Shown piece after piece: positions 1 through 64,000 of a stretch of 64,000 bases of DNA. Within the stretch, counting starts at the first letter, position 1, and every line of letters begins with the position of its first letter. A program made the translations under genes and the position numbers. The DNA lies in NCBI RefSeq assembly GCF_000213805.1, contig NC_015556.1, forward strand, positions 2,170,001 to 2,234,000, written 5' to 3'. The stretch comes from Pseudomonas fulva 12-X. Its GTDB lineage: Bacteria; Pseudomonadota; Gammaproteobacteria; Pseudomonadales; Pseudomonadaceae. Below the pieces are notes generated by a model. The model was not told the origin of the DNA, did not search any database, and worked only from the letters and a program-made list of their open reading frames with translations.

Positions 1-326
1 TCCAGGGCATCCTGGGCGTGCAGAAGGAAGCCGCACTGGCGGCCAAGCGTTGCATCGTCACCGTCGAGGAAATCGTCGACGATCTCCAGGCACCGATGAA
101 CGCCTGCGTGCTGCCGACCTGGGCCATCACCGCGGTCTGCGTGGTGCCCGGCGGCGCCCATCCGTCGTACGCTCACGGTTACTACGAGCGCGACAACCGC
201 TTCTATCAGGACTGGGACCCGATTGCCCGCGACCGCGAAACCTTCACTGCCTGGATCGATGAGTACATCCGCGGCACCGAGGATTTTGCGCAGTACCAGG
301 CGAAAGTGAACGGGGAGGCCAAGTGA
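1..326 (+). CDS. pcaI: 3-oxoadipate CoA-transferase subunit A (3' part only)
   Basis: The gene enters from the left edge; its codons are in the frame starting at base 3 and it ends at the TGA at 324-326. About 107 C-terminal residues are visible and read like the end of a CoA-transferase alpha subunit (VTVEEIVDDL, then WAITAVCVVPGGAHPSY). With PcaJ it transfers CoA from succinyl-CoA to 3-oxoadipate in the beta-ketoadipate pathway, in the cytoplasm. The stop overlaps the start of pcaJ (TGATG), as expected for subunits made in equal amounts. The start codon and CoA-binding N-terminus are outside the window. The assignment rests on the tail sequence and on the pcaJ-pcaF context. Confidence 0.9.
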   Translation, partial: QGILGVQKEAALAAKRCIVTVEEIVDDLQAPMNACVLPTWAITAVCVVPGGAHPSYAHGYYERDNRFYQDWDPIARDRETFTAWIDEYIRGTEDFAQYQAKVNGEAK

Positions 327-1108
327 TGAGCGATTTCAACACCAACGAAATGATGACGGTGGCCGCTGCGCGCCGTCTCGGTAACGGCAGCGTGTGCTTC
401 GTCGGCATCGGCCTGCCATCCAAGGCCGCCAACCTGGCGCGCCTGACCCATGCGCCGGAAGTGGTGCTGATCTATGAATCAGGCCCGATCGGCGCCAAGC
501 CGAGCGTGCTGCCGCTGTCCATCGGTGACGGCGAACTGGCGGAAACCGCCGACACCGTGGTGCCGACCGGCGAGATCTTCCGCTACTGGCTGCAGGGCGG
601 GCGCATCGACGTCGGCTTCCTCGGCGCCGCCCAGGTCGACAAGTACGGCAATATCAACACCACAGTGATCGGCGATTACCACGCGCCGAAAGTGCGCCTG
701 CCGGGTGCCGGCGGCGCGCCGGAGATTGCCGGTAGCGCCAAGAAAGTGCTGATCATCCTCAAGCAGGGCCATCGCACCTTCGTCGACAAGCTGGCGTTCA
801 TCACCTCGGTCGGCCACGGTGAGGGCGGTGACCATCGCAAGCGCCTGGGCCTGCCGGGCGACGGCCCGGTGGCGATCATCACCGACCTTTGCATCATGGA
901 GCCGGAAGCCGGCACCAATGAGTTCATCGTCACCTCGCTGCACCCGGGCGTGACCCGCGAGCAGGTGATCGAGAACACCGGCTGGCAGATCCGTTTCGCC
1001 GACCAGGTGGCCACCACCAAGGCACCGACTGCCGAGGAACTGGCCGCGCTGCGCGACCTGGAAGCCCGTACTGCTGAAGCCCATGGCCAGAAAGGAGGTG
1101 ACGAATGA
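326..1108 (+). CDS. pcaJ: 3-oxoadipate CoA-transferase subunit B
   Basis: A 260-residue protein, the usual length for PcaJ. The motif ESGPIGA carries Glu51, aligned with the catalytic glutamate of family I CoA-transferases that forms the glutamyl-CoA thioester. I chose the ATG at 326, which overlaps the pcaI stop by one base; a GTG one codon earlier (323) is also possible. It works with PcaI to activate 3-oxoadipate to 3-oxoadipyl-CoA. It overlaps pcaF by four bases (ATGA), so translation of I, J and F is probably coupled. A strong AAAGGAGGTGA ribosome site for pcaF lies inside its 3' end. Confidence 0.95.
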
Positions 1109-2310
1109 GCCGCGACGTTTTCATTTGCGACGCCGTGCGTACGCCGATTGGCCGCCTCAACGGCGCTTTGTCCGCGGTACGTGCCGACGACCTGGCGGCG
1201 ATTCCGCTCAAGGCCCTGGTCGAGCGTAACCCGCAGGTCGATTGGTCAGCGGTCGACGAGGTATTCATGGGCTGCGCCAACCAGTCCGGCGAGGACAACC
1301 GCAACGTGGCGCGGATGGCGCTGCTGCTCGCCGGCCTGCCGGAAACGGTGCCAGGTGTGACCCTCAATCGCCTGTGCGCCTCAGGCATGGAAGCGGTCGG
1401 TGCTGCGTTCCGCGCCATCGCCTCGGGCGAGATGGAGCTGGCCATCGCCGCAGGCGTCGAGTCGATGACCCGCGCGCCCTACGTGATGGGCAAGGCCGAC
1501 AGCGCCTTTGGCCGCGGCCAGAAGCTGGAAGACACCACCCTGGGTTGGCGCTTCGTCAACCCGGCGATGAAAGAGCAGTACGGCGTCGATCCGATGCCGG
1601 TCACCGGTGACAACGTCGCTGAGGACTATGGCGTCAGCCGCGCCGACCAAGACGCCTTCGGTCTGCGCAGCCAGCAGCGTGCAGCAGCGGCCCAGGAAGC
1701 TGGTTACTACGCCGAGGAGATCGTCCCGGTGGTGATCAAGACCAAGAAGGGCGAGATCGTCGTCGATACTGACGAGCACCCGCGTGCCGACACCACCGCC
1801 GAAGGCCTGGCCAAGCTCAAGCCGGTCAACGGCCCGGACAAAACCGTCACCGCCGGCAACGCCTCGGGCCTCAACGATGGCGCCTCGGCGATGATCCTGG
1901 CATCGGCCGAAGCCGTTGAACAGTACGGCCTCAAGCCCCGTGCCAAGGTGCTGGGCATGGCCAGCGGCGGCGTCGCGCCACGCATCATGGGCGTCGGCCC
2001 GGTGCCGGCGGTACGCAAGCTGCTGACGCGCCTGAATCTGGATATCGATGCCTTCGACGTTATCGAGCTGAACGAAGCCTTCGCGGCCCAGGGCCTGGCG
2101 GTCACCCGCGACCTCGGTCTGCCGGACGACAGTCCCAAGGTCAACCCGAATGGCGGCGCCATCGCCCTCGGCCACCCGCTGGGCATGAGCGGCAACCGCC
2201 TGGTGCTGACCGCGGTGCACCATCTGGAAAAGACCGGCGGCAAGCTCGGCCTGGCGACCATGTGCGTGGGCGTGGGGCAGGGGCTGGCATTGGCTATCGA
2301 GCGGGTTTGA
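1105..2310 (+). CDS. pcaF: 3-oxoadipyl-CoA thiolase
   Basis: A 401-residue thiolase. The acyl-enzyme cysteine is Cys91 in LNRLCASGM; His357 lies in [12 protein letters not shown] and the second cysteine is Cys387 in MCVGVGQG, so the full thiolase triad is present. In this context it cleaves 3-oxoadipyl-CoA to succinyl-CoA and acetyl-CoA, the last step of the protocatechuate branch. A phenylacetate-pathway thiolase (PaaJ) would look very similar, but the tight pcaIJ linkage favours PcaF. No T-rich terminator follows; repeats occupy the gap before pcaT. Confidence 0.93.
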
Positions 2311-2341
2311 TCGCGGAATCGGCCGTTTGTCTTGGTAGCCT

Positions 2342-2430
2342 CGTAGGGTGGATGGTGCTTTTTCATCCACCATTGCGATTGCGGCGGTGGACGGGGCGGG
2401 CCGCGTAGGTGAAGCGTCGTCCACCCTACG
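2342..2430. repeat. Extragenic inverted repeat, CGTAGGGTGGA family
   Basis: The element starts with CGTAGGGTGGA (2342-2352) and ends with its complement TCCACCCTACG (2420-2430). An inner hairpin, GGTGGATG against CATCCACC, lies near the left end. The same CCACCCTACG core recurs near 26097, in the 40264-40686 array and near 54821, so this is a genome-dispersed family. It lies in the 377-bp gap between pcaF and pcaT, which otherwise holds the pcaT promoter region. Confidence 0.75.
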
Positions 2431-2461
2431 GCTACGTTTCGAGGTCGGCCGCATATCCTGT

Positions 2462-2507
2462 GAGGGGCGCCATGCGCCCGATTCGCGGGCATGGCCCGCT
2501 CCCAGGA
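2462..2507. repeat. REP-like hairpin
   Basis: Two nested GC-rich hairpins (GGGGCGCCATGCGCCC, then GCGGGCATGGCCCGC) form a short REP-like unit ending in CTCCCAGG. A related unit lies at 26129-26191. It may act as an mRNA 3' stabiliser for pcaF. Confidence 0.55.
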
Positions 2508-2687
2508 TCATGACCAAGCTATCAGCTCTATTGCTAAGGCGATTTTCGAAGTTTCGTTTGTCCTCACCAGGTCACGGTCCACGACCCCGTGCCCCGGTGG
2601 GGATGAGCGACCTAAAATGACGAATCATTTGGTTACAGATGGGGTCGGAGTAGGGATCGTTCCGTTTCCTACCAGTGAGTATCCACA

Positions 2688-4001
2688 ATGACTACTGATA
2701 CCAGCACGGCGTACGAAGCCCCCAACTACAGCCCGGAAGAGCGCCGCAAGCGCATCTTCGCCATCGTTGGTGCCTCGTCGGGCAACCTGGTCGAATGGTT
2801 CGACTTTTACGTGTATGCCTTCTGCGCGATCTACTTCGCGCCGGCCTTTTTTCCTTCCGACGACCCCACCGTGCAGTTGCTCAATACTGCTGGCGTTTTC
2901 GCTGCCGGCTTTCTGATGCGACCGATTGGTGGCTGGGTGTTTGGCCGCGTTGCGGACAAATACGGCCGCAAGGTCTCGATGATGATCTCGGTGCTGATGA
3001 TGTGCCTGGGCTCGCTGGCCATCGCCTGCATGCCCACGTACAGCAGCATCGGCACTCTGGCGCCTGCGCTGCTGTTGCTGGCGCGCCTGTTCCAGGGCCT
3101 GTCGGTGGGCGGCGAGTACGGCACCACCGCCACCTACATGAGCGAAGTGGCGCTCAAGGGCCAGCGCGGCTTCTACGCCTCGTTCCAGTACGTCACCCTG
3201 ATCGGCGGCCAGTTGCTGGCGGTGCTTGTGGTGGTGATCCTGCAGCAAGCGCTCAGTGAAGACGAATTGCGGGCCTGGGGCTGGCGCATCCCGTTCGTGA
3301 TCGGCGCCATGGCCGCCGTGGTGGCGTTCTATCTGCGTCGCTCGCTGGACGAAACCGCCAAACAGGATCAGATCGGCAACAAGGAATCAGGCAGCGTCGC
3401 CTACCTGTTCAAGCACCACAAGGCCGCTTTCTTCACCGTGCTGGGCTACACCGCCGGTGGCTCGCTGATCTTCTACACCTTTACCACCTACATGCAGAAG
3501 TACCTGGTCAACTCGGCCGGCATGAGCGCCAAGACCGCCAGCGGCATCATGACCGGCGCGCTGTTCCTGTTCATGCTCATGCAGCCGCTGTTCGGTGCGC
3601 TGTCCGACCGTATCGGTCGCCGCGCCTCGATGCTCTGGTTCGGCGCCCTTGGGGCGATCTGCACCTGGCCGATCCTGGCCTTGCTGCATACGGTGCAGAG
3701 CCCGGTGATGGCCTTTCTGCTGATCATCGCGGCACTGGCCATCGTCAGCCTGTATACCTCCATCAGCGGCCTGGTGAAGGCCGAGATGTTCCCGCCGGAG
3801 GTGCGCGCCCTGGGCGTCGGCCTGGCTTACGCGGTGGCCAACGCATTGTTCGGCGGATCTGCGGAATATGTTGCCCTGGGGCTGAAATCCATCGGCATGG
3901 AACAGACCTTCTACTGGTACGTATCAGGCATGATGGTGCTGGCCTTTCTGGTCAGCCTGCGCCTGCCGCGCCAGGCCAGTTACCTGCACCATGATCATTG
4001 A
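2688..4001 (+). CDS. pcaT: MFS dicarboxylate/3-oxoadipate permease
   Basis: A 437-residue major facilitator of the metabolite:H+ symporter type (relatives of KgtP and ProP). The N-terminus is cytoplasmic, and the MFS signature [10 protein letters not shown] lies at 86-95 between helices 2 and 3. [14 protein letters not shown] in helix 1 (32-45) is typical of this subfamily. Twelve membrane helices are predicted from the hydrophobic pattern. Its place between pcaF and pcaB matches PcaT, described in Pseudomonas putida as a 3-oxoadipate/adipate carrier. It starts a second transcription unit after the repeat-filled gap and lies 18 bp from pcaB. Substrate assignment is by context. Confidence 0.85.
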
Positions 4002-4019
4002 CCACGGAGTGTTCGCTGT

Positions 4020-5384
4020 ATGAGTTCCAGGCCCGCTAGCCAGCTGTTCGATGCCTACTTCACGGGTGCGCCGATGCGCCAGGTGTTCAGCGACCAGGGT
4101 CGTGTGCAGGGCATGCTCGACTTCGAGGCAGCGCTGGCCCGGGCCGAAGCGGCGGCTGGTGTGATCCCGCATGCAGTTGTGGCCGATATTCAGGCCGCCT
4201 GCCGCGCCGAACTCTACGACTTCGACGCGCTGGCGGTGGCCATCGGCAGCGCCGGCAACTCGGCGATTCCGCTGGTCAAGGCCCTCGGCAAACGCATCGC
4301 GGCGGGCAACCCCGAGGCCGAGCGCTACGTGCATCTGGGCGCCACCAGTCAGGACGCCATGGACAGCGGCCTGGTGCTGCAGCTGCGCACCGCCATCGAA
4401 CTGTTGGAGCGTGACCTCGAGACCTTGAGCCGGCAACTGGCCGAGCAGGCCCAGCGCCATGCGGCAACGCCGATGGCCGGCCGCACCTGGCTGCAGCATG
4501 CCACGCCGGTGACCCTGGGCATGAAGATCGCCGGCTGGCTGGGCGCCATCGATCGTCATCGTCAGCGCCTCGACGAAATCAAACCGCGCCTGCTATGCCT
4601 GCAGTTCGGCGGCGCCTCGGGCAGCCTGGCCGCATTGGGCGACAAGGCCTGGGCGGTGGCCGGTGCGTTGGCCGCCGAACTGGACCTGCAACTGCCCGAG
4701 CAGCCCTGGCACACCCAGCGTGATCGCCTGGTCGAGTTCGCCAGCCTGCTCGGCCTCATCGCCGGCAGCCTCGGCAAGCTGGGCCGCGACCTGAGTCTCT
4801 TGATGCAGACCGAAGTCGGCGAGCTGTTCGAGCCCTCGGCGCCCGGCAAGGGTGGCTCCTCGACCATGCCGCACAAGCGCAACCCGGTGGGCGCCGCGGT
4901 GCTGATCGGCGCCGCGACCCGCGCGCCTGGGTTGGTCGCCATCATGTTCGCGGCGATGCCTCAGGAGCACGAGCGCAGCCTGGGCCTGTGGCACGCCGAA
5001 TGGGAGACGCTGCCCGAGTTGTGCTGCCTGGTTTCCGGCGCCCTGCAGCAGGCGCTGATTCTGGTGCCGGGCCTGGAAGTGGACGCCGAGCGCATGGCCG
5101 CCAACCTCGAACTGACCCGCGGCCTGGTGCTCGCCGAGGCGGTGAGCATCGCCCTGGCGCAACGCATCGGTCGCGACGCTGCCCACCACCTGGTCGAGCA
5201 ATGCTGCAAGCAGGCGGTGAAGGAGGGTGCGCACCTGCGCGACGTGCTCGGCGCCAATACCGAGGTCAGCGCACAGCTGTCGGCCGAAGAACTGGATCGT
5301 CTGCTCGACCCTGCCCATTACCTGGGCCAGGCGCGGCGCTGGGTCGAACGCGCCGTATCCCTGCACCGCGCCGCGAATCACTGA
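4020..5384 (+). CDS. pcaB: 3-carboxy-cis,cis-muconate cycloisomerase
   Basis: A 454-residue member of the fumarase/aspartase superfamily. It has GATSQD at 107-112, the LQHATPVT stretch with His160, and the family signature GSSTMPHKRNP at 279-289. It lactonises 3-carboxy-cis,cis-muconate, the protocatechuate ring-cleavage product, to 4-carboxymuconolactone. The length fits bacterial PcaB. It is followed after 25 bp by pcaD. The protocatechuate 3,4-dioxygenase genes pcaGH are not in the window. Confidence 0.95.
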   Translation: MSSRPASQLFDAYFTGAPMRQVFSDQGRVQGMLDFEAALARAEAAAGVIPHAVVADIQAACRAELYDFDALAVAIGSAGNSAIPLVKALGKRIAAGNPEAERYVHLGATSQDAMDSGLVLQLRTAIELLERDLETLSRQLAEQAQRHAATPMAGRTWLQHATPVTLGMKIAGWLGAIDRHRQRLDEIKPRLLCLQFGGASGSLAALGDKAWAVAGALAAELDLQLPEQPWHTQRDRLVEFASLLGLIAGSLGKLGRDLSLLMQTEVGELFEPSAPGKGGSSTMPHKRNPVGAAVLIGAATRAPGLVAIMFAAMPQEHERSLGLWHAEWETLPELCCLVSGALQQALILVPGLEVDAERMAANLELTRGLVLAEAVSIALAQRIGRDAAHHLVEQCCKQAVKEGAHLRDVLGANTEVSAQLSAEELDRLLDPAHYLGQARRWVERAVSLHRAANH

Positions 5385-5409
5385 ACCGTTTTCCCGTTAG
5401 GAGATTGTC

Positions 5410-6201
5410 ATGCCTGTCGTTTCCCTCGCCGATGGCGACCTGAATTACCTGCTCGAAGGCCCAGCCGACGCACCGGTGCTGGTGTTGTCCAACTCCCTGG
5501 GCACCAACCTGCACATGTGGGATGCGCAGATTCCGGCGTTCACCGAGCACTTCCGCGTGCTGCGTTATGACACCCGTGGCCACGGCCAGTCGCTGGTCAC
5601 GCCCGGCTTCTACAGCATCGAGCAGAACGGCCGCGACGTACTGGCGCTGCTCGATGCCCTGAACATCGACAAGGTGCATTTCTGCGGCCTGTCCATGGGC
5701 GGCCTGATCGGCCAGTGGCTGGCGATCAACGCGCCTTCTCGCGTGGATCGCCTGGTGCTGTGCAATACAGCCGCCAAAATCGGCAATGATGAGGTGTGGA
5801 ACACCCGTATCGACACGGTGCTCAAGGGCGGCGAGAAGGCCATGCGCGATCTGCGTGATGCCTCCATCGAGCGCTGGTTCACCCCGGCGTTCGCCAAGGC
5901 CGAACCGGGCAAGGTCGAGCCCATCGTCACCATGCTGGCGCAGACCTCGCCCCAGGGCTACGCCGGTAACTGTGCAGCGGTGCGCGACGCCGACTACCGC
6001 GAGCAGATCGCCACGATCGACGTGCCGACCCTGATCGTGTGCGGCACCGGTGATTCGGTGACCACCCCCGAGCACGGTCGCTTCATGCAGGCGCGTATTC
6101 CGGGCGCCGAGCTGGTCGAGTTCGACGCCGCGCACCTGTCCAACGTGCAGGCTGGTGAGCTGTTCACCGGGCGTGTGCTGAGCTTTCTGCAAACCAATTG
6201 A
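5410..6201 (+). CDS. pcaD: 3-oxoadipate enol-lactonase
   Basis: A 263-residue alpha/beta hydrolase. The nucleophile elbow is GLSMGG with Ser95; the likely acid is Asp215 in CGTGDSVT and the base His242 in DAAHLSN. It hydrolyses 3-oxoadipate enol-lactone to 3-oxoadipate. A TTAGGAGA ribosome site precedes the ATG. It sits between pcaB and pcaC as in other pseudomonads. A separate PcaD and PcaC is seen here, not the fused PcaL of some actinobacteria. Confidence 0.95.
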   Translation: MPVVSLADGDLNYLLEGPADAPVLVLSNSLGTNLHMWDAQIPAFTEHFRVLRYDTRGHGQSLVTPGFYSIEQNGRDVLALLDALNIDKVHFCGLSMGGLIGQWLAINAPSRVDRLVLCNTAAKIGNDEVWNTRIDTVLKGGEKAMRDLRDASIERWFTPAFAKAEPGKVEPIVTMLAQTSPQGYAGNCAAVRDADYREQIATIDVPTLIVCGTGDSVTTPEHGRFMQARIPGAELVEFDAAHLSNVQAGELFTGRVLSFLQTN

Positions 6202-6258
6202 GCTGCAGTGCGTGGGCGTCGTCGCACGCCCGCGCCGTGAAGAGAAATGGAGCCACCG

Positions 6259-6654
6259 ATGGACGAGAAACAACGCTATGACGCTGGCATGCAGGTTCGC
6301 CGTGCGGTGCTGGGCGATGCCCACGTCGACCGCAGCCTGGAAAAACTGACGCCGTTCAACGAAGAATTCCAGGAGATGATCACCCGCCACGCCTGGGGCG
6401 ATATCTGGACGCGCCCGGGGCTGCCGCGCCACACCCGCAGCCTGATCACCATCGCCATGCTGATCGGCATGAACCGCGAAGGTGAATTGAAGCTGCACCT
6501 CAAGGCCGCCAAGAACAACGGCGTGACCCGCGAGGAAATCAAGGAAGTGATCATGCAGAGCGCGATCTACTGCGGTATTCCGGCTGCCAACGCCACCTTC
6601 CACCTGGCCGAAGAGCTGTGGGACGAAGTCGGCGTCGAGTCGCTGAAGGACTGA
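6259..6654 (+). CDS. pcaC: 4-carboxymuconolactone decarboxylase
   Basis: A small (131-residue) AhpD-like all-helical enzyme that decarboxylates 4-carboxymuconolactone to the enol-lactone used by PcaD. I chose the ATG at 6259 (MDEKQRYDAGM) because GGAG sits six bases upstream and the N-terminus then matches known PcaC proteins; an in-frame ATG at 6247 would add four residues. It is the last gene of the pcaTBDC unit and is followed within 15 bases by a strong terminator. Confidence 0.95.
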   Translation: MDEKQRYDAGMQVRRAVLGDAHVDRSLEKLTPFNEEFQEMITRHAWGDIWTRPGLPRHTRSLITIAMLIGMNREGELKLHLKAAKNNGVTREEIKEVIMQSAIYCGIPAANATFHLAEELWDEVGVESLKD

Positions 6655-6668
6655 ATCTATTTCCTCGG

Positions 6669-6704
6669 CCGCCGCCGGTTCTGAACCGAGCGGCGGTTTT
6701 TTTT
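6669..6704 (+). terminator. Rho-independent terminator of the pca operon
   Basis: A GC-rich stem (CCGCCGCCGGTT against AACCGAGCGGCGG, one bulged base) with a short CTG loop is followed by eight T residues, directly after the pcaC stop. Confidence 0.9.
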
Positions 6705-7077
6705 GCCTGCGAAAAATGCCTCGCCAGGACAACCCTGAGTTTCAGATGAGTGGATTCTTGACAGTGCGCCCTGGCTGGAGGCGTGGCGCGCTCAGTTCAA
6801 TGTGGCGCAGCGGGGCAAGACATGAGTGGCGCTGCGACATAAGTTCGGGTTGCCGGAACTCCCGCCTTCCTGCGCACAACTCCAACAATAGAGCGTACCT
6901 GCCGATGCCTCCCATGCCTGATGCCGTGCCCACATCCGTAATCAAAGCAGGCGTTATTCTTCGCGCCTTTCCTGGTGGTGCGACTCATCAGAGACTCACG
7001 CCAACGCTCTGTTGACCCGCACGCTACCCGATTGATTGACGTGTTGCGCTTTGACCTGACCGCCGAGGAAGCTGGCT
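6705..7077. other. Intergenic region before the chemoreceptor, no gene recognised
   Basis: No open frame here has a credible ribosome site or family resemblance. The stretch must hold the promoter of the chemoreceptor at 7078, and GAGGAAG just before that start is its likely ribosome site. A GCCGATG near 6903 resembles part of a sigma-28 -10 element, but its -35 partner is poor. Confidence 0.5.
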
Positions 7078-8562
7078 ATGCATTCGCTTATTCGAAAAAT
7101 AATGCTGGTAGTCACTGTCGTCATGACCCTGGTAGCCGTGACCGTGGGTGTGACCAACTTCTTCTTCACCGCTAGCGAGCTCGACCGCCAGCACCTCGCT
7201 GAAATCGAGCGGATAGAAACGGTTGCCGCTCGGGCACTGTCGCTGGCACTGGCAATGACCCAGAAAACTGATGTCGAGCGGTTGATGGGCGATCTTGCCA
7301 ACAATCCGCTGATCTCCTCGATGCGGGTGGTGGGCGGTGACGGCCAGTCTATTTATGCCATCGAGCCCAGGCATACCCGTGCGCAATCGGCCGTGGTGCG
7401 CAAGGTACCGCTGGTTGAGGGGGGCCGGGCATTGGGCACCCTGGAGATCGTGTTCAATCGTGATGGCGTGGAGTCCACGTTGGTCACCGTCATGCTACAG
7501 AGCGTGTTCGTCAATGGCGTTATGTTGTTGGCCGTGTTGCTGACCGTCTTTCTGCTGACACGCCGCCTGGTCACCCGGCCGGTTCGGGAGGTCAGTGAAT
7601 CGCTGGCCCAGATCGCCCAGGGCAATGGCGATCTGCGTGCCCGGCTGAAGGTCAGGAGCCGTGACGAGATCGGCCACCTGGCGAGCACCTTCAACAGTGT
7701 GCTCGAGCAGTTGGCAGGGCTGATGGGCGGTGTAAATGGTGTCGCCTCGTCACTCGATCGCTCTCTGGATGGTATGGGGCAGTCGACAGAGGCCACCGCC
7801 AATGCAGCCAATCAACAGGTGGTGCAAGTAGAAATGGTCGCCTCGGCGCTGACCCAGTTGTCGCAGTCGGCCAGTGAAGTGGCCGGGCATGCTCAGCGTA
7901 CCTTCGAGCAGACCTGTACGGCGACGGAGCAGGTGCAGGTGGGCCGCAGCAAGATGGAAAATAACCATGCCACCGTTATCCGCCTGAGTGAGCAGGTCGG
8001 CAGCACGGCGCAAAAGATCAGCAGCCTTGCCGCCGATAGCGAGGGCATCAGTACGATGGTGGTGACGATCCGCTCCATCGCCGAGCAGACCAATCTGCTG
8101 GCCCTCAATGCGGCCATCGAGGCGGCGAGAGCTGGAGAGCAGGGGCGCGGTTTTGCGGTGGTGGCCGACGAAGTGCGTGCCCTGGCATCCAAAACCCGGC
8201 AGTCGACGGAGGAAATCGAGCGCATCGTTTCCCAGCTGCAAAGTGCTGCCGAGCAGGCCAAGCAGGCCATGACCGGCTGTCAGGCCACGTTGCAGGAAAC
8301 CGTGCTGAGGTCTGGAGAAGTCAGCGATTACCTAGAGCAGGTGCGCACCGGCATCGTCAGCATCAACGCGATGAACCAGCTGATTTCCCAGGCCAGCCAG
8401 GAGCAGTGCCGGGTGGCCAATGGCGTCACCGAGTCGGTGAGTCGTATCCATGAACTCAGTGAAAGTATCTTCATGAGCATCCACAGCCTCACCGACGGCG
8501 GGCAACGCCTCAAGAGTCAGAGCCAGGTGCTGCAGGACAAAATGGGCCAGTTCCAGCTTTGA
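7078..8562 (+). CDS. Methyl-accepting chemotaxis protein, short periplasmic sensor
   Basis: A 494-residue chemoreceptor. Helix 1 spans about 7-30, a periplasmic sensor of only about 105 residues spans 31-136, helix 2 spans 137-161 and HAMP spans 161-213. The signalling hairpin [20 protein letters not shown] begins at 331 and continues to about 370. The C-terminus (KMGQFQL) lacks a CheR-tethering pentapeptide. It would change CheA activity in response to a ligand or to a partner binding protein. Lying between the pca operon and an aromatic island, it may sense aromatic acids, but that is inference only. The sensor fold is too short for a double Cache domain. Confidence 0.85.
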
Positions 8563-8583
8563 GCCTGGTCATGCGCTGTGCTT

Positions 8584-8604
8584 TGCCGCACCCGCTGTGC
8601 GGCA
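8584..8604. terminator. Hairpin between convergent genes
   Basis: TGCCGCAC and GTGCGGCA form a perfect 8-bp stem with a five-base loop in the gap between the convergent chemoreceptor and AraC gene. There is no T run, so it may be a weak bidirectional terminator. Confidence 0.4.
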
Positions 8605-8608
8605 TCGC

Positions 8609-9595
8609 TCAGTGCGGCTTGCCGGCCATGGCGGATTCGCGGAATAACCGCGGCGGCATCCCGTACATCGCCCGGAATGCCTTGCTGAAATGCGAGCTGC
8701 TGCTGAAGCCCCAGGCGTAGGCGATATCGGTGATCGAGCGCGGGAGGTTTTCCGGCTTGCGCAGCTCTTCGGCACAGCGGGCCAGCCGTCGTTGCCAGAT
8801 GTATTCATTGAGCCCGCTGGTGGTTTCATCCTTGAACGCACGATGCAGAGTGCGCACCGAGCACTCCAGGGCCTCGGCAATACGCTCGATGGTCAGTTCG
8901 CGATCGGTCAGGTTCTGCTCGATAAACGATCTGATCCGGCTTTTCTTGAAGAAGTGGAAGTCACGTTCCAGGTGGGTCTGCTGACGCTGGTTTTCCAGGG
9001 TGTTTTGCAAGAGCGAAGTGATGCTCTGGCCGAGCAGGCTGGCAGTAGTCGCGTTCATCAGCGGGAACTGGTGATAGGTGTCGCTGATCATGTGCTGGAG
9101 CATGCGCACCAGACCATTGCGGCTATTGAGGTGTGGCTCGGGCACTGTACCGACTCGGCTGCCGAGGCCATGGCACAGCAGCATCAGGTATTCGCAACCT
9201 TTCATGCTGGTGACATTGAAGGGTTGGCCGCAGTCGAGCAGCAGTATTTCGCCAGGCGTGAGGACGTGGCGCTTGTTGCCTTGCTCGAAATGGCTGATCT
9301 CGCTCATCTGCAGTATCACCAGCCAGGGCGTCTCAGCCGGCGCCAAGGTCTTGCTCAGGCTGCGGGTGAAACGATGCGGGCTGCAGACCATATGGCAAAA
9401 GTGCAATTCGCCCAGCGCGCCGTATTCCAGCCTGCCGGTAAAAGGCTGGTCATGCAGGGCTTCGAAGTAACTGGTTTCCAGGCGGCGCACATGTTCCGGC
9501 GTCTGGCCTAGGTGGTTACTCATGAATTCGCGCCACTTGAGCAGGCGGTCGCTTTGCGCGTACGGGTCGGTACTGACGGAGGCGAGTGTACTCAT
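8609..9595 (-). CDS. AraC-family transcriptional regulator
   Basis: A 328-residue regulator. Residues about 20-200 resemble the AraC-binding-like sensor domain seen in FeaR-type activators. The C-terminal 100 residues hold two helix-turn-helix units, including LTIERIAEALECSVRTLHRAF and ITDIAYAWGFSSSSHFSKAF, the AraC signature. It is the last gene in the direction of the second aromatic operon, 66 bp after an aldehyde dehydrogenase gene, so it may be co-transcribed or have its own promoter. It probably activates one or both aromatic operons in response to an aromatic intermediate. The ATG start has AAGGG nine bases upstream. Confidence 0.88.
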   Translation of the reverse strand: MSTLASVSTDPYAQSDRLLKWREFMSNHLGQTPEHVRRLETSYFEALHDQPFTGRLEYGALGELHFCHMVCSPHRFTRSLSKTLAPAETPWLVILQMSEISHFEQGNKRHVLTPGEILLLDCGQPFNVTSMKGCEYLMLLCHGLGSRVGTVPEPHLNSRNGLVRMLQHMISDTYHQFPLMNATTASLLGQSITSLLQNTLENQRQQTHLERDFHFFKKSRIRSFIEQNLTDRELTIERIAEALECSVRTLHRAFKDETTSGLNEYIWQRRLARCAEELRKPENLPRSITDIAYAWGFSSSSHFSKAFRAMYGMPPRLFRESAMAGKPH

Positions 9596-9661
9596 CGGGA
9601 ATACCCTTGTGGTGATCGTCCGCAGGTTCCTGCGGACGACTGTCGCTCGAACTTAGGCTGA

Positions 9662-11140
9662 TCAGAAGGGGTAACGATGCCCCCCGGCCTGCCAGGTGAC
9701 CCAGTGTGCACGGGTGAACTCATCCAGCGCGTAATGACCATTGAAGCGACCCAGTCCGGAGTTTTTCTCGCCACCGAAAGGCGCGTTTGGCTGGTCGTCA
9801 ACGGTAATATCGTTGATATGTGTCATGCCCGCTACAAGTTTTCGGGAGAAGGCCAGGCCACGTGCCATGTCACGGGTGAACACGGCGCTGGAGAGCCCGT
9901 AGTCGCCGGCGTTGGCCAGTGCCAGGGCATGCTGTTCATCGTCGGCCACCACCAGCGGCAGCAAGGGGCCGAAGGTCTCTTCCATCGCCAGTTCCTGGCC
10001 GGCCGGCACATCGCCGAAGACATGCGGCGGCAATACCAGGCCGCTGGGCTGACCGCCTGCCATCTGAGTGAGGCCGGCGGCGTGGGCGTTGTCGATCTTG
10101 CGCAGCAGGCCATCGAGCTGGGCCTGGTTGATGACCGGGCCGATCACCGTATCGGCCAGGTTCGGGTCGCCGATCTTCAGTGCCTTGACCCGCTCGGCCA
10201 CCAGTGCGGCGAAGTCGCCGTAGACCTTGCGATCGACGATGACGCGGTTGACGCTCATGCAGATCTGCCCCTGATGCAGGAAGCGACCGACCACGGCGGC
10301 GTGAGCGGCCACCTCGATGTCGGCATCATCCAATACCACCAGCGGGCTGTTGCCACCGAGTTCGAGGGCGACGCGCTTGATGTACTGACCGCCGGTGGCG
10401 ATACGCCCGACGTTGCGGCCAACATCGGTCGAGCCGGTAAAGGAAATGAAGCTGGGTACCTGATGCTCCACGAACGCATCACCGATTTCCGAGCCGGCAC
10501 CGACGATGACGTTGAGTACGCCAGCCGGAAAGCCTGCCTCTTCGAACAGATGGGCGATCAGCAAGCCGCCGGTCACGGCCGTGTCGCTGGCGGGCTTGAG
10601 CACCACGGTGTTGCCCAGCGCCACAGCCGGGATGACCGAGCGCATGCTCAGGTACAGCGGGAAGTTCCAGGGGCTGATGACACCCACCACGCCCAGCGGC
10701 TCGCGGAACACGAAGCTCTGCTCGCCCGGTTTGTGGCTGGTGAGAATGCGCCCCTCGACCTGGAACGGCATGCTCGCGCATTCGCGCACCAGATTGAGCG
10801 TGGCGTGGCATTCGAAGCCGGCCTTGATACGTGTACTGCCGGATTCACGAATCAGCCAGCCGGTAATTTCTTCAGCGCGCGACTCGATGACCTGCGCCAG
10901 ACGGTTGAGCAGCTCGGTCTTTTGCGCCGGCGTGGTGGCAGCCCACTCCTGCTGGGCACGTTGTGCAGCCAGGTAGGCCTGGTCGAGATCGTCACGCGAG
11001 GCCATCGGCATCGCCAGCAGCTGGGCGCCGGTGAACGGATCACGGTCATCGAGCTGGCGGCTGGATCGTCCGCTGGTCCAACCGCCGTCGATGTACTGGC
11101 GGCCGGAAAGGGCATAGAGGGCAGGTGTCTGGTGAGTCAT
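9662..11140 (-). CDS. NAD(P)-dependent aryl-aldehyde dehydrogenase (first copy)
   Basis: A 492-residue aldehyde dehydrogenase of the vanillin/benzaldehyde/salicylaldehyde dehydrogenase type. Catalytic residues are present: Asn159 in SPWNFP, Glu260 in LELGGN and Cys294 in HQGQICMS. It should oxidise an aromatic aldehyde to the acid in the cytoplasm. It lies 48 bp downstream of the ring-cleavage dioxygenase gene in the same operon. A paralogue with nearly the same architecture is at 17098-18579, about half identical by eye. Two such enzymes in one island would suit a substrate that yields two different aldehydes. Exact substrate unknown. Confidence 0.9.
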   Translation of the reverse strand: MTHQTPALYALSGRQYIDGGWTSGRSSRQLDDRDPFTGAQLLAMPMASRDDLDQAYLAAQRAQQEWAATTPAQKTELLNRLAQVIESRAEEITGWLIRESGSTRIKAGFECHATLNLVRECASMPFQVEGRILTSHKPGEQSFVFREPLGVVGVISPWNFPLYLSMRSVIPAVALGNTVVLKPASDTAVTGGLLIAHLFEEAGFPAGVLNVIVGAGSEIGDAFVEHQVPSFISFTGSTDVGRNVGRIATGGQYIKRVALELGGNSPLVVLDDADIEVAAHAAVVGRFLHQGQICMSVNRVIVDRKVYGDFAALVAERVKALKIGDPNLADTVIGPVINQAQLDGLLRKIDNAHAAGLTQMAGGQPSGLVLPPHVFGDVPAGQELAMEETFGPLLPLVVADDEQHALALANAGDYGLSSAVFTRDMARGLAFSRKLVAGMTHINDITVDDQPNAPFGGEKNSGLGRFNGHYALDEFTRAHWVTWQAGGHRYPF

Positions 11141-11188
11141 GGCAGTTCTCCGATTGATCTGATTTTTGTTCGAGATGGGGTATGGGCG

Positions 11189-12037
11189 TCAGGTGCGAAT
11201 CCAGGCGCGGCCCCAGGAATTGAGGGTGTGCTCGCACTGCGGCCACTGGCCGGGCGGCGTGTCGGACGTGGTGGTCTGCAATTCTGCGGAGAACTCCAGA
11301 CGGTTACGGTCGGCATCGACCACCATGAAGAACAGGTTGTTGCCGGGGCCGTGGCGGCCTGGGCCGAAGAAGATGTTGATGTGTTCCTTGGCGAAGCGAT
11401 CACCCCAGTCGCGAATGTCGTTCCACTCGTTGGTTTCGTAGCAGTGATGATCCCATTCGTTGCGTGAGCCGCGGAAAAACGCCAGCGAATGGTGCTCATC
11501 GTCCGAGCGCAGGAAGCAGACCATCAACTGGCCGCTTTGTGCATCGACCACGTTGTCGGAAATGGTGAAGCCCACGGTGTTGACGTAGAAATCGACGACG
11601 GCCTCCAGTTCGGTGGTCTGGAACACCACGTGCTGCAGGCGCCCCGGCATGCCTGGCAGGTCGGCGTGCTGCAGCGTGCTGGAGGTGCCGAAGATGGTTT
11701 CCCGACCCTGGGGATCGCGAATGCTGAAGGCGCCTGCATCGAGCAGCGGGGAATCGATGTCAGCGACCGGGCAGCACTTCTGCTCAAGGCGTTGGCGCAG
11801 CTCGCCCAGGTGCTGTGCGCTGGCCAGGCGGTAGGCAGCGGCCAGCAAGCCGGACTGATCCGCCGGGCTGATATGGACGGCCCGATTGGGCCCCAGCAGC
11901 ACGGCACTGCCATCGGCCTGCCGCTCGCCTTGCAGGTCCATCATGCGTTTGTAAAAGTCGATCTGGCGCTGCGGTTCCTTGCTGCCCATGTGCAGGTAGA
12001 GCAGGCGGGCAGGTGTGGTGGTTTGCAATGTGCTCAT
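11189..12037 (-). CDS. Extradiol ring-cleavage dioxygenase (VOC superfamily)
   Basis: A 282-residue two-module vicinal-oxygen-chelate protein resembling 2,3-dihydroxybiphenyl dioxygenases. Candidate iron ligands in the C-terminal half are His136 (RLQHVVFQ), His197 or His198 (WDHHCYE) and Glu248 (NRLEFSAE). The His pair at 182-183 (EHHSLAFF) corresponds to the acid-base histidine. It is therefore likely active, cleaving a catecholic or trihydroxy ring next to a hydroxyl. A good GAGGAG site precedes the ATG. It is 18 bp after the flavin hydroxylase gene, which would make its substrate. The length is slightly below the roughly 290-300 residues usual for BphC. Confidence 0.87.
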   Translation of the reverse strand: MSTLQTTTPARLLYLHMGSKEPQRQIDFYKRMMDLQGERQADGSAVLLGPNRAVHISPADQSGLLAAAYRLASAQHLGELRQRLEQKCCPVADIDSPLLDAGAFSIRDPQGRETIFGTSSTLQHADLPGMPGRLQHVVFQTTELEAVVDFYVNTVGFTISDNVVDAQSGQLMVCFLRSDDEHHSLAFFRGSRNEWDHHCYETNEWNDIRDWGDRFAKEHINIFFGPGRHGPGNNLFFMVVDADRNRLEFSAELQTTTSDTPPGQWPQCEHTLNSWGRAWIRT

Positions 12038-12055
12038 CGGAATGCTCCTCGAAGG

Positions 12056-13702
12056 TCAGCGAAGCGCTTCGGCGGCCAGGGCGAATGGGGTGGCCGAGGC
12101 AACGGGCTGCGGGTTGAACAGGGCTTGCAGTGAATCGGCGACATGCATCTCGTCATGGCAGTCGAAGAGGGCGGCGATATAGCGATCCGGGCGCAGCACG
12201 ATGATCGCGCGTGACTCGAAGAAGGCTGCAGGCAGGGCGTTGTGGCGGTCGCGCAGAATGCTCGGGCCGCCTTGTTGCGCCACGCTGGCTGGGGCGTCGC
12301 CAGGCTCGACGATGATCTGCCGCGCGCCGAGTGCGGCCCAGAGCGGGTGCTGCAACTGGTCGAGTGCGTTGCTTTGCGCGCGCCCGCACTGGATCAGCGC
12401 GAAGCCATCGCCAATCAGGTCATCGAGTTTGCAATCGCGCCCTTCACTGTCCTCAAGGGTCGGTTGTGGAAACATCTCGCCGGTTCGAAAGGGCGCGGTG
12501 ATGCTGCTGCTGACCACCAGGCCCTGGGTGAAGCGCGGCTTGGGTTTGAAGCGCATCTGCAGGAAATAGTCGCGCAGCGGCGGGATGTGACCGATGACGC
12601 GGAACAGTCCGCTGATCAGCCTGGCCCGCAGCGCGCTTGCAGGGGCCATCACCACGCCCAGGTTCAATGCCAGCTGAATCAGTGCCCAGGCATGACCGCG
12701 GCGTTCCTGCTCGTAAGTGTCTAGCACCGACGGATGCATGCCTGAGCGCAGTACCTGAATCAGCTTCCAGCCCAGGTTGTGCGCATCGCGAATGCCACTG
12801 TTCATACCCTGGCCCGCATAGGGCGGGGTCAGGTGGGCCGCGTCGCCTGCCAGAAATACCCGGCCGACGTTCCAGCGTTCGGCAACCCGGGCGTGGAAGG
12901 TGTAGACCGTCTTGCGCACCACCGAGGTGGGCTTGTCATCGCGGAAGGGGCGCAGCAGTTCACGCAGTTTGGCGTCATCGAGCATCTGCTCGTCGCTTTC
13001 ATCGGGGCGCAGCATCAGCTCGAAACGCCTGGTCTTGTGCGGGCCTGGCACTTCGACGATTGGGCGACGGGCATCGCAGTACACCCGGGTCTGCCAGAAC
13101 GGATCGTCATCCTGGTCGGTGTCGACCACCAGCCAGCGCGACTGGAAGCTGGAGCCGACCATGGCCACGCCAAGCTGCTTGCGCACCGGGCTGCGGCCGC
13201 CGTCGCAGGCGATCAGATAATCGGCGCTGATGGTGATTTGCTCACCTGCGGCATTTCTCACCTGGGCGACCACGCGCTGCTCATCCTGGGTGAAGCTCAG
13301 CAGCTCGTGGTTGAAGCATTGGGTCAGCGAGGCGAAACGATCCATGCCTTTGCGCAGCGTGGCTTCGAACAGCGGCTGGCGGAAGGCGTTGCGCTTGGGA
13401 AAACCATAGGCGGTCGAGGTCGGTTCCACCTTGCCGAAGCAATGGCCGCCCGGGCGATCGAAGTAATGCACGCCGTAGCCGGGCACTACGTCGCGCAGCA
13501 CTTCATCTGCCAGGCCGATGGCCTGCATAGTCCTCAGTGACTCGTCATCGATCGATACCGCACGGGGCTCGGCGACAGTGCTGGCCTTGCGGTCGAGGAT
13601 GATGGTGGTGATGTCGGCCTGGCCGAGCAGATTCGCTAGGGTGAGACCGGTCGGTCCGGCACCCACGATAAGGACGCCAGACTGCATGTATAGGGTTGTC
13701 AT
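12056..13702 (-). CDS. FAD-dependent aromatic hydroxylase (MhpA/PheA class)
   Basis: A 548-residue class A flavoprotein monooxygenase. The dinucleotide motif VLIVGAGPTGLTLANLL spans 10-26. The DG motif is at 167-168 (ACDGGRSPVRK) and the GD motif at 286-287 (AGDAAHLTPPYAGQG). A C-terminal thioredoxin-like extension follows, as in MhpA and phenol hydroxylase. It should hydroxylate a phenolic ring using NAD(P)H and O2, preparing it for the dioxygenase encoded next. The start at 13702 has AAAGGGAA upstream; the methionine at residue 6 is an alternative. 3-Hydroxyphenylpropionate, resorcinol or orcinol hydroxylases are all possible relatives. Confidence 0.87.
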   Translation of the reverse strand: MTTLYMQSGVLIVGAGPTGLTLANLLGQADITTIILDRKASTVAEPRAVSIDDESLRTMQAIGLADEVLRDVVPGYGVHYFDRPGGHCFGKVEPTSTAYGFPKRNAFRQPLFEATLRKGMDRFASLTQCFNHELLSFTQDEQRVVAQVRNAAGEQITISADYLIACDGGRSPVRKQLGVAMVGSSFQSRWLVVDTDQDDDPFWQTRVYCDARRPIVEVPGPHKTRRFELMLRPDESDEQMLDDAKLRELLRPFRDDKPTSVVRKTVYTFHARVAERWNVGRVFLAGDAAHLTPPYAGQGMNSGIRDAHNLGWKLIQVLRSGMHPSVLDTYEQERRGHAWALIQLALNLGVVMAPASALRARLISGLFRVIGHIPPLRDYFLQMRFKPKPRFTQGLVVSSSITAPFRTGEMFPQPTLEDSEGRDCKLDDLIGDGFALIQCGRAQSNALDQLQHPLWAALGARQIIVEPGDAPASVAQQGGPSILRDRHNALPAAFFESRAIIVLRPDRYIAALFDCHDEMHVADSLQALFNPQPVASATPFALAAEALR

Positions 13703-13709
13703 TGTTGTT
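13702..13709 (-). promoter_or_regulatory. A-rich Crc/Hfq-type motif at the hydroxylase start
   Basis: On the minus strand AACAACAA, matching AANAANAA, abuts and shares the A of the ATG of the flavin hydroxylase gene. This is the mRNA motif that Hfq/Crc uses for catabolite repression in Pseudomonas. Confidence 0.5.
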
Positions 13710-13730
13710 CCCTTTTTGAGTAGGGGCGGC

Positions 13731-14558
13731 TCAGTCCAACTGATGGGGCCTGTGTGAGAGGGTCGTGGCCAGTTGGGTCAGGTTCTCCGCCAGGGTCATG
13801 ATCTGTAGCCCATGTTGTTCATCCAGATCGGGGTTACGCTCCTGCAGCGGCCTTACGCAGGAAATGCTGCCGACCACGCGACCGTCACCGTCGAAGATCG
13901 GTGCCGCGAGGCCAAAGACCCCGCTATCGACTTCGGCAATGCTGATCACGAAACCCTTTCGGCGAATGCCCTGCAGCGAGCGGCGAAATTCATCCCAGGT
14001 CTGGCCCAGGTTGCTTTGCCGGATCAGCTCCGGGTTTTCCAGAAACAGCTGGCTGTGCTGACGCGTACCCAGGTGCGCGAGAATGGCTTTCGAAGTCGCG
14101 CCCATGAACAGCGGGCGCGGCGTACCACGGGCGTAGCTGAGCTCATCGGTAAGGGCGCCGCTCTGGTGGATGCAGACGACCTGGTCCTTGAACAACCGGC
14201 AGACCAGCCACGCTTGGTGCTCGCTCCAGCTCGGCAAGTCGGCTTCGAGCTGGCTGGCAGCCCGCACGAGGGGATCGCTGACGCGCAACTGGCGATCCCA
14301 GGTGATGATGCGCGAGCCCAGGGTGTAGCGCCCCGCCTCGACCTGGAACAGCAGTTCGGCATCGGCCAGCTCACGCACGTAGCGATAGACCGTGGAGCGG
14401 GTGTAGCCCAGGGCCGCCCCCATATCGTCCACCGCCCAGACCGGGTTGGCCTCGGTGAAGATATCCAGAACCCGCAGCATGCGTTCCAGGCTGGAGGCCT
14501 TTGCCGTGCTTGGCGACAGGCCGGGGCTGGTCTGGTTGTGTTTAGACAGGCCGTCCAT
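13731..14558 (-). CDS. IclR-family transcriptional regulator
   Basis: A 275-residue IclR regulator. The winged helix-turn-helix is at about 22-85 (AVDDMGAALGYTRSTVYRYV), and the effector-binding IclR domain fills the remainder (SYARGTPRPLFMGATSKAILAHL; VFGLAAPIFDGDGRVVGSI). It sits inside the second aromatic operon, six bases after the FAH hydrolase gene and 28 bp before the hydroxylase gene. IclR proteins such as PcaR, PobR and MhpR control aromatic pathways. The perfect palindrome at 16882-16904 upstream of the operon is a candidate binding site. Activator or repressor role not known. Confidence 0.9.
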   Translation of the reverse strand: MDGLSKHNQTSPGLSPSTAKASSLERMLRVLDIFTEANPVWAVDDMGAALGYTRSTVYRYVRELADAELLFQVEAGRYTLGSRIITWDRQLRVSDPLVRAASQLEADLPSWSEHQAWLVCRLFKDQVVCIHQSGALTDELSYARGTPRPLFMGATSKAILAHLGTRQHSQLFLENPELIRQSNLGQTWDEFRRSLQGIRRKGFVISIAEVDSGVFGLAAPIFDGDGRVVGSISCVRPLQERNPDLDEQHGLQIMTLAENLTQLATTLSHRPHQLD

Positions 14559-14564
14559 TTCTCG

Positions 14565-15413
14565 TTACTCGTCAGCGATGGTGTTGCGCAGGATACCAAT
14601 GGAAGCGATCTCGACCTCGACAACATCACCGGGCTTCATCCATACCTGCGGTTCGCGGAAGGCGCCGACGCCGCCGGTGGTGCCCGAGACGATCACGTCG
14701 CCGGGTGCCAGCTCGGTGAAGGCGGTGCAGTATTCGATCAGCTTGCGCACGTCGAAGATCATGTCCGCCGTACTGGTGTGCTGCATGATTTCGCCATTGA
14801 GGCGGGTGGTCAGCTCCAGGGTCTGCGGGTCGGGGATCTCGTCGGCGGTCACCAGCCATGGGCCGAAACCGCCGGTTTGCGGGAAGTTCTTGCCCGGTAC
14901 GAACTGAATGGTGTGTTTCTGCCAGTCACGCACGCTGCCGTCGTTGTAGCAGCTGTAGCCGGCCACGTAGTCGAGGGCGTCGGCTTCCTTGACATGGCGT
15001 GCGGTCTTGCCGATGACCACGGCCAGCTCACCCTCGAAATCCAGCTTGTGCGAGGCCTTGGGGCGCAGAATGGGTTGCTCGTGCGCGGTCTGGCTGTCGG
15101 CGAAGCGGGTGAAAATCATCGGGTACACCGGCGTTTCGCGGCCGGTTTCACGCATGTGCGTGGCGTAGTTGATGCCGATGCAGAGGATCTTGCCCGGGTG
15201 TGTGATGACCGGCAGGAACTGGATGTCGGCAAGGTTCAAGCGCGGCAGCTCGGCAAGGCTGTCGGCACTCAGTTCGACCAGGCGATTGCCGGCGATGGCT
15301 TGCTTGAGATCCTGGCCGATGCTGGCCTTGAGCTCATGCAGATCGATGATTTCGTCACCGCTGACGATGCCGTAGGAGTCGCGACCCTGATGGGTGAAAC
15401 TGGCAATTTTCAT
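14565..15413 (-). CDS. Fumarylacetoacetate hydrolase-family C-C hydrolase
   Basis: A 282-residue FAH-fold protein. The N-terminal cap is about 1-70 and the catalytic domain follows from ILCIGINYATHMRE. Metal-binding acids are Glu127 and Glu129 in LDFEGELAVVIG and Asp158 in YNDGSVRDWQ. Known family members cleave C-C bonds of acylpyruvates and 2,4-diketo acids or act as decarboxylases and isomerases. Encoded with a hydroxylase and an extradiol dioxygenase, and with no MhpC-type alpha/beta hydrolase in the island, it probably hydrolyses the ring-cleavage product. This is the arrangement of the orcinol pathway, where a trioxo acid is hydrolysed. It lies 32 bp after the MFS gene. Confidence 0.85.
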   Translation of the reverse strand: MKIASFTHQGRDSYGIVSGDEIIDLHELKASIGQDLKQAIAGNRLVELSADSLAELPRLNLADIQFLPVITHPGKILCIGINYATHMRETGRETPVYPMIFTRFADSQTAHEQPILRPKASHKLDFEGELAVVIGKTARHVKEADALDYVAGYSCYNDGSVRDWQKHTIQFVPGKNFPQTGGFGPWLVTADEIPDPQTLELTTRLNGEIMQHTSTADMIFDVRKLIEYCTAFTELAPGDVIVSGTTGGVGAFREPQVWMKPGDVVEVEIASIGILRNTIADE

Positions 15414-15445
15414 GTGATTTTCCCTTGTGGGTGTAGTTGTCGGGT

Positions 15446-16789
15446 TCAGGCTGCATGTCCGGGCGTGGCCCGTAGCTGGCTGAAGAGGATGGTCAACACG
15501 GCGCCCAGAGCCAGGGCGCCTGGCAGCAGCGCCGCCATGAAGATCTGCTGCAGTGACCAGCCCAGGCCGAGCATCAGGCCACCGAAGATCGGGCCGATGA
15601 TCGAGCCGATGCGACCGACGCCCAGCGCCCAGCCGATGCCGGTGGAACGAATGCTCTGTGGATAGATTTCCGCGGCCACTGCATTGAGACCCGCCTGTGC
15701 GCCCTGCACGGTGATGCCGAGGATGAACATCGCCAGCAGGAAGCGATCCAGCACCACCGGAAGCAGGCTCAGCGCAAGCACCAGTACCAGGTAGCAGATG
15801 AATTCACCGAGCAGCACCTGGTAGGTGCCGAAGCGGTTCATCGCGTGGCCCTGGACCACCGAGCCGATCACGCCTCCGAGGCTGAACAGGATGATCGCGA
15901 CGATACCGGCCGACAGCGGTGCGTTGGCTGTCGCGAGCACGGTGGGGATCCAGCTCATGATCGAGTAGAGAATCAGCAGGTTCATGGCGTACGGCAGCCA
16001 CAGCAGCAGGGTGCGGCGCCACATGCCTTCACTGAACAGACGGCTCACCGGAATGCGTTCGGCCTTGGTCGACGACGCATCAGGCGTGCCTGCACCGCGA
16101 GGGCTGACCGTTGGGAACAGACTTTTGAGCACGCGCTCGAACTGCTGGCGGCGCAGCGGCGAGCGCGCCAGGTATTCCATCGACTCGGGCAGGCGGATGG
16201 CGATCACCAGCGCCACGACGATGGGCAGGGTGCCGCCAACGATGAAAATGGCATGCCAGCCCCAGTGACTGAGCATGTACTGCGAGGTCAGCCCGGCGAG
16301 CATGGCGCCCAGTGGCATGCCGCAGAACACCAGAGTCACCGCCGATCGCGAGCTACGCCGTGGCATGTACTCGGCGGCCAGGGCCACCAGATTGGGAATC
16401 GCGCCGCCAAGACCAAGGCCAGTCAGAAAACGGACCAGCAGCAACTCGTCGTAGTGTTTGACGAACGCCGTCAACAGGGCGAAGAAGCCGAAGGCCAATA
16501 CCGAGGCGATCAGTACCTTCTTGCGCCCGATGCAGTCGGCCAGCGGGGCCAGCAGCAAGGCACCGACCATCAGGCCGAACAGAGCCGCCGCGAACACCGG
16601 ACCGAAGGCCGAGGGGGCGATGGCCAGGCTATCGGCCATGGGTTTGACCAGAAAGCCCACCACTTGCGTGTCGAAGCCATCGAGCACTGCGATGAGCAGG
16701 CAAAGGCCCAACACTTCGTATTGTCTGGCGCCGATCTGGCGGTTGTCGATCACGCCACCCAGGGCGCTCGTCGCGTTGGATTGATGCAC
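15446..16789 (-). CDS. Aromatic acid:H+ symporter (MFS, AAHS family)
   Basis: A 447-residue twelve-helix transporter like PcaK, BenK and MhpT. LIAVLDGFDTQVVGF in helix 1 carries the DGxD-type aspartates typical of the AAHS family. LADCIGRKKVLI after helix 2 is the MFS signature loop. It should import an aromatic acid by proton symport. The start is a GTG at 16789, supported by an AGAGG ribosome site and by the sequence context; no earlier ATG fits. It is the first gene of the second aromatic operon, downstream of the 16882-16904 palindrome. Confidence 0.88.
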   Translation of the reverse strand: MHQSNATSALGGVIDNRQIGARQYEVLGLCLLIAVLDGFDTQVVGFLVKPMADSLAIAPSAFGPVFAAALFGLMVGALLLAPLADCIGRKKVLIASVLAFGFFALLTAFVKHYDELLLVRFLTGLGLGGAIPNLVALAAEYMPRRSSRSAVTLVFCGMPLGAMLAGLTSQYMLSHWGWHAIFIVGGTLPIVVALVIAIRLPESMEYLARSPLRRQQFERVLKSLFPTVSPRGAGTPDASSTKAERIPVSRLFSEGMWRRTLLLWLPYAMNLLILYSIMSWIPTVLATANAPLSAGIVAIILFSLGGVIGSVVQGHAMNRFGTYQVLLGEFICYLVLVLALSLLPVVLDRFLLAMFILGITVQGAQAGLNAVAAEIYPQSIRSTGIGWALGVGRIGSIIGPIFGGLMLGLGWSLQQIFMAALLPGALALGAVLTILFSQLRATPGHAA

Positions 16790-16801
16790 GGCTTGAGCCT
16801 C

Positions 16802-16809
16802 TTGTTCTT
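16802..16809 (-). promoter_or_regulatory. A-rich Crc/Hfq-type motif before the AAHS transporter
   Basis: On the minus strand AAGAACAA (AANAANAA) sits directly before the AGAGG ribosome site of the GTG-started transporter gene, so binding would block translation initiation. Confidence 0.45.
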
Positions 16810-16869
16810 ATCGTGATGCACAGGCATTCGCGTAAGGATCCGCGATGGGCTCAATCTAGGCTTCAAATT

Positions 16870-16904
16870 AAATCCTGTAAAGTGGGATTTAATAAAAATC
16901 CCAC
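16870..16904. promoter_or_regulatory. Perfect palindrome, likely operator of the second aromatic operon
   Basis: GTGGGATTT (16882-16890), five bases, then AAATCCCAC (16896-16904) form a perfect 9-bp dyad in an AT-rich patch. A third partial half-site, AAATCC, lies at 16870-16875 and pairs with the same GGATTT. It lies 93-115 bp upstream of the AAHS transporter start, the only gene it can serve on that strand; the gene on its other side ends rather than starts here. The IclR or AraC protein of the island is the natural binder, by inference. Confidence 0.6.
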
Positions 16905-17024
16905 AATATGAAAATTATTTGTTTTATGGCTTGGATATGTGCGGCGCGGAGTCACCCCGGCGCATTGGCCGCACTGGCGTAGAGCCACGGCAGCGGCAGA
17001 GGTACGGCCGGTCGCGGTGTGTTT

Positions 17025-17078
17025 CCAGGGACTGTTGGCATTTCGAGGCGCTGTGCTCGACATGGCAACAGTCCCTGG
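17025..17078. terminator. 13-bp inverted repeat after the first aromatic operon
   Basis: CCAGGGACTGTTG (17025-17037) and CAACAGTCCCTGG (17066-17078) are perfect complements separated by 28 bases. A second small hairpin (GGCAC/GTGCC) lies nearer the aldehyde dehydrogenase stop at 17098. Together they probably end or stabilise the 3' end of the operon that runs from 24038 to 17098. No T run is present. Confidence 0.5.
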
Positions 17079-17097
17079 CCTGGCACTGTGCCGGGGC

Positions 17098-18579
17098 TCA
17101 GAACGGGTAGGGGCGTGGCGCGTGCTGGATCGAGACCCAATGGTCTGTGGTGAGTTCGGCGATGATCCAGTCGCTGTTGAACCGTCCCAGGCCGCTGTTT
17201 TTCTCACCGCCGAACAGGTTGCTGGGGTCGTCGTTCACCGAGATGTCGTTGACATGCGTCATCCCTGCCTCGATTTGCTGGGCGAAGCGCACGCCGCGCG
17301 CTTCGTCGCGGGTGAACACCGAGCTGGACAGACCGAACTCGGTCGCGTTGGCCAGCTCCAGCGCATGTGCTTCATCGCGGGCACGGATCACCGGTGCGAT
17401 AGGGCTGAAGTGCTCGCTTTGAGCCAGAGGCGATTCATTGGCGACGTCGATGAAGATGTGCGGTGGCAGTAGTCGGCCATCGACGCGGCCATCCAGTACC
17501 AGCTGCGCCGCGGATTGTTTGGCGGCCTCGATACGTGACAGAGCGCCTTCGAGTTGACGTGAGTTGATCAGCGGGCCGATCACCGTGTCACTGTCGTTGG
17601 GGTCGCCCACCTTGAGCTGGCGCGCCCGCTCGACAAAGGCTTCGACGAAACGATCATGAATGCTGGTGTCGACGATGATACGGTTGCTGCTCATGCAGAT
17701 TTGCCCCTGATGCAGGAAGCGGCCTACCGTGGCACCCTGTACCGCGCGCTCCAGGTCCGCGTCATCGAGCACCACGCACGGAGCATTGCCGCCCAGCTCC
17801 AGACCCACGCGCTTGAGCGTCGGGCCGCTCATGGCCAGACCGCCGATATGCCGGCCGACTCGGGTGGAGCCGGTGAAGGAAATGAACTTGGGGATCGGAT
17901 GCAGAGTAAAGGCATCGCCGATATCGGCCACATCGCCGACCACCACGTTGAGCACACCAGGTGGCAGCCCGGCTTCCTCGTAAAGCTTGCCGAGCAGCAG
18001 GCCTCCGGTGACCGGAGTATCGTCGGCGGGCTTGACCACCACGGCATTACCCAATGCCAGAGCCGGTGCGATTGAGCGGTTGGACAGGTGCATTGGCCAG
18101 TTCCACGGGCTGATAACGCCGACCACGCCGAGTGGCTTGCGATACACGCGGCTTTCCTTGCCGGGAATGTCCACCGGCAGGATGCGCCCCTGCACGCGGG
18201 CGGGCATGCTGGCGGCGGCCAGCATGGTTGCGCGTACGGCGCCCCATTCGATTTGCGCCTTGGTGCGGGTGCTGCCCGATTCACGGATCAGCCAGTCGAT
18301 GATCTCGCCCTGTCGTGCATCCAAGATGGTCACGGCGCGCAGGAACACCGCTGCCCGATCGGCTGGAAGCAGGGCGGCCCAGTCGCGCTGGGCACTGGCT
18401 GCGCTGCGATAGGCCAGGTCGAGATCGGTCTGGTTGGCCAGGCTGATGCGGGTCAACAGGGCGCCGTCATAGGGGTTGTGATCGTCCAGTACCTTGCCAG
18501 AGCTGCCAGCGCACCAGCGGCCTGCGATGAATTGTCCGGTGAAGTCATGCCATGGGTTGGCGATCAGGCTCATGTTCAA
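17098..18579 (-). CDS. NAD(P)-dependent aryl-aldehyde dehydrogenase (second copy)
   Basis: A 493-residue aldehyde dehydrogenase with Asn160 (SPWNWP), Glu261 (LELGGN) and Cys295 (HQGQICMS). It shares most framework motifs with the protein at 9662-11140, so the two are paralogues. It is the last gene of the first operon, 23 bp after the FUSC gene and with the cleaving oxygenase gene upstream. The simplest role is oxidation of an aldehyde released by that oxygenase, for example vanillin or a hydroxybenzaldehyde. The start MNMS could be either of two methionines two codons apart. Confidence 0.9.
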
Positions 18580-18602
18580 GCTCCTGGGGTGGGGGAAAGG
18601 AA

Positions 18603-20327
18603 TCAGTCTTTGGACGTGAGGCGGGCAAGGGTTCGCGCGGCCTGTTCGGCGTTGTATGCGGCCTGTGCCGAGTCCGGCACGGGTGAGGAGTCATCGGTTA
18701 CAAAGGGCGCTGTCGCGGCGATGCAGCGCAGTGCGGCACTGACCAGCACGCTCGCATAGCCGTCGCTCACCACCAGTGAGCGCAGCAGGGCACGCGCGCG
18801 CCCATGAGCCGCGGCGAATTGGCTCGGCGCTGTGGCGCGCCGGGTTTGCCTGGCGATGCGCCGAGCCAGAGCCAGGCGCCTACCTGCCGCAAGTGCGGGA
18901 TACCACAGCAGCAGGCTTGCGGCCGCAGCCAGTACTCCCAGCACAATCGCCAGCGTCTGCTGGGCGACTAGTGGCAGATCGCTCGGCAGCTGTACGCCGG
19001 GCTGCGCCGTGAGCAGGAAGGTCATGTTCAGGTCAATGGCCAGCTTGGCGGTTCGGGCGCGGGCCATCAGCGCTGCGCCAGTCAGCAGGAAGGGGGCGAT
19101 GCACGCCAGCAACTGCCAGTCGCTGTGCACCTGGGGCAGCAGCCAGAGGCGGGCGACCATGCCTGCGCTGGCGCCCAGCAGGGAGCCGATGAATACATCC
19201 TTGAGCGCCATCCTGGCATCGTTGTGGCTGGAGAACAGCGAGGCGAACAGCACCGCGGTCATGGTCATGATGGCGCCTTCGCTCCAGCCGCTCAGGCGCC
19301 AGGCCAGTGCCGCGATGATCAGGGCTGACAGTGGCCGTGCCGCAGAGGTGCTGGCGGCGCGCCAATCATGGTTAAGCACCCGTTCGCGCCAGTTGGCTCG
19401 GCTGCTCGGGTTTGCGAAGAGTTGCTGCAAGCGTTCGAGTGCCAGCAGCAGTTGCGGGTATTTGCTGGGGTGCAGTTGCAGTGCGCCGATGAAGGCTTCG
19501 AGGTTTTCCTGCTCGCTTCGCTCATCGGCAAAGCGCGCGTCGCACAAAAACGTGCTGTGCGTCTCGTGCAAGCTGTGCACCAGGGCGACGCTGACGAGCA
19601 GCGCATCGATCACCTCATGGGCGTGGCGGACCCGCTGGCGCCCCTTGCGTGAGCCGGCGGCAGCGAAATCGAGCACGCCATCGAGGGTCTTGATGGCGCC
19701 CAGTATGCGATTGAGGTCAGTGGCATTCTCTGTCTGCACGGGGCCGCTCATGCACCAGCGCAGGCAGTCGTTGACCAGTGCGTCGAGGCGCTCTTCGAGC
19801 AGCACGCTCGGCTCGGCCTTGGCGGTAAACAGCCAGGATATGCAGGAGCAACAGAGTATGCCGAGCAGTGTGCAGATCACGCGCCCGCTGGCGAGTTCTG
19901 GGTCGAACACCGGGTCGGCCAGGCCGAACAGGGCCACGATCGCAGCGGTATAGCCGGCCAGTACCCAGGCGTAGTTGCGAAAGTGCCGAAAGAAGTTGCC
20001 GACGGCGGCGCACAGCGCCAGCCAGAGTGCCAGCAGGCATAGCAACAGGTTGGGCCAGCCGAAGAAAAAGTACAGCAGCACGCCACCCACCAGCGCGCCT
20101 ACAAGGCTGCCTGTGAGGCGTGCAATAGAGCGTTCGATAAACAGGCCGCGGGTGGGCTGGGCGACCAGCCATACCGTCATCGCGGCCCACCAGGGATGAT
20201 GAATGCCGGCCGCGTTGGCCAGCGCCAGAGCGAGCAGAGCCGCTGCGGTGCTGTGCAGGCTGAACAGGAGAGGGGCGCGCGCTTCGGCCAGGGCTTGACG
20301 CGTGCGTTGTAAAAGTACGCCGCTCAT
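18603..20327 (-). CDS. FUSC-family aromatic acid efflux protein
   Basis: A 574-residue inner-membrane protein of the fusaric-acid-resistance type (AaeB-like). About six hydrophobic segments lie between residues 20 and 165, a soluble domain spans about 170-345, and a second block of about five segments spans 350-490. Relatives export aromatic carboxylates together with an AaeA-type membrane-fusion protein. No such partner is encoded nearby. Within the operon it probably relieves accumulation of aromatic acids. It is slightly shorter than AaeB. It lies 35 bp after the oxygenase gene. Confidence 0.8.
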
Positions 20328-20362
20328 GGCGAGCGGCGTTGCTGGCTGGGTCGTGGCATCGC

Positions 20363-21811
20363 TTACTCGGCGGCAGACCAGGAGCCGTGCAGGGACATGC
20401 GCATGCGAAACGGAATCCGGATTCGTGCCACAGGGCCGGTGGCCATATCGCGTGAGTCGAGTACCACCAGCTCGCTGCTGAAGTCGAAGAGGTTATTGAG
20501 CAGGGCAATGACATAGCCGTCGCCTTCTGGGGCATCCGCAGAACGGGGCACGAAGATCGGCTCCTGGAAGCACCCGCTTTCGCCCGGGAACCAGCTATCG
20601 CTCACACCTGTACGCAGGTTGAAGTGCGTCAGCAGGTTGAAGAACTGGAAGGGCATGGGCCCGTTCTCTTCGCGATAGGGGCGCGTCGGATCGAAAGACA
20701 GCATGAAGCCATGCTCATAGGGCAGGCCGGTGTAGCGCTCATCGACACGCGGAAACTCGCAGCGGTAATCGGTCAGCGGTCTGGGTTCGACCAGATCGCT
20801 CTTGGCGCTGAGGTCGAAGGTCCAGCGCTGCAGCGTGGAAGAGAGGGTTTCCGGGTTGGGGACAAAGCCGTCCTGCTGAGGGAAGAAGTAGAAGACGTTG
20901 CCGTCGGTGACCGGCATGTCGACATGGATCTGTCCGTCTTGCTCGAAGGCATTGAGGGTATGCCCCTGGAACCCGTTGGCAGGGCCCTTGAACCAGCGCA
21001 CGTCGCTGGCCGTTCCGTGGCGCGGCAGCACGGCGAACAGTTGCGGCAGGTCAGGCTGCCACTGGAAGTGCTGCCCGCCGCGCTTCATGCGCTCCACGTC
21101 CACGGTCAGGGGAATGAACGGGAACACGATGTAGTTCGGGGTGATGGCGCAGTCGTGCACCATCGCCGCGTACGGCGCCTGGAACCAGATTTCCTTCAGC
21201 AGTTTGCCGTCCGGGCTGATCTCGAAATAGGCCATGTCCGGCGTGCCGTCGCCCTTTGCCTCGTAGCTGAAGGCGAGCAAGTTGCCGCTGACGGGGTCGA
21301 TTTTCGGGTGGGCGGTGAAGGTCGCCGACTTGATCTGCCCATTCCAGTCGTAAACGCCCAGCGTCTCCAGGGTTTGCGGGTCCATGGCGTAGGGCAGGGC
21401 GTCTTCCTTCATGGCCAGTAGCACATCGCCGTACTTGAGCACGGTGGTGTTGGCCGTGGTGTTGTTGGCGGCCGCCAGTTCGTCGTTGCTGTAGACGTTG
21501 CGATAGATGCCGTTGAGCGATCGACCTTCGTGGCGCTGGGCGAGCAGACGGTCGGTCTGCACGTAGCGACGGCGCAGCGAAACCTTGCCATCGGCAAAGA
21601 AGAACGCACTGACCATGCCGTCGCCGTTGAAGAAGATGTCGTTGCCGAGCAGGGGTGGATACTGGTGGTCGGGCGACACCTGATAGAAGGCACCACGGAT
21701 AGCCGCTGGCAGTTCGCCCTCGATTTCGAGATCCATGACATCGGCTTCCACGCGACTCGGGCGGTAAAGGGCGCCGGAGAATTCGGGCGTTTCGGGAAAT
21801 AGGGCCGTCAT
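20363..21811 (-). CDS. Carotenoid-oxygenase-family alkene-cleaving enzyme (lignostilbene dioxygenase / isoeugenol monooxygenase type)
   Basis: A 482-residue seven-bladed propeller enzyme. The four non-haem iron histidines are visible: His168 (FTAHPK), His219 (MVHDCA), His284 (QGHTLN) and His475 (SLHGSW). The N-terminal VMDLEIEGELP, FNGDGMVSAF and the C-terminal PRSADAPEGDGYVIALL are close to isoeugenol monooxygenase and lignostilbene dioxygenases. Such enzymes cleave the alkene side chain of 4-hydroxystilbenes or propenylphenols with O2, giving aryl aldehydes. Operon partners (two aromatic-type transporters, an aldehyde dehydrogenase) agree. True carotenoid cleavage is unlikely in this context. 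A clear AAGGAAAA ribosome site precedes the ATG. Confidence 0.88.
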   Translation of the reverse strand: MTALFPETPEFSGALYRPSRVEADVMDLEIEGELPAAIRGAFYQVSPDHQYPPLLGNDIFFNGDGMVSAFFFADGKVSLRRRYVQTDRLLAQRHEGRSLNGIYRNVYSNDELAAANNTTANTTVLKYGDVLLAMKEDALPYAMDPQTLETLGVYDWNGQIKSATFTAHPKIDPVSGNLLAFSYEAKGDGTPDMAYFEISPDGKLLKEIWFQAPYAAMVHDCAITPNYIVFPFIPLTVDVERMKRGGQHFQWQPDLPQLFAVLPRHGTASDVRWFKGPANGFQGHTLNAFEQDGQIHVDMPVTDGNVFYFFPQQDGFVPNPETLSSTLQRWTFDLSAKSDLVEPRPLTDYRCEFPRVDERYTGLPYEHGFMLSFDPTRPYREENGPMPFQFFNLLTHFNLRTGVSDSWFPGESGCFQEPIFVPRSADAPEGDGYVIALLNNLFDFSSELVVLDSRDMATGPVARIRIPFRMRMSLHGSWSAAE

Positions 21812-21842
21812 GATGATTTTCCTTGCATTGAAAGACTGTGAA

Positions 21843-23024
21843 TCAGGCCGCCTGGACCATCAGCTCTGCCTGTTGGGCACGCGAGCGCTGGCGGAAGCGG
21901 GCGACCACCAGAAACGCAATAAACAGACCCAGGATGTAGGTGGCAGCGGCCAGCCAGCCGACTGCGCGCAGGTTGCCACCGCCGACCACCAGTGCCGCGC
22001 CCAGCGGGCCTGCGCCCTGACCGATGAAAATGGCCGCGTTGCCCAGGCCGGCGAGTCGCCCACTGGGGTCGAGCTCGGCAGTCATGGAGAACAGGTACGG
22101 CAGGCTGAAGAACCAGGCCAGGTGGATCAGTGCAGCAGTGGTCGCAAAGGCCAGCGCGCTGGTGCCATGGACCATGATCAAGGTGGCTACCAGCGCCAGG
22201 CCGAAGCCGATCAGCTGCGGCATCAGCAGGCCGATACGCCGTTTGATGATGCCGGCCAGCCCGGCGCCGATGGCCCCGGCAAGGATGCTGGCACCGAGAA
22301 TGGCGCCAATTTGCTGAGGTTCCAGGCCGATACTTTTGCCAATGCGCTCCTGATACACCCAAAGCGCCGAGTGGCCGAAGAACAGCAGCGCGAACAACGA
22401 CACCAGTAACAGCGCAGTGACCGTCATCGGCGGCTCGCCAGCTTCGACGTGCGCTGCCGCCTCATCGTAGCGTGGCGGTATACGGTTGAAACCGAGCAGG
22501 GCGATGGCACTGGCTACGGCGAGCGCCATGAACACGGCTGGAATGCCTGCTGCCTGGAGGATCAACGGGGTCGAAGAGACGATCAATATCCCCCACAGCA
22601 GGTTGCCGATGTTGATGACGGCGAAGGTCGAGTCCTTCGATTCGCGCAGAGCAGCCGTCGCATAAACCACGGCCATCACCACGCCACCGCTGAGCCCGCA
22701 GAGCACCCGGCTGGCGCATAATGCCAACCCACTGCTGGCCTGGGTGCTCAGCAGATTGCCGATCACCAGGGCCAGTAAGCCTGCGAGTGCGAAGCGGCGA
22801 CGATTGACTTTGGGCATCAGCAAGGCGCTGACGCCGCATGCCACGGCCATGGCGATCAGCTCGGCGGCAAAGATGGCGCCGATGGCGTTCAGTGGAATAC
22901 CCAGCCGATCAACGAAAGCACCGCCCAGAATTGGCTGGACCTGCAGGGTGCCAAGGGAAATGACCATCATCATGCAGATGGCCAGGAGGGTCCTTTTGCT
23001 GTTCACAACGTCGAGTGCATTCAT
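21843..23024 (-). CDS. MFS transporter, substrate unknown
   Basis: A 393-residue, twelve-helix major facilitator without a long central loop. It starts with MNALDVVNSKRTLLAICMMM and has the helix 2-3 loop LMPKVNRRRFALAG in place of a classic GRR motif. It does not belong to the AAHS group of the other island transporter. Located between the outer-membrane channel and the oxygenase gene (21 and 31 bp gaps), it is likely to move the uncleaved substrate across the inner membrane. An exporter role cannot be excluded. Confidence 0.75.
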   Translation of the reverse strand: MNALDVVNSKRTLLAICMMMVISLGTLQVQPILGGAFVDRLGIPLNAIGAIFAAELIAMAVACGVSALLMPKVNRRRFALAGLLALVIGNLLSTQASSGLALCASRVLCGLSGGVVMAVVYATAALRESKDSTFAVINIGNLLWGILIVSSTPLILQAAGIPAVFMALAVASAIALLGFNRIPPRYDEAAAHVEAGEPPMTVTALLLVSLFALLFFGHSALWVYQERIGKSIGLEPQQIGAILGASILAGAIGAGLAGIIKRRIGLLMPQLIGFGLALVATLIMVHGTSALAFATTAALIHLAWFFSLPYLFSMTAELDPSGRLAGLGNAAIFIGQGAGPLGAALVVGGGNLRAVGWLAAATYILGLFIAFLVVARFRQRSRAQQAELMVQAA

Positions 23025-23045
23025 GATTGCTTTGCCTCTGGATGA

Positions 23046-24038
23046 TCAGAACGCATGCGCAAAGCGCAACTGGACCGCGAAGTCGTTCTTGGCACGGTTC
23101 TCTACCTGAGTCTCGTGGTAGGTATTGAGCCAGAAGCCGTCGCCTTCACTGATTTTCCAGAAAAGACCCGGGCCGATACCGAGCACTTTTTCGCGCGAGT
23201 CTTCGAGACGCTGGCCGTTTACCTGGTCATCGCTGAGCTGCTTGAAGTAGTAGCCGTTGATGCCCACCGAGAGGTTGGGAATGACTTCGTAGGAGGCGGC
23301 GAAGTTGATCCAGGCCGATTTGCCTGCCTGGGTATCACGCACGGGCTGCCCTTCGAAGGGCACAGGTGAGCTGCTCGCCGGATCGTCGTTCTTGAAGTTG
23401 TAGAGGTAATGCAGGCGCCAGCTCAGTTCCCAGCGGGGGGCTGGCATCCAGGTCGCGGCCCAGTAAGGGTTGAGCGAGTAAGTATTGGAGCCCTGGTTGA
23501 GGTCCTTGTCTTCGTCGTATTTACCGGTCGGCATAATCACGTCGAAGGCCACGCGCTGGACGAAAACCGGGCGGCCAGTCGAGTCGACGATCGGGTCGAA
23601 TTGAATCTGTGGACCGGCGGTAATGTCGCCCAGCCCGAATGCATTGTCCTTGAGCTTGGCTCCAGCGTCGCCGAAATCGCCATCCAGAGACACCAGCGGC
23701 ACCAGCAGGCTCCAGCCCAGGTGTGCGCCGCCGCCGATGGTTTCGGGCGAGTAATAGCTGAACTGGTTGATCAGCGTCACGACATTCAGCTTGGGATTGT
23801 CGAACGCGGTGTTTTCCTTGCCATTGTTGTTCCTGAACGAGCTGGCGCTCTGGTATTTCAGGTAGGCGAGGTAGTTGAGTCCGGGAGGGCCTGCGAAACC
23901 GTCATAGAAGCTGGTTCCGCCCAGGTTGATGCCAGCCGGCTGATTGACGGAGGGCGGCGGCGGGCCATCGGCGGCCATGGCGGTGTCGAGTGCTGCGAGG
24001 GTGAACAATCCCAGTGTGATGGCAAGCGAGGTCTTCAT
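23046..24038 (-). CDS. Outer-membrane channel of the aromatic-degradation (SphA/MetA) family
   Basis: A 330-residue protein with a signal peptide (MKTSLAITLGLFTLAALDTAMA, cut before ADGPPPP). It has alternating beta-strand segments and ends in phenylalanine (LRFAHAF), typical of an outer-membrane beta barrel. The pattern GINLGGTSFYDGF and PHLGWSLLVPLV-like segments resemble the phenol meta-pathway/SphA family found beside aromatic catabolic operons. It probably lets hydrophobic aromatics through the outer membrane. It is the first gene of the first aromatic operon. No enzyme motif is visible. Confidence 0.8.
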   Translation of the reverse strand: MKTSLAITLGLFTLAALDTAMAADGPPPPSVNQPAGINLGGTSFYDGFAGPPGLNYLAYLKYQSASSFRNNNGKENTAFDNPKLNVVTLINQFSYYSPETIGGGAHLGWSLLVPLVSLDGDFGDAGAKLKDNAFGLGDITAGPQIQFDPIVDSTGRPVFVQRVAFDVIMPTGKYDEDKDLNQGSNTYSLNPYWAATWMPAPRWELSWRLHYLYNFKNDDPASSSPVPFEGQPVRDTQAGKSAWINFAASYEVIPNLSVGINGYYFKQLSDDQVNGQRLEDSREKVLGIGPGLFWKISEGDGFWLNTYHETQVENRAKNDFAVQLRFAHAF

Positions 24039-24050
24039 GTCTGGAGGCTC

Positions 24051-24058
24051 TTATTGTT
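24051..24058 (-). promoter_or_regulatory. A-rich Crc/Hfq-type motif before the outer-membrane channel gene
   Basis: On the minus strand AACAATAA (AANAANAA) lies just upstream of the GAGCCTCCAGAC leader of the first gene of the aromatic operon. Confidence 0.45.
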
Positions 24059-24074
24059 GGTGTTGTGAGCTGAA

Positions 24075-24099
24075 TGCAATCTGTGTTGCACGCCTGCAA
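24075..24099. promoter_or_regulatory. Clustered TGCAA/TTGCA half-sites upstream of the first aromatic operon
   Basis: TGCAAT (24075-24080), TTGCA (24086-24090) and TGCAA (24095-24099) lie 37-61 bp upstream of the channel gene start, in a 237-bp gap shared with the divergent ABC transporter. TTGCA-N4-TGCAA is a perfect short dyad. It may be an operator of this operon; it differs in sequence from the 16882 palindrome. Confidence 0.4.
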
Positions 24100-24275
24100 T
24101 TTACGACGTGCTCGCGCAGCATTCTTATGTCGGCGGGCCATCTTTGTCTGGGCGTGCCATTGCTGGGGCTGAATGATTGCCGCTGTGGTGATCGCGGGGC
24201 GTCGGTGCTTGATGTTCACCACGGCTGACCCCATCTGAAGGGCAGGAGCACTTCCCATCCTCTTTAGAGCCCACC

Positions 24276-26042
24276 ATGAATCTCTTTATGTCTTCTCGAC
24301 AGCGAGAAGCCCTGCGCACCTCCTGGATGTTCATCGCGCCATACCGCGGGCGCGTGGCAGGTGCATTGCTGGCGCTGCTGTTCACTGCCGCCATTACCTT
24401 GTCCATGGGGCAGGGCATCAAGCTGCTGGTCGATCAGGGCCTGGCCACTCAGTCGCCGGAAGCGCTGCGCCATTCGATCCTGCTGTTCTTCGTGCTGGTG
24501 CTGGCCCTGGCGGTGGGGACCTACACGCGTTTCTACCTGGTTTCCTGGCTGGGCGAGCGGGTGGTGGCGGACATCCGCAAGCGCGTGTTCGATCACCTGG
24601 TCGGCCTGCACCCCGGCTTTTACGCCCACAACCGCGCCTCGGAGATCCAGTCGCGGCTAACCGCCGATACCACCTTGCTGCAGTCGGTGATCGGCTCGTC
24701 GCTGTCGATGGCGCTGCGCAACTTGATCATGCTGGTCGGCGGCATGATCCTGCTGGTGGTCACCAATCCCAAGCTCAGCGCCATCGTGCTGGCCGCGCTG
24801 CCGCTGGTGGTGGCGCCGATCCTGCTGTTCGGCCGCCGTGTGCGTGAGCTATCGCGGCAGAGCCAGGATCGCATCGCCGATGTCGGCAGCTACGTCAGCG
24901 AAGTGCTCGGGCAGATCAAGACGGTGCAGGCCTACAACCATCAGGCCGAAGACCGCCGGCGATTCGGCCTGTCCGCCGAGGCTGCGTTCGACACGGCTCG
25001 CAAGCGCGTCGCCCAGCGCGCCTGGCTGATCACCGTGGTGATCGTGCTGGTGCTCGGCGCCGTGGGCGTGATGCTCTGGGTCGGCGGCATGGATGTGATC
25101 GCCGGGCGCATCAGCGGCGGTGAGCTGGCGGCATTCGTGTTCTACAGCCTGATCGTCGGCTCGTCGTTCGGCACCCTCAGCGAGGTGATCGGCGAGTTGC
25201 AGCGCGCCGCCGGCGCCGCCGAGCGCATCAGCGAACTGCTCAGTGCACGCAACGAGATCCATGCGCCGCTCGACGGCGCGCTGGTTGCGGCCCGGCCCGC
25301 GGAGGGCCGTATCGAGGTGCAGGATTTGTCCTTCGCCTACCCGACGCGCCCCGACAGCCTGGCGCTGCAAGACATCACGCTGGCGGTGGAACCGGGCGAA
25401 ACCCTGGCCATCGTCGGCCCGTCCGGCGCGGGAAAGTCGACGCTGTTCGACCTGCTGCTGCGCTTCTACGATCCGCTGCAGGGGCGCATCCTGGTCGACG
25501 GCCTGCCCATCGAGCGCCTCGATCCACACGCCCTGCGCGAGAACTTCGCGCTGGTTTCCCAGCACCCGGCGCTGTTCTTCGGCAGCGTGGCTGACAACAT
25601 CCGCTACGGGCACCCGGACGCCAGCGATGCCGAGGTGGAGGCCGCCGCTCGCGCGGCCCATGCCCATGAATTTATCGCGCGCTTGCCCCAGGGTTATCAG
25701 ACCCATCTCGGCGATGCCGGCCTGGGGCTTTCCGGCGGCCAACGGCAGCGCCTGGCGATTGCCCGCGCCTTGCTGGTTGACGCACCGATCCTGCTACTCG
25801 ACGAAGCCACCAGCGCCTTGGATGCCGAGAGCGAACACCTGATCCAGCAGGCGCTGCCCGAGCTGATGCGTGGCCGCACCACCCTGGTGATCGCCCACCG
25901 CCTGGCCACGGTAAAAAGCGCCGACCGTATCGCGGTCTTCGATCAGGGGCAGTTGGTGGCGTTGGGCAAGCATGCCGAACTGGTCGCCAGCAACCCGCTG
26001 TATGCGCGGCTGGCCGAGTTGCAGTTCGTGGAGAAGAGCTAA
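24276..26042 (+). CDS. ABC exporter, fused membrane and ATPase domains (MsbA/LmrA type)
   Basis: A 588-residue half-transporter. The six-helix membrane domain is about 15-320. The nucleotide-binding domain has Walker A GPSGAGKST at 381-389, signature LSGGQ at 485-489 and Walker B ILLLDE ending at Asp509-Glu510. It would work as a homodimer in the inner membrane, exporting a lipid, peptide or drug. It is not MsbA itself by context, since no lpxK follows. It stands alone, divergent from the aromatic operon and convergent with folE. A second ATG four codons in is an alternative start. Confidence 0.87.
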   Translation: MNLFMSSRQREALRTSWMFIAPYRGRVAGALLALLFTAAITLSMGQGIKLLVDQGLATQSPEALRHSILLFFVLVLALAVGTYTRFYLVSWLGERVVADIRKRVFDHLVGLHPGFYAHNRASEIQSRLTADTTLLQSVIGSSLSMALRNLIMLVGGMILLVVTNPKLSAIVLAALPLVVAPILLFGRRVRELSRQSQDRIADVGSYVSEVLGQIKTVQAYNHQAEDRRRFGLSAEAAFDTARKRVAQRAWLITVVIVLVLGAVGVMLWVGGMDVIAGRISGGELAAFVFYSLIVGSSFGTLSEVIGELQRAAGAAERISELLSARNEIHAPLDGALVAARPAEGRIEVQDLSFAYPTRPDSLALQDITLAVEPGETLAIVGPSGAGKSTLFDLLLRFYDPLQGRILVDGLPIERLDPHALRENFALVSQHPALFFGSVADNIRYGHPDASDAEVEAAARAAHAHEFIARLPQGYQTHLGDAGLGLSGGQRQRLAIARALLVDAPILLLDEATSALDAESEHLIQQALPELMRGRTTLVIAHRLATVKSADRIAVFDQGQLVALGKHAELVASNPLYARLAELQFVEKS

Positions 26043-26075
26043 GGGGTAGGGCGCCGGTCTCGGCGTTGAGTATGT

Positions 26076-26107
26076 GGTGGGCCGGTGAAGCGTGACCCAC
26101 CCTACGG
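26076..26107. repeat. Short CCACCCTACG-family repeat
   Basis: GGTGGG (26076-26081) pairs with CCCACC (26096-26101), and the unit ends in the dispersed core CCACCCTACG. It lies in the convergent gap between the ABC exporter and folE. Confidence 0.55.
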
Positions 26108-26128
26108 GCTGCCGGCGTGCGGTGGTTC

Positions 26129-26191
26129 TGTGGGAGCGCGCCATGCGCGCGATTCACGGGCATGGACTGGGCGTCCCCGCCCGTTCCCACA
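26129..26191. repeat. REP-like palindromic unit
   Basis: TGTGGGAGCG at the left pairs imperfectly with CGTTCCCACA at the right. The inner GCGCGCCATGCGCGC is itself palindromic. This is a typical Pseudomonas extragenic REP between convergent genes, related to the unit at 2462-2507. Confidence 0.7.
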
Positions 26192-26245
26192 TGCAAGCCT
26201 GCGATCAGCTCGTGATGTTTGTGTTACACCGCGAGCAAATACATC

Positions 26246-26809
26246 TCAGCCGCTAACCAAACTCAAAAACTCGCTACGGGTCGCCGCATTTTCGCGGAAT
26301 TCACCGAGCATCACCGAGGTGACCATGGAGGAGTTCTGCTTCTCCACGCCGCGCATCATCATGCACATGTGCTTGGCCTCGATGACCACCGCCACGCCCA
26401 AGGCGCCGGTGACCTGCTGGACGGCCTCGGCGATCTGCCGGCTCAGGCTTTCCTGGATCTGCAGGCGGCGGGCATACATGTCGACGATGCGCGCCACCTT
26501 GGACAGGCCCAGCACCTTGCCGTTGGGAATGTAGGCGACGTGGGCCTTGCCGATAAAGGGCAGCAGGTGGTGCTCGCACAGCGAATACAGCTCGATATCC
26601 TTGACCACCACCATTTCGCTGGCGTCGGAGCTGAACAGCGCACCGTTGGTGACTTCTTCCAGCGTTTTCTGATAGCCATTGCACAGGTACTGCATGGCCT
26701 TGGCGGCGCGCTTGGGCGTGTCGAGCAGGCCTTCCCGGGAAACGTCTTCGCCGAGTTGGCCGAGGATGGCGGTGTAGTGCTGTTCGAGGGTGTTGCGGCT
26801 AGAGTCCAT
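26246..26809 (-). CDS. folE: GTP cyclohydrolase I
   Basis: A 187-residue GTP cyclohydrolase I, making 7,8-dihydroneopterin triphosphate for folate and pterins. Zinc ligands are Cys78 and His81 in LCEHHLLPF and Cys149 in EAKHMCMMM. The ATG at 26809 is chosen because GGAAG precedes it and [12 protein letters not shown] is the normal N-terminus; upstream codons are not protein-like. It is monocistronic, convergent with the ABC exporter. Pseudomonads often carry more than one folE copy. Confidence 0.95.
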
Positions 26810-26986
26810 GCGGCTTCCAGTGGTTTGCGGATATCGATTAGCGGCTGCCTGGCGCCAACGTCGGCGTGTTTGCCGCGGCATCAAGCTCGGCCCAGTGGGC
26901 GAGGCGGGCAGTAATTGTAATCCGCTCGCAGCGATTTACCGAGCCTTTATGCCACTCGGTGCATCGCCGCGTCTGTCAGTGCAGGT

Positions 26987-27988
26987 TCATTTGGCGGCGT
27001 TAGCTGCCAGGCAGGTGTCGAGCATGCGGTTGGAGAAGCCCCATTCGTTGTCGTACCAGGCCAGCACTTTCACCAGGCGGCCATTCACCTTGGTGTGGTT
27101 AGCGTCGAAGATCGACGACAGCGGATTGTGGTTGAAGTCGCACGACACCAGCGGCAGGGTGTTGTAACCCAGTACAGGGGATTTCTCGGCAGCAGCCTTC
27201 ATCAGTGCGTTGATTTCCTCGGCGCTGGTGTCGCGTTGCACCTGAATGGTCAGGTCGACCAGCGACACGTTGATCACCGGCACGCGCACCGCCATGCCGG
27301 TCAGGCGCCCGGCCAGTTCCGGCAGCACCAGGCCCACCGCTTCGGCAGCGCCGGTCTTGGTGGGGATCATCGATTGGGTGGCCGAGCGCGCCCGGAACAG
27401 GTCGCTGTGATACACGTCGGAGAGGTTCTGGTCGTTGGTGTAGGCGTGGATGGTCGTCATCAGCCCACTTTCGATGCCCAGCTCGCGCTGCAGCACCTGG
27501 GCGACCGGCGCCAGGCAGTTGGTGGTGCAGGAGGCATTGGAGATGATCGGCTGGTCGGCGCGCAGGCTGCCTTCGTTGACGCCGTAGACGATGGTCGCAT
27601 CGGCGCCCTTGGCTGGCGCGGAGATGATCACCTTGCGGGCGCCGGCGCTCAGGTGGGCGGCTGCCTTGTCGCGATCGGTGAAAAGGCCGGTGCATTCGAA
27701 CACCACGTCGACGTCCAGATCCTTCCAGGGCAGCTCGGCAGGATTACGGATCGCGCTGACGGCGATGCGGTCACCATTGACGAGCAGGTTTTGTCCATCG
27801 ACTTCGACGGACGCGTCGAAAATGCCGTGTACGCTGTCGTACTTGAGCAGATGAGCGTTGATGGCGCTGTCGCCCAGGTCATTGATGGCGACGACTTGCA
27901 GCTTTTCGCGATAGTTCTGGGTATAGAGTGCCCGGAGCACGTTACGGCCGATACGACCGAAACCATTGATGGCAATTCGCAATGTCAT
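26987..27988 (-). CDS. gap: Glyceraldehyde-3-phosphate dehydrogenase, NAD-type
   Basis: A 333-residue GAPDH. The Rossmann motif [14 protein letters not shown] starts at residue 7, the nucleophile is Cys154 in [12 protein letters not shown], and the base is His181 in TTIHAYTND. It oxidises the glyceraldehyde-3-phosphate released by Eda. It is divergent from edd with a HexR site between them, the arrangement of gap-1 in Pseudomonas putida, so it should be induced on glucose when HexR binds 2-keto-3-deoxy-6-phosphogluconate. Confidence 0.95.
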
Positions 27989-28007
27989 GAGCGTCGATCC
28001 TTATATG

Positions 28008-28022
28008 TTGTTTTAAAAACAA
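28008..28022. promoter_or_regulatory. HexR operator in the gap-edd divergent promoter
   Basis: TTGTTTTAAAAACAA fits TTGT-N7-ACAA, the HexR consensus reported for Pseudomonas putida. It lies 20 bp upstream of gap and 98 bp upstream of edd in an AT-rich 131-bp gap, so it could repress both. Confidence 0.82.
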
Positions 28023-28119
28023 GATTATTCTCATGAAAGTAGAAATCAAGCGTTTTAGCTGTCAATATTTTGATAAAAATACAATTCGAAGTGCTACCCG
28101 CTAGCCTGGAGTCGACACC

Positions 28120-29949
28120 ATGCACCCCCGCATTCTCGAGGTAACCGACCGCCTGATCGCCCGCAGCCGCGCCACCCGCGAACGCTACCTGGCGCAGATG
28201 GCCGCCGCCGACAGCCAGGGCCCGCACCGCGGCGCACTGCAATGTGCCAACTTCGCCCACGGCGTGGCCGGTTGTGGTTCTGCCGAAGACAAGCAGCGCC
28301 TGCGCCTGATGAACGAGGCCAACGTCGGCATCGTCACCGCCTACAACGACATGCTGTCCGCCCACCAGCCTTACGAACACTATCCCGAGCTGATCAAGCA
28401 GGCCCTGCGCCAGGTCGGCTCTGTGGGCCAGGTGGCTGGCGGCGTGCCGGCGATGTGCGACGGCGTGACCCAGGGCGAGCCGGGCATGGAGCTGAGCCTG
28501 GCTAGCCGCGAAGTGATCGCCATGTCCACCGCCGTGGCGCTGTCGCACAACATGTTCGATGCGGCGATGCTGCTGGGCATCTGCGACAAGATCGTGCCGG
28601 GGCTGATGATCGGCGCCCTGCGTTTCGGCCATCTGCCGATGATCTTCGTGCCGGGCGGGCCGATGCCCTCGGGCATTCCCAACAAGGAAAAGGCCGAGGT
28701 TCGCCAGCTCTATGCCGAAGGCAAGGCGACTCGCGAGCAACTGCTCGAATCGGAGATGAAGTCCTACCACAGCCCCGGCACCTGCACCTTCTACGGCACC
28801 GCCAACACCAACCAGGTGGTGATGGAAATCATGGGCCTGCACCTGCCGGGTTCGTCCTTCGTCAACCCGTACACGCCGCTGCGCGATGCGCTGACCGCAG
28901 AGGCGGCCCACCAGGTGGTGCGTCTGACCCGCCAGGGCGGCGAGTACACACCGCTGTGCCGGATCATCGACGAGAAGGCCATCGTCAACTCGGTGGTGGC
29001 GCTCAACGCCACCGGTGGCTCGACCAACCATACGCTGCACATTCCGGCCTTCGCCCGTGCTGCCGGCATCCAGCTGACCTGGCAGGACATGGCCGACCTG
29101 TCCGCCGTCACCCCGACGCTGGCCAAGGTCTACCCCAATGGCCAGGCCGACGTGAACCACTTCCATGCCTGCGGCGGCGTGCCGTTCATGGTGCGCACGC
29201 TGCTCGAAGCCGGCCTGCTGCACGAAGACGTCTACACCGTCGCCGGGCCTGGCCTGTCGCGCTACACCCAGGAGCCCTTCCTCGATGGCGAGCGGCTGGT
29301 CTGGCGCCAGGGGCCGGAGCAGAGCCTGGATCGCAACATCCTGCGCAGCGTGCCGGAAGCCTTCTCACCCGAAGGCGGGCTGCGGGTACTGACCGGCAAC
29401 CTCGGCAATGGCGTAGCCAAGGTGTCGGCCGTGGCGCCGGAGCATCAGGTGGTCGAAGCGCCGGCCCGGGTGTTCGAAACCCAGGTCGAGCTGGCCGAAG
29501 CCTTCAAGGCCGGTGAGCTTGAGCGCGATTTCGTCGCCGTGGTGCGCTTCCAGGGGCCGAAGGCCAACGGTATGCCCGAGCTGCACAAGCTCACGCCGTA
29601 CCTGGGCATCCTCCAGGATCGCGGCTTCAAGGTGGCGCTGGTTACCGATGGACGGATGTCCGGCGCGTCGGGCAAGGTGCCGGCGGCCATTCATGTCAGC
29701 CCCGAAGCCTGGGACGGCGGCCCGCTGGCGCGGGTGCGCGACGGCGACCTGATTCGCGTCGACGGCGTGACCGGGCACCTGCAGGTGCTGGTCGATGACA
29801 TCGCCTGGAACGCACGGGAAACCGCCCCGCGCCCGCAAGGCACCGGCGTCGGCTGTGGCCGCGAACTGTTCGCCTTCATGCGTGCCGCCTTCAGCCCCGC
29901 GCAAGAGGGCGCCAGCGCCTTCACCGCCGAACTGGATTCGCTGCGATGA
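28120..29949 (+). CDS. edd: 6-phosphogluconate dehydratase
   Basis: A 609-residue member of the IlvD/Edd iron-sulfur dehydratase family. The signature CDKIVPG starts at Cys155. Other conserved cysteines are in LQCANFAHG (Cys42) and [10 protein letters not shown] (Cys113). It converts 6-phosphogluconate to KDPG, the first dedicated Entner-Doudoroff step. It starts the edd-glk-gltR-gltS operon and overlaps glk by four bases. CTGGAG precedes the ATG. Confidence 0.96.
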
Positions 29950-30911
29950 GCCTGGCGCTGGTGGGCGACATCGGCGGCACCAATGCGCGTTTCGCCCTGT
30001 GGCGTGACGGCGGCCTGCATGGCGTGCGGGTATCGGCGACTGCCGATCACGCCACCGTCGAACAGGCCATCGTCGCCTACCTGGCCGCGGAAGGTCTGGC
30101 GCTCGGCGAAGTGCAAACCATCTGCCTGGCCTGCGCCGGGCCGGTGGAGATCGACCCGTTTCGTTTCACCAACAACGCCTGGCGCATCGACCGCCAGGCG
30201 TTCTGCGCCGAGCTGCAGGTGCGCGAGCTGCTGCTGCTCAACGATTTTTCCGCCATGGCCCTGGGCATGACCTGCCTGCAGGAAGACGAGTACGTCACCG
30301 TCTGCCCGGGCGAGGCGCAACCAGGTCGCCCGGCCGTGGTGATCGGTGCCGGCACCGGCCTGGGCGTCGGCACCTTGCTGAGCCTGCCCGATGGCAGCTG
30401 GCACGCCTTGCCGGGCGAGGGTGGTCACGTCGACCTGCCGGTGGGCAGTAACCGCGAGGCGTTGATCTGGCAGGCGCTGCACCGCCAGCTCGGCCACGTC
30501 AGCGCCGAGGCTGGTGCGCTCAGCGGCAATGGCCTGCTGGCCTTGTATCGCGCGACCTGTGCAGTGGATGGTCAGCAGGCTTCGCTGCAAAGCGCCGCTC
30601 AGGTAACCCGCGCGGCGCTGGAAGGCGAGCCGCTGGCGGTTGGCGTGCTGGAACAGTTCTGCTGCCTGCTGGGCCGCGTCGCCGGCAATAACGTGCTGAC
30701 CGTCGGCGGCCGCGGCGGCGTGTATATCGCCGGCGGTATGGTGCCGCGCTTCGCCGATTTCTTCCTGGCCAGCGGTTTCTCCCGTAGCCTGCGCGACAAG
30801 GGCTGCATGAGCGATTACTTCGACGGCCTGCCGGTTTGGCTGGTGACCGCGCCTTACCCGGGGCTGGTCGGCGCGGGCGTGGCGGTGGAGCAGCACCTGC
30901 AGAGGAACTAG
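29946..30911 (+). CDS. glk: Glucokinase
   Basis: A 321-residue bacterial glucokinase with the ATP-binding motif [10 protein letters not shown] at 7-16 and the sugar-binding [11 protein letters not shown] stretch near 100. [11 protein letters not shown] (about 135-145) is the second phosphate loop. It phosphorylates glucose delivered by the gts ABC importer. It overlaps edd by four bases and is followed after 50 bp by gltR. Confidence 0.95.
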
Positions 30912-30939
30912 CACCCACAACGCTCTGTCTAGCATCGCC

Positions 30940-30950
30940 AATAACAACAA
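30940..30950 (+). promoter_or_regulatory. A-rich Crc/Hfq-type motif before gltR
   Basis: AATAACAACAA contains two overlapping AANAANAA matches and touches the AAGGA ribosome site of gltR, so Hfq/Crc binding would block its translation. Confidence 0.55.
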
Positions 30951-30961
30951 GGATTATCGAT

Positions 30962-31696
30962 GTGAGCCCAACCGGAAAATCGATCCTGCTGGTCGATGAC
31001 GACCAGGATATTCGTGAACTGCTGCAAACCTACCTCGGCCGCGCCGGCCTGCAGGTACGCACCGTGGCCGACGGTGCGGGGTTTCGTGAGACCTTGTGCG
31101 AGGGTGGCGCCGACCTGGTCATCCTCGACGTGATGCTGCCCGACGAGGACGGCTTCAGCCTGTGCCGCTGGACCCGCGAGCACCAGCACTTCGCCCAGGT
31201 GCCGATCATCATGCTGACCGCCAGCTCCGACGAGGCCGACCGCGTCGTCGGCCTGGAACTGGGCGCCGACGATTACATCGGCAAACCCTTCAGCCCCCGT
31301 GAACTACTGGCGCGCATCAAGGCACTGCTGCGTCGGGTGAATTTCGCCCAGGAGCGTGACACCGATGTGCTGGCTTTCGATGACTGGCGCCTGGATATGG
31401 TCAGCCACCGGCTGTTTCACCGTGACGGTGAGGAGGTGCTCTTGTCCGGCGCCGACTTTGCGTTGCTCAAGCTGTTTCTCGATCACCCGCAGCAGATTCT
31501 CGACCGCGACACCATCGGCAACGCCACCCGTGGCCGCGAGATGATGCCCCTCGAGCGCATCGTCGACATGGCAGTGAGCCGCCTGCGCCAGCGCCTGCGC
31601 GATACCAGCAAGCCGCCGCGACTGATCCGCACCGTGCGCGGTAGCGGTTACCAACTGGCCGCCAGCGTCAGCGCCCAGGCCGGCAATGCGCGCTGA
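30962..31696 (+). CDS. gltR: OmpR-family response regulator of glucose uptake
   Basis: A 244-residue response regulator. In the receiver domain (1-120) the phospho-acceptor is Asp56 (VILDVMLP), with Thr86 and Lys108. A winged-helix DNA-binding domain follows, ending in LIRTVRGSGYQLA. I chose the GTG at 30962, eight bases after AAGGA; upstream in-frame codons run through glk and are not protein-like. GltR-type regulators control glucose transport genes with the kinase encoded next. The gene overlaps gltS by 11 bases. Confidence 0.92.
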   Translation: MSPTGKSILLVDDDQDIRELLQTYLGRAGLQVRTVADGAGFRETLCEGGADLVILDVMLPDEDGFSLCRWTREHQHFAQVPIIMLTASSDEADRVVGLELGADDYIGKPFSPRELLARIKALLRRVNFAQERDTDVLAFDDWRLDMVSHRLFHRDGEEVLLSGADFALLKLFLDHPQQILDRDTIGNATRGREMMPLERIVDMAVSRLRQRLRDTSKPPRLIRTVRGSGYQLAASVSAQAGNAR

Positions 31697-33143
31697 CTGG
31701 CGTCGGCTGCTGCCGATTCCACGCTCGCTGCTGGGCCGCATGCTGCTGCTGACGCTGCTCTCGGTGCTGGTGGCGCAGACGCTGTCCAGCGCCATCTGGC
31801 TGTCGCAACTGCGTGCCACTCAGCTCGAAGGCCTGGTGACCTCGGCGCGCAGCCTGGCCCATTCGATGTCGGCCAGTGTGCGCTACTTCCGCTCGCTGCC
31901 GGTGGCCTACCGGCCCATGGTGCTCGATCAGCTGCGCAGCATGGGCGGCACCCGTTTCGTGGTCAGCCTCAACGACCGGCCGCTGGCCATGCAGCTGCTG
32001 CCCGCCACGCCGCGCAAGCTGGCGGTGACCGAGGCGGTGAGCGATGTGCTGCATGCGTCCTTGGGCAAGAATGCGGACATCTCCGTGAGCTTCGTCAGCC
32101 CCGATGACCTGCGCATCTTCAACGGTGGTGTGAAGCTCGACGAGCTGCCGCGCTCCTGGGCCCATTACGCCCTGACCCTGGAGCCGGTCAATCCGCCGGT
32201 ACTGGTCACCCAGATTCAGCTGGCGCCCGGCGAATGGCTGTATATCGCCTCGCTGTTGCCCGAGCCCTACACCAGCCTTGAAGAGCCGGTGCTGCCGACC
32301 CAGCAGCTGTGGTTCATCCTGCTGAGCAGCGGTTTTCTGCTGCTGTTCATCGGCATTCTGGTGCGCTGGCAGAGCCGGCCGCTCAAGCGTCTGGCCCGCG
32401 CCGCCCGGCACCTGTCGCTGGGCGCCGATATCCAGCCGGTGGAGGAGGCCGGTGGGCGCGAAGTGGTCGAGGTGGCGCGCGCCTTCAACGCCATGCGCGA
32501 GCGCATCAGCCGTTACCTGACCGAGCGCGCCCAGCTGTTCAGCGCCATTTCCCATGACCTGCGCACGCCGATCACCCGCCTGCGCCTGCGCGTCGAGCTG
32601 CTCGACGACGAAACCCTGCAGACCAAGTTCGGCCGCGATCTCGACGAGCTGGAGCTGCTGGTCAAGGGCGCGCTGCAGTGCGTCAAGGACACCGACATCC
32701 ACGAGAACATCGAATCGGTGGACCTCAACCAGCTGCTGCATTGCCTGGTCGAGCCTTACCTGGCGCCGACCGGCAATGGCCGGGTAACCCTGCATGGCGA
32801 GGCGGGCGCGGCCTATCTTGGCAAGCCCCTGGCGCTGCGCCGCTGCATCGGCAACCTGATCGACAATGCCCTGAAGTACGGTCACCGCGCCCATCTGCAT
32901 GTCGAGGATGACGACGAGGCCTATGTACTGCACGTCGATGACGAAGGGCCGGGCGTGCCCGAGCAGCGCCTGGAGCAGGTGTTCGAGCCGCACTTTCGCC
33001 TGGCCGGGCAGCAGCAGGGTTATGGTCTGGGACTCGGCATCGCACGGAACATCGCCCACAGCCATGGTGGCGAGGTGAGCCTGCAAAACCTGCGTGAAGG
33101 CGGCCTGCGGGTGACCCTGCGCCTGCCGCGGATGCCCGATTGA
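31686..33143 (+). CDS. gltS: Sensor histidine kinase, partner of GltR
   Basis: A 485-residue kinase. Helix 1 spans about 18-40, a periplasmic domain 41-206, helix 2 207-227 and HAMP 228-280. The phospho-acceptor is His290 in FSAISHDLRTPITRLR, and the ATPase has the N-box LIDNALKYG and a G-rich GYGLGLGIA. Also called GtrS; in Pseudomonas aeruginosa GtrS senses 2-ketogluconate and 6-phosphogluconate. Note the name gltS is also used for an unrelated glutamate carrier. It ends the edd operon. Confidence 0.92.
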   Translation: MRADWRRLLPIPRSLLGRMLLLTLLSVLVAQTLSSAIWLSQLRATQLEGLVTSARSLAHSMSASVRYFRSLPVAYRPMVLDQLRSMGGTRFVVSLNDRPLAMQLLPATPRKLAVTEAVSDVLHASLGKNADISVSFVSPDDLRIFNGGVKLDELPRSWAHYALTLEPVNPPVLVTQIQLAPGEWLYIASLLPEPYTSLEEPVLPTQQLWFILLSSGFLLLFIGILVRWQSRPLKRLARAARHLSLGADIQPVEEAGGREVVEVARAFNAMRERISRYLTERAQLFSAISHDLRTPITRLRLRVELLDDETLQTKFGRDLDELELLVKGALQCVKDTDIHENIESVDLNQLLHCLVEPYLAPTGNGRVTLHGEAGAAYLGKPLALRRCIGNLIDNALKYGHRAHLHVEDDDEAYVLHVDDEGPGVPEQRLEQVFEPHFRLAGQQQGYGLGLGIARNIAHSHGGEVSLQNLREGGLRVTLRLPRMPD

Positions 33144-33275
33144 ATGTCACCGCCCTGTGACAAAGCCGCCGGCCTTCGTTACCTGAGCAGCCCCGGCGCG
33201 CCAGTAGACTCGGGCGACCACAGCCCACGAGCCGGGCGGGCAACTTGCCCCTGAAGCGCCGGTTCGCTTGCATGG

Positions 33276-33286
33276 AATAACAACAA
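33276..33286 (+). promoter_or_regulatory. A-rich Crc/Hfq-type motif at the epimerase start
   Basis: AATAACAACAA, two overlapping AANAANAA matches, fills the space between GGAA and the ATG of the AGE-family gene. Confidence 0.5.
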
Positions 33287-34518
33287 TGATCGCACCCCCA
33301 TTACCCGCCGACAGCTGGCTGGTGAAGCCTGCTCATCAGGCCTGGCTGAATGCCGAAGGCCTGCGCTTGCTGCCGTTCGCGCGCGCATCCAGGGTCGAAG
33401 ATGGCTTCGCGGCCCTCGATGAAAGGGGCGCGCTGCCGCCCGATGCCATCGCCGAATTGATCCACACCACGCGCATGACCCATTGCTTCGCCCTGGCTCA
33501 TCTGCAGGGCATTCCCGGCTATGGCGCACTGGTCGATCATGGCGTTGCTGCGCTGCAAGGCCGGCTGCGTGACGAGGTGGCCGGCGGCTGGTTCGCCGAT
33601 GCCACCCGCAAGAGCGACAAGACAGCCTATCTGCATGCCTTCGTGGCGCTGGCGGCCGGTTCCGCCCAGGCGGCTGCGCGACCCGGTGCTGATCTGCTAT
33701 TGGAGGAGGCGATCGGCATCCTCGAACGGCATTTCTGGAGCGAGGAAGAGGGCGCGCTACGCGAGAGCTTCAGTCGCGACTGGTCCGAGGAAGAAGCCTA
33801 CCGCGGCGCCAACAGCAACATGCACGGCGTGGAAGCCTTTCTCGCCCTGGCCGATGTCACTGGCGACAGCGTCTGGCTGCAGCGTGCGCTGCGCATTGCC
33901 GAGCGGCTGATTCACGGGCATGCCGCCGCCCGCGGCCATGCGGTGGTCGAGCATTTCGACCGCCAGTGGCAGGCGTTGCCCGAGTACAACGCAGACAACC
34001 GTGCCGATCCGTTTCGCCCTTACGGCAGCACGCCCGGCCACAGCTTCGAGTGGGCGCGCCTGCTGCTGCACCTGGAAGCCGCCCTGCTGCGCGCGGGGCT
34101 GGAGGCGCCCGGTTGGCTGCTGGACGATGCCCGTGGCCTGTTCGATAGCGCCTGCCGCGACGCCTGGCACGCCGATGGCTCGCCAGGGCTGGTCTACACC
34201 CTGGACTGGCACGCCCAGCCGGTGGTGCGGGCGCGCCTGCACTGGGTGCAGGCCGAAGCCAGTGCAGCGGCCGCGGCGCTGCTGCGCCGCACCGGGGAGT
34301 CGGATTACGAGCAGTGGTACCGATGCTTCTGGGAATTCACCGGCCGGCATTTCATCGACCTGTGCCAGGGCAGCTGGCATCACGAGCTCGATACCGAGAA
34401 CCGCCCGGCGGCGACTATCTGGCCCGGCAAACCCGACCTCTACCACGCCTACCAGGCCGTGCTGCTGCCGCGTCTGCCGCTGGCACCGAGCCTGGCCACG
34501 GCACTTTCTGCCGTGTAA
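33286..34518 (+). CDS. AGE-family sugar epimerase/isomerase (mannose isomerase-like)
   Basis: A 410-residue alpha6/alpha6-barrel protein of the N-acylglucosamine 2-epimerase family. Motifs include HTTRMTHCFALAHL, ANSNMHGVEAFLALAD, YGSTPGHSFEWARLLL and GSWHHELDTENRP, which supply the conserved histidines. Relatives interconvert mannose or related aldoses with fructose. I chose the ATG at 33286 with GGAA eight bases upstream; a TTG at 33268 is possible. Placed between gltS and the glucose importer genes, it may feed other hexoses into the pathway. Substrate not known. Confidence 0.82.
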   Translation: MIAPPLPADSWLVKPAHQAWLNAEGLRLLPFARASRVEDGFAALDERGALPPDAIAELIHTTRMTHCFALAHLQGIPGYGALVDHGVAALQGRLRDEVAGGWFADATRKSDKTAYLHAFVALAAGSAQAAARPGADLLLEEAIGILERHFWSEEEGALRESFSRDWSEEEAYRGANSNMHGVEAFLALADVTGDSVWLQRALRIAERLIHGHAAARGHAVVEHFDRQWQALPEYNADNRADPFRPYGSTPGHSFEWARLLLHLEAALLRAGLEAPGWLLDDARGLFDSACRDAWHADGSPGLVYTLDWHAQPVVRARLHWVQAEASAAAAALLRRTGESDYEQWYRCFWEFTGRHFIDLCQGSWHHELDTENRPAATIWPGKPDLYHAYQAVLLPRLPLAPSLATALSAV

Positions 34519-34610
34519 CGAGGTGGTGACATTCACGCATCCCTTCGTTACCTGGCTCCCTGGAAACCCTGATTAAACTCCCTGCAACGCAAGCACCATG
34601 ACTTGCCGCT

Positions 34611-34618
34611 AACAATAA
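34611..34618 (+). promoter_or_regulatory. A-rich Crc/Hfq-type motif before the glucose-binding protein gene
   Basis: AACAATAA (AANAANAA) lies just before the GAAAGG ribosome site of the binding-protein gene. Confidence 0.5.
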
Positions 34619-34632
34619 AGAAAGGTACTTCG

Positions 34633-35901
34633 ATGAACGCGATCACCCGTCTCGCTACTGCCGTTTCTCTCGCTTCCCTGTTCCCCCTCACCGCGCTGGC
34701 GGCCGACTCCAAAGGTACGGTCGAGGTCGTGCATTGGTGGACGTCCGGTGGCGAAGCGGCAGCCGTCAAGGTCCTGCGTGAGCTGGTCGAGAAGGACGGC
34801 TACACCTGGAAGGACAGCGCCGTAGCCGGTGGCGCCGGCTCGGCCGCCATGACCGTACTCAAGACCCGCGTGGTCTCCGGCAACCCACCGGGCGCCGCGC
34901 AGATCAAGGGCCCGGACCTGCAGGAGTGGGGCGCGCTGGATCTGCTCGCGCCGCTGGACGACGTGGCCAAGGCCAACAACTGGGATGGCCTGCTGTCGAA
35001 AACCGTCGCCAACACCATGAAGTACGACGGCCACTACGTCGCCGTGCCGGTGAACATCCACCGCGTCAACTGGCTGTGGATCAACCCGGCGGTGTTCAAG
35101 AAGGCCGGAATCGACAAAGCGCCGACCACCCTGGACGAACTCTACGCTGCCGGCGACAAGCTCAAGGCTGCCGGCTTCACGCCGCTCGCCCACGGTGGTC
35201 AGCCGTGGCAGGACAGCACCGTGTTCGAAGGCCTGGTGCTCGGCATCATGGGCGCCGAGGGCTACCACAAGGCGTTCGTCGAGAACGACGAGGCGACCCT
35301 GACCAGCCCGAAGATGACCGAAGTGTTCACCGCGCTGAAAAAGCTCTCCACCTACATGGACGACAACCGCGCCGGCCGCGACTGGAACCTGGCCACCGCC
35401 GAAGTCATCGACGGCAAGGCCGGCATGCAGATCATGGGCGACTGGGCCAAGAGCGAATGGACCGCCGCCGGCAAGGTCGCGGGCAAGGACTATCAGTGCG
35501 TGCCGATGCCGGGCACCGCCGGCAGCTACACCTACAACATCGACTCCATGGCCATGTTCAAGCTCAAGAACGAGGGCGACATCGCCGCTCAGCACGACCT
35601 GGCGCGCATCGCTCTGGAGCCCGAGTTCCAGTACGTGTTCAACCAGAACAAGGGCTCGATCCCGGTGCGCTCGGACCTGGACATGAGCAAGTTCGACAGC
35701 TGCGCTCAGGCCTCCATGAAGGATTTTCAGGCGGCCGACAAGGCCGGCAAGCTGGAGCCGAGCATGGCCCACAGCATGGCTACCAACCTGGCGGTGCAGG
35801 GCGCGATCTTCGATGTGGTCACCAACTTCATGGCCGACAAGAACGCCGACCCGAGCAAGGCCGGCGCGCAAATGGCCGCGGCGATCAAATCCGCTCAGTA
35901 A
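34633..35901 (+). CDS. gtsA: Glucose/mannose ABC transporter, periplasmic binding protein
   Basis: A 422-residue extracellular solute-binding protein (family 1). The signal peptide spans 1-23 or 24 (LFPLTALAA) and mature [15 protein letters not shown] follows. It binds glucose in the periplasm and delivers it to GtsBC. The ATG at 34633 gives a proper signal peptide; the upstream in-frame codons do not. It starts the gts transport operon. A strong hairpin follows directly and may keep its transcript more abundant than those of the permeases. Confidence 0.93.
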
Positions 35902-35907
35902 CCTGAA

Positions 35908-35931
35908 GCGGGCCGCCGTCCGGCGGCCCGC
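35908..35931 (+). terminator. Intercistronic hairpin between binding protein and permease genes
   Basis: GCGGGCCGCC and GGCGGCCCGC form a perfect 10-bp stem with a four-base loop six bases after the gtsA stop. It lacks a T run, so partial attenuation or 3' protection of the gtsA message is more likely than full termination. Confidence 0.65.
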
Positions 35932-36016
35932 CTGATTTCACCTTCCACTGCGTGACGGGCATTTGGCCCGCCCGTGGTGGAGTTCGTCCCGAGTTTCTGC
36001 AATCACGGTAGGCCCG

Positions 36017-36925
36017 ATGAGTGTCACGACGGTAATCGGCAAGGCTTCACCCTTCGATGCGCTGCAGCGCTGGCTGCCCAAGCTGGTGCTGGCGCCCACC
36101 ATGCTGGTGGTGCTGGTGGGGTTCTACGGCTACATCCTGTGGACGGCGGTGTTGTCGTTCACCAACTCAAGCTTCATGCCCAGCTACAAGTGGGTGGGCC
36201 TGCAGCAATACATGCGGCTGATGGACAACGACCGCTGGTGGGTCGCCAGCAAGAACCTGATGGTCTTCGGCGGCCTGTTCATCGGCATCAGCTTGGTCAT
36301 CGGCGTGCTGTTGGCGGTGCTGCTCGATCAGCGCATCCGTCGCGAAGGCGTGATCCGCACCATCTACCTGTACCCCATGGCGCTGTCGATGATCGTCACC
36401 GGCACCGCCTGGAAATGGCTGCTAAACCCCGGCCTGGGCCTGGACAAGCTGTTGCGTGACTGGGGCTGGGAAGGCTTTCGACTGGACTGGCTGGTCGACC
36501 CCGACCGGGTCGTCTACTGCCTGGTGATCGCCGCGGTGTGGCAGGCCTCGGGCTTCGTCATGGCGTTGTTCCTGGCCGGGTTGCGCGGCGTCGATCAGTC
36601 GATCATCCGCGCCGCCCAGGTCGATGGCGCGAGCTTGCCAACCATCTACCTGCGCATCGTGCTGCCGAGCCTGCGCCCGGTGTTCTTCAGCGCGGTGATG
36701 ATCCTCGCCCACATTGCCATCAAGAGCTTCGACCTGGTGGCGGCGATGACTGCAGGCGGGCCCGGCTACGCCTCCGATCTGCCGGCGATGTTCATGTACA
36801 ACTTCACCTTCAGCCGCGGCCAGATGGGCATCGGCTCGGCCAGTGCGATGCTGATGCTCGGCGCGATCCTGGCGATCCTGGTGCCGTACCTCTACTCGGA
36901 ATTGCGAGGCAAGCGCCATGACTAA
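36017..36925 (+). CDS. gtsB: Glucose ABC transporter permease 1
   Basis: A 302-residue inner-membrane permease with about six helices and the EAA loop DGASLPTIYLRIVLPSLRP that contacts the ATPase. I chose the ATG at 36017 (MSVTTVIGKASPFD), since the ORF extension upstream is not typical protein. It pairs with GtsC to form the channel. It overlaps gtsC by eight bases. Confidence 0.92.
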   Translation: MSVTTVIGKASPFDALQRWLPKLVLAPTMLVVLVGFYGYILWTAVLSFTNSSFMPSYKWVGLQQYMRLMDNDRWWVASKNLMVFGGLFIGISLVIGVLLAVLLDQRIRREGVIRTIYLYPMALSMIVTGTAWKWLLNPGLGLDKLLRDWGWEGFRLDWLVDPDRVVYCLVIAAVWQASGFVMALFLAGLRGVDQSIIRAAQVDGASLPTIYLRIVLPSLRPVFFSAVMILAHIAIKSFDLVAAMTAGGPGYASDLPAMFMYNFTFSRGQMGIGSASAMLMLGAILAILVPYLYSELRGKRHD

Positions 36926-37748
36926 AGCCTTCAGTCCAAGCCGCCTGGCGATTCACGCCACCCTGTTGTTCGCCGCCGCGCTGTACCTGGTGCCGCTGGT
37001 GGTGATGCTGCTGACCAGCTTCAAGACTCCCGAGGACGTGCGCGCCGGCAACCTGCTGTCGCTGCCCGACGCCTTCACCCTGATCGGCTGGGTCAAGGCC
37101 TGGGATGTGGTCGGCGGGCATTTCTGGAACTCGGCGAAGATGGCCATTCCGGCGGTGCTGATCTCCACGGCCATCGGCGCGCTCAATGGCTACGTGCTGT
37201 CGATGTGGCGCTTCCGCGGCTCGCAGCTGTTCTTCGGCCTGCTGCTGTTCGGCTGCTTCCTGCCGTTCCAGACCATCCTGCTGCCGGCCTCGTTCACCCT
37301 CGGCAAGTTCGGCCTGGCCAACACCACCGTCGGCCTGGTGCTGGTGCATGTGGTCTATGGCATCGCCTTCACCACGCTGTTCTTCCGCAACTTCTACGTC
37401 AGCGTGCCGGATGCTCTGGTCAAGGCCGCGCGCCTGGATGGCGCGGGGTTCTTCACCATCTTCGGGCGCATCCTGCTGCCGATGTCGGTGCCGATCATCA
37501 TGGTCTGTCTGATCTGGCAGTTCACCCAGATCTGGAACGATTTCCTGTTCGGCGTGGTGTTCGCCAGTGGCGACGCCCAGCCGATCACCGTGGCCCTCAA
37601 CAACCTGGTCAACACCAGCACCGGGGCCAAGGAATACAACGTGGACATGGCTGCGGCGATGATCGCCGGGCTGCCGACCCTGCTGGTGTACATCCTGGCG
37701 GGCAAGTATTTCCTGCGCGGCCTTACGGCTGGCGCGGTAAAGGGCTGA
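36918..37748 (+). CDS. gtsC: Glucose ABC transporter permease 2
   Basis: A 276-residue MalG-like permease with six predicted helices and the EAA loop LDGAGFFTIFGRILLPMSVP. It completes the membrane channel with GtsB. The overlap with gtsB and 28-bp gap to gtsD show a single operon. Confidence 0.92.
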   Translation: MTKAFSPSRLAIHATLLFAAALYLVPLVVMLLTSFKTPEDVRAGNLLSLPDAFTLIGWVKAWDVVGGHFWNSAKMAIPAVLISTAIGALNGYVLSMWRFRGSQLFFGLLLFGCFLPFQTILLPASFTLGKFGLANTTVGLVLVHVVYGIAFTTLFFRNFYVSVPDALVKAARLDGAGFFTIFGRILLPMSVPIIMVCLIWQFTQIWNDFLFGVVFASGDAQPITVALNNLVNTSTGAKEYNVDMAAAMIAGLPTLLVYILAGKYFLRGLTAGAVKG

Positions 37749-37776
37749 AAGCCCTGCTTTCAGAGTGGAGAAGTAG

Positions 37777-38922
37777 ATGGCAACGCTCGAACTGCGCAAC
37801 GTCAACAAGTCCTACGGCAGCGGCCTGGCGGACACCCTGAAAAGCATCGATCTGAAGATCGACGATGGCGAATTCCTGATCCTGGTCGGCCCCTCGGGCT
37901 GCGGCAAATCCACCCTTATGAACTGCATCGCGGGGCTGGAAAACATCAGCAACGGCGCCATTCTGGTCGACGATGCCGATATCAGCGGCATGAGCCCCAA
38001 GGATCGCGACATCGCCATGGTGTTCCAGTCCTACGCGCTGTACCCGACCATGAACGTGCGCGACAACATCGCCTTCGGGCTGAAGATGCGCAAGATGGCC
38101 CCGGCGGCCATCGACGAGGAAGTGGCGCGCGTCGCCAAGCTTCTGCAGATCGAGCACCTGCTGGCGCGCAAGCCCGGCCAACTCTCCGGTGGCCAGCAGC
38201 AGCGCGTGGCCATGGGCCGAGCCCTGGCGCGGCGGCCGAAGATCTACCTGTTCGACGAGCCGTTGTCCAACCTCGACGCCAAGCTGCGCGTGGAGATGCG
38301 TACCGAAATCAAGCTGATGCACCAGCGCCTGAAAACCACCACGGTGTACGTCACCCATGACCAGATCGAGGCCATGACCCTGGGCGACAAGGTGGCGGTG
38401 ATGAAGGAGGGCGTGATCCAGCAGTTCGGCACGCCGCAACAGATCTATAACGACCCGGCCAACCAGTTCGTGGCGAGCTTTATCGGTTCGCCACCGATGA
38501 ACTTCATCCCGGTGCAACTGCAGCGCCGCGACGGCCAGGCGTGGGCCGTGCTCACCTCTTCGGCCGGACGCTGCGAACTGCCCATGGGCGAGCTGCCCGA
38601 AGGGGCCGAACAGCGTGAAATGCTGCTCGGCGTGCGCCCCGAGCAGGTGCAGCTGGCGGGCGCGGGGCAAGGCCATGGGCTGCCTGCTCAGGTGGAAGTC
38701 ACCGAGCCCACCGGCCCGGACACCCTGGTTTTCGTCACCGTCAATGACAGCAAGTTGTGCTGTCGCCTGGCGCCGGATCAGGCGCCGGCGGTCGGCCAGC
38801 CTCTGCAACTGTCCATCGACGCGGCGCGCGCCCTGCTGTTCGACGCCAAGAGCGGTGAGCGCGTGCGGCCCCTGGCCCGCGCCGCGCAGCCGAGCAATGT
38901 CACCTCGCTAACGAATCGTTGA
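37777..38922 (+). CDS. gtsD: Glucose ABC transporter ATPase (MalK/UgpC type)
   Basis: A 381-residue ATPase of the CUT1 class. Walker [10 protein letters not shown] spans 38-46, the signature LSGGQ spans 136-140, and Walker B IYLFDE ends at Asp160-Glu161. A C-terminal TOBE/regulatory domain covers about 235-381. It powers glucose import through GtsBC. The porin gene follows after 74 bp. Confidence 0.93.
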
Positions 38923-38967
38923 GAAGGAGCCGGCCTCGCAGTCCTGAGGCTGGTAAAGCAAAGCGGT

Positions 38968-38978
38968 AACAACAATAA
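38968..38978 (+). promoter_or_regulatory. A-rich Crc/Hfq-type motif before the porin gene
   Basis: AACAACAATAA carries two overlapping AANAANAA matches in the leader of the porin gene, ahead of CAGGAGAGG. Confidence 0.55.
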
Positions 38979-40229
<1,251 letters not shown>

Positions 40230-40263
40230 GGCGCTGATGCCTTGGCGCTTGCGTAGCCCCAGT

Positions 40264-40686
40264 GGTGGGTTACGCGGCGCTGCGGGGTCGTGCTGAACCG
40301 CCGTTAGCGTTCCGGCGCCGCTCCACCCACCCTACGGTCCCCATCCCGTGGGGTGGGTGGAAGCGCTGATTGCTGGTGCTGGCCTTGGCTTGGTCTTCGT
40401 GCACCGTAACTGACCATGGAGATCGGCGTCGCCCGCGCGGTGGGTTACGCAGCGCTGCGGGATCGTGATGAGTCGCCGTTAGCGTTCCGGCGCCGCTTCA
40501 CCCACCCTACGGTCCCCATCCCGTAGGGTGGGTGGAGGCGCTGACTGCTATCGTTGGGCTTGGCTCGGTTTATGGGCGCCGTAACCCACCATGGATATCG
40601 GCGTTGCCCGCTTGGTGGGTTACGCAGCGCTCCAGGAGCGTGGTGAGTCGAGATTGGCGTTGTGCGCTGCTTCACCCACCCTACGG
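40264..40686. repeat. Tandem array with a 175-bp period
   Basis: Near-identical units start at 40264, 40439 and 40614 with GGTGGGTTACGC, exactly 175 bp apart; the third is cut short near 40686. Each full unit holds CCACCCTACGGTCCCCATCCCGT followed by AGGGTGGGTGG, a strong hairpin, and a later CGTAACYSACC that is the inverse of the unit start. No gene is seen in the 492 bp between the porin gene and hexR. Confidence 0.85.
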
Positions 40687-40721
40687 ATTCCCCACCACTG
40701 GCATCGGTATGGACGCCGATC

Positions 40722-41591
40722 TCAACCCGGCTCTTCGCTGGCCGGGTAACGGCTGGCGTTGAGGCTTTCCTTGATCTTGCGCAGGTGCGGCTGGAAGTCC
40801 GCGCCGCGGCGCAGGGTCATGCCGGTTGCCAGCACGTCCAATACTGTCAATTGAATGATGCGCGAGGTCATAGGCATGTAGATGTCGGTGTCTTCGGGCA
40901 GCGGGATATGCACGCTCAGGCTGCAGGCCTGGGCCAGCGGCGAGCCTTCGGCAGTCAAGCCGAGCACCGAGGCGCCATTCTCTCGCGCCAGGCGCGCTAC
41001 CTCGACCAGCTCGCGGGTGCGGCCCGTATAGGAAATGATCACGAACAGGTCACCGGTATGCGCCACCGAGGCGAGCATGCGCTGCATCAGTACGTCGGCG
41101 TGGGCGGACACTGCCAGGTTGAAGCGGAAGAACTTGTGCTGGGCATCCAGGGCCACCGGCGCCGAGGCACCGAGGCCGAAGAAGTGGATCTGCCGGGCCT
41201 GGATCAGCAGGTCGACGGCGCGGCTGATCAGGTTCGGGTCCAGACTCTGGCAGGCGCTGTCCAACGAGGCGATGGCGCTGCCGAAGATCTTGCGGGTATA
41301 GGCCTCTGGGCCGTCTTCGGCTTCCACCGCGCGGCTCACGTAGGCGGCGCCGCTGGCCAGGCTCTGGGCCAACTGCATCTTCAGTTCCGGGTAGCCGTTG
41401 ACGCCGAACGAGCGGCAGAAACGGTTGACCGTCGGCTCGCTGACCTGGGCGGCCTGGGCGAGGGCGGCAATGCTCAGGCGGGTGGCCTGCTGCGGATTGA
41501 GCAGTATCACTTCGGCGACCTTGCGTTCAGCCTTGTTCAGGCTCTCGAGGCGGCCCTGGATCTGTTCGAGAAGGTTGCGCACGCGATCCAT
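40722..41591 (-). CDS. hexR: RpiR-family repressor of glucose metabolism
   Basis: A 289-residue regulator. The N-terminal RpiR helix-turn-helix is about 1-77 (recognition helix near [12 protein letters not shown]), and a SIS sugar-phosphate-binding domain spans about 125-260 ([29 protein letters not shown]). In Pseudomonas HexR releases DNA when it binds KDPG, derepressing zwf-pgl-eda, edd-glk and gap. It is divergent from zwf, with a dyad between them. Confidence 0.95.
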
Positions 41592-41679
41592 TGTTGTCCT
41601 TGTCCGATGAAATGCCGGGTTAATCCTAAGCCGGGGCTGGTCTACTGGCTACCTGCCCCGGTGCACTCTACGAATATGT

Positions 41680-41695
41680 TGTGGTTATTACTACA
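41680..41695. promoter_or_regulatory. Probable HexR operator upstream of zwf
   Basis: TGTGGTTATTACTACA is an imperfect palindrome of the TGTrrTnATTACTACA type associated with HexR in gammaproteobacteria. It lies 66 bp upstream of zwf and 89 bp upstream of hexR, suited to control of zwf and autoregulation. It fits the TTGT-N7/8-ACAA form less well than the 28008 site. Confidence 0.65.
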
Positions 41696-41747
41696 TTTGC
41701 TGTTGCGAAATGGCGATTTACTCGCTATCAATAGGGCAACTTGATAG

Positions 41748-41755
41748 AAGAACAA
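41748..41755 (+). promoter_or_regulatory. A-rich Crc/Hfq-type motif before zwf
   Basis: AAGAACAA (AANAANAA) lies five bases before the zwf ATG, in place of an obvious Shine-Dalgarno sequence. Confidence 0.4.
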
Positions 41756-41760
41756 AGATC

Positions 41761-43230
41761 ATGTCGATGATTCCCGTTGAGCCTTGTACCCTCGCACTGT
41801 TCGGCGCCCTGGGCGACCTGGCATTGCGCAAGCTGTTTCCCGCCCTCTATCAGCTCGACCGTGCCGGGCTGCTGCACGAGGATACCCAGTTGCTCGCCCT
41901 GGCGCGCGACGGCGGCGACCCCGACAAGCACCTGAGCACCATCGATGCGCACCTGCGCCGCTACCTGCCGGCCACCGAGCTGGACGAAGCGGTGATGCAG
42001 CGTTTCCAGGGGCGCATGCGCTACCTGAGCATGGAATTTCTGCCCGCCGACAGCTACCCGCAACTGGCCGAAATGGTCGGCAGCGGTCGTCAGCTGATCG
42101 CCTATTTCGCCACCCCAGCCTCGGTGTACGGCGGCATCTGCGCCAACCTGGCAGCGGTCGGCCTGGCCGAAAATACCCGGGTGGTGCTGGAAAAACCCAT
42201 CGGCCACGATCTGGAGTCCTCGCGGGCGGTCAACGATGCGGTGGCGGCCTATTTCCCGGAAAGCCAGGTGTATCGGATCGACCATTACCTCGGCAAGGAA
42301 ACGGTGCAAAACCTCATTGCCCTGCGCTTCGCCAACAGCCTGTTCGAGACCCAGTGGAACCAGAACCACATCACCCACGTGGAAATCACCGTGGCCGAGA
42401 AGGTTGGTATCGAAGGCCGCTGGGGCTACTTCGACAAGGCCGGCCAGCTGCGTGACATGATCCAGAATCACCTGCTGCAGCTGCTTTGCCTGATCGCCAT
42501 GGACCCGCCGGGCGACCTGTCGGCCGATGCCATCCGTGACGAGAAGGTCAAGGTGCTCAAGGCTCTGGAGCCGATGACCGCCGAGCAGCTGTCGCGTCAT
42601 GTGGTGCGTGGCCAGTACGTGGCCGGCACCAGCGATGGCAAGCCGGTGCCCGGTTATCTGGAAGAAGAGAATTCCAACGCCCAGAGTGACACCGAAACCT
42701 TCGTCGCCCTGCGCGCCGACATCCGCAATTGGCGCTGGGCCGGCGTGCCGTTCTACCTGCGTACCGGCAAGCGCATGGCGCAGAAGCTGTCGCAGATCGT
42801 CATCCATTTCAAGGAACCGCCGCACTACATCTTCGCGCCGGAGCAGCGCCAGTTGATCGGCAACAAGCTGATCATCCGCCTGCAGCCGGACGAGAGCATT
42901 TCCCTGCAGGTGATGACCAAGGATCAGGGCCTGGACAAGGGCATGCAGCTGCGCAGCGGCCCGCTGCAGCTGAATTTCTCCACCGCCTACAAGAGCGCGC
43001 GGATTCCCGATGCCTACGAGCGACTGCTGCTGGAAGTGATGCGCGGCAACCAGAATCTGTTCGTGCGCAAGGACGAGATCGAGCACGCCTGGCAGTGGTG
43101 CGATCAGCTGATCGCCGGCTGGAAGAAACTCGGCGACCCGCCCAAGCCGTACGTCGCCGGTACCTGGGGGCCGATGAGCTCCATCGCCCTGATCACTCGC
43201 GACGGGAGGGCCTGGTATGGCGATCTCTGA
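41761..43230 (+). CDS. zwf: Glucose-6-phosphate 1-dehydrogenase
   Basis: A 489-residue G6PDH. The nucleotide motif [12 protein letters not shown] starts near 13 and the substrate signature RIDHYLGK is at 172-179; the catalytic histidine should be His237 in DMIQNHLLQ. It oxidises glucose-6-phosphate to 6-phosphogluconolactone. I chose the ATG at 41761 ([10 protein letters not shown]), the normal N-terminus, over an upstream in-frame ATG. It overlaps pgl by 14 bases. Confidence 0.96.
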
Positions 43231-43930
43231 CCTCGAATTGCCCGTGGGTGTGGTCGCCCGCAGCCACAGCGATGCCCAGCATCTTGCGCGCGCTCTGGCT
43301 GAAAACGTCGCCGGCGTGCTGCGCGATGCCATCGACAGCCGCGGCCAGGCGACCCTGGTGGTGTCCGGCGGGCGCAGCCCGATTGCGTTCTTCAAGGCGC
43401 TGTCGCAGCAAACGTTACCTTGGAACAAGGTGCTGGTAAGCCTGGCCGACGAGCGCTGGGTGCCGACCAGCCACGAGGACAGCAACGAAGCGCTGGTGCG
43501 CCGTCACCTGCTGCAGGGGCCGGCTGCCGAAGCGCAGCTGTTAGGGCTCTATCAAAGCGCCGCCAGCCTGGAGCAGGCAGCCGAGCTTGCCGAGCAGGCG
43601 CTGCGCGATCTGCCGGGTATCGACGTGCTGATTCTGGGCATGGGCACCGACGGTCATACTGCGTCGCTATTTCCCGATAGCCCGAACCTGGACGAGGCAC
43701 TCAGCGAAGACTGTTCGCGTCGCTGCCTGCCGATGCTGGCGCCGAGCGTGCCGCACCAGCGCCTGACCCTGACCCTGCCGCTGCTCCGGGCGGCGCGCCT
43801 GCCGCTGCTGTCGATCGAAGGCCCGGGCAAGCTCGCCGTGCTGGAGCAGGCCCTGCAGCAGGACAATCACAAGAACATGCCGATCAGCGCGTTTCTTCGC
43901 GCGCCGCTCGAAATCTACTGGTGCCCTTAG
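43217..43930 (+). CDS. pgl: 6-phosphogluconolactonase
   Basis: A 237-residue lactonase of the glucosamine-6-phosphate isomerase fold. Motifs include [26 protein letters not shown] and [18 protein letters not shown]. It hydrolyses 6-phosphogluconolactone. Its GGGAGG ribosome site lies inside zwf; it is followed by eda 20 bp later. Confidence 0.95.
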
Positions 43931-43950
43931 GCCCGAAAGGAACACAAACC

Positions 43951-44610
43951 ATGACACAAGCCATCAGCCGCCCAGCCCCGACCATGGCGGAAAAAATCGA
44001 GGCCATCGACGCGCTCTGTGCCCGTGCGCGGATCATGCCGGTGATCACCATTGCCCGCGAGGAAGACATTCTGCCGCTGGCCGATGCCCTGGATGCCGGC
44101 GGCCTGCAGGTGCTGGAAATCACCCTGCGCTCGCCCCATGGCCTGACCGCCATCCGCCGTCTGCGCGAAGAGCGCCCGCACCTGTGCGTCGGCGCCGGCA
44201 CGGTGCTCGACCGTCATATGCTCGAGGCGGTGGAGGAGGCGGGTGCGCAGTTCATCGTCAGCCCGGGCTCGACCGACGAGCTGCTGCGCGCCGCGTTGCA
44301 GAGCCCGGTGCCGATGCTGCCGGGCGTGGCTAGTGCCTCGGAGATCATGGTCGGCTACGCCCTCGGTTACCGCCGCTTCAAGCTGTTCCCGGCGGAAGTC
44401 TGCGGCGGCACCGCGGCGCTCAAGGCGCTGGGCGGGCCGTTCGGCGATATCCGTTTCTGCCCGACCGGCGGTGTCGGCCCGGCCAACCTGCAGCGCTACA
44501 TGGCGCTGCCCAACGTGATGTGCGTGGGCGGCAGCTGGATGCTCGACAGCAGCAAAGGCTGGGACGCCGTGCGCCAGGCCAGTGCCGACGCCCTGGCGCT
44601 GCTGGGCTGA
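43951..44610 (+). CDS. eda: KDPG aldolase
   Basis: A 219-residue class I aldolase with the Schiff-base lysine at Lys144 (RFKLFPAE) and Glu56 (LEITLRSP). It splits KDPG into pyruvate and glyceraldehyde-3-phosphate. The ATG at 43951 has AAAGGA ten bases upstream; the ORF extension before it overlaps pgl and is not expected to be translated. Last gene of the zwf operon. Confidence 0.96.
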   Translation: MTQAISRPAPTMAEKIEAIDALCARARIMPVITIAREEDILPLADALDAGGLQVLEITLRSPHGLTAIRRLREERPHLCVGAGTVLDRHMLEAVEEAGAQFIVSPGSTDELLRAALQSPVPMLPGVASASEIMVGYALGYRRFKLFPAEVCGGTAALKALGGPFGDIRFCPTGGVGPANLQRYMALPNVMCVGGSWMLDSSKGWDAVRQASADALALLG

Positions 44611-44615
44611 ATCAC

Positions 44616-44634
44616 GGCCCGCCACGTGCGGGCC
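44616..44634 (+). terminator. Hairpin after eda
   Basis: GGCCCGC and GCGGGCC form a perfect 7-bp stem with loop CACGT five bases after the eda stop; the following bases are only moderately T-rich. Confidence 0.5.
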
Positions 44635-44702
44635 TGCTTGACCATTTCCATCGCCGGCTCGATGCCTCCGTCGCGCCGGCGTCTCTATTTCCGAGGTTGC
44701 GA

Positions 44703-45521
44703 ATGACCCTGCGTATCAGCAAAGACACTCGCCTGTGCATGTCGCTGTCCGGGCGGCCCGGTAACTTCGGCACGCGCTTCCAGAACTACCTGTACCGCGA
44801 GCTGGAGCTGGATTACCTGTACAAGGCCTTTACCACCAGCGATCTGCCGGCGGCCATCGGCGGCATCCGCGCTCTCGGCGTGCGTGGCTGTGCGGTGTCG
44901 ATGCCGTTCAAGGAAGCCTGCATCGAGCACCTGGATGGTTTACATGAATCAGCGGCGACGCTGCAGTCGGTCAACACCATCGTTGCTGATGAAGGCCGCC
45001 TGACCGGTTACAACACGGACTACAGCGCGGTGGTGAAACTGCTGCGCAAACATGGCGTACCGACCAGCAGCCGCTACGCGTTGCGCGGCAGCGGCGGCAT
45101 GGCCAAGGCGGTGGGCTGCGCGCTGCGCGACAGCGGCTTCGCCGATGGCTGTATCGTCGCCCGTAACGAAGCGGCGGGCAGGGCACTGGCCGAACAGTGC
45201 GGCGTGCAATGGCGTGAGGCGCTGGGCGACGAGCCGGCAGAGCTGCTGGTCAACGTCACGCCCCTGGGCATGCGCGGCGCCGATGCCGAACAGCTGGCCT
45301 TCGACGAGCAGACGGTGAAGGCGGCGCAGTGGGTCTTCGACGTGGTCGCCGTGCCGGTGGAAACCCCGCTGATTCGCCTGGCCCGTTCCCTGGGCAAGCC
45401 AGTGATCACCGGCGGCGAAGTGATCGTGCTGCAGGCCGTCGAGCAGTTCGTGCTGTACACCGGCGTGCGCCCCGATGACGAGCTGATCGAGCGTGCCGCG
45501 CGCTTCGCTCTGGCCGACTAG
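44703..45521 (+). CDS. Shikimate dehydrogenase-like protein (HI0607/SDH-L type)
   Basis: A 272-residue relative of AroE. It keeps the catalytic lysine (Lys70 in AVSMPFKEAC) and the substrate Asn91 and Asp106 (NTIV, YNTDY). The nucleotide loop is GSGGMAKAV, and the C-terminus is IVLQAVEQFVLYTGVRPDDEL. The N-terminal TRLCMSLSGRPGNFGTRFQNYLY matches the Haemophilus HI0607 subfamily, which has only weak shikimate activity and an uncertain physiological substrate. The ATG at 44703 follows GAGGTTGCGA. It stands between eda and a terminator, probably monocistronic. Not the housekeeping aroE. Confidence 0.85.
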   Translation: MTLRISKDTRLCMSLSGRPGNFGTRFQNYLYRELELDYLYKAFTTSDLPAAIGGIRALGVRGCAVSMPFKEACIEHLDGLHESAATLQSVNTIVADEGRLTGYNTDYSAVVKLLRKHGVPTSSRYALRGSGGMAKAVGCALRDSGFADGCIVARNEAAGRALAEQCGVQWREALGDEPAELLVNVTPLGMRGADAEQLAFDEQTVKAAQWVFDVVAVPVETPLIRLARSLGKPVITGGEVIVLQAVEQFVLYTGVRPDDELIERAARFALAD

Positions 45522-45545
45522 CAACGGCTGCCTCCTGCCGCGTTC

Positions 45546-45569
45546 TGACCGGGCTCTTGCGCCCGGTCA
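45546..45569 (+). terminator. Terminator after the shikimate dehydrogenase-like gene
   Basis: TGACCGGGC and GCCCGGTCA form a perfect 9-bp stem with a six-base loop, followed by TTAAAAGTTT. Confidence 0.65.
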
Positions 45570-45763
45570 TTAAAAGTTTGCACTTTCCGTTTACGGGCCA
45601 AGTCGTAAAAGGTGTAGGGCATGGCGCTGCGTCGAGCGCTCTGCCAGACGCCGGCTTCGCCGTAGCGCCATGCCCTGCATCCGAACGGAATGCCTTACCC
45701 GGGCTTCCGATGCCAGGCGCGCTGCTCACCCGCGGCCGCCGACAGACAAGCAAGGAGATAGCC

Positions 45764-45922
45764 ATGGGCTTGGGAACCATACTGCTGATCATTCTGATCC
45801 TGATGCTGATTGGTGCCATCCCGGCATGGCCGCACAGCCGCAGCTGGGGCTACGGCCCGACTGGCGGACTTGGTCTGGTGCTGGTCATCGTGCTGGTGCT
45901 GTTGCTACTGGGCTACATATGA
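45764..45922 (+). CDS. DUF3309 small membrane protein
   Basis: A 52-residue protein with two hydrophobic helices, LGTILLIILILMLIGAIPAW and LGLVLVIVLVLLLLGYI. They are joined by the conserved polar hinge PHSRSWGYGPTG, which is the DUF3309 pattern. An AAGGAGATA ribosome site precedes the ATG, which shows that the long upstream extension of the frame is not used. It is probably an inner-membrane hairpin. Function unknown; relatives are often stress-associated or lie beside small envelope proteins. Bounded by terminator-like hairpins, so probably a single-gene transcript. Confidence 0.85.
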   Translation: MGLGTILLIILILMLIGAIPAWPHSRSWGYGPTGGLGLVLVIVLVLLLLGYI

Positions 45923-45926
45923 GCCA

Positions 45927-45983
45927 GCGCCTGCATTGCTGATGCAGGCGCCGCCGTCAGCGGCAAACACCGCTGGCGGCGGC
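45927..45983 (+). terminator. Two adjacent hairpins after the DUF3309 gene
   Basis: GCGCCTGCAT/ATGCAGGCGC (45927-45936, 45942-45951) is perfect. GCCGCCGTCAGCGG/CCGCTGGCGGCGGC (45950-45963, 45970-45983) has one mismatch. No T run follows. Confidence 0.5.
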
Positions 45984-46038
45984 TCGACTCACGCAATACC
46001 CGCTTCACCCCCCATTCTTATCTGCGGAGGTCGCCTGC

Positions 46039-47052
46039 TTGGATCTGGTGATTGCACGGCCCGAAGGCCTGTACTGCCCTCCCGGAGATTTCTATATCGA
46101 CCCCTGGCGCCCCGTCGACCGCGCCGTCATTACCCACGGCCATGGCGACCATGCGCGCACCGGCAGCGCCCATTACCTGGCCGCAGCGCCGGGTGAGGGC
46201 ATCCTGCGCACGCGCCTTGGGCGTGATATCAACCTGCAGACCCTGGCCTACGGCGAAACCATCGACCACCACGGCGTGACCCTGAGCTTCCATCCCGCCG
46301 GGCACGTGCTGGGCTCGGCCCAGGTGCGCCTGGAGTACCGGGGCGAAGTCTGGGTCGCCTCGGGCGACTACAAGGTCGAGCCGGACGGCACCTGCGACCC
46401 GTTCGAGCCGGTGCGTTGCCATACCTTCATTACCGAATCGACTTTCGGTCTGCCGATCTACCGCTGGCAGCCCCAGGCGCAGATCTTCGCCGGCATCAAT
46501 GACTGGTGGCGACAGAACCAGCAGGCGGGTCGGGCCAGCGTGCTGTTCTGTTACGCCTTCGGCAAGGCGCAGCGCATCCTCCATGGCATCGACGAAAGCA
46601 TCGGGCCGATCCTCGGTCATGGTTCCATGGAACCGCTGCATCAGGTGTATCGCGATGCTGGCGTTTACCTGCCCGAAACCCGCTACGCCGGTGATGTGCC
46701 CAAGGGTGATCCGCTGTTGCGCCAGGCGCTGGTGCTGGCGCCGCCGTCGGCTGGCGGCAGCACCTGGATACGCCGTTTCGGCGACTACAGCGATGCCTTC
46801 GCCAGTGGCTGGATGCTGCTGCGCGGCACGCGTCGGCGCCGTGGTGTGGACCGCGGTTTCGTGCTGTCCGACCACGCCGACTGGCCGGGCCTGCTGTGGG
46901 CCATCGAGCAGACCGGCGCCGAGCGGGTGATGGTCACCCACGGTTCGGTGAACATTCTCGTTCGCCATCTGCGCGAACAGGGCCTGGATGCCCAGGCTTT
47001 CGCCACCGAATACGGTGAAGAAGACGACGCGGCCGTGGAGCCGAGTTCATGA
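46039..47052 (+). CDS. DNA ligase-associated exonuclease (metallo-beta-lactamase/beta-CASP fold)
   Basis: A 337-residue nuclease of the SNM1/CPSF-like family, with the metal motif HGHGDH at 33-38 and later HPAGHVLGSAQ, SGDYK and LSDHADWPGL. It is the exonuclease component of the ligase-associated repair cluster. The start is a TTG at 46039 with GCGGAGG eight bases upstream; no ATG in frame gives a complete N-terminus. It overlaps the ligase gene by four bases. Substrate in vivo is not settled for the family. Confidence 0.9.
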   Translation: MDLVIARPEGLYCPPGDFYIDPWRPVDRAVITHGHGDHARTGSAHYLAAAPGEGILRTRLGRDINLQTLAYGETIDHHGVTLSFHPAGHVLGSAQVRLEYRGEVWVASGDYKVEPDGTCDPFEPVRCHTFITESTFGLPIYRWQPQAQIFAGINDWWRQNQQAGRASVLFCYAFGKAQRILHGIDESIGPILGHGSMEPLHQVYRDAGVYLPETRYAGDVPKGDPLLRQALVLAPPSAGGSTWIRRFGDYSDAFASGWMLLRGTRRRRGVDRGFVLSDHADWPGLLWAIEQTGAERVMVTHGSVNILVRHLREQGLDAQAFATEYGEEDDAAVEPSS

Positions 47053-48788
47053 TCGCCTTCGCGCAGCTGTATGCGCGCCTCGATGCCACTACCTCGAGCA
47101 ACGCCAAGCTCGCTGCCCTGCAGGATTACCTGCGCGATGCCGAGCCGGCCGATGCCGCCTGGGCCGTGTACTTTCTGGCCGGTGGGCGGCCTCGGCAACT
47201 GGTGCCTTCGCGGCAACTGCGCGAACTGGCGATGCAGCGCGCCGGCTTGTCCGACTGGTTGTTCGAGGAAAGCTATTCGGCAGTGGGCGACCTGGCGGAA
47301 ACCATCGCACTGTTGTTACCCGAGGCCACCTCGACCTCCGAAGATGGCCTGGCGGTGTGGGTCGAGCAGAAGCTGCTGCCGTTGCGCGGCCTGCCGCCCG
47401 ATGAACTGGCGATGCGCCTAGACGCCCTGTGGGCGCAGCTCGACCGGCAATCGCTGATGGTCAGCATCAAGCTGATCACCGGCGCGTTCCGAGTCGGGGT
47501 TTCCAAGCTCTTGGTCACCCGCGCTCTGGCGGCCATCGCCGAGGTCGATGCCAAGCGCGTCGCCCAGCGCCTGGTCGGCTATACCGACCTGTCGAACCGG
47601 CCCACGGCGGCGTCCTACGAACGGCTTATCGCCGCTGAATCCGAAGACGAGCACGCCCAGCGCGGCGGCCAGCCCTATCCGTTCTTTCTCGCCCATCCGC
47701 TACAGCGCCCGCTCGAGGAATTCGACGCCAGCCTGGGCTCGCCCGGCGACTGGCTGATCGAGTGGAAGTGGGACGGCATTCGCGCGCAACTGGTCAAGCG
47801 CGACGGCCAGCTGTGGGTCTGGTCGCGGGGCGAGGAATTGATCAGCGAGCGCTTTCCCGAACTGCAGGAGTTGGCGCCGCTGCTGCCCGACGGCACGGTG
47901 ATCGATGGCGAGCTGGTGGTCTGGCGGCACGCGCCGGAAGCGACCGCCAGGCAGGGCGAATTGATGGCCGCGGCGGCGGACGAGCCTGCCGAGCGCCTCA
48001 ACGATCAGGTCGAGGAGCAGCTAGAACGCTTCGGCATTCAGCCGTTCGCCTTGCTGCAGCAGCGCATCGGCCGCAAGACCCTCAGCCGCAAGTTGCTCGA
48101 GGAAGTGCCGGTGGCGGTGCTCGCATACGACCTGCTGGAGTGGCAGGGCGAGGACTGGCGCAGCCACCCGCAGCATCAGCGCCGTGCGCAGATGGAGCAG
48201 GTGGTGGCCAGGTGTGCCAGCCCCCGACTGATGCCGTCGCCGCTGCTGCACGGCGACACCTGGCAGGCGCTGGCCGAGCAGCGCGAAGCCTCACGCTCGC
48301 TGGGCGTCGAGGGCATGATGCTCAAGGCCCGTGAGTCGGCCTATGGCGTGGGGCGCAGCAAGGACGTCGGCGTGTGGTGGAAGTGGAAGATCGACCCGTT
48401 GAGCGTCGACGCCGTACTGATCTACGCCCAGCGCGGCCATGGCCGGCGCGCCAGTTTGTACAGCGATTACACCTTCGCCGTGTGGGACGGTGCGCCGGGC
48501 GATCCCGAACGGCGCCTGGTGCCCTTCGCCAAGGCCTATTCGGGGCTCACCGACGAGGAGATGCGCAAGGTCGATGCCATCGTGCGCAAGACCACGGTGG
48601 AGAAATTCGGCCCGGTGCGCAGCGTCACCCCCAGCCTGGTATTCGAGCTGGGCTTCGAAGGCATCGCCCGTTCGCCCCGGCACAAAAGCGGCATCGCCGT
48701 GCGCTTTCCGCGCATGCTGCGCTGGCGTCATGACAAAGGCGTGGAGGAGGCCGATACCCTGGAGCTGCTGCAGGAATTGCTGCCATGA
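47049..48788 (+). CDS. ATP-dependent DNA ligase of the repair cluster
   Basis: A 579-residue ligase of the family named after P. putida PP_1105. An N-terminal helical DNA-binding domain covers about 1-210. The nucleotidyltransferase domain has the adenylated lysine Lys240 in [10 protein letters not shown], motif III near VIDGELVVW, and motif V as [12 protein letters not shown]-terminal OB fold follows. It seals nicks using ATP, distinct from the NAD-dependent housekeeping LigA. Four-base overlaps with both neighbours show tight coupling with the exonuclease and helicase. Confidence 0.93.
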
Positions 48789-51364
48789 GCCTGGCCAGCA
48801 CCTGGCTGCAGCGTAACGGCTGGAAGGCTTTCGATTTCCAGAAGGAGGTCTGGCAGGCGGTCGCCGATGGGCAGAGCGGCTTGCTGCATGCCTCCACCGG
48901 CGCCGGCAAGACCTACGCGGTATGGCTGGCCGCGCTCAATCGTTTCGCCGGTAAGGCGTCGCCGAAAAAGGCTCCAGTCAGCAAACGAGCGCCGCCAGCG
49001 GCGCCGCTGACGGTGCTGTGGATCACCCCGATGCGCGCCCTCGCTGCCGATACGCAGCGTGCCTTGCAGGCGCCGGTCGACGGCCTGGAACTACCCTGGA
49101 CGGTGGGCATGCGCACCGGCGACACCGGCAGCGCGGAACGTCAGCGCCAGGCGCGGCGCCTGCCCACGGCGCTGGTGACCACCCCCGAAAGCCTGACCCT
49201 GCTGTTGACTGGCGCCGACGCGAAAAATCAGTTCGCCCATGTCGGCATGCTGGTGGTGGACGAGTGGCACGAACTGCTCGGCAACAAGCGCGGGGTGCAG
49301 TTGCAGCTGGCGCTGGCGCGGCTGCGCCAATGGAACCCGCAATTGGTCGTCTGGGGGCTGTCGGCGACCCTGGGTAATCAGCCCCACGCTCTGGAGGTCC
49401 TGCTGCCCGACGGCAACGGGCGTCTGGTGCGTGGCGAGCAGGGCGGCAAGCCGCTGATCGACACCTTGCTACCGCCGGCTGTGGAGCGCTTTCCCTGGGC
49501 CGGTCACCTGGGTTTGCGGTTGCTGCCCCAGGTGGTCGAAGAACTGGATAAGAGCAGCGTCAGCCTGGTGTTCACCAACACCCGCTCGCAGTCGGAACTC
49601 TGGTACCAGGCTTTGCTCGAGGCACGGCCGGACTGGGCCGGGCTGATCGCCCTGCATCACGGTTCGCTGGCCCGCGAAGTGCGCGACTGGGTCGAGAACG
49701 GCCTCAAGCAGGGCAAGCTCAAAGCGGTGGTGTGCACCTCCAGCCTGGACTTGGGGGTCGACTTCCTGCCGGTCGAGCGGGTGTTGCAGATCGGCTCGGC
49801 CAAGGGCGTCGCCCGTTTGCTGCAGCGCGCCGGGCGCTCCGGCCATGCGCCCGGGCGCACCTCGCGCGCCACCCTGGTACCGACCCATGCCGTGGAACTG
49901 CTCGAGGCGGCGGCCCTGCAGGATGCGGTAGCGGCCGGGCGGATCGAGGCCCGTGAATCCCCCCATCAGCCGCTGGACGTGCTGGTCCAGCACTTGGTCA
50001 GCATGGCCCTCGGCGGTGGCTTCCGGCCTGACGAGTTGCTGCACGAAATACGCAGCACCTGGGCCTATCGCGACCTCGATGAGGCGCAGTGGCGCTGGGC
50101 ACTGGCCTTCGTGCGCCAGGGCGGCGAGTCCCTGAGTGCCTACCCGGATTACCAGCGTGTCGAGCCGGACGCGGAGGGCGTGTGGCGGGTGCCCAGCCCG
50201 CGCCTGGCGCGGCGCCACCGGATGAGCGTGGGCACCATCGTCAGTGATGCCAGCCTGACCGTGAAATGGTGGAGCAAGGGCGGCGGTGGCGGTTCCCTGG
50301 GCAGCGTGGAAGAGGGTTTCATCGCCCGCCTGCGGCCCGGCGACGTGTTCCTGTTCGGCGGCCGCCCATTGGAGCTGGTGCGGGTCGAGAACATGACCGC
50401 TTACGTCAAGCGCAGCGCCGCCGGCAAAGCCAGCGTACCGCGCTGGAATGGCGGGCGCATGCCGCTTTCCAACACCCTGTCCGAAGCGCTGGTGGCGCGC
50501 TTCGGCGAGGCTGCTCAAGGCCGTTTCGAGGGCCCGGAAATGCGCCTCCTGCAGCCGCTGCTCGAGGTGCAGGCCAACTGGTCGGCATTGCCGTCGCCCG
50601 GCACGTTGCTGGCCGAAACCCTGCATTCGCGCGAAGGCTGGCACCTGTTTCTCTATCCCTTCGCCGGGCGCAACGTGCATCTTGGGCTGGCCAGCCTGCT
50701 GGCCTGGCGACTGGGCCAGCGGCGGCCGTTGAGTTTTTCCATCGCGGTCAACGACTACGGCCTGGAACTGCTGTGCGCCAGTGAAGTGGAGTGGGGGCAA
50801 CTGCTCGACGGCGAGCTGTTCGACGAGCGCGATCTGTTGCATGACGTGCTCGCCAGCCTCAATGCCGGAGAGCTGGCACAGCGGCGCTTTCGCGAGATCG
50901 CGCGGATTGCCGGCCTGGTGTTCGGCGGCTACCCCGGCGCGGGTAAGAGCCTGCGCCAGGTGCAGGCCTCCAGCGGCCTGTTCTTTGACGTGTTCCGCCA
51001 GTACGACCCCGGCAACCTGTTGCTCACCCAGGCCCATGACGAAGTGCTGAGCCAGGAGCTGGACGTGCAGCTGCTGCGCCACACCCTGGCCGACATGCGC
51101 GCCGCACGGCTGAACCTGCACGCCTTGCGCCGCGCCACGCCGCTGGCGTTCCCGTTGATGGTCGAGCGCTTTCGCGAGCGGCTCAGTTCGGAAAAGCTCG
51201 CCGACCGCATCGCCCGTATGCTCGGCGAACTGGAGCGTGCCGCCGGGCCTGGCCCGCAAGTGGCGGACGCACCGCTGGTCGAGGTCGAGCCGGCGAGCCG
51301 CCGCAGCGAACGCAAGCGTAAGGATGGACGCCCGCGAGGCAAGGCCAAGGCCGGATCTGCATGA
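48785..51364 (+). CDS. lhr: Lhr-Core type DEXH helicase, ligase-associated
   Basis: An 859-residue superfamily 2 helicase. Walker A is STGAGKT (37-43) and Walker B is DEWH (159-162). RecA domain 2 contains [14 protein letters not shown] and the motif VI stretch [15 protein letters not shown], and winged-helix and Lhr-specific domains follow. The tail is basic ([16 protein letters not shown]). Lhr-Core enzymes translocate 3' to 5' on single-stranded DNA and unwind hybrids. It overlaps the ligase and phosphoesterase genes by four bases each. A fixed DEWH in place of DEAH is typical for this group. Confidence 0.93.
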
Positions 51365-52020
51365 GTGCGCCTCATCTGGCAGTGGAGCTGGCCGGGGAGA
51401 CCCTCTGGCTGCTGGCCGACAAGGCGCTGTACTGGCCGGCCCGCCAGGCGCTGCTGATTGCCGATGCGCATTTCGGCAAGGCGGCCACCTACCGCGTACT
51501 TGGTCAGCCGGTGCCCCAGGGCACCACGGCGCGCAACCTGCAACGTATCGACCGGCTGCTGCAGGACTATCCCACCCGGCAACTGATCTTTCTCGGCGAC
51601 TTTCTGCACGCCAGGCCGGCGCGCAGCGGCAGTACCCTGGCCGCGTTGCAGGCCTGGCGAGCCCGAAATGCCGAGCTGCAGATCCTGCTGGTACGTGGCA
51701 ACCATGATCGCAGCGCCGGCGATCCGCCGGCCGAGCTGGGCATCGAGGTGGTGGGCGAGCCCTGGCCGATGGGGCCGTTCGCGCTGTGTCACGAGGTACT
51801 GGAGTGCCCGGGCCGCCACGTGCTCGCCGGGCACCTGCATCCGATGTTCGTGCTGCGTGGGCGAGGGCGGGACCGGTTGCGCATGCCGTGCTTCTGCATC
51901 GAGCCGGCGGCGACCCTGCTACCGGCGTTTGGCGAATTCACTGGCGGCATGGCCATCGAGTCGATGCCAGGGCGGGCCATTTATGGCGCCCTGGATGGAG
52001 CAGTGTGGCGATTGGCCTGA
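51361..52020 (+). CDS. pdeM: Ligase-associated metallophosphoesterase/nuclease
   Basis: A 219-residue calcineurin-fold phosphoesterase. Metal-binding motifs are DAHFGK (Asp35, His37), LGDFLH (Asp80), RGNHDR (Asn114, His115), CHE and AGHLHP. Relatives from P. putida are manganese-dependent DNA nucleases. It is the last gene of the four-gene repair operon, overlapping the helicase by four bases. Confidence 0.9.
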
Positions 52021-52177
52021 TCATTGTGTGGCATATCGCCACAGTTCGGTCAGACGGAAAACTGACGATCAGCCTCTTATCCGCTGTAAATCGTTGAACA
52101 ATCGTGATTCGCTTCACAGTCTCGGTAGTAACTCCCGCCAGGCATCGCCGTCGGTCGAATGAAACGTTTCACCTTCC

Positions 52178-52203
52178 TCTAGTTATTTGCCTCCCGGTCG
52201 ATA
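52178..52203 (+). promoter_or_regulatory. Candidate sigma-28 (FliA) promoter of the chemoreceptor
   Basis: TCTAG, 14 bases, then GTCGATA differs by one base in each box from the Pseudomonas FliA consensus (TCAAG, 14 bases, GCCGATA). It ends 86 bp before the chemoreceptor start, as expected for motility-regulon genes. Confidence 0.5.
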
Positions 52204-52289
52204 GAATGCCTGCCGCAAAAAAATCAGACTGGTCCAACAACAATTCTCCAGCTGCTCTAACTCGGTTAAAAAAGTCGGAGAACTATTGA

Positions 52290-54212
52290 ATGAACAGCTG
52301 GTTTTCGAACATCAGCGTCACCCTGAAACTTGCCTTGGGCTTCGGCCTCGTGCTCGCGCTCACCTGCATTCTCGCCCTGGTCGGCTGGACCAGCCTGGGT
52401 AGCCTGGTGCAGCGCAGCGACTGGACGGCGGATATCGCTCACCTGAACGATACCCTGACCGACCTGCGTATCACCCGCCTGCAGTACATGCTGGCCAACG
52501 GCGACGAAACCATCGCCGAAACCGTGCAAAAGTCCCTCGACGGCTTCAAGGCCCAGCACGGTCAGGTACTGGCCAAGTTCAAGAGCCCCGAGAACGTACG
52601 CCTGCTGCAAGCCCAGGGTGCGCAGATCGATGCCTATCAGCTGTCGCTGAACAAGATGCGCGGTGGCTTTCGTGCCAGCAACGACGCGCGCCAGGAGATG
52701 ACCCGCAATGCGGTCAGTGCGGGCGAAGCGATCGATGAGATCAACGCTGCGGTGATGAACCTGCCGCCCTACGATGACAGCCGCGCCGCCCAGTTCCAGG
52801 CCATTACCAAGGCCAAGGAAGACTGGCAGCTGGTGCGTTATCAGGTGCGCGGCTATACCGGCAGCCCGAATGCCGATGCCGAGCGCGTGGCCGTCGCCCA
52901 GATCGATACCACCATCAAGGATATGGACGCCTTCCGCCAGGCATTCGCTGCCGAGCACCCGCAGCGCGTCAACCAGGTTACCGCGGCGCTGGACAAGTAC
53001 CGTGACGCGGTCATGGCCTTCAAGGCCGCTATCGACACCATCGCCGTGGCGCGCAAGGAGCTGACCGACGAAGGCTACGAGATCGTGCGCATCAGCAAGG
53101 AGCTGACCGCCATCCAGATGGAACGTCGCAACAGCGAAACCGCCTCGGCCCGTACCCTGCAGCTGACCACCACACTGGTCGCACTGCTGGTCGGTGTGCT
53201 GGCGGCCTGGCTGATCACCCGGCAGATTACCCGCCCGCTGCAGGAAACCCTGGTCGCCGTGGAACGTATCGCCGGTGGCGACCTGAGCCAGACCCTGCAG
53301 GTGACCCGTCGCGACGAAATGGGTGTGCTGCAGCTGGGCATCCAGCGCATGGGTAGTACCCTGCGTGACCTGATTGGCGGCATCCGCGATGGCGTCACCC
53401 AGATTGCCAGCGCTGCCGAAGAGCTGTCGGCCGTGACCGAGCAGACCAGCGCCGGGGTCAACAGCCAGAAAGTGGAAACCGATCAGGTGGCCACCGCCAT
53501 GCACGAGATGTCCGCCACTGTGCAGGAAGTCGCACGCAACGCCGCCGACGCCTCGCGCGCCGCCTCCGATGCCGATCGCGAAGCCAATCAGGGTGATCGG
53601 GTGGTCGGCGAAGCCATCGCGCAGATCGAGCGTCTGGCAGCCGAAGTGACGCGCTCCACCGAAGCGATGAGCCACCTGCAGCAGGAAAGCAACAAGATCG
53701 GCAGCGTGATGGACGTGATCAAGGCCGTGGCCGAGCAGACCAACCTGCTGGCTCTCAACGCCGCCATCGAAGCCGCCCGCGCTGGCGAAGCCGGCCGTGG
53801 CTTTGCCGTGGTCGCCGACGAGGTGCGTGGCCTGGCCCAGCGCACGCAGAAATCCACCGAGGAGATCGAGGAGCTGGTCGCCGGCCTGCAGCATGGCACC
53901 CAGCAGGTCGCCAACATCATGCACAGCAGCCGCGAGCTGACCGACAGCACCGTGGAGCTGACCCGCAAGGCCGGTGGTTCGCTGGAAAGCATCACCCGCA
54001 CGGTGTCCAACATCCAGTCGATGAACCAGCAGATCGCTGCCGCTGCCGAGCAGCAAAGCGCGGTCGCCGAGGAGATCAGCCGCAGCGTGATCAATGTGCG
54101 CGACATCTCCGAGCAGACCGCCGCCGCCAGCGAGGAAACCGCCGCCTCCAGCGTCGAGCTGGCCCGCCTGGGCAGCCAGTTGCAGCAGATGGTCAGCCAT
54201 TTCCGCGTCTGA
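52290..54212 (+). CDS. Methyl-accepting chemotaxis protein with large helical (HBM-type) sensor
   Basis: A 640-residue chemoreceptor. Helix 1 spans about 13-33, an all-helical periplasmic region of about 250 residues spans 34-287, helix 2 spans 288-312, and HAMP about 312-365. The signalling hairpin contains [20 protein letters not shown]. The sensor length and helical pattern match helical bimodular domains, as in McpS of P. putida (TCA intermediates). That makes organic acids the likely ligands, by analogy only. It ends with a 14-bp perfect terminator stem. Confidence 0.87.
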
Positions 54213-54234
54213 TCGGGACGGTGAGCTGAAACGG

Positions 54235-54268
54235 AAAGGCCGTTGCTCGATGAGCAACGGCCTTTTTT
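54235..54268 (+). terminator. Strong terminator after the chemoreceptor
   Basis: AAAGGCCGTTGCTC and GAGCAACGGCCTTT form a perfect 14-bp stem with a GAT loop, followed by further T residues and a second T run. Confidence 0.95.
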
Positions 54269-54374
54269 GGTTTTTCGCGGAGTCTCGGGAAAGCCAATCC
54301 TGACACCGGACTGGCAAATAAGTGTTCGCTGCCGATTACTTGGCACTTTCCATTGGCCCGCCGCCTGGCCTGAT

Positions 54375-55080
54375 GGGTTTCGCCCCTTACGGGCGCCTCA
54401 CTTTCTTTGCTTGTGCAAAGAAAGTAAGCAAAGAAACACACCCCTACATACGGCCCCGGCTGCGCCGGGGTTCCCTCATTCCATCACCACTCCAGGGGCA
54501 CGCTGCGAAGGGCCATCCCTGGCCCATCGCAGCTCTCGCGACATCCATGTCGCTCAACCCCTTACGTGGCGATTCCATTCGGCCTCCTGAAGGGGAGGAC
54601 TTGGGCGTCGCCTGTGCGATCGCAGCTCAAAAGCAAAAACAGACGCCTCCGAGCTTGAGCCTGTAGAAATCTTGCAAGCTCGCGCTCCGGTCCCGTCAGG
54701 AGGCCGAGTGGAGGTGTCGTGTAGGGGGACGAGCCCCATGGATGCGGCGAGTTCGTAGGTTGGACGACGCTTCACCCGTCCACCGCCCCGTGATCGCACG
54801 GTGGATGAAAAGAGCGTCATCCACCCTACGAACTGGTGAACTGCCTGCGATTCAGGGGGGCGCGCAGAGCCCGTCCAGGAGGGCGAACGCAATCGTCGTG
54901 GAAGAGGTTGAGCGGCATGGATGCCGCGAGAGCCGCGATGGGCCATGGATGGCCCTTCGCGGCGTGCCTCTGGAACGGCGATGGAGTGAGCGAACCCCGG
55001 CGCAGCCGGGGCCGGATGATCGGGCGGAGGGTTTTGGTTACTTTTGCCCGCAAAAGTGACTCGCCCGACAGGGCGAAACC
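54375..55080. repeat. Composite inverted-repeat element of about 700 bp
   Basis: The left arm (54375 to about 54595) and right arm (about 54877-55080) are extended inverted copies. Both carry GGTTTCGCCC, a CTTT...AAAG hairpin, GGCCCCGGCTGCGCCGGGG, CGCGAAGGGCCATCC or a close variant, and CTCTCGCG(A/G)CATCCATG. A third, partial copy of the same module in minus orientation lies at about 54690-54760. No transposase is present. Frames open through the arms in both orientations only because the repeat is GC-rich; they give the same pseudo-protein on both sides. The whole 1013-bp gap 54213-55225 holds no recognisable gene. Confidence 0.85.
54752..54832. repeat. Nested CCACCCTACG-family hairpin repeat
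   Basis: TTCGTAGG at the left pairs with CCTACGAA at the right, enclosing GTCCACCGC and GGTGGATGA arms. It is the same family as 2342-2430 and lies inside the composite element, next to a truncated module, as if it had inserted there. Confidence 0.7.
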
Positions 55081-55225
55081 GGAGACGTCAGTAGGACGTC
55101 GATAAGCCGATAGACCGCTTGAGCGCCGAAAACACCCGTGTACTCACACAAACTTGCCAGTCCGGTATCCCCGCACGTTCCCCAAAACCGTGCGAAGCCG
55201 CTTGTTTATCACCTCTGGAAAACCG

Positions 55226-56005
55226 TCAGTGCGTGGCAATCCAGATCAGCAAACCGGCCTGGAACAGACAGAAGGCCACCAGGCAGCCGATGGTGAAGCG
55301 CAGGCCGCCATCTTCGCGCTTGAGCTGTTCCAGGCGCTCGCGCTGCTTGCGCAACTGTACGTCCTGTTCCTGCAGGTTCTGGTCGGCCAGTTGCAGCATC
55401 TGCGCGGCGTCCAGCTGTTCGATGAACTGCACCTTCTCGCCATTCCAGTCGCTGTGCAGGGCGCTGAGGCGCGAGGCGCTGTACTGCGCCTTGAGCTGAT
55501 TTTCCTGGTAGTCGACGCTGAAACCCTGGGCCTTGAGGCAGTGATCGCGGCGCGCGCGGGCTTCGTCGTTGAGCGCATCGCGGCTCGGCAGCGGGCCGCT
55601 TTCCAGGGTGTAGTGGGCGCAGTGCTGTTTGGCCCAGGCAGCGGCCTGGGCCAGCAGGAAGCGCCCCAGGCCACGGTTCTGCGGCTCCAGGCTCAGGCCG
55701 CTGTCACCGAAGCGTGCTTCCTTGTTGCGGTGGTCGAGCCACAGCTCCAGTACGTTCTGCTCCTTGCGCACCTTCTGGCCGGGCAATTGCAGGCTCAGGC
55801 GCAGCAGGCTCTGTTCCTTGCTGTGTCGCTCCACACGGCCTAACTGCACGAAACGCAGCGGGCGGGCGCCGGTGTGGCGGTCGACGGGCAGGGGCGACAG
55901 GCGCAGCAGGCGAAAATGCTCCGGTCCAAGGCCGTCCCAGGGATGGGAAGGGGCGGGCTGTTCGCTTTCCGGCGGGGCGACGGCGGTGGTTTCGCTGTCG
56001 GTCAT
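55226..56005 (-). CDS. GNAT-like protein with coiled coil and C-terminal membrane anchor
   Basis: A 259-residue protein I do not recognise by name. Residues about 85-165 look like an acetyltransferase core, with the acetyl-CoA loop QNRGLGRFLLAQAAAWAK and the following RRDHCLKAQGFSVDY. Residues 190-230 form a charged heptad-like helix (QLADQNLQEQDVQLRKQRERLEQL). The last 25 residues are a single membrane helix (FTIGCLVAFCLFQAGLLIWIA) with a short tail, so the enzyme would face the cytoplasm as a tail-anchored protein. It stands alone, 48 bp from the next gene. Activity and substrate are unknown. Confidence 0.7.
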   Translation of the reverse strand: MTDSETTAVAPPESEQPAPSHPWDGLGPEHFRLLRLSPLPVDRHTGARPLRFVQLGRVERHSKEQSLLRLSLQLPGQKVRKEQNVLELWLDHRNKEARFGDSGLSLEPQNRGLGRFLLAQAAAWAKQHCAHYTLESGPLPSRDALNDEARARRDHCLKAQGFSVDYQENQLKAQYSASRLSALHSDWNGEKVQFIEQLDAAQMLQLADQNLQEQDVQLRKQRERLEQLKREDGGLRFTIGCLVAFCLFQAGLLIWIATH

Positions 56006-56053
56006 CTGGCGCTCCTTGGGGAGCCGCCTGGCAGGGCGGACTCATGATCGGTT

Positions 56054-57034
56054 CTAGCCGTTATCGGCAGCCTTGCCGGTATCTGCAGGCGGCAGCGCCT
56101 TGATGAAGCTCGCCAGACGGGTGGTCAGACCGCGGGCAAGCGGCAGATCCGGGTTGTTATAGGACGCCAGTTGCGCCTCCATGTCCATCGGCACGATGCG
56201 CAGCACATGGTTCATGCCGTTGACGATCTGCAGCTCCGCCCTGGGGTTGGCAGCGTGCAGCGCCTCGGCGTCCTGCACGCTGACCTGGATGTCGTGATCG
56301 CCCTGCAGGATCAGCGCCGGCGCCTTGACCTGGGCGAAGGCGGCCGCCGGGTCCTGGCGAAACAGGGAAATCAGGTAGGGCTGCACGCTGGTGCGAAACA
56401 GCACGGTCAGCTCGTCCGACACCTGGGGCACCTGACGGCCTTCATGCAGGGCTTCGAGCAGCGCCTCGGCCTCACCACGCAGGCGCGGCGGCAGACGGTT
56501 GCGCAGTTGCTCGCGCAGCAACTGGTCGATGGGCCGCGCACTGCCGGCGATAGACACCAGGGCATCGGCACCCGATTGATTGGCCGCCAGGGTGGCGATC
56601 AGCGCGCCTTCGCTATGGCCGACCAGGATCACCTGACTGAAGCGTTTGTCCTGGCGCAGCTGCTGCACCCAGGCGACCACGTCGGCCGCATAGCGCTCCA
56701 CGCTGAGGTCGCGCTCATGGGGCGTGGCGGCAAAGCTCGCGCCGATGCCGCGCTTGTCGTAGCGCACGCTGGCGATGCCTTGCTGGGCTAGGGCCATGGC
56801 CAGCTTGCGGTGGGCGTCGTTATGGCCGCCACCAGGGTTGTTGCCGTTGCGGTCGGTCGGCCCGGAGCCGGCCACCAGCAATACCACGGGTATCGGCGCG
56901 TCGCGCTGCGGCAGTACCAGGGAGCCGTCCAGCACGCCCTGGCCGGTATCCAGGCTGACCGGCTCACGCAGGATGGGGGCGGCCTGAACCAGGCCGGCAA
57001 ACAGGGAAAGGGTCAAAAGCAGGGCTCGCAGCAT
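56054..57034 (-). CDS. Secreted alpha/beta hydrolase
   Basis: A 326-residue hydrolase. The signal peptide is MLRALLLTLSLFAGLVQA, oxyanion stretch LLVAGSGPTDRNGNN, nucleophile Ser141 in GHSEG, and a late acid and base in LQGDHDIQV and NGMNHVLR. I chose the methionine at 57034 because it begins a clean signal peptide; the frame opens 14 codons earlier. It is probably a periplasmic esterase or lipase-like enzyme. Divergent from aroC. Substrate unknown. Confidence 0.82.
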   Translation of the reverse strand: MLRALLLTLSLFAGLVQAAPILREPVSLDTGQGVLDGSLVLPQRDAPIPVVLLVAGSGPTDRNGNNPGGGHNDAHRKLAMALAQQGIASVRYDKRGIGASFAATPHERDLSVERYAADVVAWVQQLRQDKRFSQVILVGHSEGALIATLAANQSGADALVSIAGSARPIDQLLREQLRNRLPPRLRGEAEALLEALHEGRQVPQVSDELTVLFRTSVQPYLISLFRQDPAAAFAQVKAPALILQGDHDIQVSVQDAEALHAANPRAELQIVNGMNHVLRIVPMDMEAQLASYNNPDLPLARGLTTRLASFIKALPPADTGKAADNG

Positions 57035-57197
57035 GATGGGGACGGGTCTGTGATGGGCTCTGTTGGACGCTGGCACATGGCCAAAGGTTCGCGCGCGGGT
57101 GAACTCGGCGGTTGGCTGGGAGTATACTCAGCGGCTTTCTTCACCGGCCTGCCTTTTCGCCGCAGGCTGCGGATCGACCTTCTCTGGAGCCTCGCGC

Positions 57198-58289
57198 ATG
57201 TCCGGCAATACCTTCGGCAAGCTGTTCACCGTCACCACGGCAGGCGAGAGCCATGGCCCGGCGCTGGTCGCCATCGTCGACGGCTGCCCGCCCGGCCTGG
57301 AGATTTCCCTGGACGACCTGCAGCGCGACTTGGATCGCCGCAAGCCGGGCACCAGCCGCCATACCACCCAGCGCCAGGAAGCCGATGAGGTGGAAATCCT
57401 CTCCGGGGTGTTCGAAGGCAAGACCACCGGCTGCGCCATTGGCCTGCTGATCCGCAACACCGATCAGAAGTCCAAGGACTACTCGGCGATCAAGGACCTG
57501 TTTCGCCCGGCCCACGCCGACTACACCTATCACCACAAGTACGGCATCCGCGACTACCGTGGCGGCGGCCGCAGCTCGGCCCGCGAAACCGCCATGCGTG
57601 TGGCGGCCGGCGCCATCGCCAAGAAGTACCTGGCCAGCCAGGGCATCGTCATTCGCGGCTACATGAGCCAGCTCGGCCCTATCGAAATCCCGTTCAAGAC
57701 CTGGGATTCGGTGGAAGAGAACGCCTTCTTCAGCCCTGATCCTGCCAAGGTGCCGGAGCTGGAGGCCTACATGGACCAGCTTCGCCGCGACCAGGATTCG
57801 GTCGGTGCGAAGATCACCGTGGTGGCCGAAGGCATGATGCCGGGCCTGGGCGAGCCGATCTTCGACCGCCTCGACGCCGAGCTGGCCCATGCGCTGATGA
57901 GCATCAACGCGGTCAAAGGCGTGGAAATCGGCGATGGTTTCGCGGCCGTTGCCCAGCGCGGCACCGAGCACCGTGACGAGCTGACCCCGCAAGGCTTCGT
58001 GTCCAACCATGCCGGCGGCATTCTTGGTGGTATCTCCAGCGGCCAGCCGATCGTTGCTCACCTGGCGCTCAAACCGACCTCAAGCATCACCACGCCGGGC
58101 CGCTCCATCGATGTGGATGGCAATCCGGTGGACGTGATCACCAAGGGCCGCCACGATCCCTGCGTCGGCATTCGCGCCACGCCGATTGCCGAAGCGATGA
58201 TGGCCATGGTGCTGATGGATCACCTGCTGCGTCACCGCGCACAGAACGCCGATGTGCAGGTAAGTACGCCGGTACTGCCGCAGCTGTGA
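57198..58289 (+). CDS. aroC: Chorismate synthase
   Basis: A 363-residue chorismate synthase with signature 1 GESHGPAL from residue 16, [12 protein letters not shown] in the middle and [15 protein letters not shown] near the end. It converts 5-enolpyruvylshikimate-3-phosphate to chorismate with reduced FMN. The ATG at 57198 has GGAG 11 bases upstream and gives the standard N-terminus [10 protein letters not shown]. The order aroC, MFS carrier, cupin resembles the Pseudomonas aeruginosa locus. Confidence 0.96.
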
Positions 58290-58314
58290 GCGCGTCAGTG
58301 CGCGCCAAGAGCAG

Positions 58315-58339
58315 GGCAGGCGCTGCATTCGCGCCTGCC
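58315..58339 (+). terminator. Hairpin between aroC and the MFS gene
   Basis: GGCAGGCGC and GCGCCTGCC form a perfect 9-bp stem with a seven-base loop; no T run, so read-through into the next gene is likely. Confidence 0.5.
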
Positions 58340-58357
58340 GCCTGAGGCCGGCTGCCA

Positions 58358-59503
58358 ATGACTGCTCTGCCGTACTGGCGCCTGTCCGGTTTCTACCTCT
58401 TCTACTTCGCACTGCTTGGCGCCACGGCGCCGTTCCTCGGCCTGTACTTCGCCCACCTCGGTTTCTCGCCGGCACGCATCGGCGAGTTGGTCGCCATTCC
58501 CATGCTGATGCGCTGCATCGCGCCGAACCTGTGGGGCTGGCTGGGCGATTACAGCGGCCGGCGCCTGCTGATCGTTCGACTCGGCGCCTTGTGCACCTTG
58601 CTCAGCCTGAGCCTTATCTTCGTCAGCCACAGCTATGCCTGGCTGGCACTGGTGATGGCCCTGCATGCCTTCTTCTGGCACGCGGTGCTGCCGCAGTTCG
58701 AGGTCATCACCCTGGCGCATCTGCGCGAGCAGTCGGCGCGCTATGCGCAGATTCGCCTGTGGGGCTCGATCGGTTTCATTCTCAGCGTGGTCGGTCTGGG
58801 CAAGACATTCGAGCTGCTCAGCCTGGATGTGTATCCCTGGGCGCTGCTGATCATCATCGCCGGCATCGCCCTGAGCAGCTTCTGGGTACCGGACGCTCAG
58901 CCGTTGGCGTCGTCGCAGTCGGCGGATCAGGGTGGCTTCCTGAGGCAGCTCAAACAGCCTGGCGTGCTGGCTTTCTACCTGTGTGTGGCGCTGATGCAGC
59001 TGTCCCACGGGCCGTACTACACCTTTCTGAGCATTCACCTGGAGCATCTCGGCTACAGCCGCGGCCTGATCGGCATGCTCTGGGCGCTAGGCGTGGTCGC
59101 CGAGGTGCTGGTGTTCATGGCCATGGCGCGCCTGCTGCAGCGCTTCAGCCTGCGCCAGGTGCTGATCGCCAGCTTCGCGACCGCCGCGCTGCGTTGGGTG
59201 CTGATGGGCTTTCTGGCCGATCACCTGAGCGTGCTGCTGTTCGCCCAGGTGCTGCATGCCGCCACCTTCGGCAGTTTTCACGCGGCGTCTATCGCCTTCG
59301 TGCAGCGCAGCTTCGGCGCCCGCCAGCAGGGCCAGGGCCAGGCGCTGTACGCCTCGCTGGCAGGCATTGGCGGCGCGTTCGGTGCGTTGTACGCCGGCTA
59401 CAGCTGGCACGGTCTCGGCCCGCAGTGGACATTCGCCCTGGCGGGGCTGGCCGCGCTGCTCGCAGCCGTTATCATGGCCCGACGCACGGCCGAGCCGACA
59501 TGA
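58358..59503 (+). CDS. MFS transporter, phenylpropionate-permease-like (HcaT/LacY-like)
   Basis: A 381-residue, twelve-helix transporter starting LPYWRLSGFYLFYFALLGATAPFLGLYF. This is the N-terminal pattern of the HcaT/nucleoside-proton-symporter-like group; IRLWGSIGFILSV after helix 4 is another group mark. Its position after aroC and before the cupin gene is conserved in pseudomonads. Substrate unknown; HcaT naming is by family only. Confidence 0.82.
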   Translation: MTALPYWRLSGFYLFYFALLGATAPFLGLYFAHLGFSPARIGELVAIPMLMRCIAPNLWGWLGDYSGRRLLIVRLGALCTLLSLSLIFVSHSYAWLALVMALHAFFWHAVLPQFEVITLAHLREQSARYAQIRLWGSIGFILSVVGLGKTFELLSLDVYPWALLIIIAGIALSSFWVPDAQPLASSQSADQGGFLRQLKQPGVLAFYLCVALMQLSHGPYYTFLSIHLEHLGYSRGLIGMLWALGVVAEVLVFMAMARLLQRFSLRQVLIASFATAALRWVLMGFLADHLSVLLFAQVLHAATFGSFHAASIAFVQRSFGARQQGQGQALYASLAGIGGAFGALYAGYSWHGLGPQWTFALAGLAALLAAVIMARRTAEPT

Positions 59504-59549
59504 CCCATCAGGTCGCCGCAAGGTGGCCGACACCAGACAGGAATCACCC

Positions 59550-60095
59550 ATGAGTCGCCTGAGCGTTCACCATCAGTCCAGCCCGCAGGTTCCCAACAAG
59601 GTGCTGGGCCACGCCGAAGACATCGCCAGCACCCTGGCGGCGGTCGGTATCGAGTTTCGCGAATTGCCGCTGGAAAGCCGGGTGCAGGCGGGCGCGAGCG
59701 AGCAGGAAATTCTGGCGGCGCTGGGCGAGACCCTGGAGCAGCTCAAGCGTGACAGCGACCTGAGCCAGGCCGAGGTGATCAGCATCGACCAGCGCCACTG
59801 GCCTCGCGAGGGCGACAAACCGGTTCAGGCGCCGGTCGAGGTGCTGGCCGACGGCGCGCAGCTGTACCTGTTCCTGGCCGGACAGGGCCTGCTGAGCCTG
59901 CATGTCGATGACTACGTGTATGCCCTGGTCGGTGAGCGCAATGCGCTGATCAGCGTGCCGGCCGGCACGCGTCACTGGTTCGACCTGGGCGAGTTTCCCC
60001 ATTGCGCGGCGATTCGTCTGTCTGCCGCCAGCGCCGTGGCGGTGCGGCCAAGCGGCGATGCCATCGCTGCGAGCTTTCCGCGCCTCGAAGGCTAG
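59550..60095 (+). CDS. Acireductone dioxygenase-like cupin lacking metal ligands
   Basis: A 181-residue cupin resembling the methionine-salvage enzyme MtnD, most clearly in LISVPAGTRHWFDLG and AIRLS. The usual HxHxxxE metal motif is replaced: the aligned stretch reads VEVLADGAQLYLFLAGQG, so two histidines and the glutamate are absent and only the last histidine (TRHW) remains. It is therefore unlikely to bind nickel or iron as MtnD does. Its stop codon TAG is formed at the edge of the adjacent 141-bp element. mtnC and a normal mtnD are not in this window. Confidence 0.8.
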   Translation: MSRLSVHHQSSPQVPNKVLGHAEDIASTLAAVGIEFRELPLESRVQAGASEQEILAALGETLEQLKRDSDLSQAEVISIDQRHWPREGDKPVQAPVEVLADGAQLYLFLAGQGLLSLHVDDYVYALVGERNALISVPAGTRHWFDLGEFPHCAAIRLSAASAVAVRPSGDAIAASFPRLEG

Positions 60096-60235
60096 GGTCT
60101 GCACGAAAAGTCTCCGAGCGAAGGTCAGGCGAGGCAAAAATCGGTGGGGCCGCGGAGTTTACGAGCTGTAAATGAGCAGGCCGAACTGATTTTTAACGAA
60201 GCATCACCGAGCGCAGGTACTTTTCGTACAGAGCC
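60095..60235. mobile_element. MITE-like element, 141 bp, with terminal inverted repeats
   Basis: The ends GGGTCTGCACGAAAAGT (left) and its complement ACTTTTCGTACAGAGCC (right) are 17-bp inverted repeats with two mismatches. They are flanked by TA on both sides (60093-60094, 60236-60237), as left by IS630/Tc1 or some IS5-group transposases. There is no coding capacity. The element sits between two convergent genes and supplies the last base of both TAG stop codons. Confidence 0.8.
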
Positions 60236-60732
60236 TAATCGAACAGGCTGGCCTGAGGGCACGGCACCGCACCTTCGAGCTCCAGCAGCAGCTGTTTGCG
60301 CGGCAAGCCGCCGGCAAAGCCGGTCAGGCTGCCGTCGCGGCCGATCACCCGGTGGCAGGGAATGATGATGCAGATCGGGTTGGCGCCATTGGCCGCGCCC
60401 ACGGCGCGTACCGCCTTGGGCCGTTCGATACGCTGGGCCAGCGCGCTGTAGCTGTCGATCTTGCCGAAGGGAATCTGCTGCAGCGCCCGCCACACCGCCT
60501 GCTGGAACGGCGTGCCCTGCGGGTTGAGGCGCAGCTCGAAGCGCTGGCGGCGGCCTGCGAAATATTCGTCCAGTTGCCGGCTGGCCTCATCGAGTTGCGA
60601 GCCTGCCTCCTGCCAGCCGTCGCCGATCCGCCAGGGCGTGCGCTCCACGTCCATCAGTAACTGCTGAAGACCCTGCTCGTCTCCGACCATGAACAGACGG
60701 CCGATGGGGCTCTCCTGATAGCGATAGAACAT
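60235..60732 (-). CDS. ogt: Methylated-DNA--protein-cysteine methyltransferase
   Basis: A 165-residue O6-alkylguanine transferase with the acceptor cysteine in IPCHRVIG and the helix-turn-helix IDSYSALAQRIERPKAVRAVG. It removes alkyl groups from O6-methylguanine in a single-use reaction. The ATG at 60732 has GGGAGG upstream, two bases after the alkA stop, so the pair is translationally coupled. The C-terminus (PCPQASLFD) ends at the MITE edge. Confidence 0.92.
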   Translation of the reverse strand: MFYRYQESPIGRLFMVGDEQGLQQLLMDVERTPWRIGDGWQEAGSQLDEASRQLDEYFAGRRQRFELRLNPQGTPFQQAVWRALQQIPFGKIDSYSALAQRIERPKAVRAVGAANGANPICIIIPCHRVIGRDGSLTGFAGGLPRKQLLLELEGAVPCPQASLFD

Positions 60733-60734
60733 CT

Positions 60735-61610
60735 TCAGCCTCCCGAATAGTTGTGCCAAAGGTGCGCGGCAGCGTAAGCGCGCCAAGGCCTCCAGGCTTC
60801 TGCATGCACTTGCAGCTGGCGGGCGCTGATGCCGGCCGGGCCCCAGATCGGCGCCTTGATCAGGCCCAGGTCGCTGGCCGGAAAGGCATCGGCATCGCCG
60901 AAGGCGCGCAGGGCGATGTATTCCGCCGTCCACGGACCGATGCCGGGCAGGGCGCACAGCCGCTCGATCAGCTCGCTTGCGCCCTGGCTGATGTCCAGGC
61001 GCAGCGCGCCGCTGTCGACTTGGGCGGCGAAGTGCTGCAGGGTCTGCACCCGTTTGCCGGGCATGCCGATGCCATCGAGGTTGGCCTCGGCAATGGCGGC
61101 TGGCGTGGGGAACAGCCGGTCGATGCCATTGGGAGCCTCCGCCAGCGGTTCACCGAGGCGCGCTACCAGCCGCCCGGTGATGGTCACCGCGGCCTTGACC
61201 GTGACCTGTTGGCCGACGATGGCGCGTACCGCCTGCTCGAAGGCATCGAAGGCGGTCGGCAGGCGCAGGCCGGGATTACGGACCAGCATCGCTGCCAGAT
61301 GTGGGTCGGCCGCGAAATGTGCGGCGATCAGCGCAGGTTGCGCATCCAGGTCGAACATGCGCCGCACGCGCTGCATCAGTTCCGGCTGGCAGGCTTTGGC
61401 CGATTCGCTGTGCTCCAGGGTCAGGGCGTGCTGGTCGGGCAGGGCGGTAACGCGAAACCAGCCGGTGACTTCGCCCAGGCGAAAGCTGCGGCAGTAGTCA
61501 CGCTCACCCAGGCATTCCTGGCCGGCGATGGCGCGCAGCTGAAAGTGTGCGTGGAACTGCTGCCAGTCCCAGGGCGCCTGGTATGGCAGGGTGAGGAGGG
61601 TGTTGGTCAT
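60735..61610 (-). CDS. alkA: DNA-3-methyladenine glycosylase II
   Basis: A 291-residue glycosylase. The AlkA N-terminal domain is about 1-110, and the helix-hairpin-helix LPGIGPWTAEYIALRAFG (221-238) is followed by catalytic Asp247 in FPASDLGL. It excises alkylated purines and pyrimidines. It forms an alkylation-repair operon with ogt. No adaptive-response regulator Ada is fused or adjacent here. Confidence 0.92.
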   Translation of the reverse strand: MTNTLLTLPYQAPWDWQQFHAHFQLRAIAGQECLGERDYCRSFRLGEVTGWFRVTALPDQHALTLEHSESAKACQPELMQRVRRMFDLDAQPALIAAHFAADPHLAAMLVRNPGLRLPTAFDAFEQAVRAIVGQQVTVKAAVTITGRLVARLGEPLAEAPNGIDRLFPTPAAIAEANLDGIGMPGKRVQTLQHFAAQVDSGALRLDISQGASELIERLCALPGIGPWTAEYIALRAFGDADAFPASDLGLIKAPIWGPAGISARQLQVHAEAWRPWRAYAAAHLWHNYSGG

Positions 61611-61778
61611 GGCGACGACGATAACGCCGTGGCAGGGCTTTGTCTGCGTGCAAAGTGACTTTCAAACGGCCTGCGAGCGCTGTCGACAAAATTTTCACAT
61701 CCGCGCGGGCAGACTGCCGCGGCGCCGCTCGCCGAATTGGCCGGGCCTGCCGTAAATGTCTCAAGCGGATGATCGAAC

Positions 61779-63857
61779 ATGACCCCTACAGCAGTTCAGG
61801 GCACCCCTCAGAAAACATCGAATCCCTTACGCAGCCAGTTGCTCTTCACCCTCTACAGCGGCCTGGCCCTGCTGGTGATGTACACGCTGCTGCGCATCGC
61901 TTTGCTGGTCTACAACCGCGAGCTGATCGGCGACACGCCGGCCGCTGCCTTCGTGGAGGCCTTCTACAACGGCATGCGCTTCGACCTGCGCGTGGTGGTT
62001 TATGCCTGCGCTCCGCTGCTGATCGCCTTGCTCAGCACCCGCGCCATGCTTGCCCGTGGCTGGCAGCGCGTGTGGCTGACCCTGTTCGCCAGCATCACGC
62101 TGTTTCTGGGCCTGGCCGAGCTGGATTTCTACAAGGAGTTTCACCAGCGCCTGAACAGCCTGGTATTCCAGTACCTGCAGGAAGACCAGGCCACGGTGAT
62201 GAGCATGCTGTGGAACGGCTTTCCGGTAGCGCGCTACCTGATTGCCTGGGTCGTGATCACCGGCCTGCTGTGGTGGATGTTCAGCCGCTTCGACCGCGCC
62301 AGCCGTGCCAAAGGACTGGTTGCTCTGGGCGCCGCTCGGCCGGCGGTGGCCTGGTACTGGCGCGTGTCGGTATTTTTCCTGTGCGTGCTGATCGCGGTGA
62401 TTGCCGCCCGCGGCCACCTGCGCCAGGGCCCGCCGCTGCGTTGGGGCGATGCCTATACCACCGAGTCGATGTTCGCCAACCAGCTGGGCCTCAATGGCAC
62501 GCTGACCCTGGTCAGCGCCGCTCAGGCAACCTTCGGCGCGCACCGTGACAACACCTGGAAGTCGACCATGCAGGACGAGCAGGCCCGGCAGATCACCCGG
62601 GACATGCTGCTGACCCCAGACGACCAGTTGGTCGATGCCGATAGCGCCGCCATCCGCCGTATCTACACGCCGCCGAGCGACAAGACCCTGCCGATCCGCA
62701 ACGTGGTGGTGATCCTGATGGAAAGCTTCGCCGGCCATTCGGTCGGCGCTCTCGGTGCTCCGGGCAACATCACCCCATATTTCGACAAGCTGAGTCAGGA
62801 AGGCCTGCTGTTCGACCGCTTCTTTTCCAACGGCACCCACACCCATCAGGGCATGTTCGCCACCATGGCGTGTTTCCCCAACCTGCCGAGCTTCGAGTAC
62901 CTGATGCGCACGCCGGAAGGCGCGCACAAGTTCTCCGGCCTGCCGCAGCTGCTCAGCGCCCGGGGCTACGACAACCTGTACGTCTACAACGGCAATTTCC
63001 AGTGGGACAACCAGTCCGGTTTCTTCAGCAACCAGGGCATGACCCATTTCATCGGTCGTGAAGACTTCGTCGACCCGGTGTTCATGGACCCGACCTGGGG
63101 CGTGTCCGATCAGGACATGTTCGACCGCGGCGCCCTGGAGCTGAAAACCAATTACGGGCAGAAGCCGTTCTATGCGCTGCTGCAGACCCTTTCCAACCAC
63201 ACACCCTATGCGCTACCCAAGGACCTGCCGGTGGAGCGGGTGATGATCGACGGCAAGGAGGACCTGCACCGCACCGCCATGCGCTACTCGGATTGGGCGC
63301 TGGGACAGTTCTTCGAGAAGGCGCGCAAGGAGCCGTACTTCAATCAGACGCTGTTCGTGATCGTCGGTGACCATGGCTACGTCGCGCCCGATCAGCTGAC
63401 CGATATAGACCTGCACCGTTTCAACGTGCCGCTCCTGCTGATCGCCCCCGGCATTCAGGAGAAGTTCGGCAAGGTCAGCCACACCGTCGGCACCCAGATC
63501 GATATCGTGCCGACCATCATGGGCCGCCTCGGTGGCGAGACGCGTCATCAGTGCTGGGGGCGCGATCTGCTCAATCTGCCTGAGGGTGATACGGGAGTGG
63601 GTGTGATCAAACCCTCGGGCGGTGATCAGACCGTGGCCATCGTCACGGCTGACCAGATACTCGTGCAGCCCAAGGATTTCGAGCCGCGCATGTACCGTTA
63701 TCAGCTGGGGGCCAAGCCTACGGCCACACGCATCGAAGGCCCGGTCGACGAGACGTTGAAGAAGCGCATGGAGGCCTTCCTGCAAACCGCGACCAAGAGC
63801 CTGCTGGATAACACTGCTGGCGTGGTGGACGGCTTGCCTGACAAACCAAAGCCCTGA
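61779..63857 (+). CDS. LTA synthase-like membrane phosphotransferase (sulfatase fold)
   Basis: A 692-residue protein. About five membrane helices lie in residues 20-225, then an extracytoplasmic sulfatase-type domain. VVILMESFAGHS supplies a metal-binding Glu, SNGTHTHQGMFATM holds the likely nucleophile (Thr353 or Thr355), and VGDHGYVAPD supplies Asp and His ligands. In Gram-negatives such proteins transfer phosphoglycerol or phosphoethanolamine to periplasmic glucans or lipid A-related acceptors (OpgB, EptA-like). The exact acceptor is unknown. A terminator follows 11 bases after the stop. Confidence 0.83.
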   Translation: MTPTAVQGTPQKTSNPLRSQLLFTLYSGLALLVMYTLLRIALLVYNRELIGDTPAAAFVEAFYNGMRFDLRVVVYACAPLLIALLSTRAMLARGWQRVWLTLFASITLFLGLAELDFYKEFHQRLNSLVFQYLQEDQATVMSMLWNGFPVARYLIAWVVITGLLWWMFSRFDRASRAKGLVALGAARPAVAWYWRVSVFFLCVLIAVIAARGHLRQGPPLRWGDAYTTESMFANQLGLNGTLTLVSAAQATFGAHRDNTWKSTMQDEQARQITRDMLLTPDDQLVDADSAAIRRIYTPPSDKTLPIRNVVVILMESFAGHSVGALGAPGNITPYFDKLSQEGLLFDRFFSNGTHTHQGMFATMACFPNLPSFEYLMRTPEGAHKFSGLPQLLSARGYDNLYVYNGNFQWDNQSGFFSNQGMTHFIGREDFVDPVFMDPTWGVSDQDMFDRGALELKTNYGQKPFYALLQTLSNHTPYALPKDLPVERVMIDGKEDLHRTAMRYSDWALGQFFEKARKEPYFNQTLFVIVGDHGYVAPDQLTDIDLHRFNVPLLLIAPGIQEKFGKVSHTVGTQIDIVPTIMGRLGGETRHQCWGRDLLNLPEGDTGVGVIKPSGGDQTVAIVTADQILVQPKDFEPRMYRYQLGAKPTATRIEGPVDETLKKRMEAFLQTATKSLLDNTAGVVDGLPDKPKP

Positions 63858-63867
63858 CGCAGAAATA

Positions 63868-63893
63868 AAAACCGGCGCCTAGACGCCGGTTTT
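63868..63893. terminator. Terminator after the LTA synthase-like gene
   Basis: AAAACCGGCG and CGCCGGTTTT form a perfect 10-bp stem with a six-base loop. The A run on one side and T run on the other suit termination in both directions, also for the gene on the minus strand. Confidence 0.9.
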
Positions 63894-63912
63894 CATTGGG
63901 GCAGGTGAGTGG

Positions 63913-64000
63913 TCAGCTGCAACCTTCCACGTAGAACACCGCAGGCGGCAGGCCAATGCGCCAGCGGGTCACTACGCCATTGCTATCGGTTTCGAATACC
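63913..64000 (-). CDS. 3' end of an unidentified gene
   Basis: The minus strand has an open frame entering from the right edge and ending at the TGA at 63913-63915, after 28 codons: VFETDSNGVVTRWRIG then LPPAVFYVEGCS. It converges on the bidirectional terminator. The tail looks like the end of a small pseudomonad protein in which a conserved RxRIG-P-YVEGCS block recurs. I do not recognise the product. Confidence 0.45.
   Translation of the reverse strand, partial: VFETDSNGVVTRWRIGLPPAVFYVEGCS

Follow-up and report, generated by a model that had tools for sequence, protein, structure and literature searches.

A 17.6-kb gene island of Pseudomonas fulva 12-X with a predicted role in the catabolism of resveratrol-type stilbenes

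The window, the whole 64,000-nucleotide stretch of Pseudomonas fulva 12-X DNA analysed here, carries five minus-strand genes that a preliminary description had assigned to channel, MFS, carotenoid-oxygenase, FUSC and aldehyde dehydrogenase families, with gaps of 21-35 bp. Pfam matches to all five bear out the families, and the gaps (21, 31, 35 and 23 bp) are confirmed, but the genes do not form the 'self-contained' module that had been claimed: they make up the leading section of a 17.6-kb gene island, and of a larger predicted pathway, that also includes a ring-cleavage operon (Table 1). Directly downstream lies this second operon, which encodes an aromatic-acid carrier, an FAH hydrolase, an IclR regulator, an MhpA-like hydroxylase, an extradiol dioxygenase, an aldehyde dehydrogenase and an AraC regulator; these seven further minus-strand genes continue down to position 8609, and the majority recur as neighbours in related loci. 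The chemotaxis protein inside the island is a candidate sensor of the substrate or products (its ligand is a guess).

The empty site rests on one relative, G001, the nearest examined. Positions 1-6646 (89.6% identity) and 24205-26045 (87.8%) of the window align to stretches only 73 bp apart in its locus L072, and nothing between these two stretches aligns to the island; in G012, the second relative compared, the ABC gene has different neighbours. The island has a GC content of 62.4% versus 65.2% in both flanks. The pca flank is conserved in G001, and the frame of its first gene has no NCBIfam match at 1e-20. Open reading frames were called with a GC3-based picker that recovered the expected window genes as a control; outside the window its gene calls are provisional, some genes having been missed, such as the L042 fusc and oxygenase-type frames that tblastn shows.

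Table 1. Features of the island and its pca flank (window positions)
Feature	Position	Strand	Basis or remark
pca genes flanking the island, outside it (pcaF, carrier, pcaB, pcaD, pcaC)	323..6654	+	pcaF, pcaB, pcaD, pcaC above NCBIfam cut-offs
First gene of pca flank	323-1108	+	putative pcaJ, called by eye
Whole island	6647..24204	.	missing as a single block from relative G001
Methyl-accepting chemotaxis protein	7078..8562	+	best NCBIfam match CtpM, 244.6 bits (below cut-off 900)
AraC-type regulator	8609..9595	-	best NCBIfam match FeaR, 152.5 bits (below cut-off 199)
aldh1, aldehyde dehydrogenase of ring operon	9662..11140	-	aldehyde dehydrogenase models
Extradiol (VOC-fold) dioxygenase; proposed 2,3,5-trihydroxybenzoate dioxygenase	11189..12037	-	Pfam Glyoxalase
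MhpA-like FAD hydroxylase; proposed 3,5-dihydroxybenzoate hydroxylase	12056..13702	-	NF004831, 734.6 bits (above cut-off 546)
IclR-family regulator	13731..14558	-	PF01614, PF09339
FAH-family hydrolase; proposed 2,4,6-trioxopimelate (acylpyruvate) hydrolase	14565..15413	-	PF01557, 231.9 bits
mfs1, aromatic-acid/H+ symporter-like carrier	15446..16789	-	TIGR00895, 348.8 bits (below cut-off 418.55)
Predicted ring-operon promoter	16853..16904	-	TTTACA-17-TAGATT; palindrome GTGGGATTT-N5-AAATCCCAC abuts -35 box
Strong hairpin without a T-run, about 20 nt past the end of aldh2	17025..17078	-	-41.3 kcal/mol for 17020-17100, z -5.3
aldh2, aldehyde dehydrogenase of oxygenase operon	17098..18579	-	493 aa from TTG; Aldedh PF00171, 490.3 bits
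fusc, FUSC-family exporter	18603..20327	-	574 aa; PF04632, 297.7 bits
lsd, putative stilbene-cleaving 4-His Fe oxygenase, PbLSD orthologue	20363..21811	-	482 aa; RPE65 family (PF03055), 443.3 bits
mfs2, carrier adjoining oxygenase	21843..23024	-	393 aa; MFS_1 PF07690, 67.8 bits
omp, Phenol_MetA_deg outer-membrane channel	23046..24038	-	330 aa; PF13557, 198.7 bits

The four iron histidines that the preliminary description had named in the oxygenase (His168, His219, His284 and His475) are invariant in all 36 alignment rows. The protein is 76% identical to PbLSD of Pseudomonas brassicacearum (PDB 5v2d), with which it shares Phe61, Tyr103, Thr122 and Lys135 in addition to these histidines; Tyr103 and Lys135 align with 5v2d, 6ojw and 7qr6, and work on LSD4 describes this Tyr/Lys pair as binding the 4-hydroxyl of the substrate. 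Bit scores of lsd are 875 to PbLSD, 470 to LsdA, 415 to NOV1, 167 to an apocarotenoid oxygenase and 31 to RPE65, with 586.8 bits to the lignostilbene dioxygenase equivalog NF053778, below its cut-off of 800. In a tree used for the clade of lsd alone, built without a characterised apocarotenoid or isoeugenol enzyme and with long branches outside the Pseudomonas clade, lsd falls with PbLSD among 15 rows, apart from LsdA and 7qr6. A phylogeny had been proposed earlier as the check on this enzyme, with apocarotenoid grouping as the adverse outcome; tree and bit scores both place it with PbLSD, which is reported to cleave resveratrol in vitro (PMC6097328). Stilbene cleavage by this member of the carotenoid-oxygenase family is supported, as is the earlier suggestion that the operon probably handles a plant stilbenoid.

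Cleavage of an apocarotenoid would agree with membership of PF03055 and with the putative lycopene cleavage described for PbLSD in cells (PMC6097328), but the far lower score to the apocarotenoid oxygenase than to PbLSD speaks against it, as do the neighbours of known family, which belong to aromatic catabolism or transport; on bit scores, identities, tree and neighbourhood this extremely improbable reading was set aside. Cleavage of isoeugenol or a propenylphenol to vanillin is very unlikely as well. The enzymes share a superfamily, and the 4-hydroxyl-binding Tyr/Lys pair is also found in other members, but the homologue in locus L048 (39% identical) stands outside the lsd clade in this tree, which holds no characterised isoeugenol enzyme. 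That homologue is one of two (L048 and L049, 39-41% identical) found in other gene neighbourhoods, the former near a flavoprotein of the 4-cresol dehydrogenase/vanillyl-alcohol-oxidase type; both are isoeugenol proxies by neighbourhood alone, and an isoeugenol type is disfavoured for lsd.

The operon had further been credited with its own porin and a FUSC partner. The porin stands, relatives of omp being kept at 73-78% identity in 15 full Pseudomonas loci, where mfs2 also lies beside the oxygenase (67-70%). FUSC, by contrast, is not a constant partner in the genus: it was found in one of the 14 genus genomes with an oxygenase orthologue and not in the other 13 (E 1e-30). The best NCBIfam match of fusc is the AaeB hydroxybenzoate exporter NF007916 (62.5 bits, below the cut-off of 870), and hydroxybenzoate efflux is a possible function; relatives of fusc lie near aldh2 in loci L016, L017, L019, L042-L044, L051 and L052. 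An alternative ATG start of aldh2 lies two codons in, at 18573; the protein is 70-74% identical to the oxygenase-neighbouring dehydrogenases of L016, L018, L019 and L023, and 76% identical to that of L051, which lies near the other enzyme type.

Of the ring operon, aldh1 (77-80%) and the AraC gene (52-56%) likewise have counterparts in these 15 Pseudomonas loci, and among the 25 matches listed for aldh1 none reaches an equivalog cut-off. The QH, EHH, DHH and E motif columns of the dioxygenase, some of which would bind iron, are invariant in all nine aligned proteins. PcaR/PcaU/PobR (TIGR02431) is the closest model to the IclR protein (60.2 bits, below the cut-off of 284.75), which possibly works like such a regulator and probably controls the ring operon via the palindrome at its promoter. 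The promoter core TTACAG(G/A)ATT is present in 18 of 19 intergenic regions (it is absent from L021), and an inverted pair GGATT-N5-10-AATCC stands upstream of the ring operon in only 12 of the 19. Upstream of the channel gene, the IclR half-sites GGATTT/AAATCC are absent from the window and from 10 of 12 other regions, with single half-sites in L005 and L021; another conserved block is found there instead. The AraC protein probably controls the oxygenase operon, and the hairpin after aldh2 possibly marks an operon boundary.

Across 298 genomes of the host's genus, an oxygenase orthologue (at least 74% identity) occurs in 14, and every one of these has a dioxygenase orthologue (at least 70%) 3.6-8.3 kb away (Fisher p 3e-19, kinship not corrected for); this oxygenase is missing from 7 of the 21 genus genomes with the dioxygenase. 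Oxygenase, channel, mfs2, FAH, IclR, hydroxylase, dioxygenase, aldh1 and AraC genes occur together in 15 of 30 related loci, some of them from genomes also in the 298-genome survey. Two Rhizobium plasmids carry more distant versions of the pairing; on one of them (L061), the stretch matching the oxygenase spans just residues 55-481 and carries no annotated gene, so this oxygenase may be broken. No dioxygenase was found (E 1e-30) in 13 of 14 genomes chosen for loci outside the usual Pseudomonas cluster.

Judged from sequence comparison, the island probably serves, with a likelihood that we put at roughly 0.7, the breakdown to central metabolites of a 4-hydroxystilbene that bears a 3,5-dihydroxyphenyl ring; resveratrol is the most likely such compound. 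The substrate would enter through the outer-membrane channel and mfs2, and the iron oxygenase, by analogy with its 76% identical orthologue PbLSD in vitro, would split the central double bond to give 4-hydroxybenzaldehyde and 3,5-dihydroxybenzaldehyde, both of which aldh1 and aldh2 would oxidise. From there, PobA could convert 4-hydroxybenzoate to protocatechuate for the neighbouring pca route, a presumed flux for which a PobA-type gene (model matched above its cut-off elsewhere in the genome, at 663 bits) and pcaF, pcaB, pcaD and pcaC are present. The MhpA-like enzyme would hydroxylate 3,5-dihydroxybenzoate at C2 to 2,3,5-trihydroxybenzoate, and the extradiol enzyme, following the precedent of BbdF, would open this ring between C1 and C2 to 2,4,6-trioxopimelate, which the FAH enzyme would split into pyruvate and oxaloacetate, products proposed from the carbon count (C7 = C3 + C4). 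The FUSC protein may vent surplus hydroxybenzoates. In favour of this reading are the closeness to PbLSD, the linkage of oxygenase and dioxygenase, the similarity of dioxygenase and FAH to a pair on plasmid pBAM2, the PobA and pca models, the absence of the island as a single block from G001 and the widespread promoter core. Against it count the dioxygenase identity to pBAM2 of only 38%, the NF053778 score below its cut-off, a VanA_C gene in the genome, the genomes in which one of oxygenase and dioxygenase was found without the other, the possibly broken L061 oxygenase and an empty site shown by a single relative.

It is unlikely that the oxygenase instead acts on lignin-derived stilbenes (e.g. 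lignostilbene) to give vanillin, with the ring operon merely co-located and serving a separate aromatic acid. Members of the LSD family do cleave lignostilbene (PMC8191317), seven genomes hold the ring module without this oxygenase, and a VanA_C gene is present in the genome, so that the strain could also use vanillin released from lignin stilbenes. However, vanillin requires no ring operon of its own, oxygenase and dioxygenase are kept together in every orthologue-bearing genus genome, the pairing recurs in diverged form on the two Rhizobium plasmids, and the nearest assayed orthologue, PbLSD, is described as cleaving resveratrol. Where a stilbenoid or a lignin fragment had been suggested before, the stilbenoid is supported; a lignin fragment is possible but leaves the ring operon unexplained. 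Detoxification, in which stilbenes would be cleaved, oxidised and exported as fragments rather than used for growth, is quite improbable: L016, L017 and L019 do hold TetR, FUSC, aldh2 and oxygenase genes but no ring genes, and FUSC adjoins the oxygenase here, but both in this island and in 15 Pseudomonas loci the oxygenase comes with genes for ring cleavage, and FUSC was not found in most orthologue-bearing genomes of the genus.

Resveratrol catabolism by the island might also form part of a wider arrangement, which we regard as possible and rather doubtful: a transferable resorcylate ring module (hydroxylase, extradiol enzyme, FAH and IclR), taking 3,5-dihydroxybenzoate in three steps to pyruvate and oxaloacetate, joined to exchangeable stilbene-cutting heads. 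The head here would be the PbLSD type for 4-hydroxystilbenes such as resveratrol. In four genomes of the same genus (G059, G101, G143 and G201), the module has as its neighbour another member of the carotenoid-oxygenase family, 29% identical to lsd; the enzymes of the four genomes are 99.6-100% identical, so the four count as one event. All four alternative (L042-type) enzymes have Gln for the 4-hydroxyl-binding Lys and Val for the nearby Thr, and the G101 locus encodes a benzaldehyde dehydrogenase of the MdlD type (799.7 bits, above the cut-off of 550). Such a set would suit pinosylvin, which has no 4-hydroxyl, and its cleavage to benzaldehyde and 3,5-dihydroxybenzaldehyde; against this, all four retain the Tyr, the other residue that binds the 4-hydroxyl, and the nearest PDB relatives of the alternative enzyme are apocarotenoid oxygenases.

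Plants use stilbenes as defence compounds, and the oxygenase responsible for their cleavage is already well studied. Should the reading of the island as a resveratrol pathway be right, it would define a concrete set of genes with which plant-associated bacteria could use stilbenes completely, place the crystallised enzyme PbLSD in a physiological context and add a short path that leads from 3,5-dihydroxybenzoate to two central metabolites. Resveratrol catabolism and growth on resveratrol are reported for a rhizosphere Acinetobacter (Kurt 2018, cited in PMC8191317). By title or abstract start, no genes for the resorcinol-type half of stilbenes were found in searches of open-licence papers, and the main text of PMC6097328 uses none of the words operon, gene cluster, fusaric, porin or aldehyde dehydrogenase. 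PbLSD itself has the same iron- and 4-hydroxyl-binding residues as lsd (PDB 5v2d, PMC6097328), and the same cluster is present in a P. brassicacearum genome (L013); compared with the usual Pseudomonas set, the island here has two additional genes, for FUSC and for a second aldehyde dehydrogenase. The TetR/FUSC/ALDH/oxygenase clusters of Rhizobiaceae and Xanthomonas (L016, L017 and L019) resemble it in FUSC (43-45%), aldh2 (70-74%) and oxygenase (70-71%) but have TetR where the island has AraC and IclR, with no ring operon in these loci and no dioxygenase found in the genomes (E 1e-30). Adjacent VOC and FAH genes on plasmid pBAM2 of Aminobacter sp. MSH1, whose enzymes are described as taking 2,6-dichlorobenzoate to central metabolism, encode proteins to which the island dioxygenase and FAH are 38% and 49% identical, whereas the island has iclR and mhpA between these two genes, all in one operon. 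We take the pBAM2 pair to be BbdF/BbdG, presumably converting a trihydroxybenzoate derived from 2,6-dichlorobenzoate through 2,4,6-trioxopimelate (2,4,6-trioxoheptanedioate) to pyruvate and oxaloacetate; unlike in that route, the trihydroxybenzoate of the island would probably arise from 3,5-dihydroxybenzoate through the MhpA-like hydroxylase. The orcinol pathway of P. putida likewise combines hydroxylation of a resorcinol ring, extradiol cleavage and hydrolysis of a trioxo acid, and in its chemistry resembles the proposed pathway of the island, with a methyl group in place of the carboxyl.

The five genes of the oxygenase operon, encoding an outer-membrane channel, an MFS carrier (mfs2), a carotenoid-oxygenase-family enzyme, a FUSC protein and an aldehyde dehydrogenase (aldh2), lie where the preliminary description placed them, with intergenic gaps of 21, 31, 35 and 23 bp, and a domain search agrees with the families it named. 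Its view of these genes as a self-contained module proved wrong, as a ring operon continues directly downstream on the same strand, comprising mfs1 (an aromatic-acid carrier), an FAH hydrolase, an IclR regulator, an MhpA-like FAD hydroxylase, an extradiol dioxygenase, a second aldehyde dehydrogenase (aldh1) and an AraC regulator.

Features of the probable stilbenoid gene cluster and its surroundings, in window positions
Feature	Position	Strand	Remark
Stretch matched in nearest relative	1-6646		89.6%
pca genes	323..6654		flank the island
Island	6647-24204		GC 62.4%; both flanks 65.2%
Methyl-accepting chemotaxis protein gene	7078-8562		inside the island
Ring operon	8609..16789	minus	seven genes
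Hairpin	17025-17078		54 nt, between the operons, after aldh2
Oxygenase operon	17098..24038	minus	five genes
Stretch matched in nearest relative	24205-26045		87.8%

Among PDB sequences, the oxygenase scores 875 bits to 5v2d (PbLSD, the stilbene-cleaving oxygenase of Pseudomonas brassicacearum), 470 to LsdA, 440 to 6xm6 (LSD4) and 415 to NOV1, against 167 to the Synechocystis apocarotenoid oxygenase and 31 to RPE65. Its identity to PbLSD is 76%, and a 36-row tree places it in a starred clade of 15 rows, PbLSD among them. The predicted iron ligands His168, His219, His284 and His475 are invariant across all 36 alignment rows; the score against the NCBIfam lignostilbene equivalog, 586.8 bits, falls below the cut-off of 800. 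Phe61, Tyr103, Thr122, Lys135, Phe281 and Gln282 are common to both proteins in the alignment. As far as the accessible text of PMC6097328 goes, Phe61, Thr122, Lys135, Phe281 and Gln282 line the docked resveratrol pose in PbLSD, which in vitro cleaves resveratrol to 3,5-dihydroxybenzaldehyde and 4-hydroxybenzaldehyde. A Tyr/Lys pair hydrogen-bonds the 4-hydroxyl of the substrate in LSD4, according to the available part of its description; we matched the residue numbers to the window oxygenase ourselves. A plant stilbenoid, as first suggested, is probably the right substrate for the operon, although the range originally offered was too broad. For the 4-hydroxybenzoate half, a gene at another place in the genome matches a 4-hydroxybenzoate 3-monooxygenase model (663 bits, cut-off 351), and pcaF, pcaB, pcaD and pcaC, each above its NCBIfam cut-off, adjoin the island. 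The genome also has a VanA_C gene, so vanillin-yielding stilbenes may be substrates as well.

With the oxygenase as query, 30 loci were compared, and in 15 of these the oxygenase, channel, mfs2, FAH, IclR, hydroxylase, dioxygenase, aldh1 and AraC genes are all present. A Herbaspirillum locus has the full set with aldh2 instead of aldh1; the other 14 have the oxygenase with part of the set or none, several of their contigs ending early. The mfs1 gene is elsewhere or absent in most of the 15 full loci, being found in L014 only. The FUSC gene is the most variable component, occurring in 1 of the 14 genus genomes with the oxygenase orthologue, with relatives of 42-45% near aldh2 in L016, L017, L019, L042-L044, L051 (partial) and L052; that it is an overflow exporter of hydroxybenzoates is a tentative suggestion. 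A channel, FUSC, two aldehyde dehydrogenases and a ring operon were not found together in literature searches of an open-licence collection that leaves out most subscription papers.

Across 298 genomes of the genus, taken as Pseudomonas (several coincide with the compared loci), 22 have oxygenase matches at E 0.001, 14 of them, the window included, at no less than 74% identity. The dioxygenase occurs at 70% or more in 21 genomes (E 1e-40) and the hydroxylase at 65% or more in 20 (E 1e-100; next best match 41%). All 14 genomes with the oxygenase orthologue have the dioxygenase, at a distance of 3.6-3.9 kb in 13 and 8.3 kb in the window (Fisher p 3e-19 for co-occurrence, a guide only, since the genomes are related and not independent). 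In one genome, G125, the oxygenase gene may be broken, because its match is split in two. The dioxygenase is also present in seven genomes that lack this oxygenase. In three of these (G044, G070 and G192) the survey found no oxygenase match, nor, in G192, the hydroxylase; the other four (G059, G101, G143 and G201) encode, about 8 kb from the dioxygenase, a member of the family with 28-30% identity. At these four loci (L042-L044 and L052) the window-type ring module lies near a different enzyme, whose nearest PDB relative is an apocarotenoid oxygenase and in which the 4-hydroxyl-binding Lys is replaced by Gln and the Tyr retained. At L042, the one locus of the four scanned for families, the neighbours include a benzaldehyde dehydrogenase of the MdlD type and a GMC oxidoreductase. 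The aldh2 matches are fragmented, in different frames; a pinosylvin route is possible from this gene content.

Outside the usual Pseudomonas cluster, two Rhizobium plasmids encode an oxygenase (58-59%), aldehyde dehydrogenase (64%), hydroxylase (42-44%), dioxygenase (34-36%), FAH (51-53%) and IclR (31-33%), plus a TetR protein; on one, the oxygenase match begins only at residue 55, in a region with no annotated gene. Among 14 genomes selected for having loci outside that usual cluster, a search at E 1e-30 found the dioxygenase in one, Herbaspirillum, and not in the other 13. Together, these occurrences indicate that the ring module is a frequent yet optional partner of the oxygenase.

Other oxygenase relatives were seen in different company. 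A Bradyrhizobium guangxiense plasmid from peanut has a 50% relative clustered with an FAD oxidoreductase, FAH (44%), an MFS protein, an indolepyruvate ferredoxin oxidoreductase-family protein, a chemotaxis protein and a VOC protein without a match to the window dioxygenase; six further Bradyrhizobium plasmids, all from peanut, carry the same match among those listed. Peanut makes resveratrol. On a Pseudomonas putida YC-AE1 plasmid, a 41% homologue accompanies an aldehyde dehydrogenase, a 2Fe-2S protein and a P450, flanked by IS91 and Tn3 transposases, a cluster that would presumably fit bisphenol A breakdown via a stilbene. Homologues of 39-41% in G128 and G245 (L048, L049) have a flavoprotein nearby, in L048 resembling 4-cresol dehydrogenase/vanillyl-alcohol oxidase, and are candidate isoeugenol-type clusters.

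The ring operon is preceded by TTTACA-17-TAGATT, whose -35 box directly adjoins a perfect palindrome. The core TTACAG(G/A)ATT is found in 18 of 19 intergenic regions (the window, 15 Pseudomonas loci, L042, L045 and L046), missing only in L021. The fuller pattern occurs in 29 of 53 scanned sequences, whereas five mononucleotide shuffles of each sequence never produced it. Of the 24 sequences that do not have it, many contain no ring operon; L046 and L021 deviate from the pattern. This promoter and the hairpin after aldh2 (-41.3 kcal/mol, z -5.3, without a T-run) make it likely that there are two transcription units under separate conserved control regions, the second of which lies upstream of the channel gene.

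Among 29 relatives (own genome included) ranked by the flanking ABC protein, the nearest is G001 (95%; next genome 83%), in which the compared stretch has no counterpart of the island, with 73 bp between the matched stretches, and genome searches gave neither an oxygenase nor a dioxygenase match. A second relative, G012, has different genes beside the ABC gene and is uninformative for this site. Given how few genomes of the genus have the cluster, we regard gain here as likelier than loss in G001. The island chemotaxis protein is a possible sensor of the stilbene or of compounds derived from it. In G105 (L051), an intact aldh2 and the C-terminal part of FUSC adjoin an ATPase of conjugative transfer that scores above the TIGR03744 cut-off, which suggests that this set moves between strains.

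In the proposed route, 3,5-dihydroxybenzoate would gain a hydroxyl group at C2, and its ring would then open between C1 and C2 to give 2,4,6-trioxopimelate, which one hydrolysis would convert to pyruvate and oxaloacetate; the enzymes it requires, a hydroxylase, an extradiol enzyme and an FAH hydrolase, correspond to the three ring genes of the operon. In G044 and G070 (L045, L046) the ring module is present but no stilbene oxygenase accompanies it. Its neighbours are an alcohol dehydrogenase, a dehydrogenase similar to aldh2 and a lactonase-like protein whose resemblance to AidB stays below the cut-off (families scanned for L046), and we propose these sets as another feeder into the same route. 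The trioxopimelate product was deduced from gene content before a match was found on pBAM2, a plasmid of Aminobacter sp. MSH1, where adjacent VOC and FAH proteins are homologous to the window dioxygenase (38% identical) and FAH (49%). Enzymes of pBAM2 carry 2,6-dichlorobenzoate to central metabolism, in the available part of the source. Reportedly, in work of Raes and co-workers from 2019, BbdF turns a trihydroxylated benzoate into 2,4,6-trioxoheptanedioic acid, which BbdG is said to move towards Krebs-cycle intermediates.
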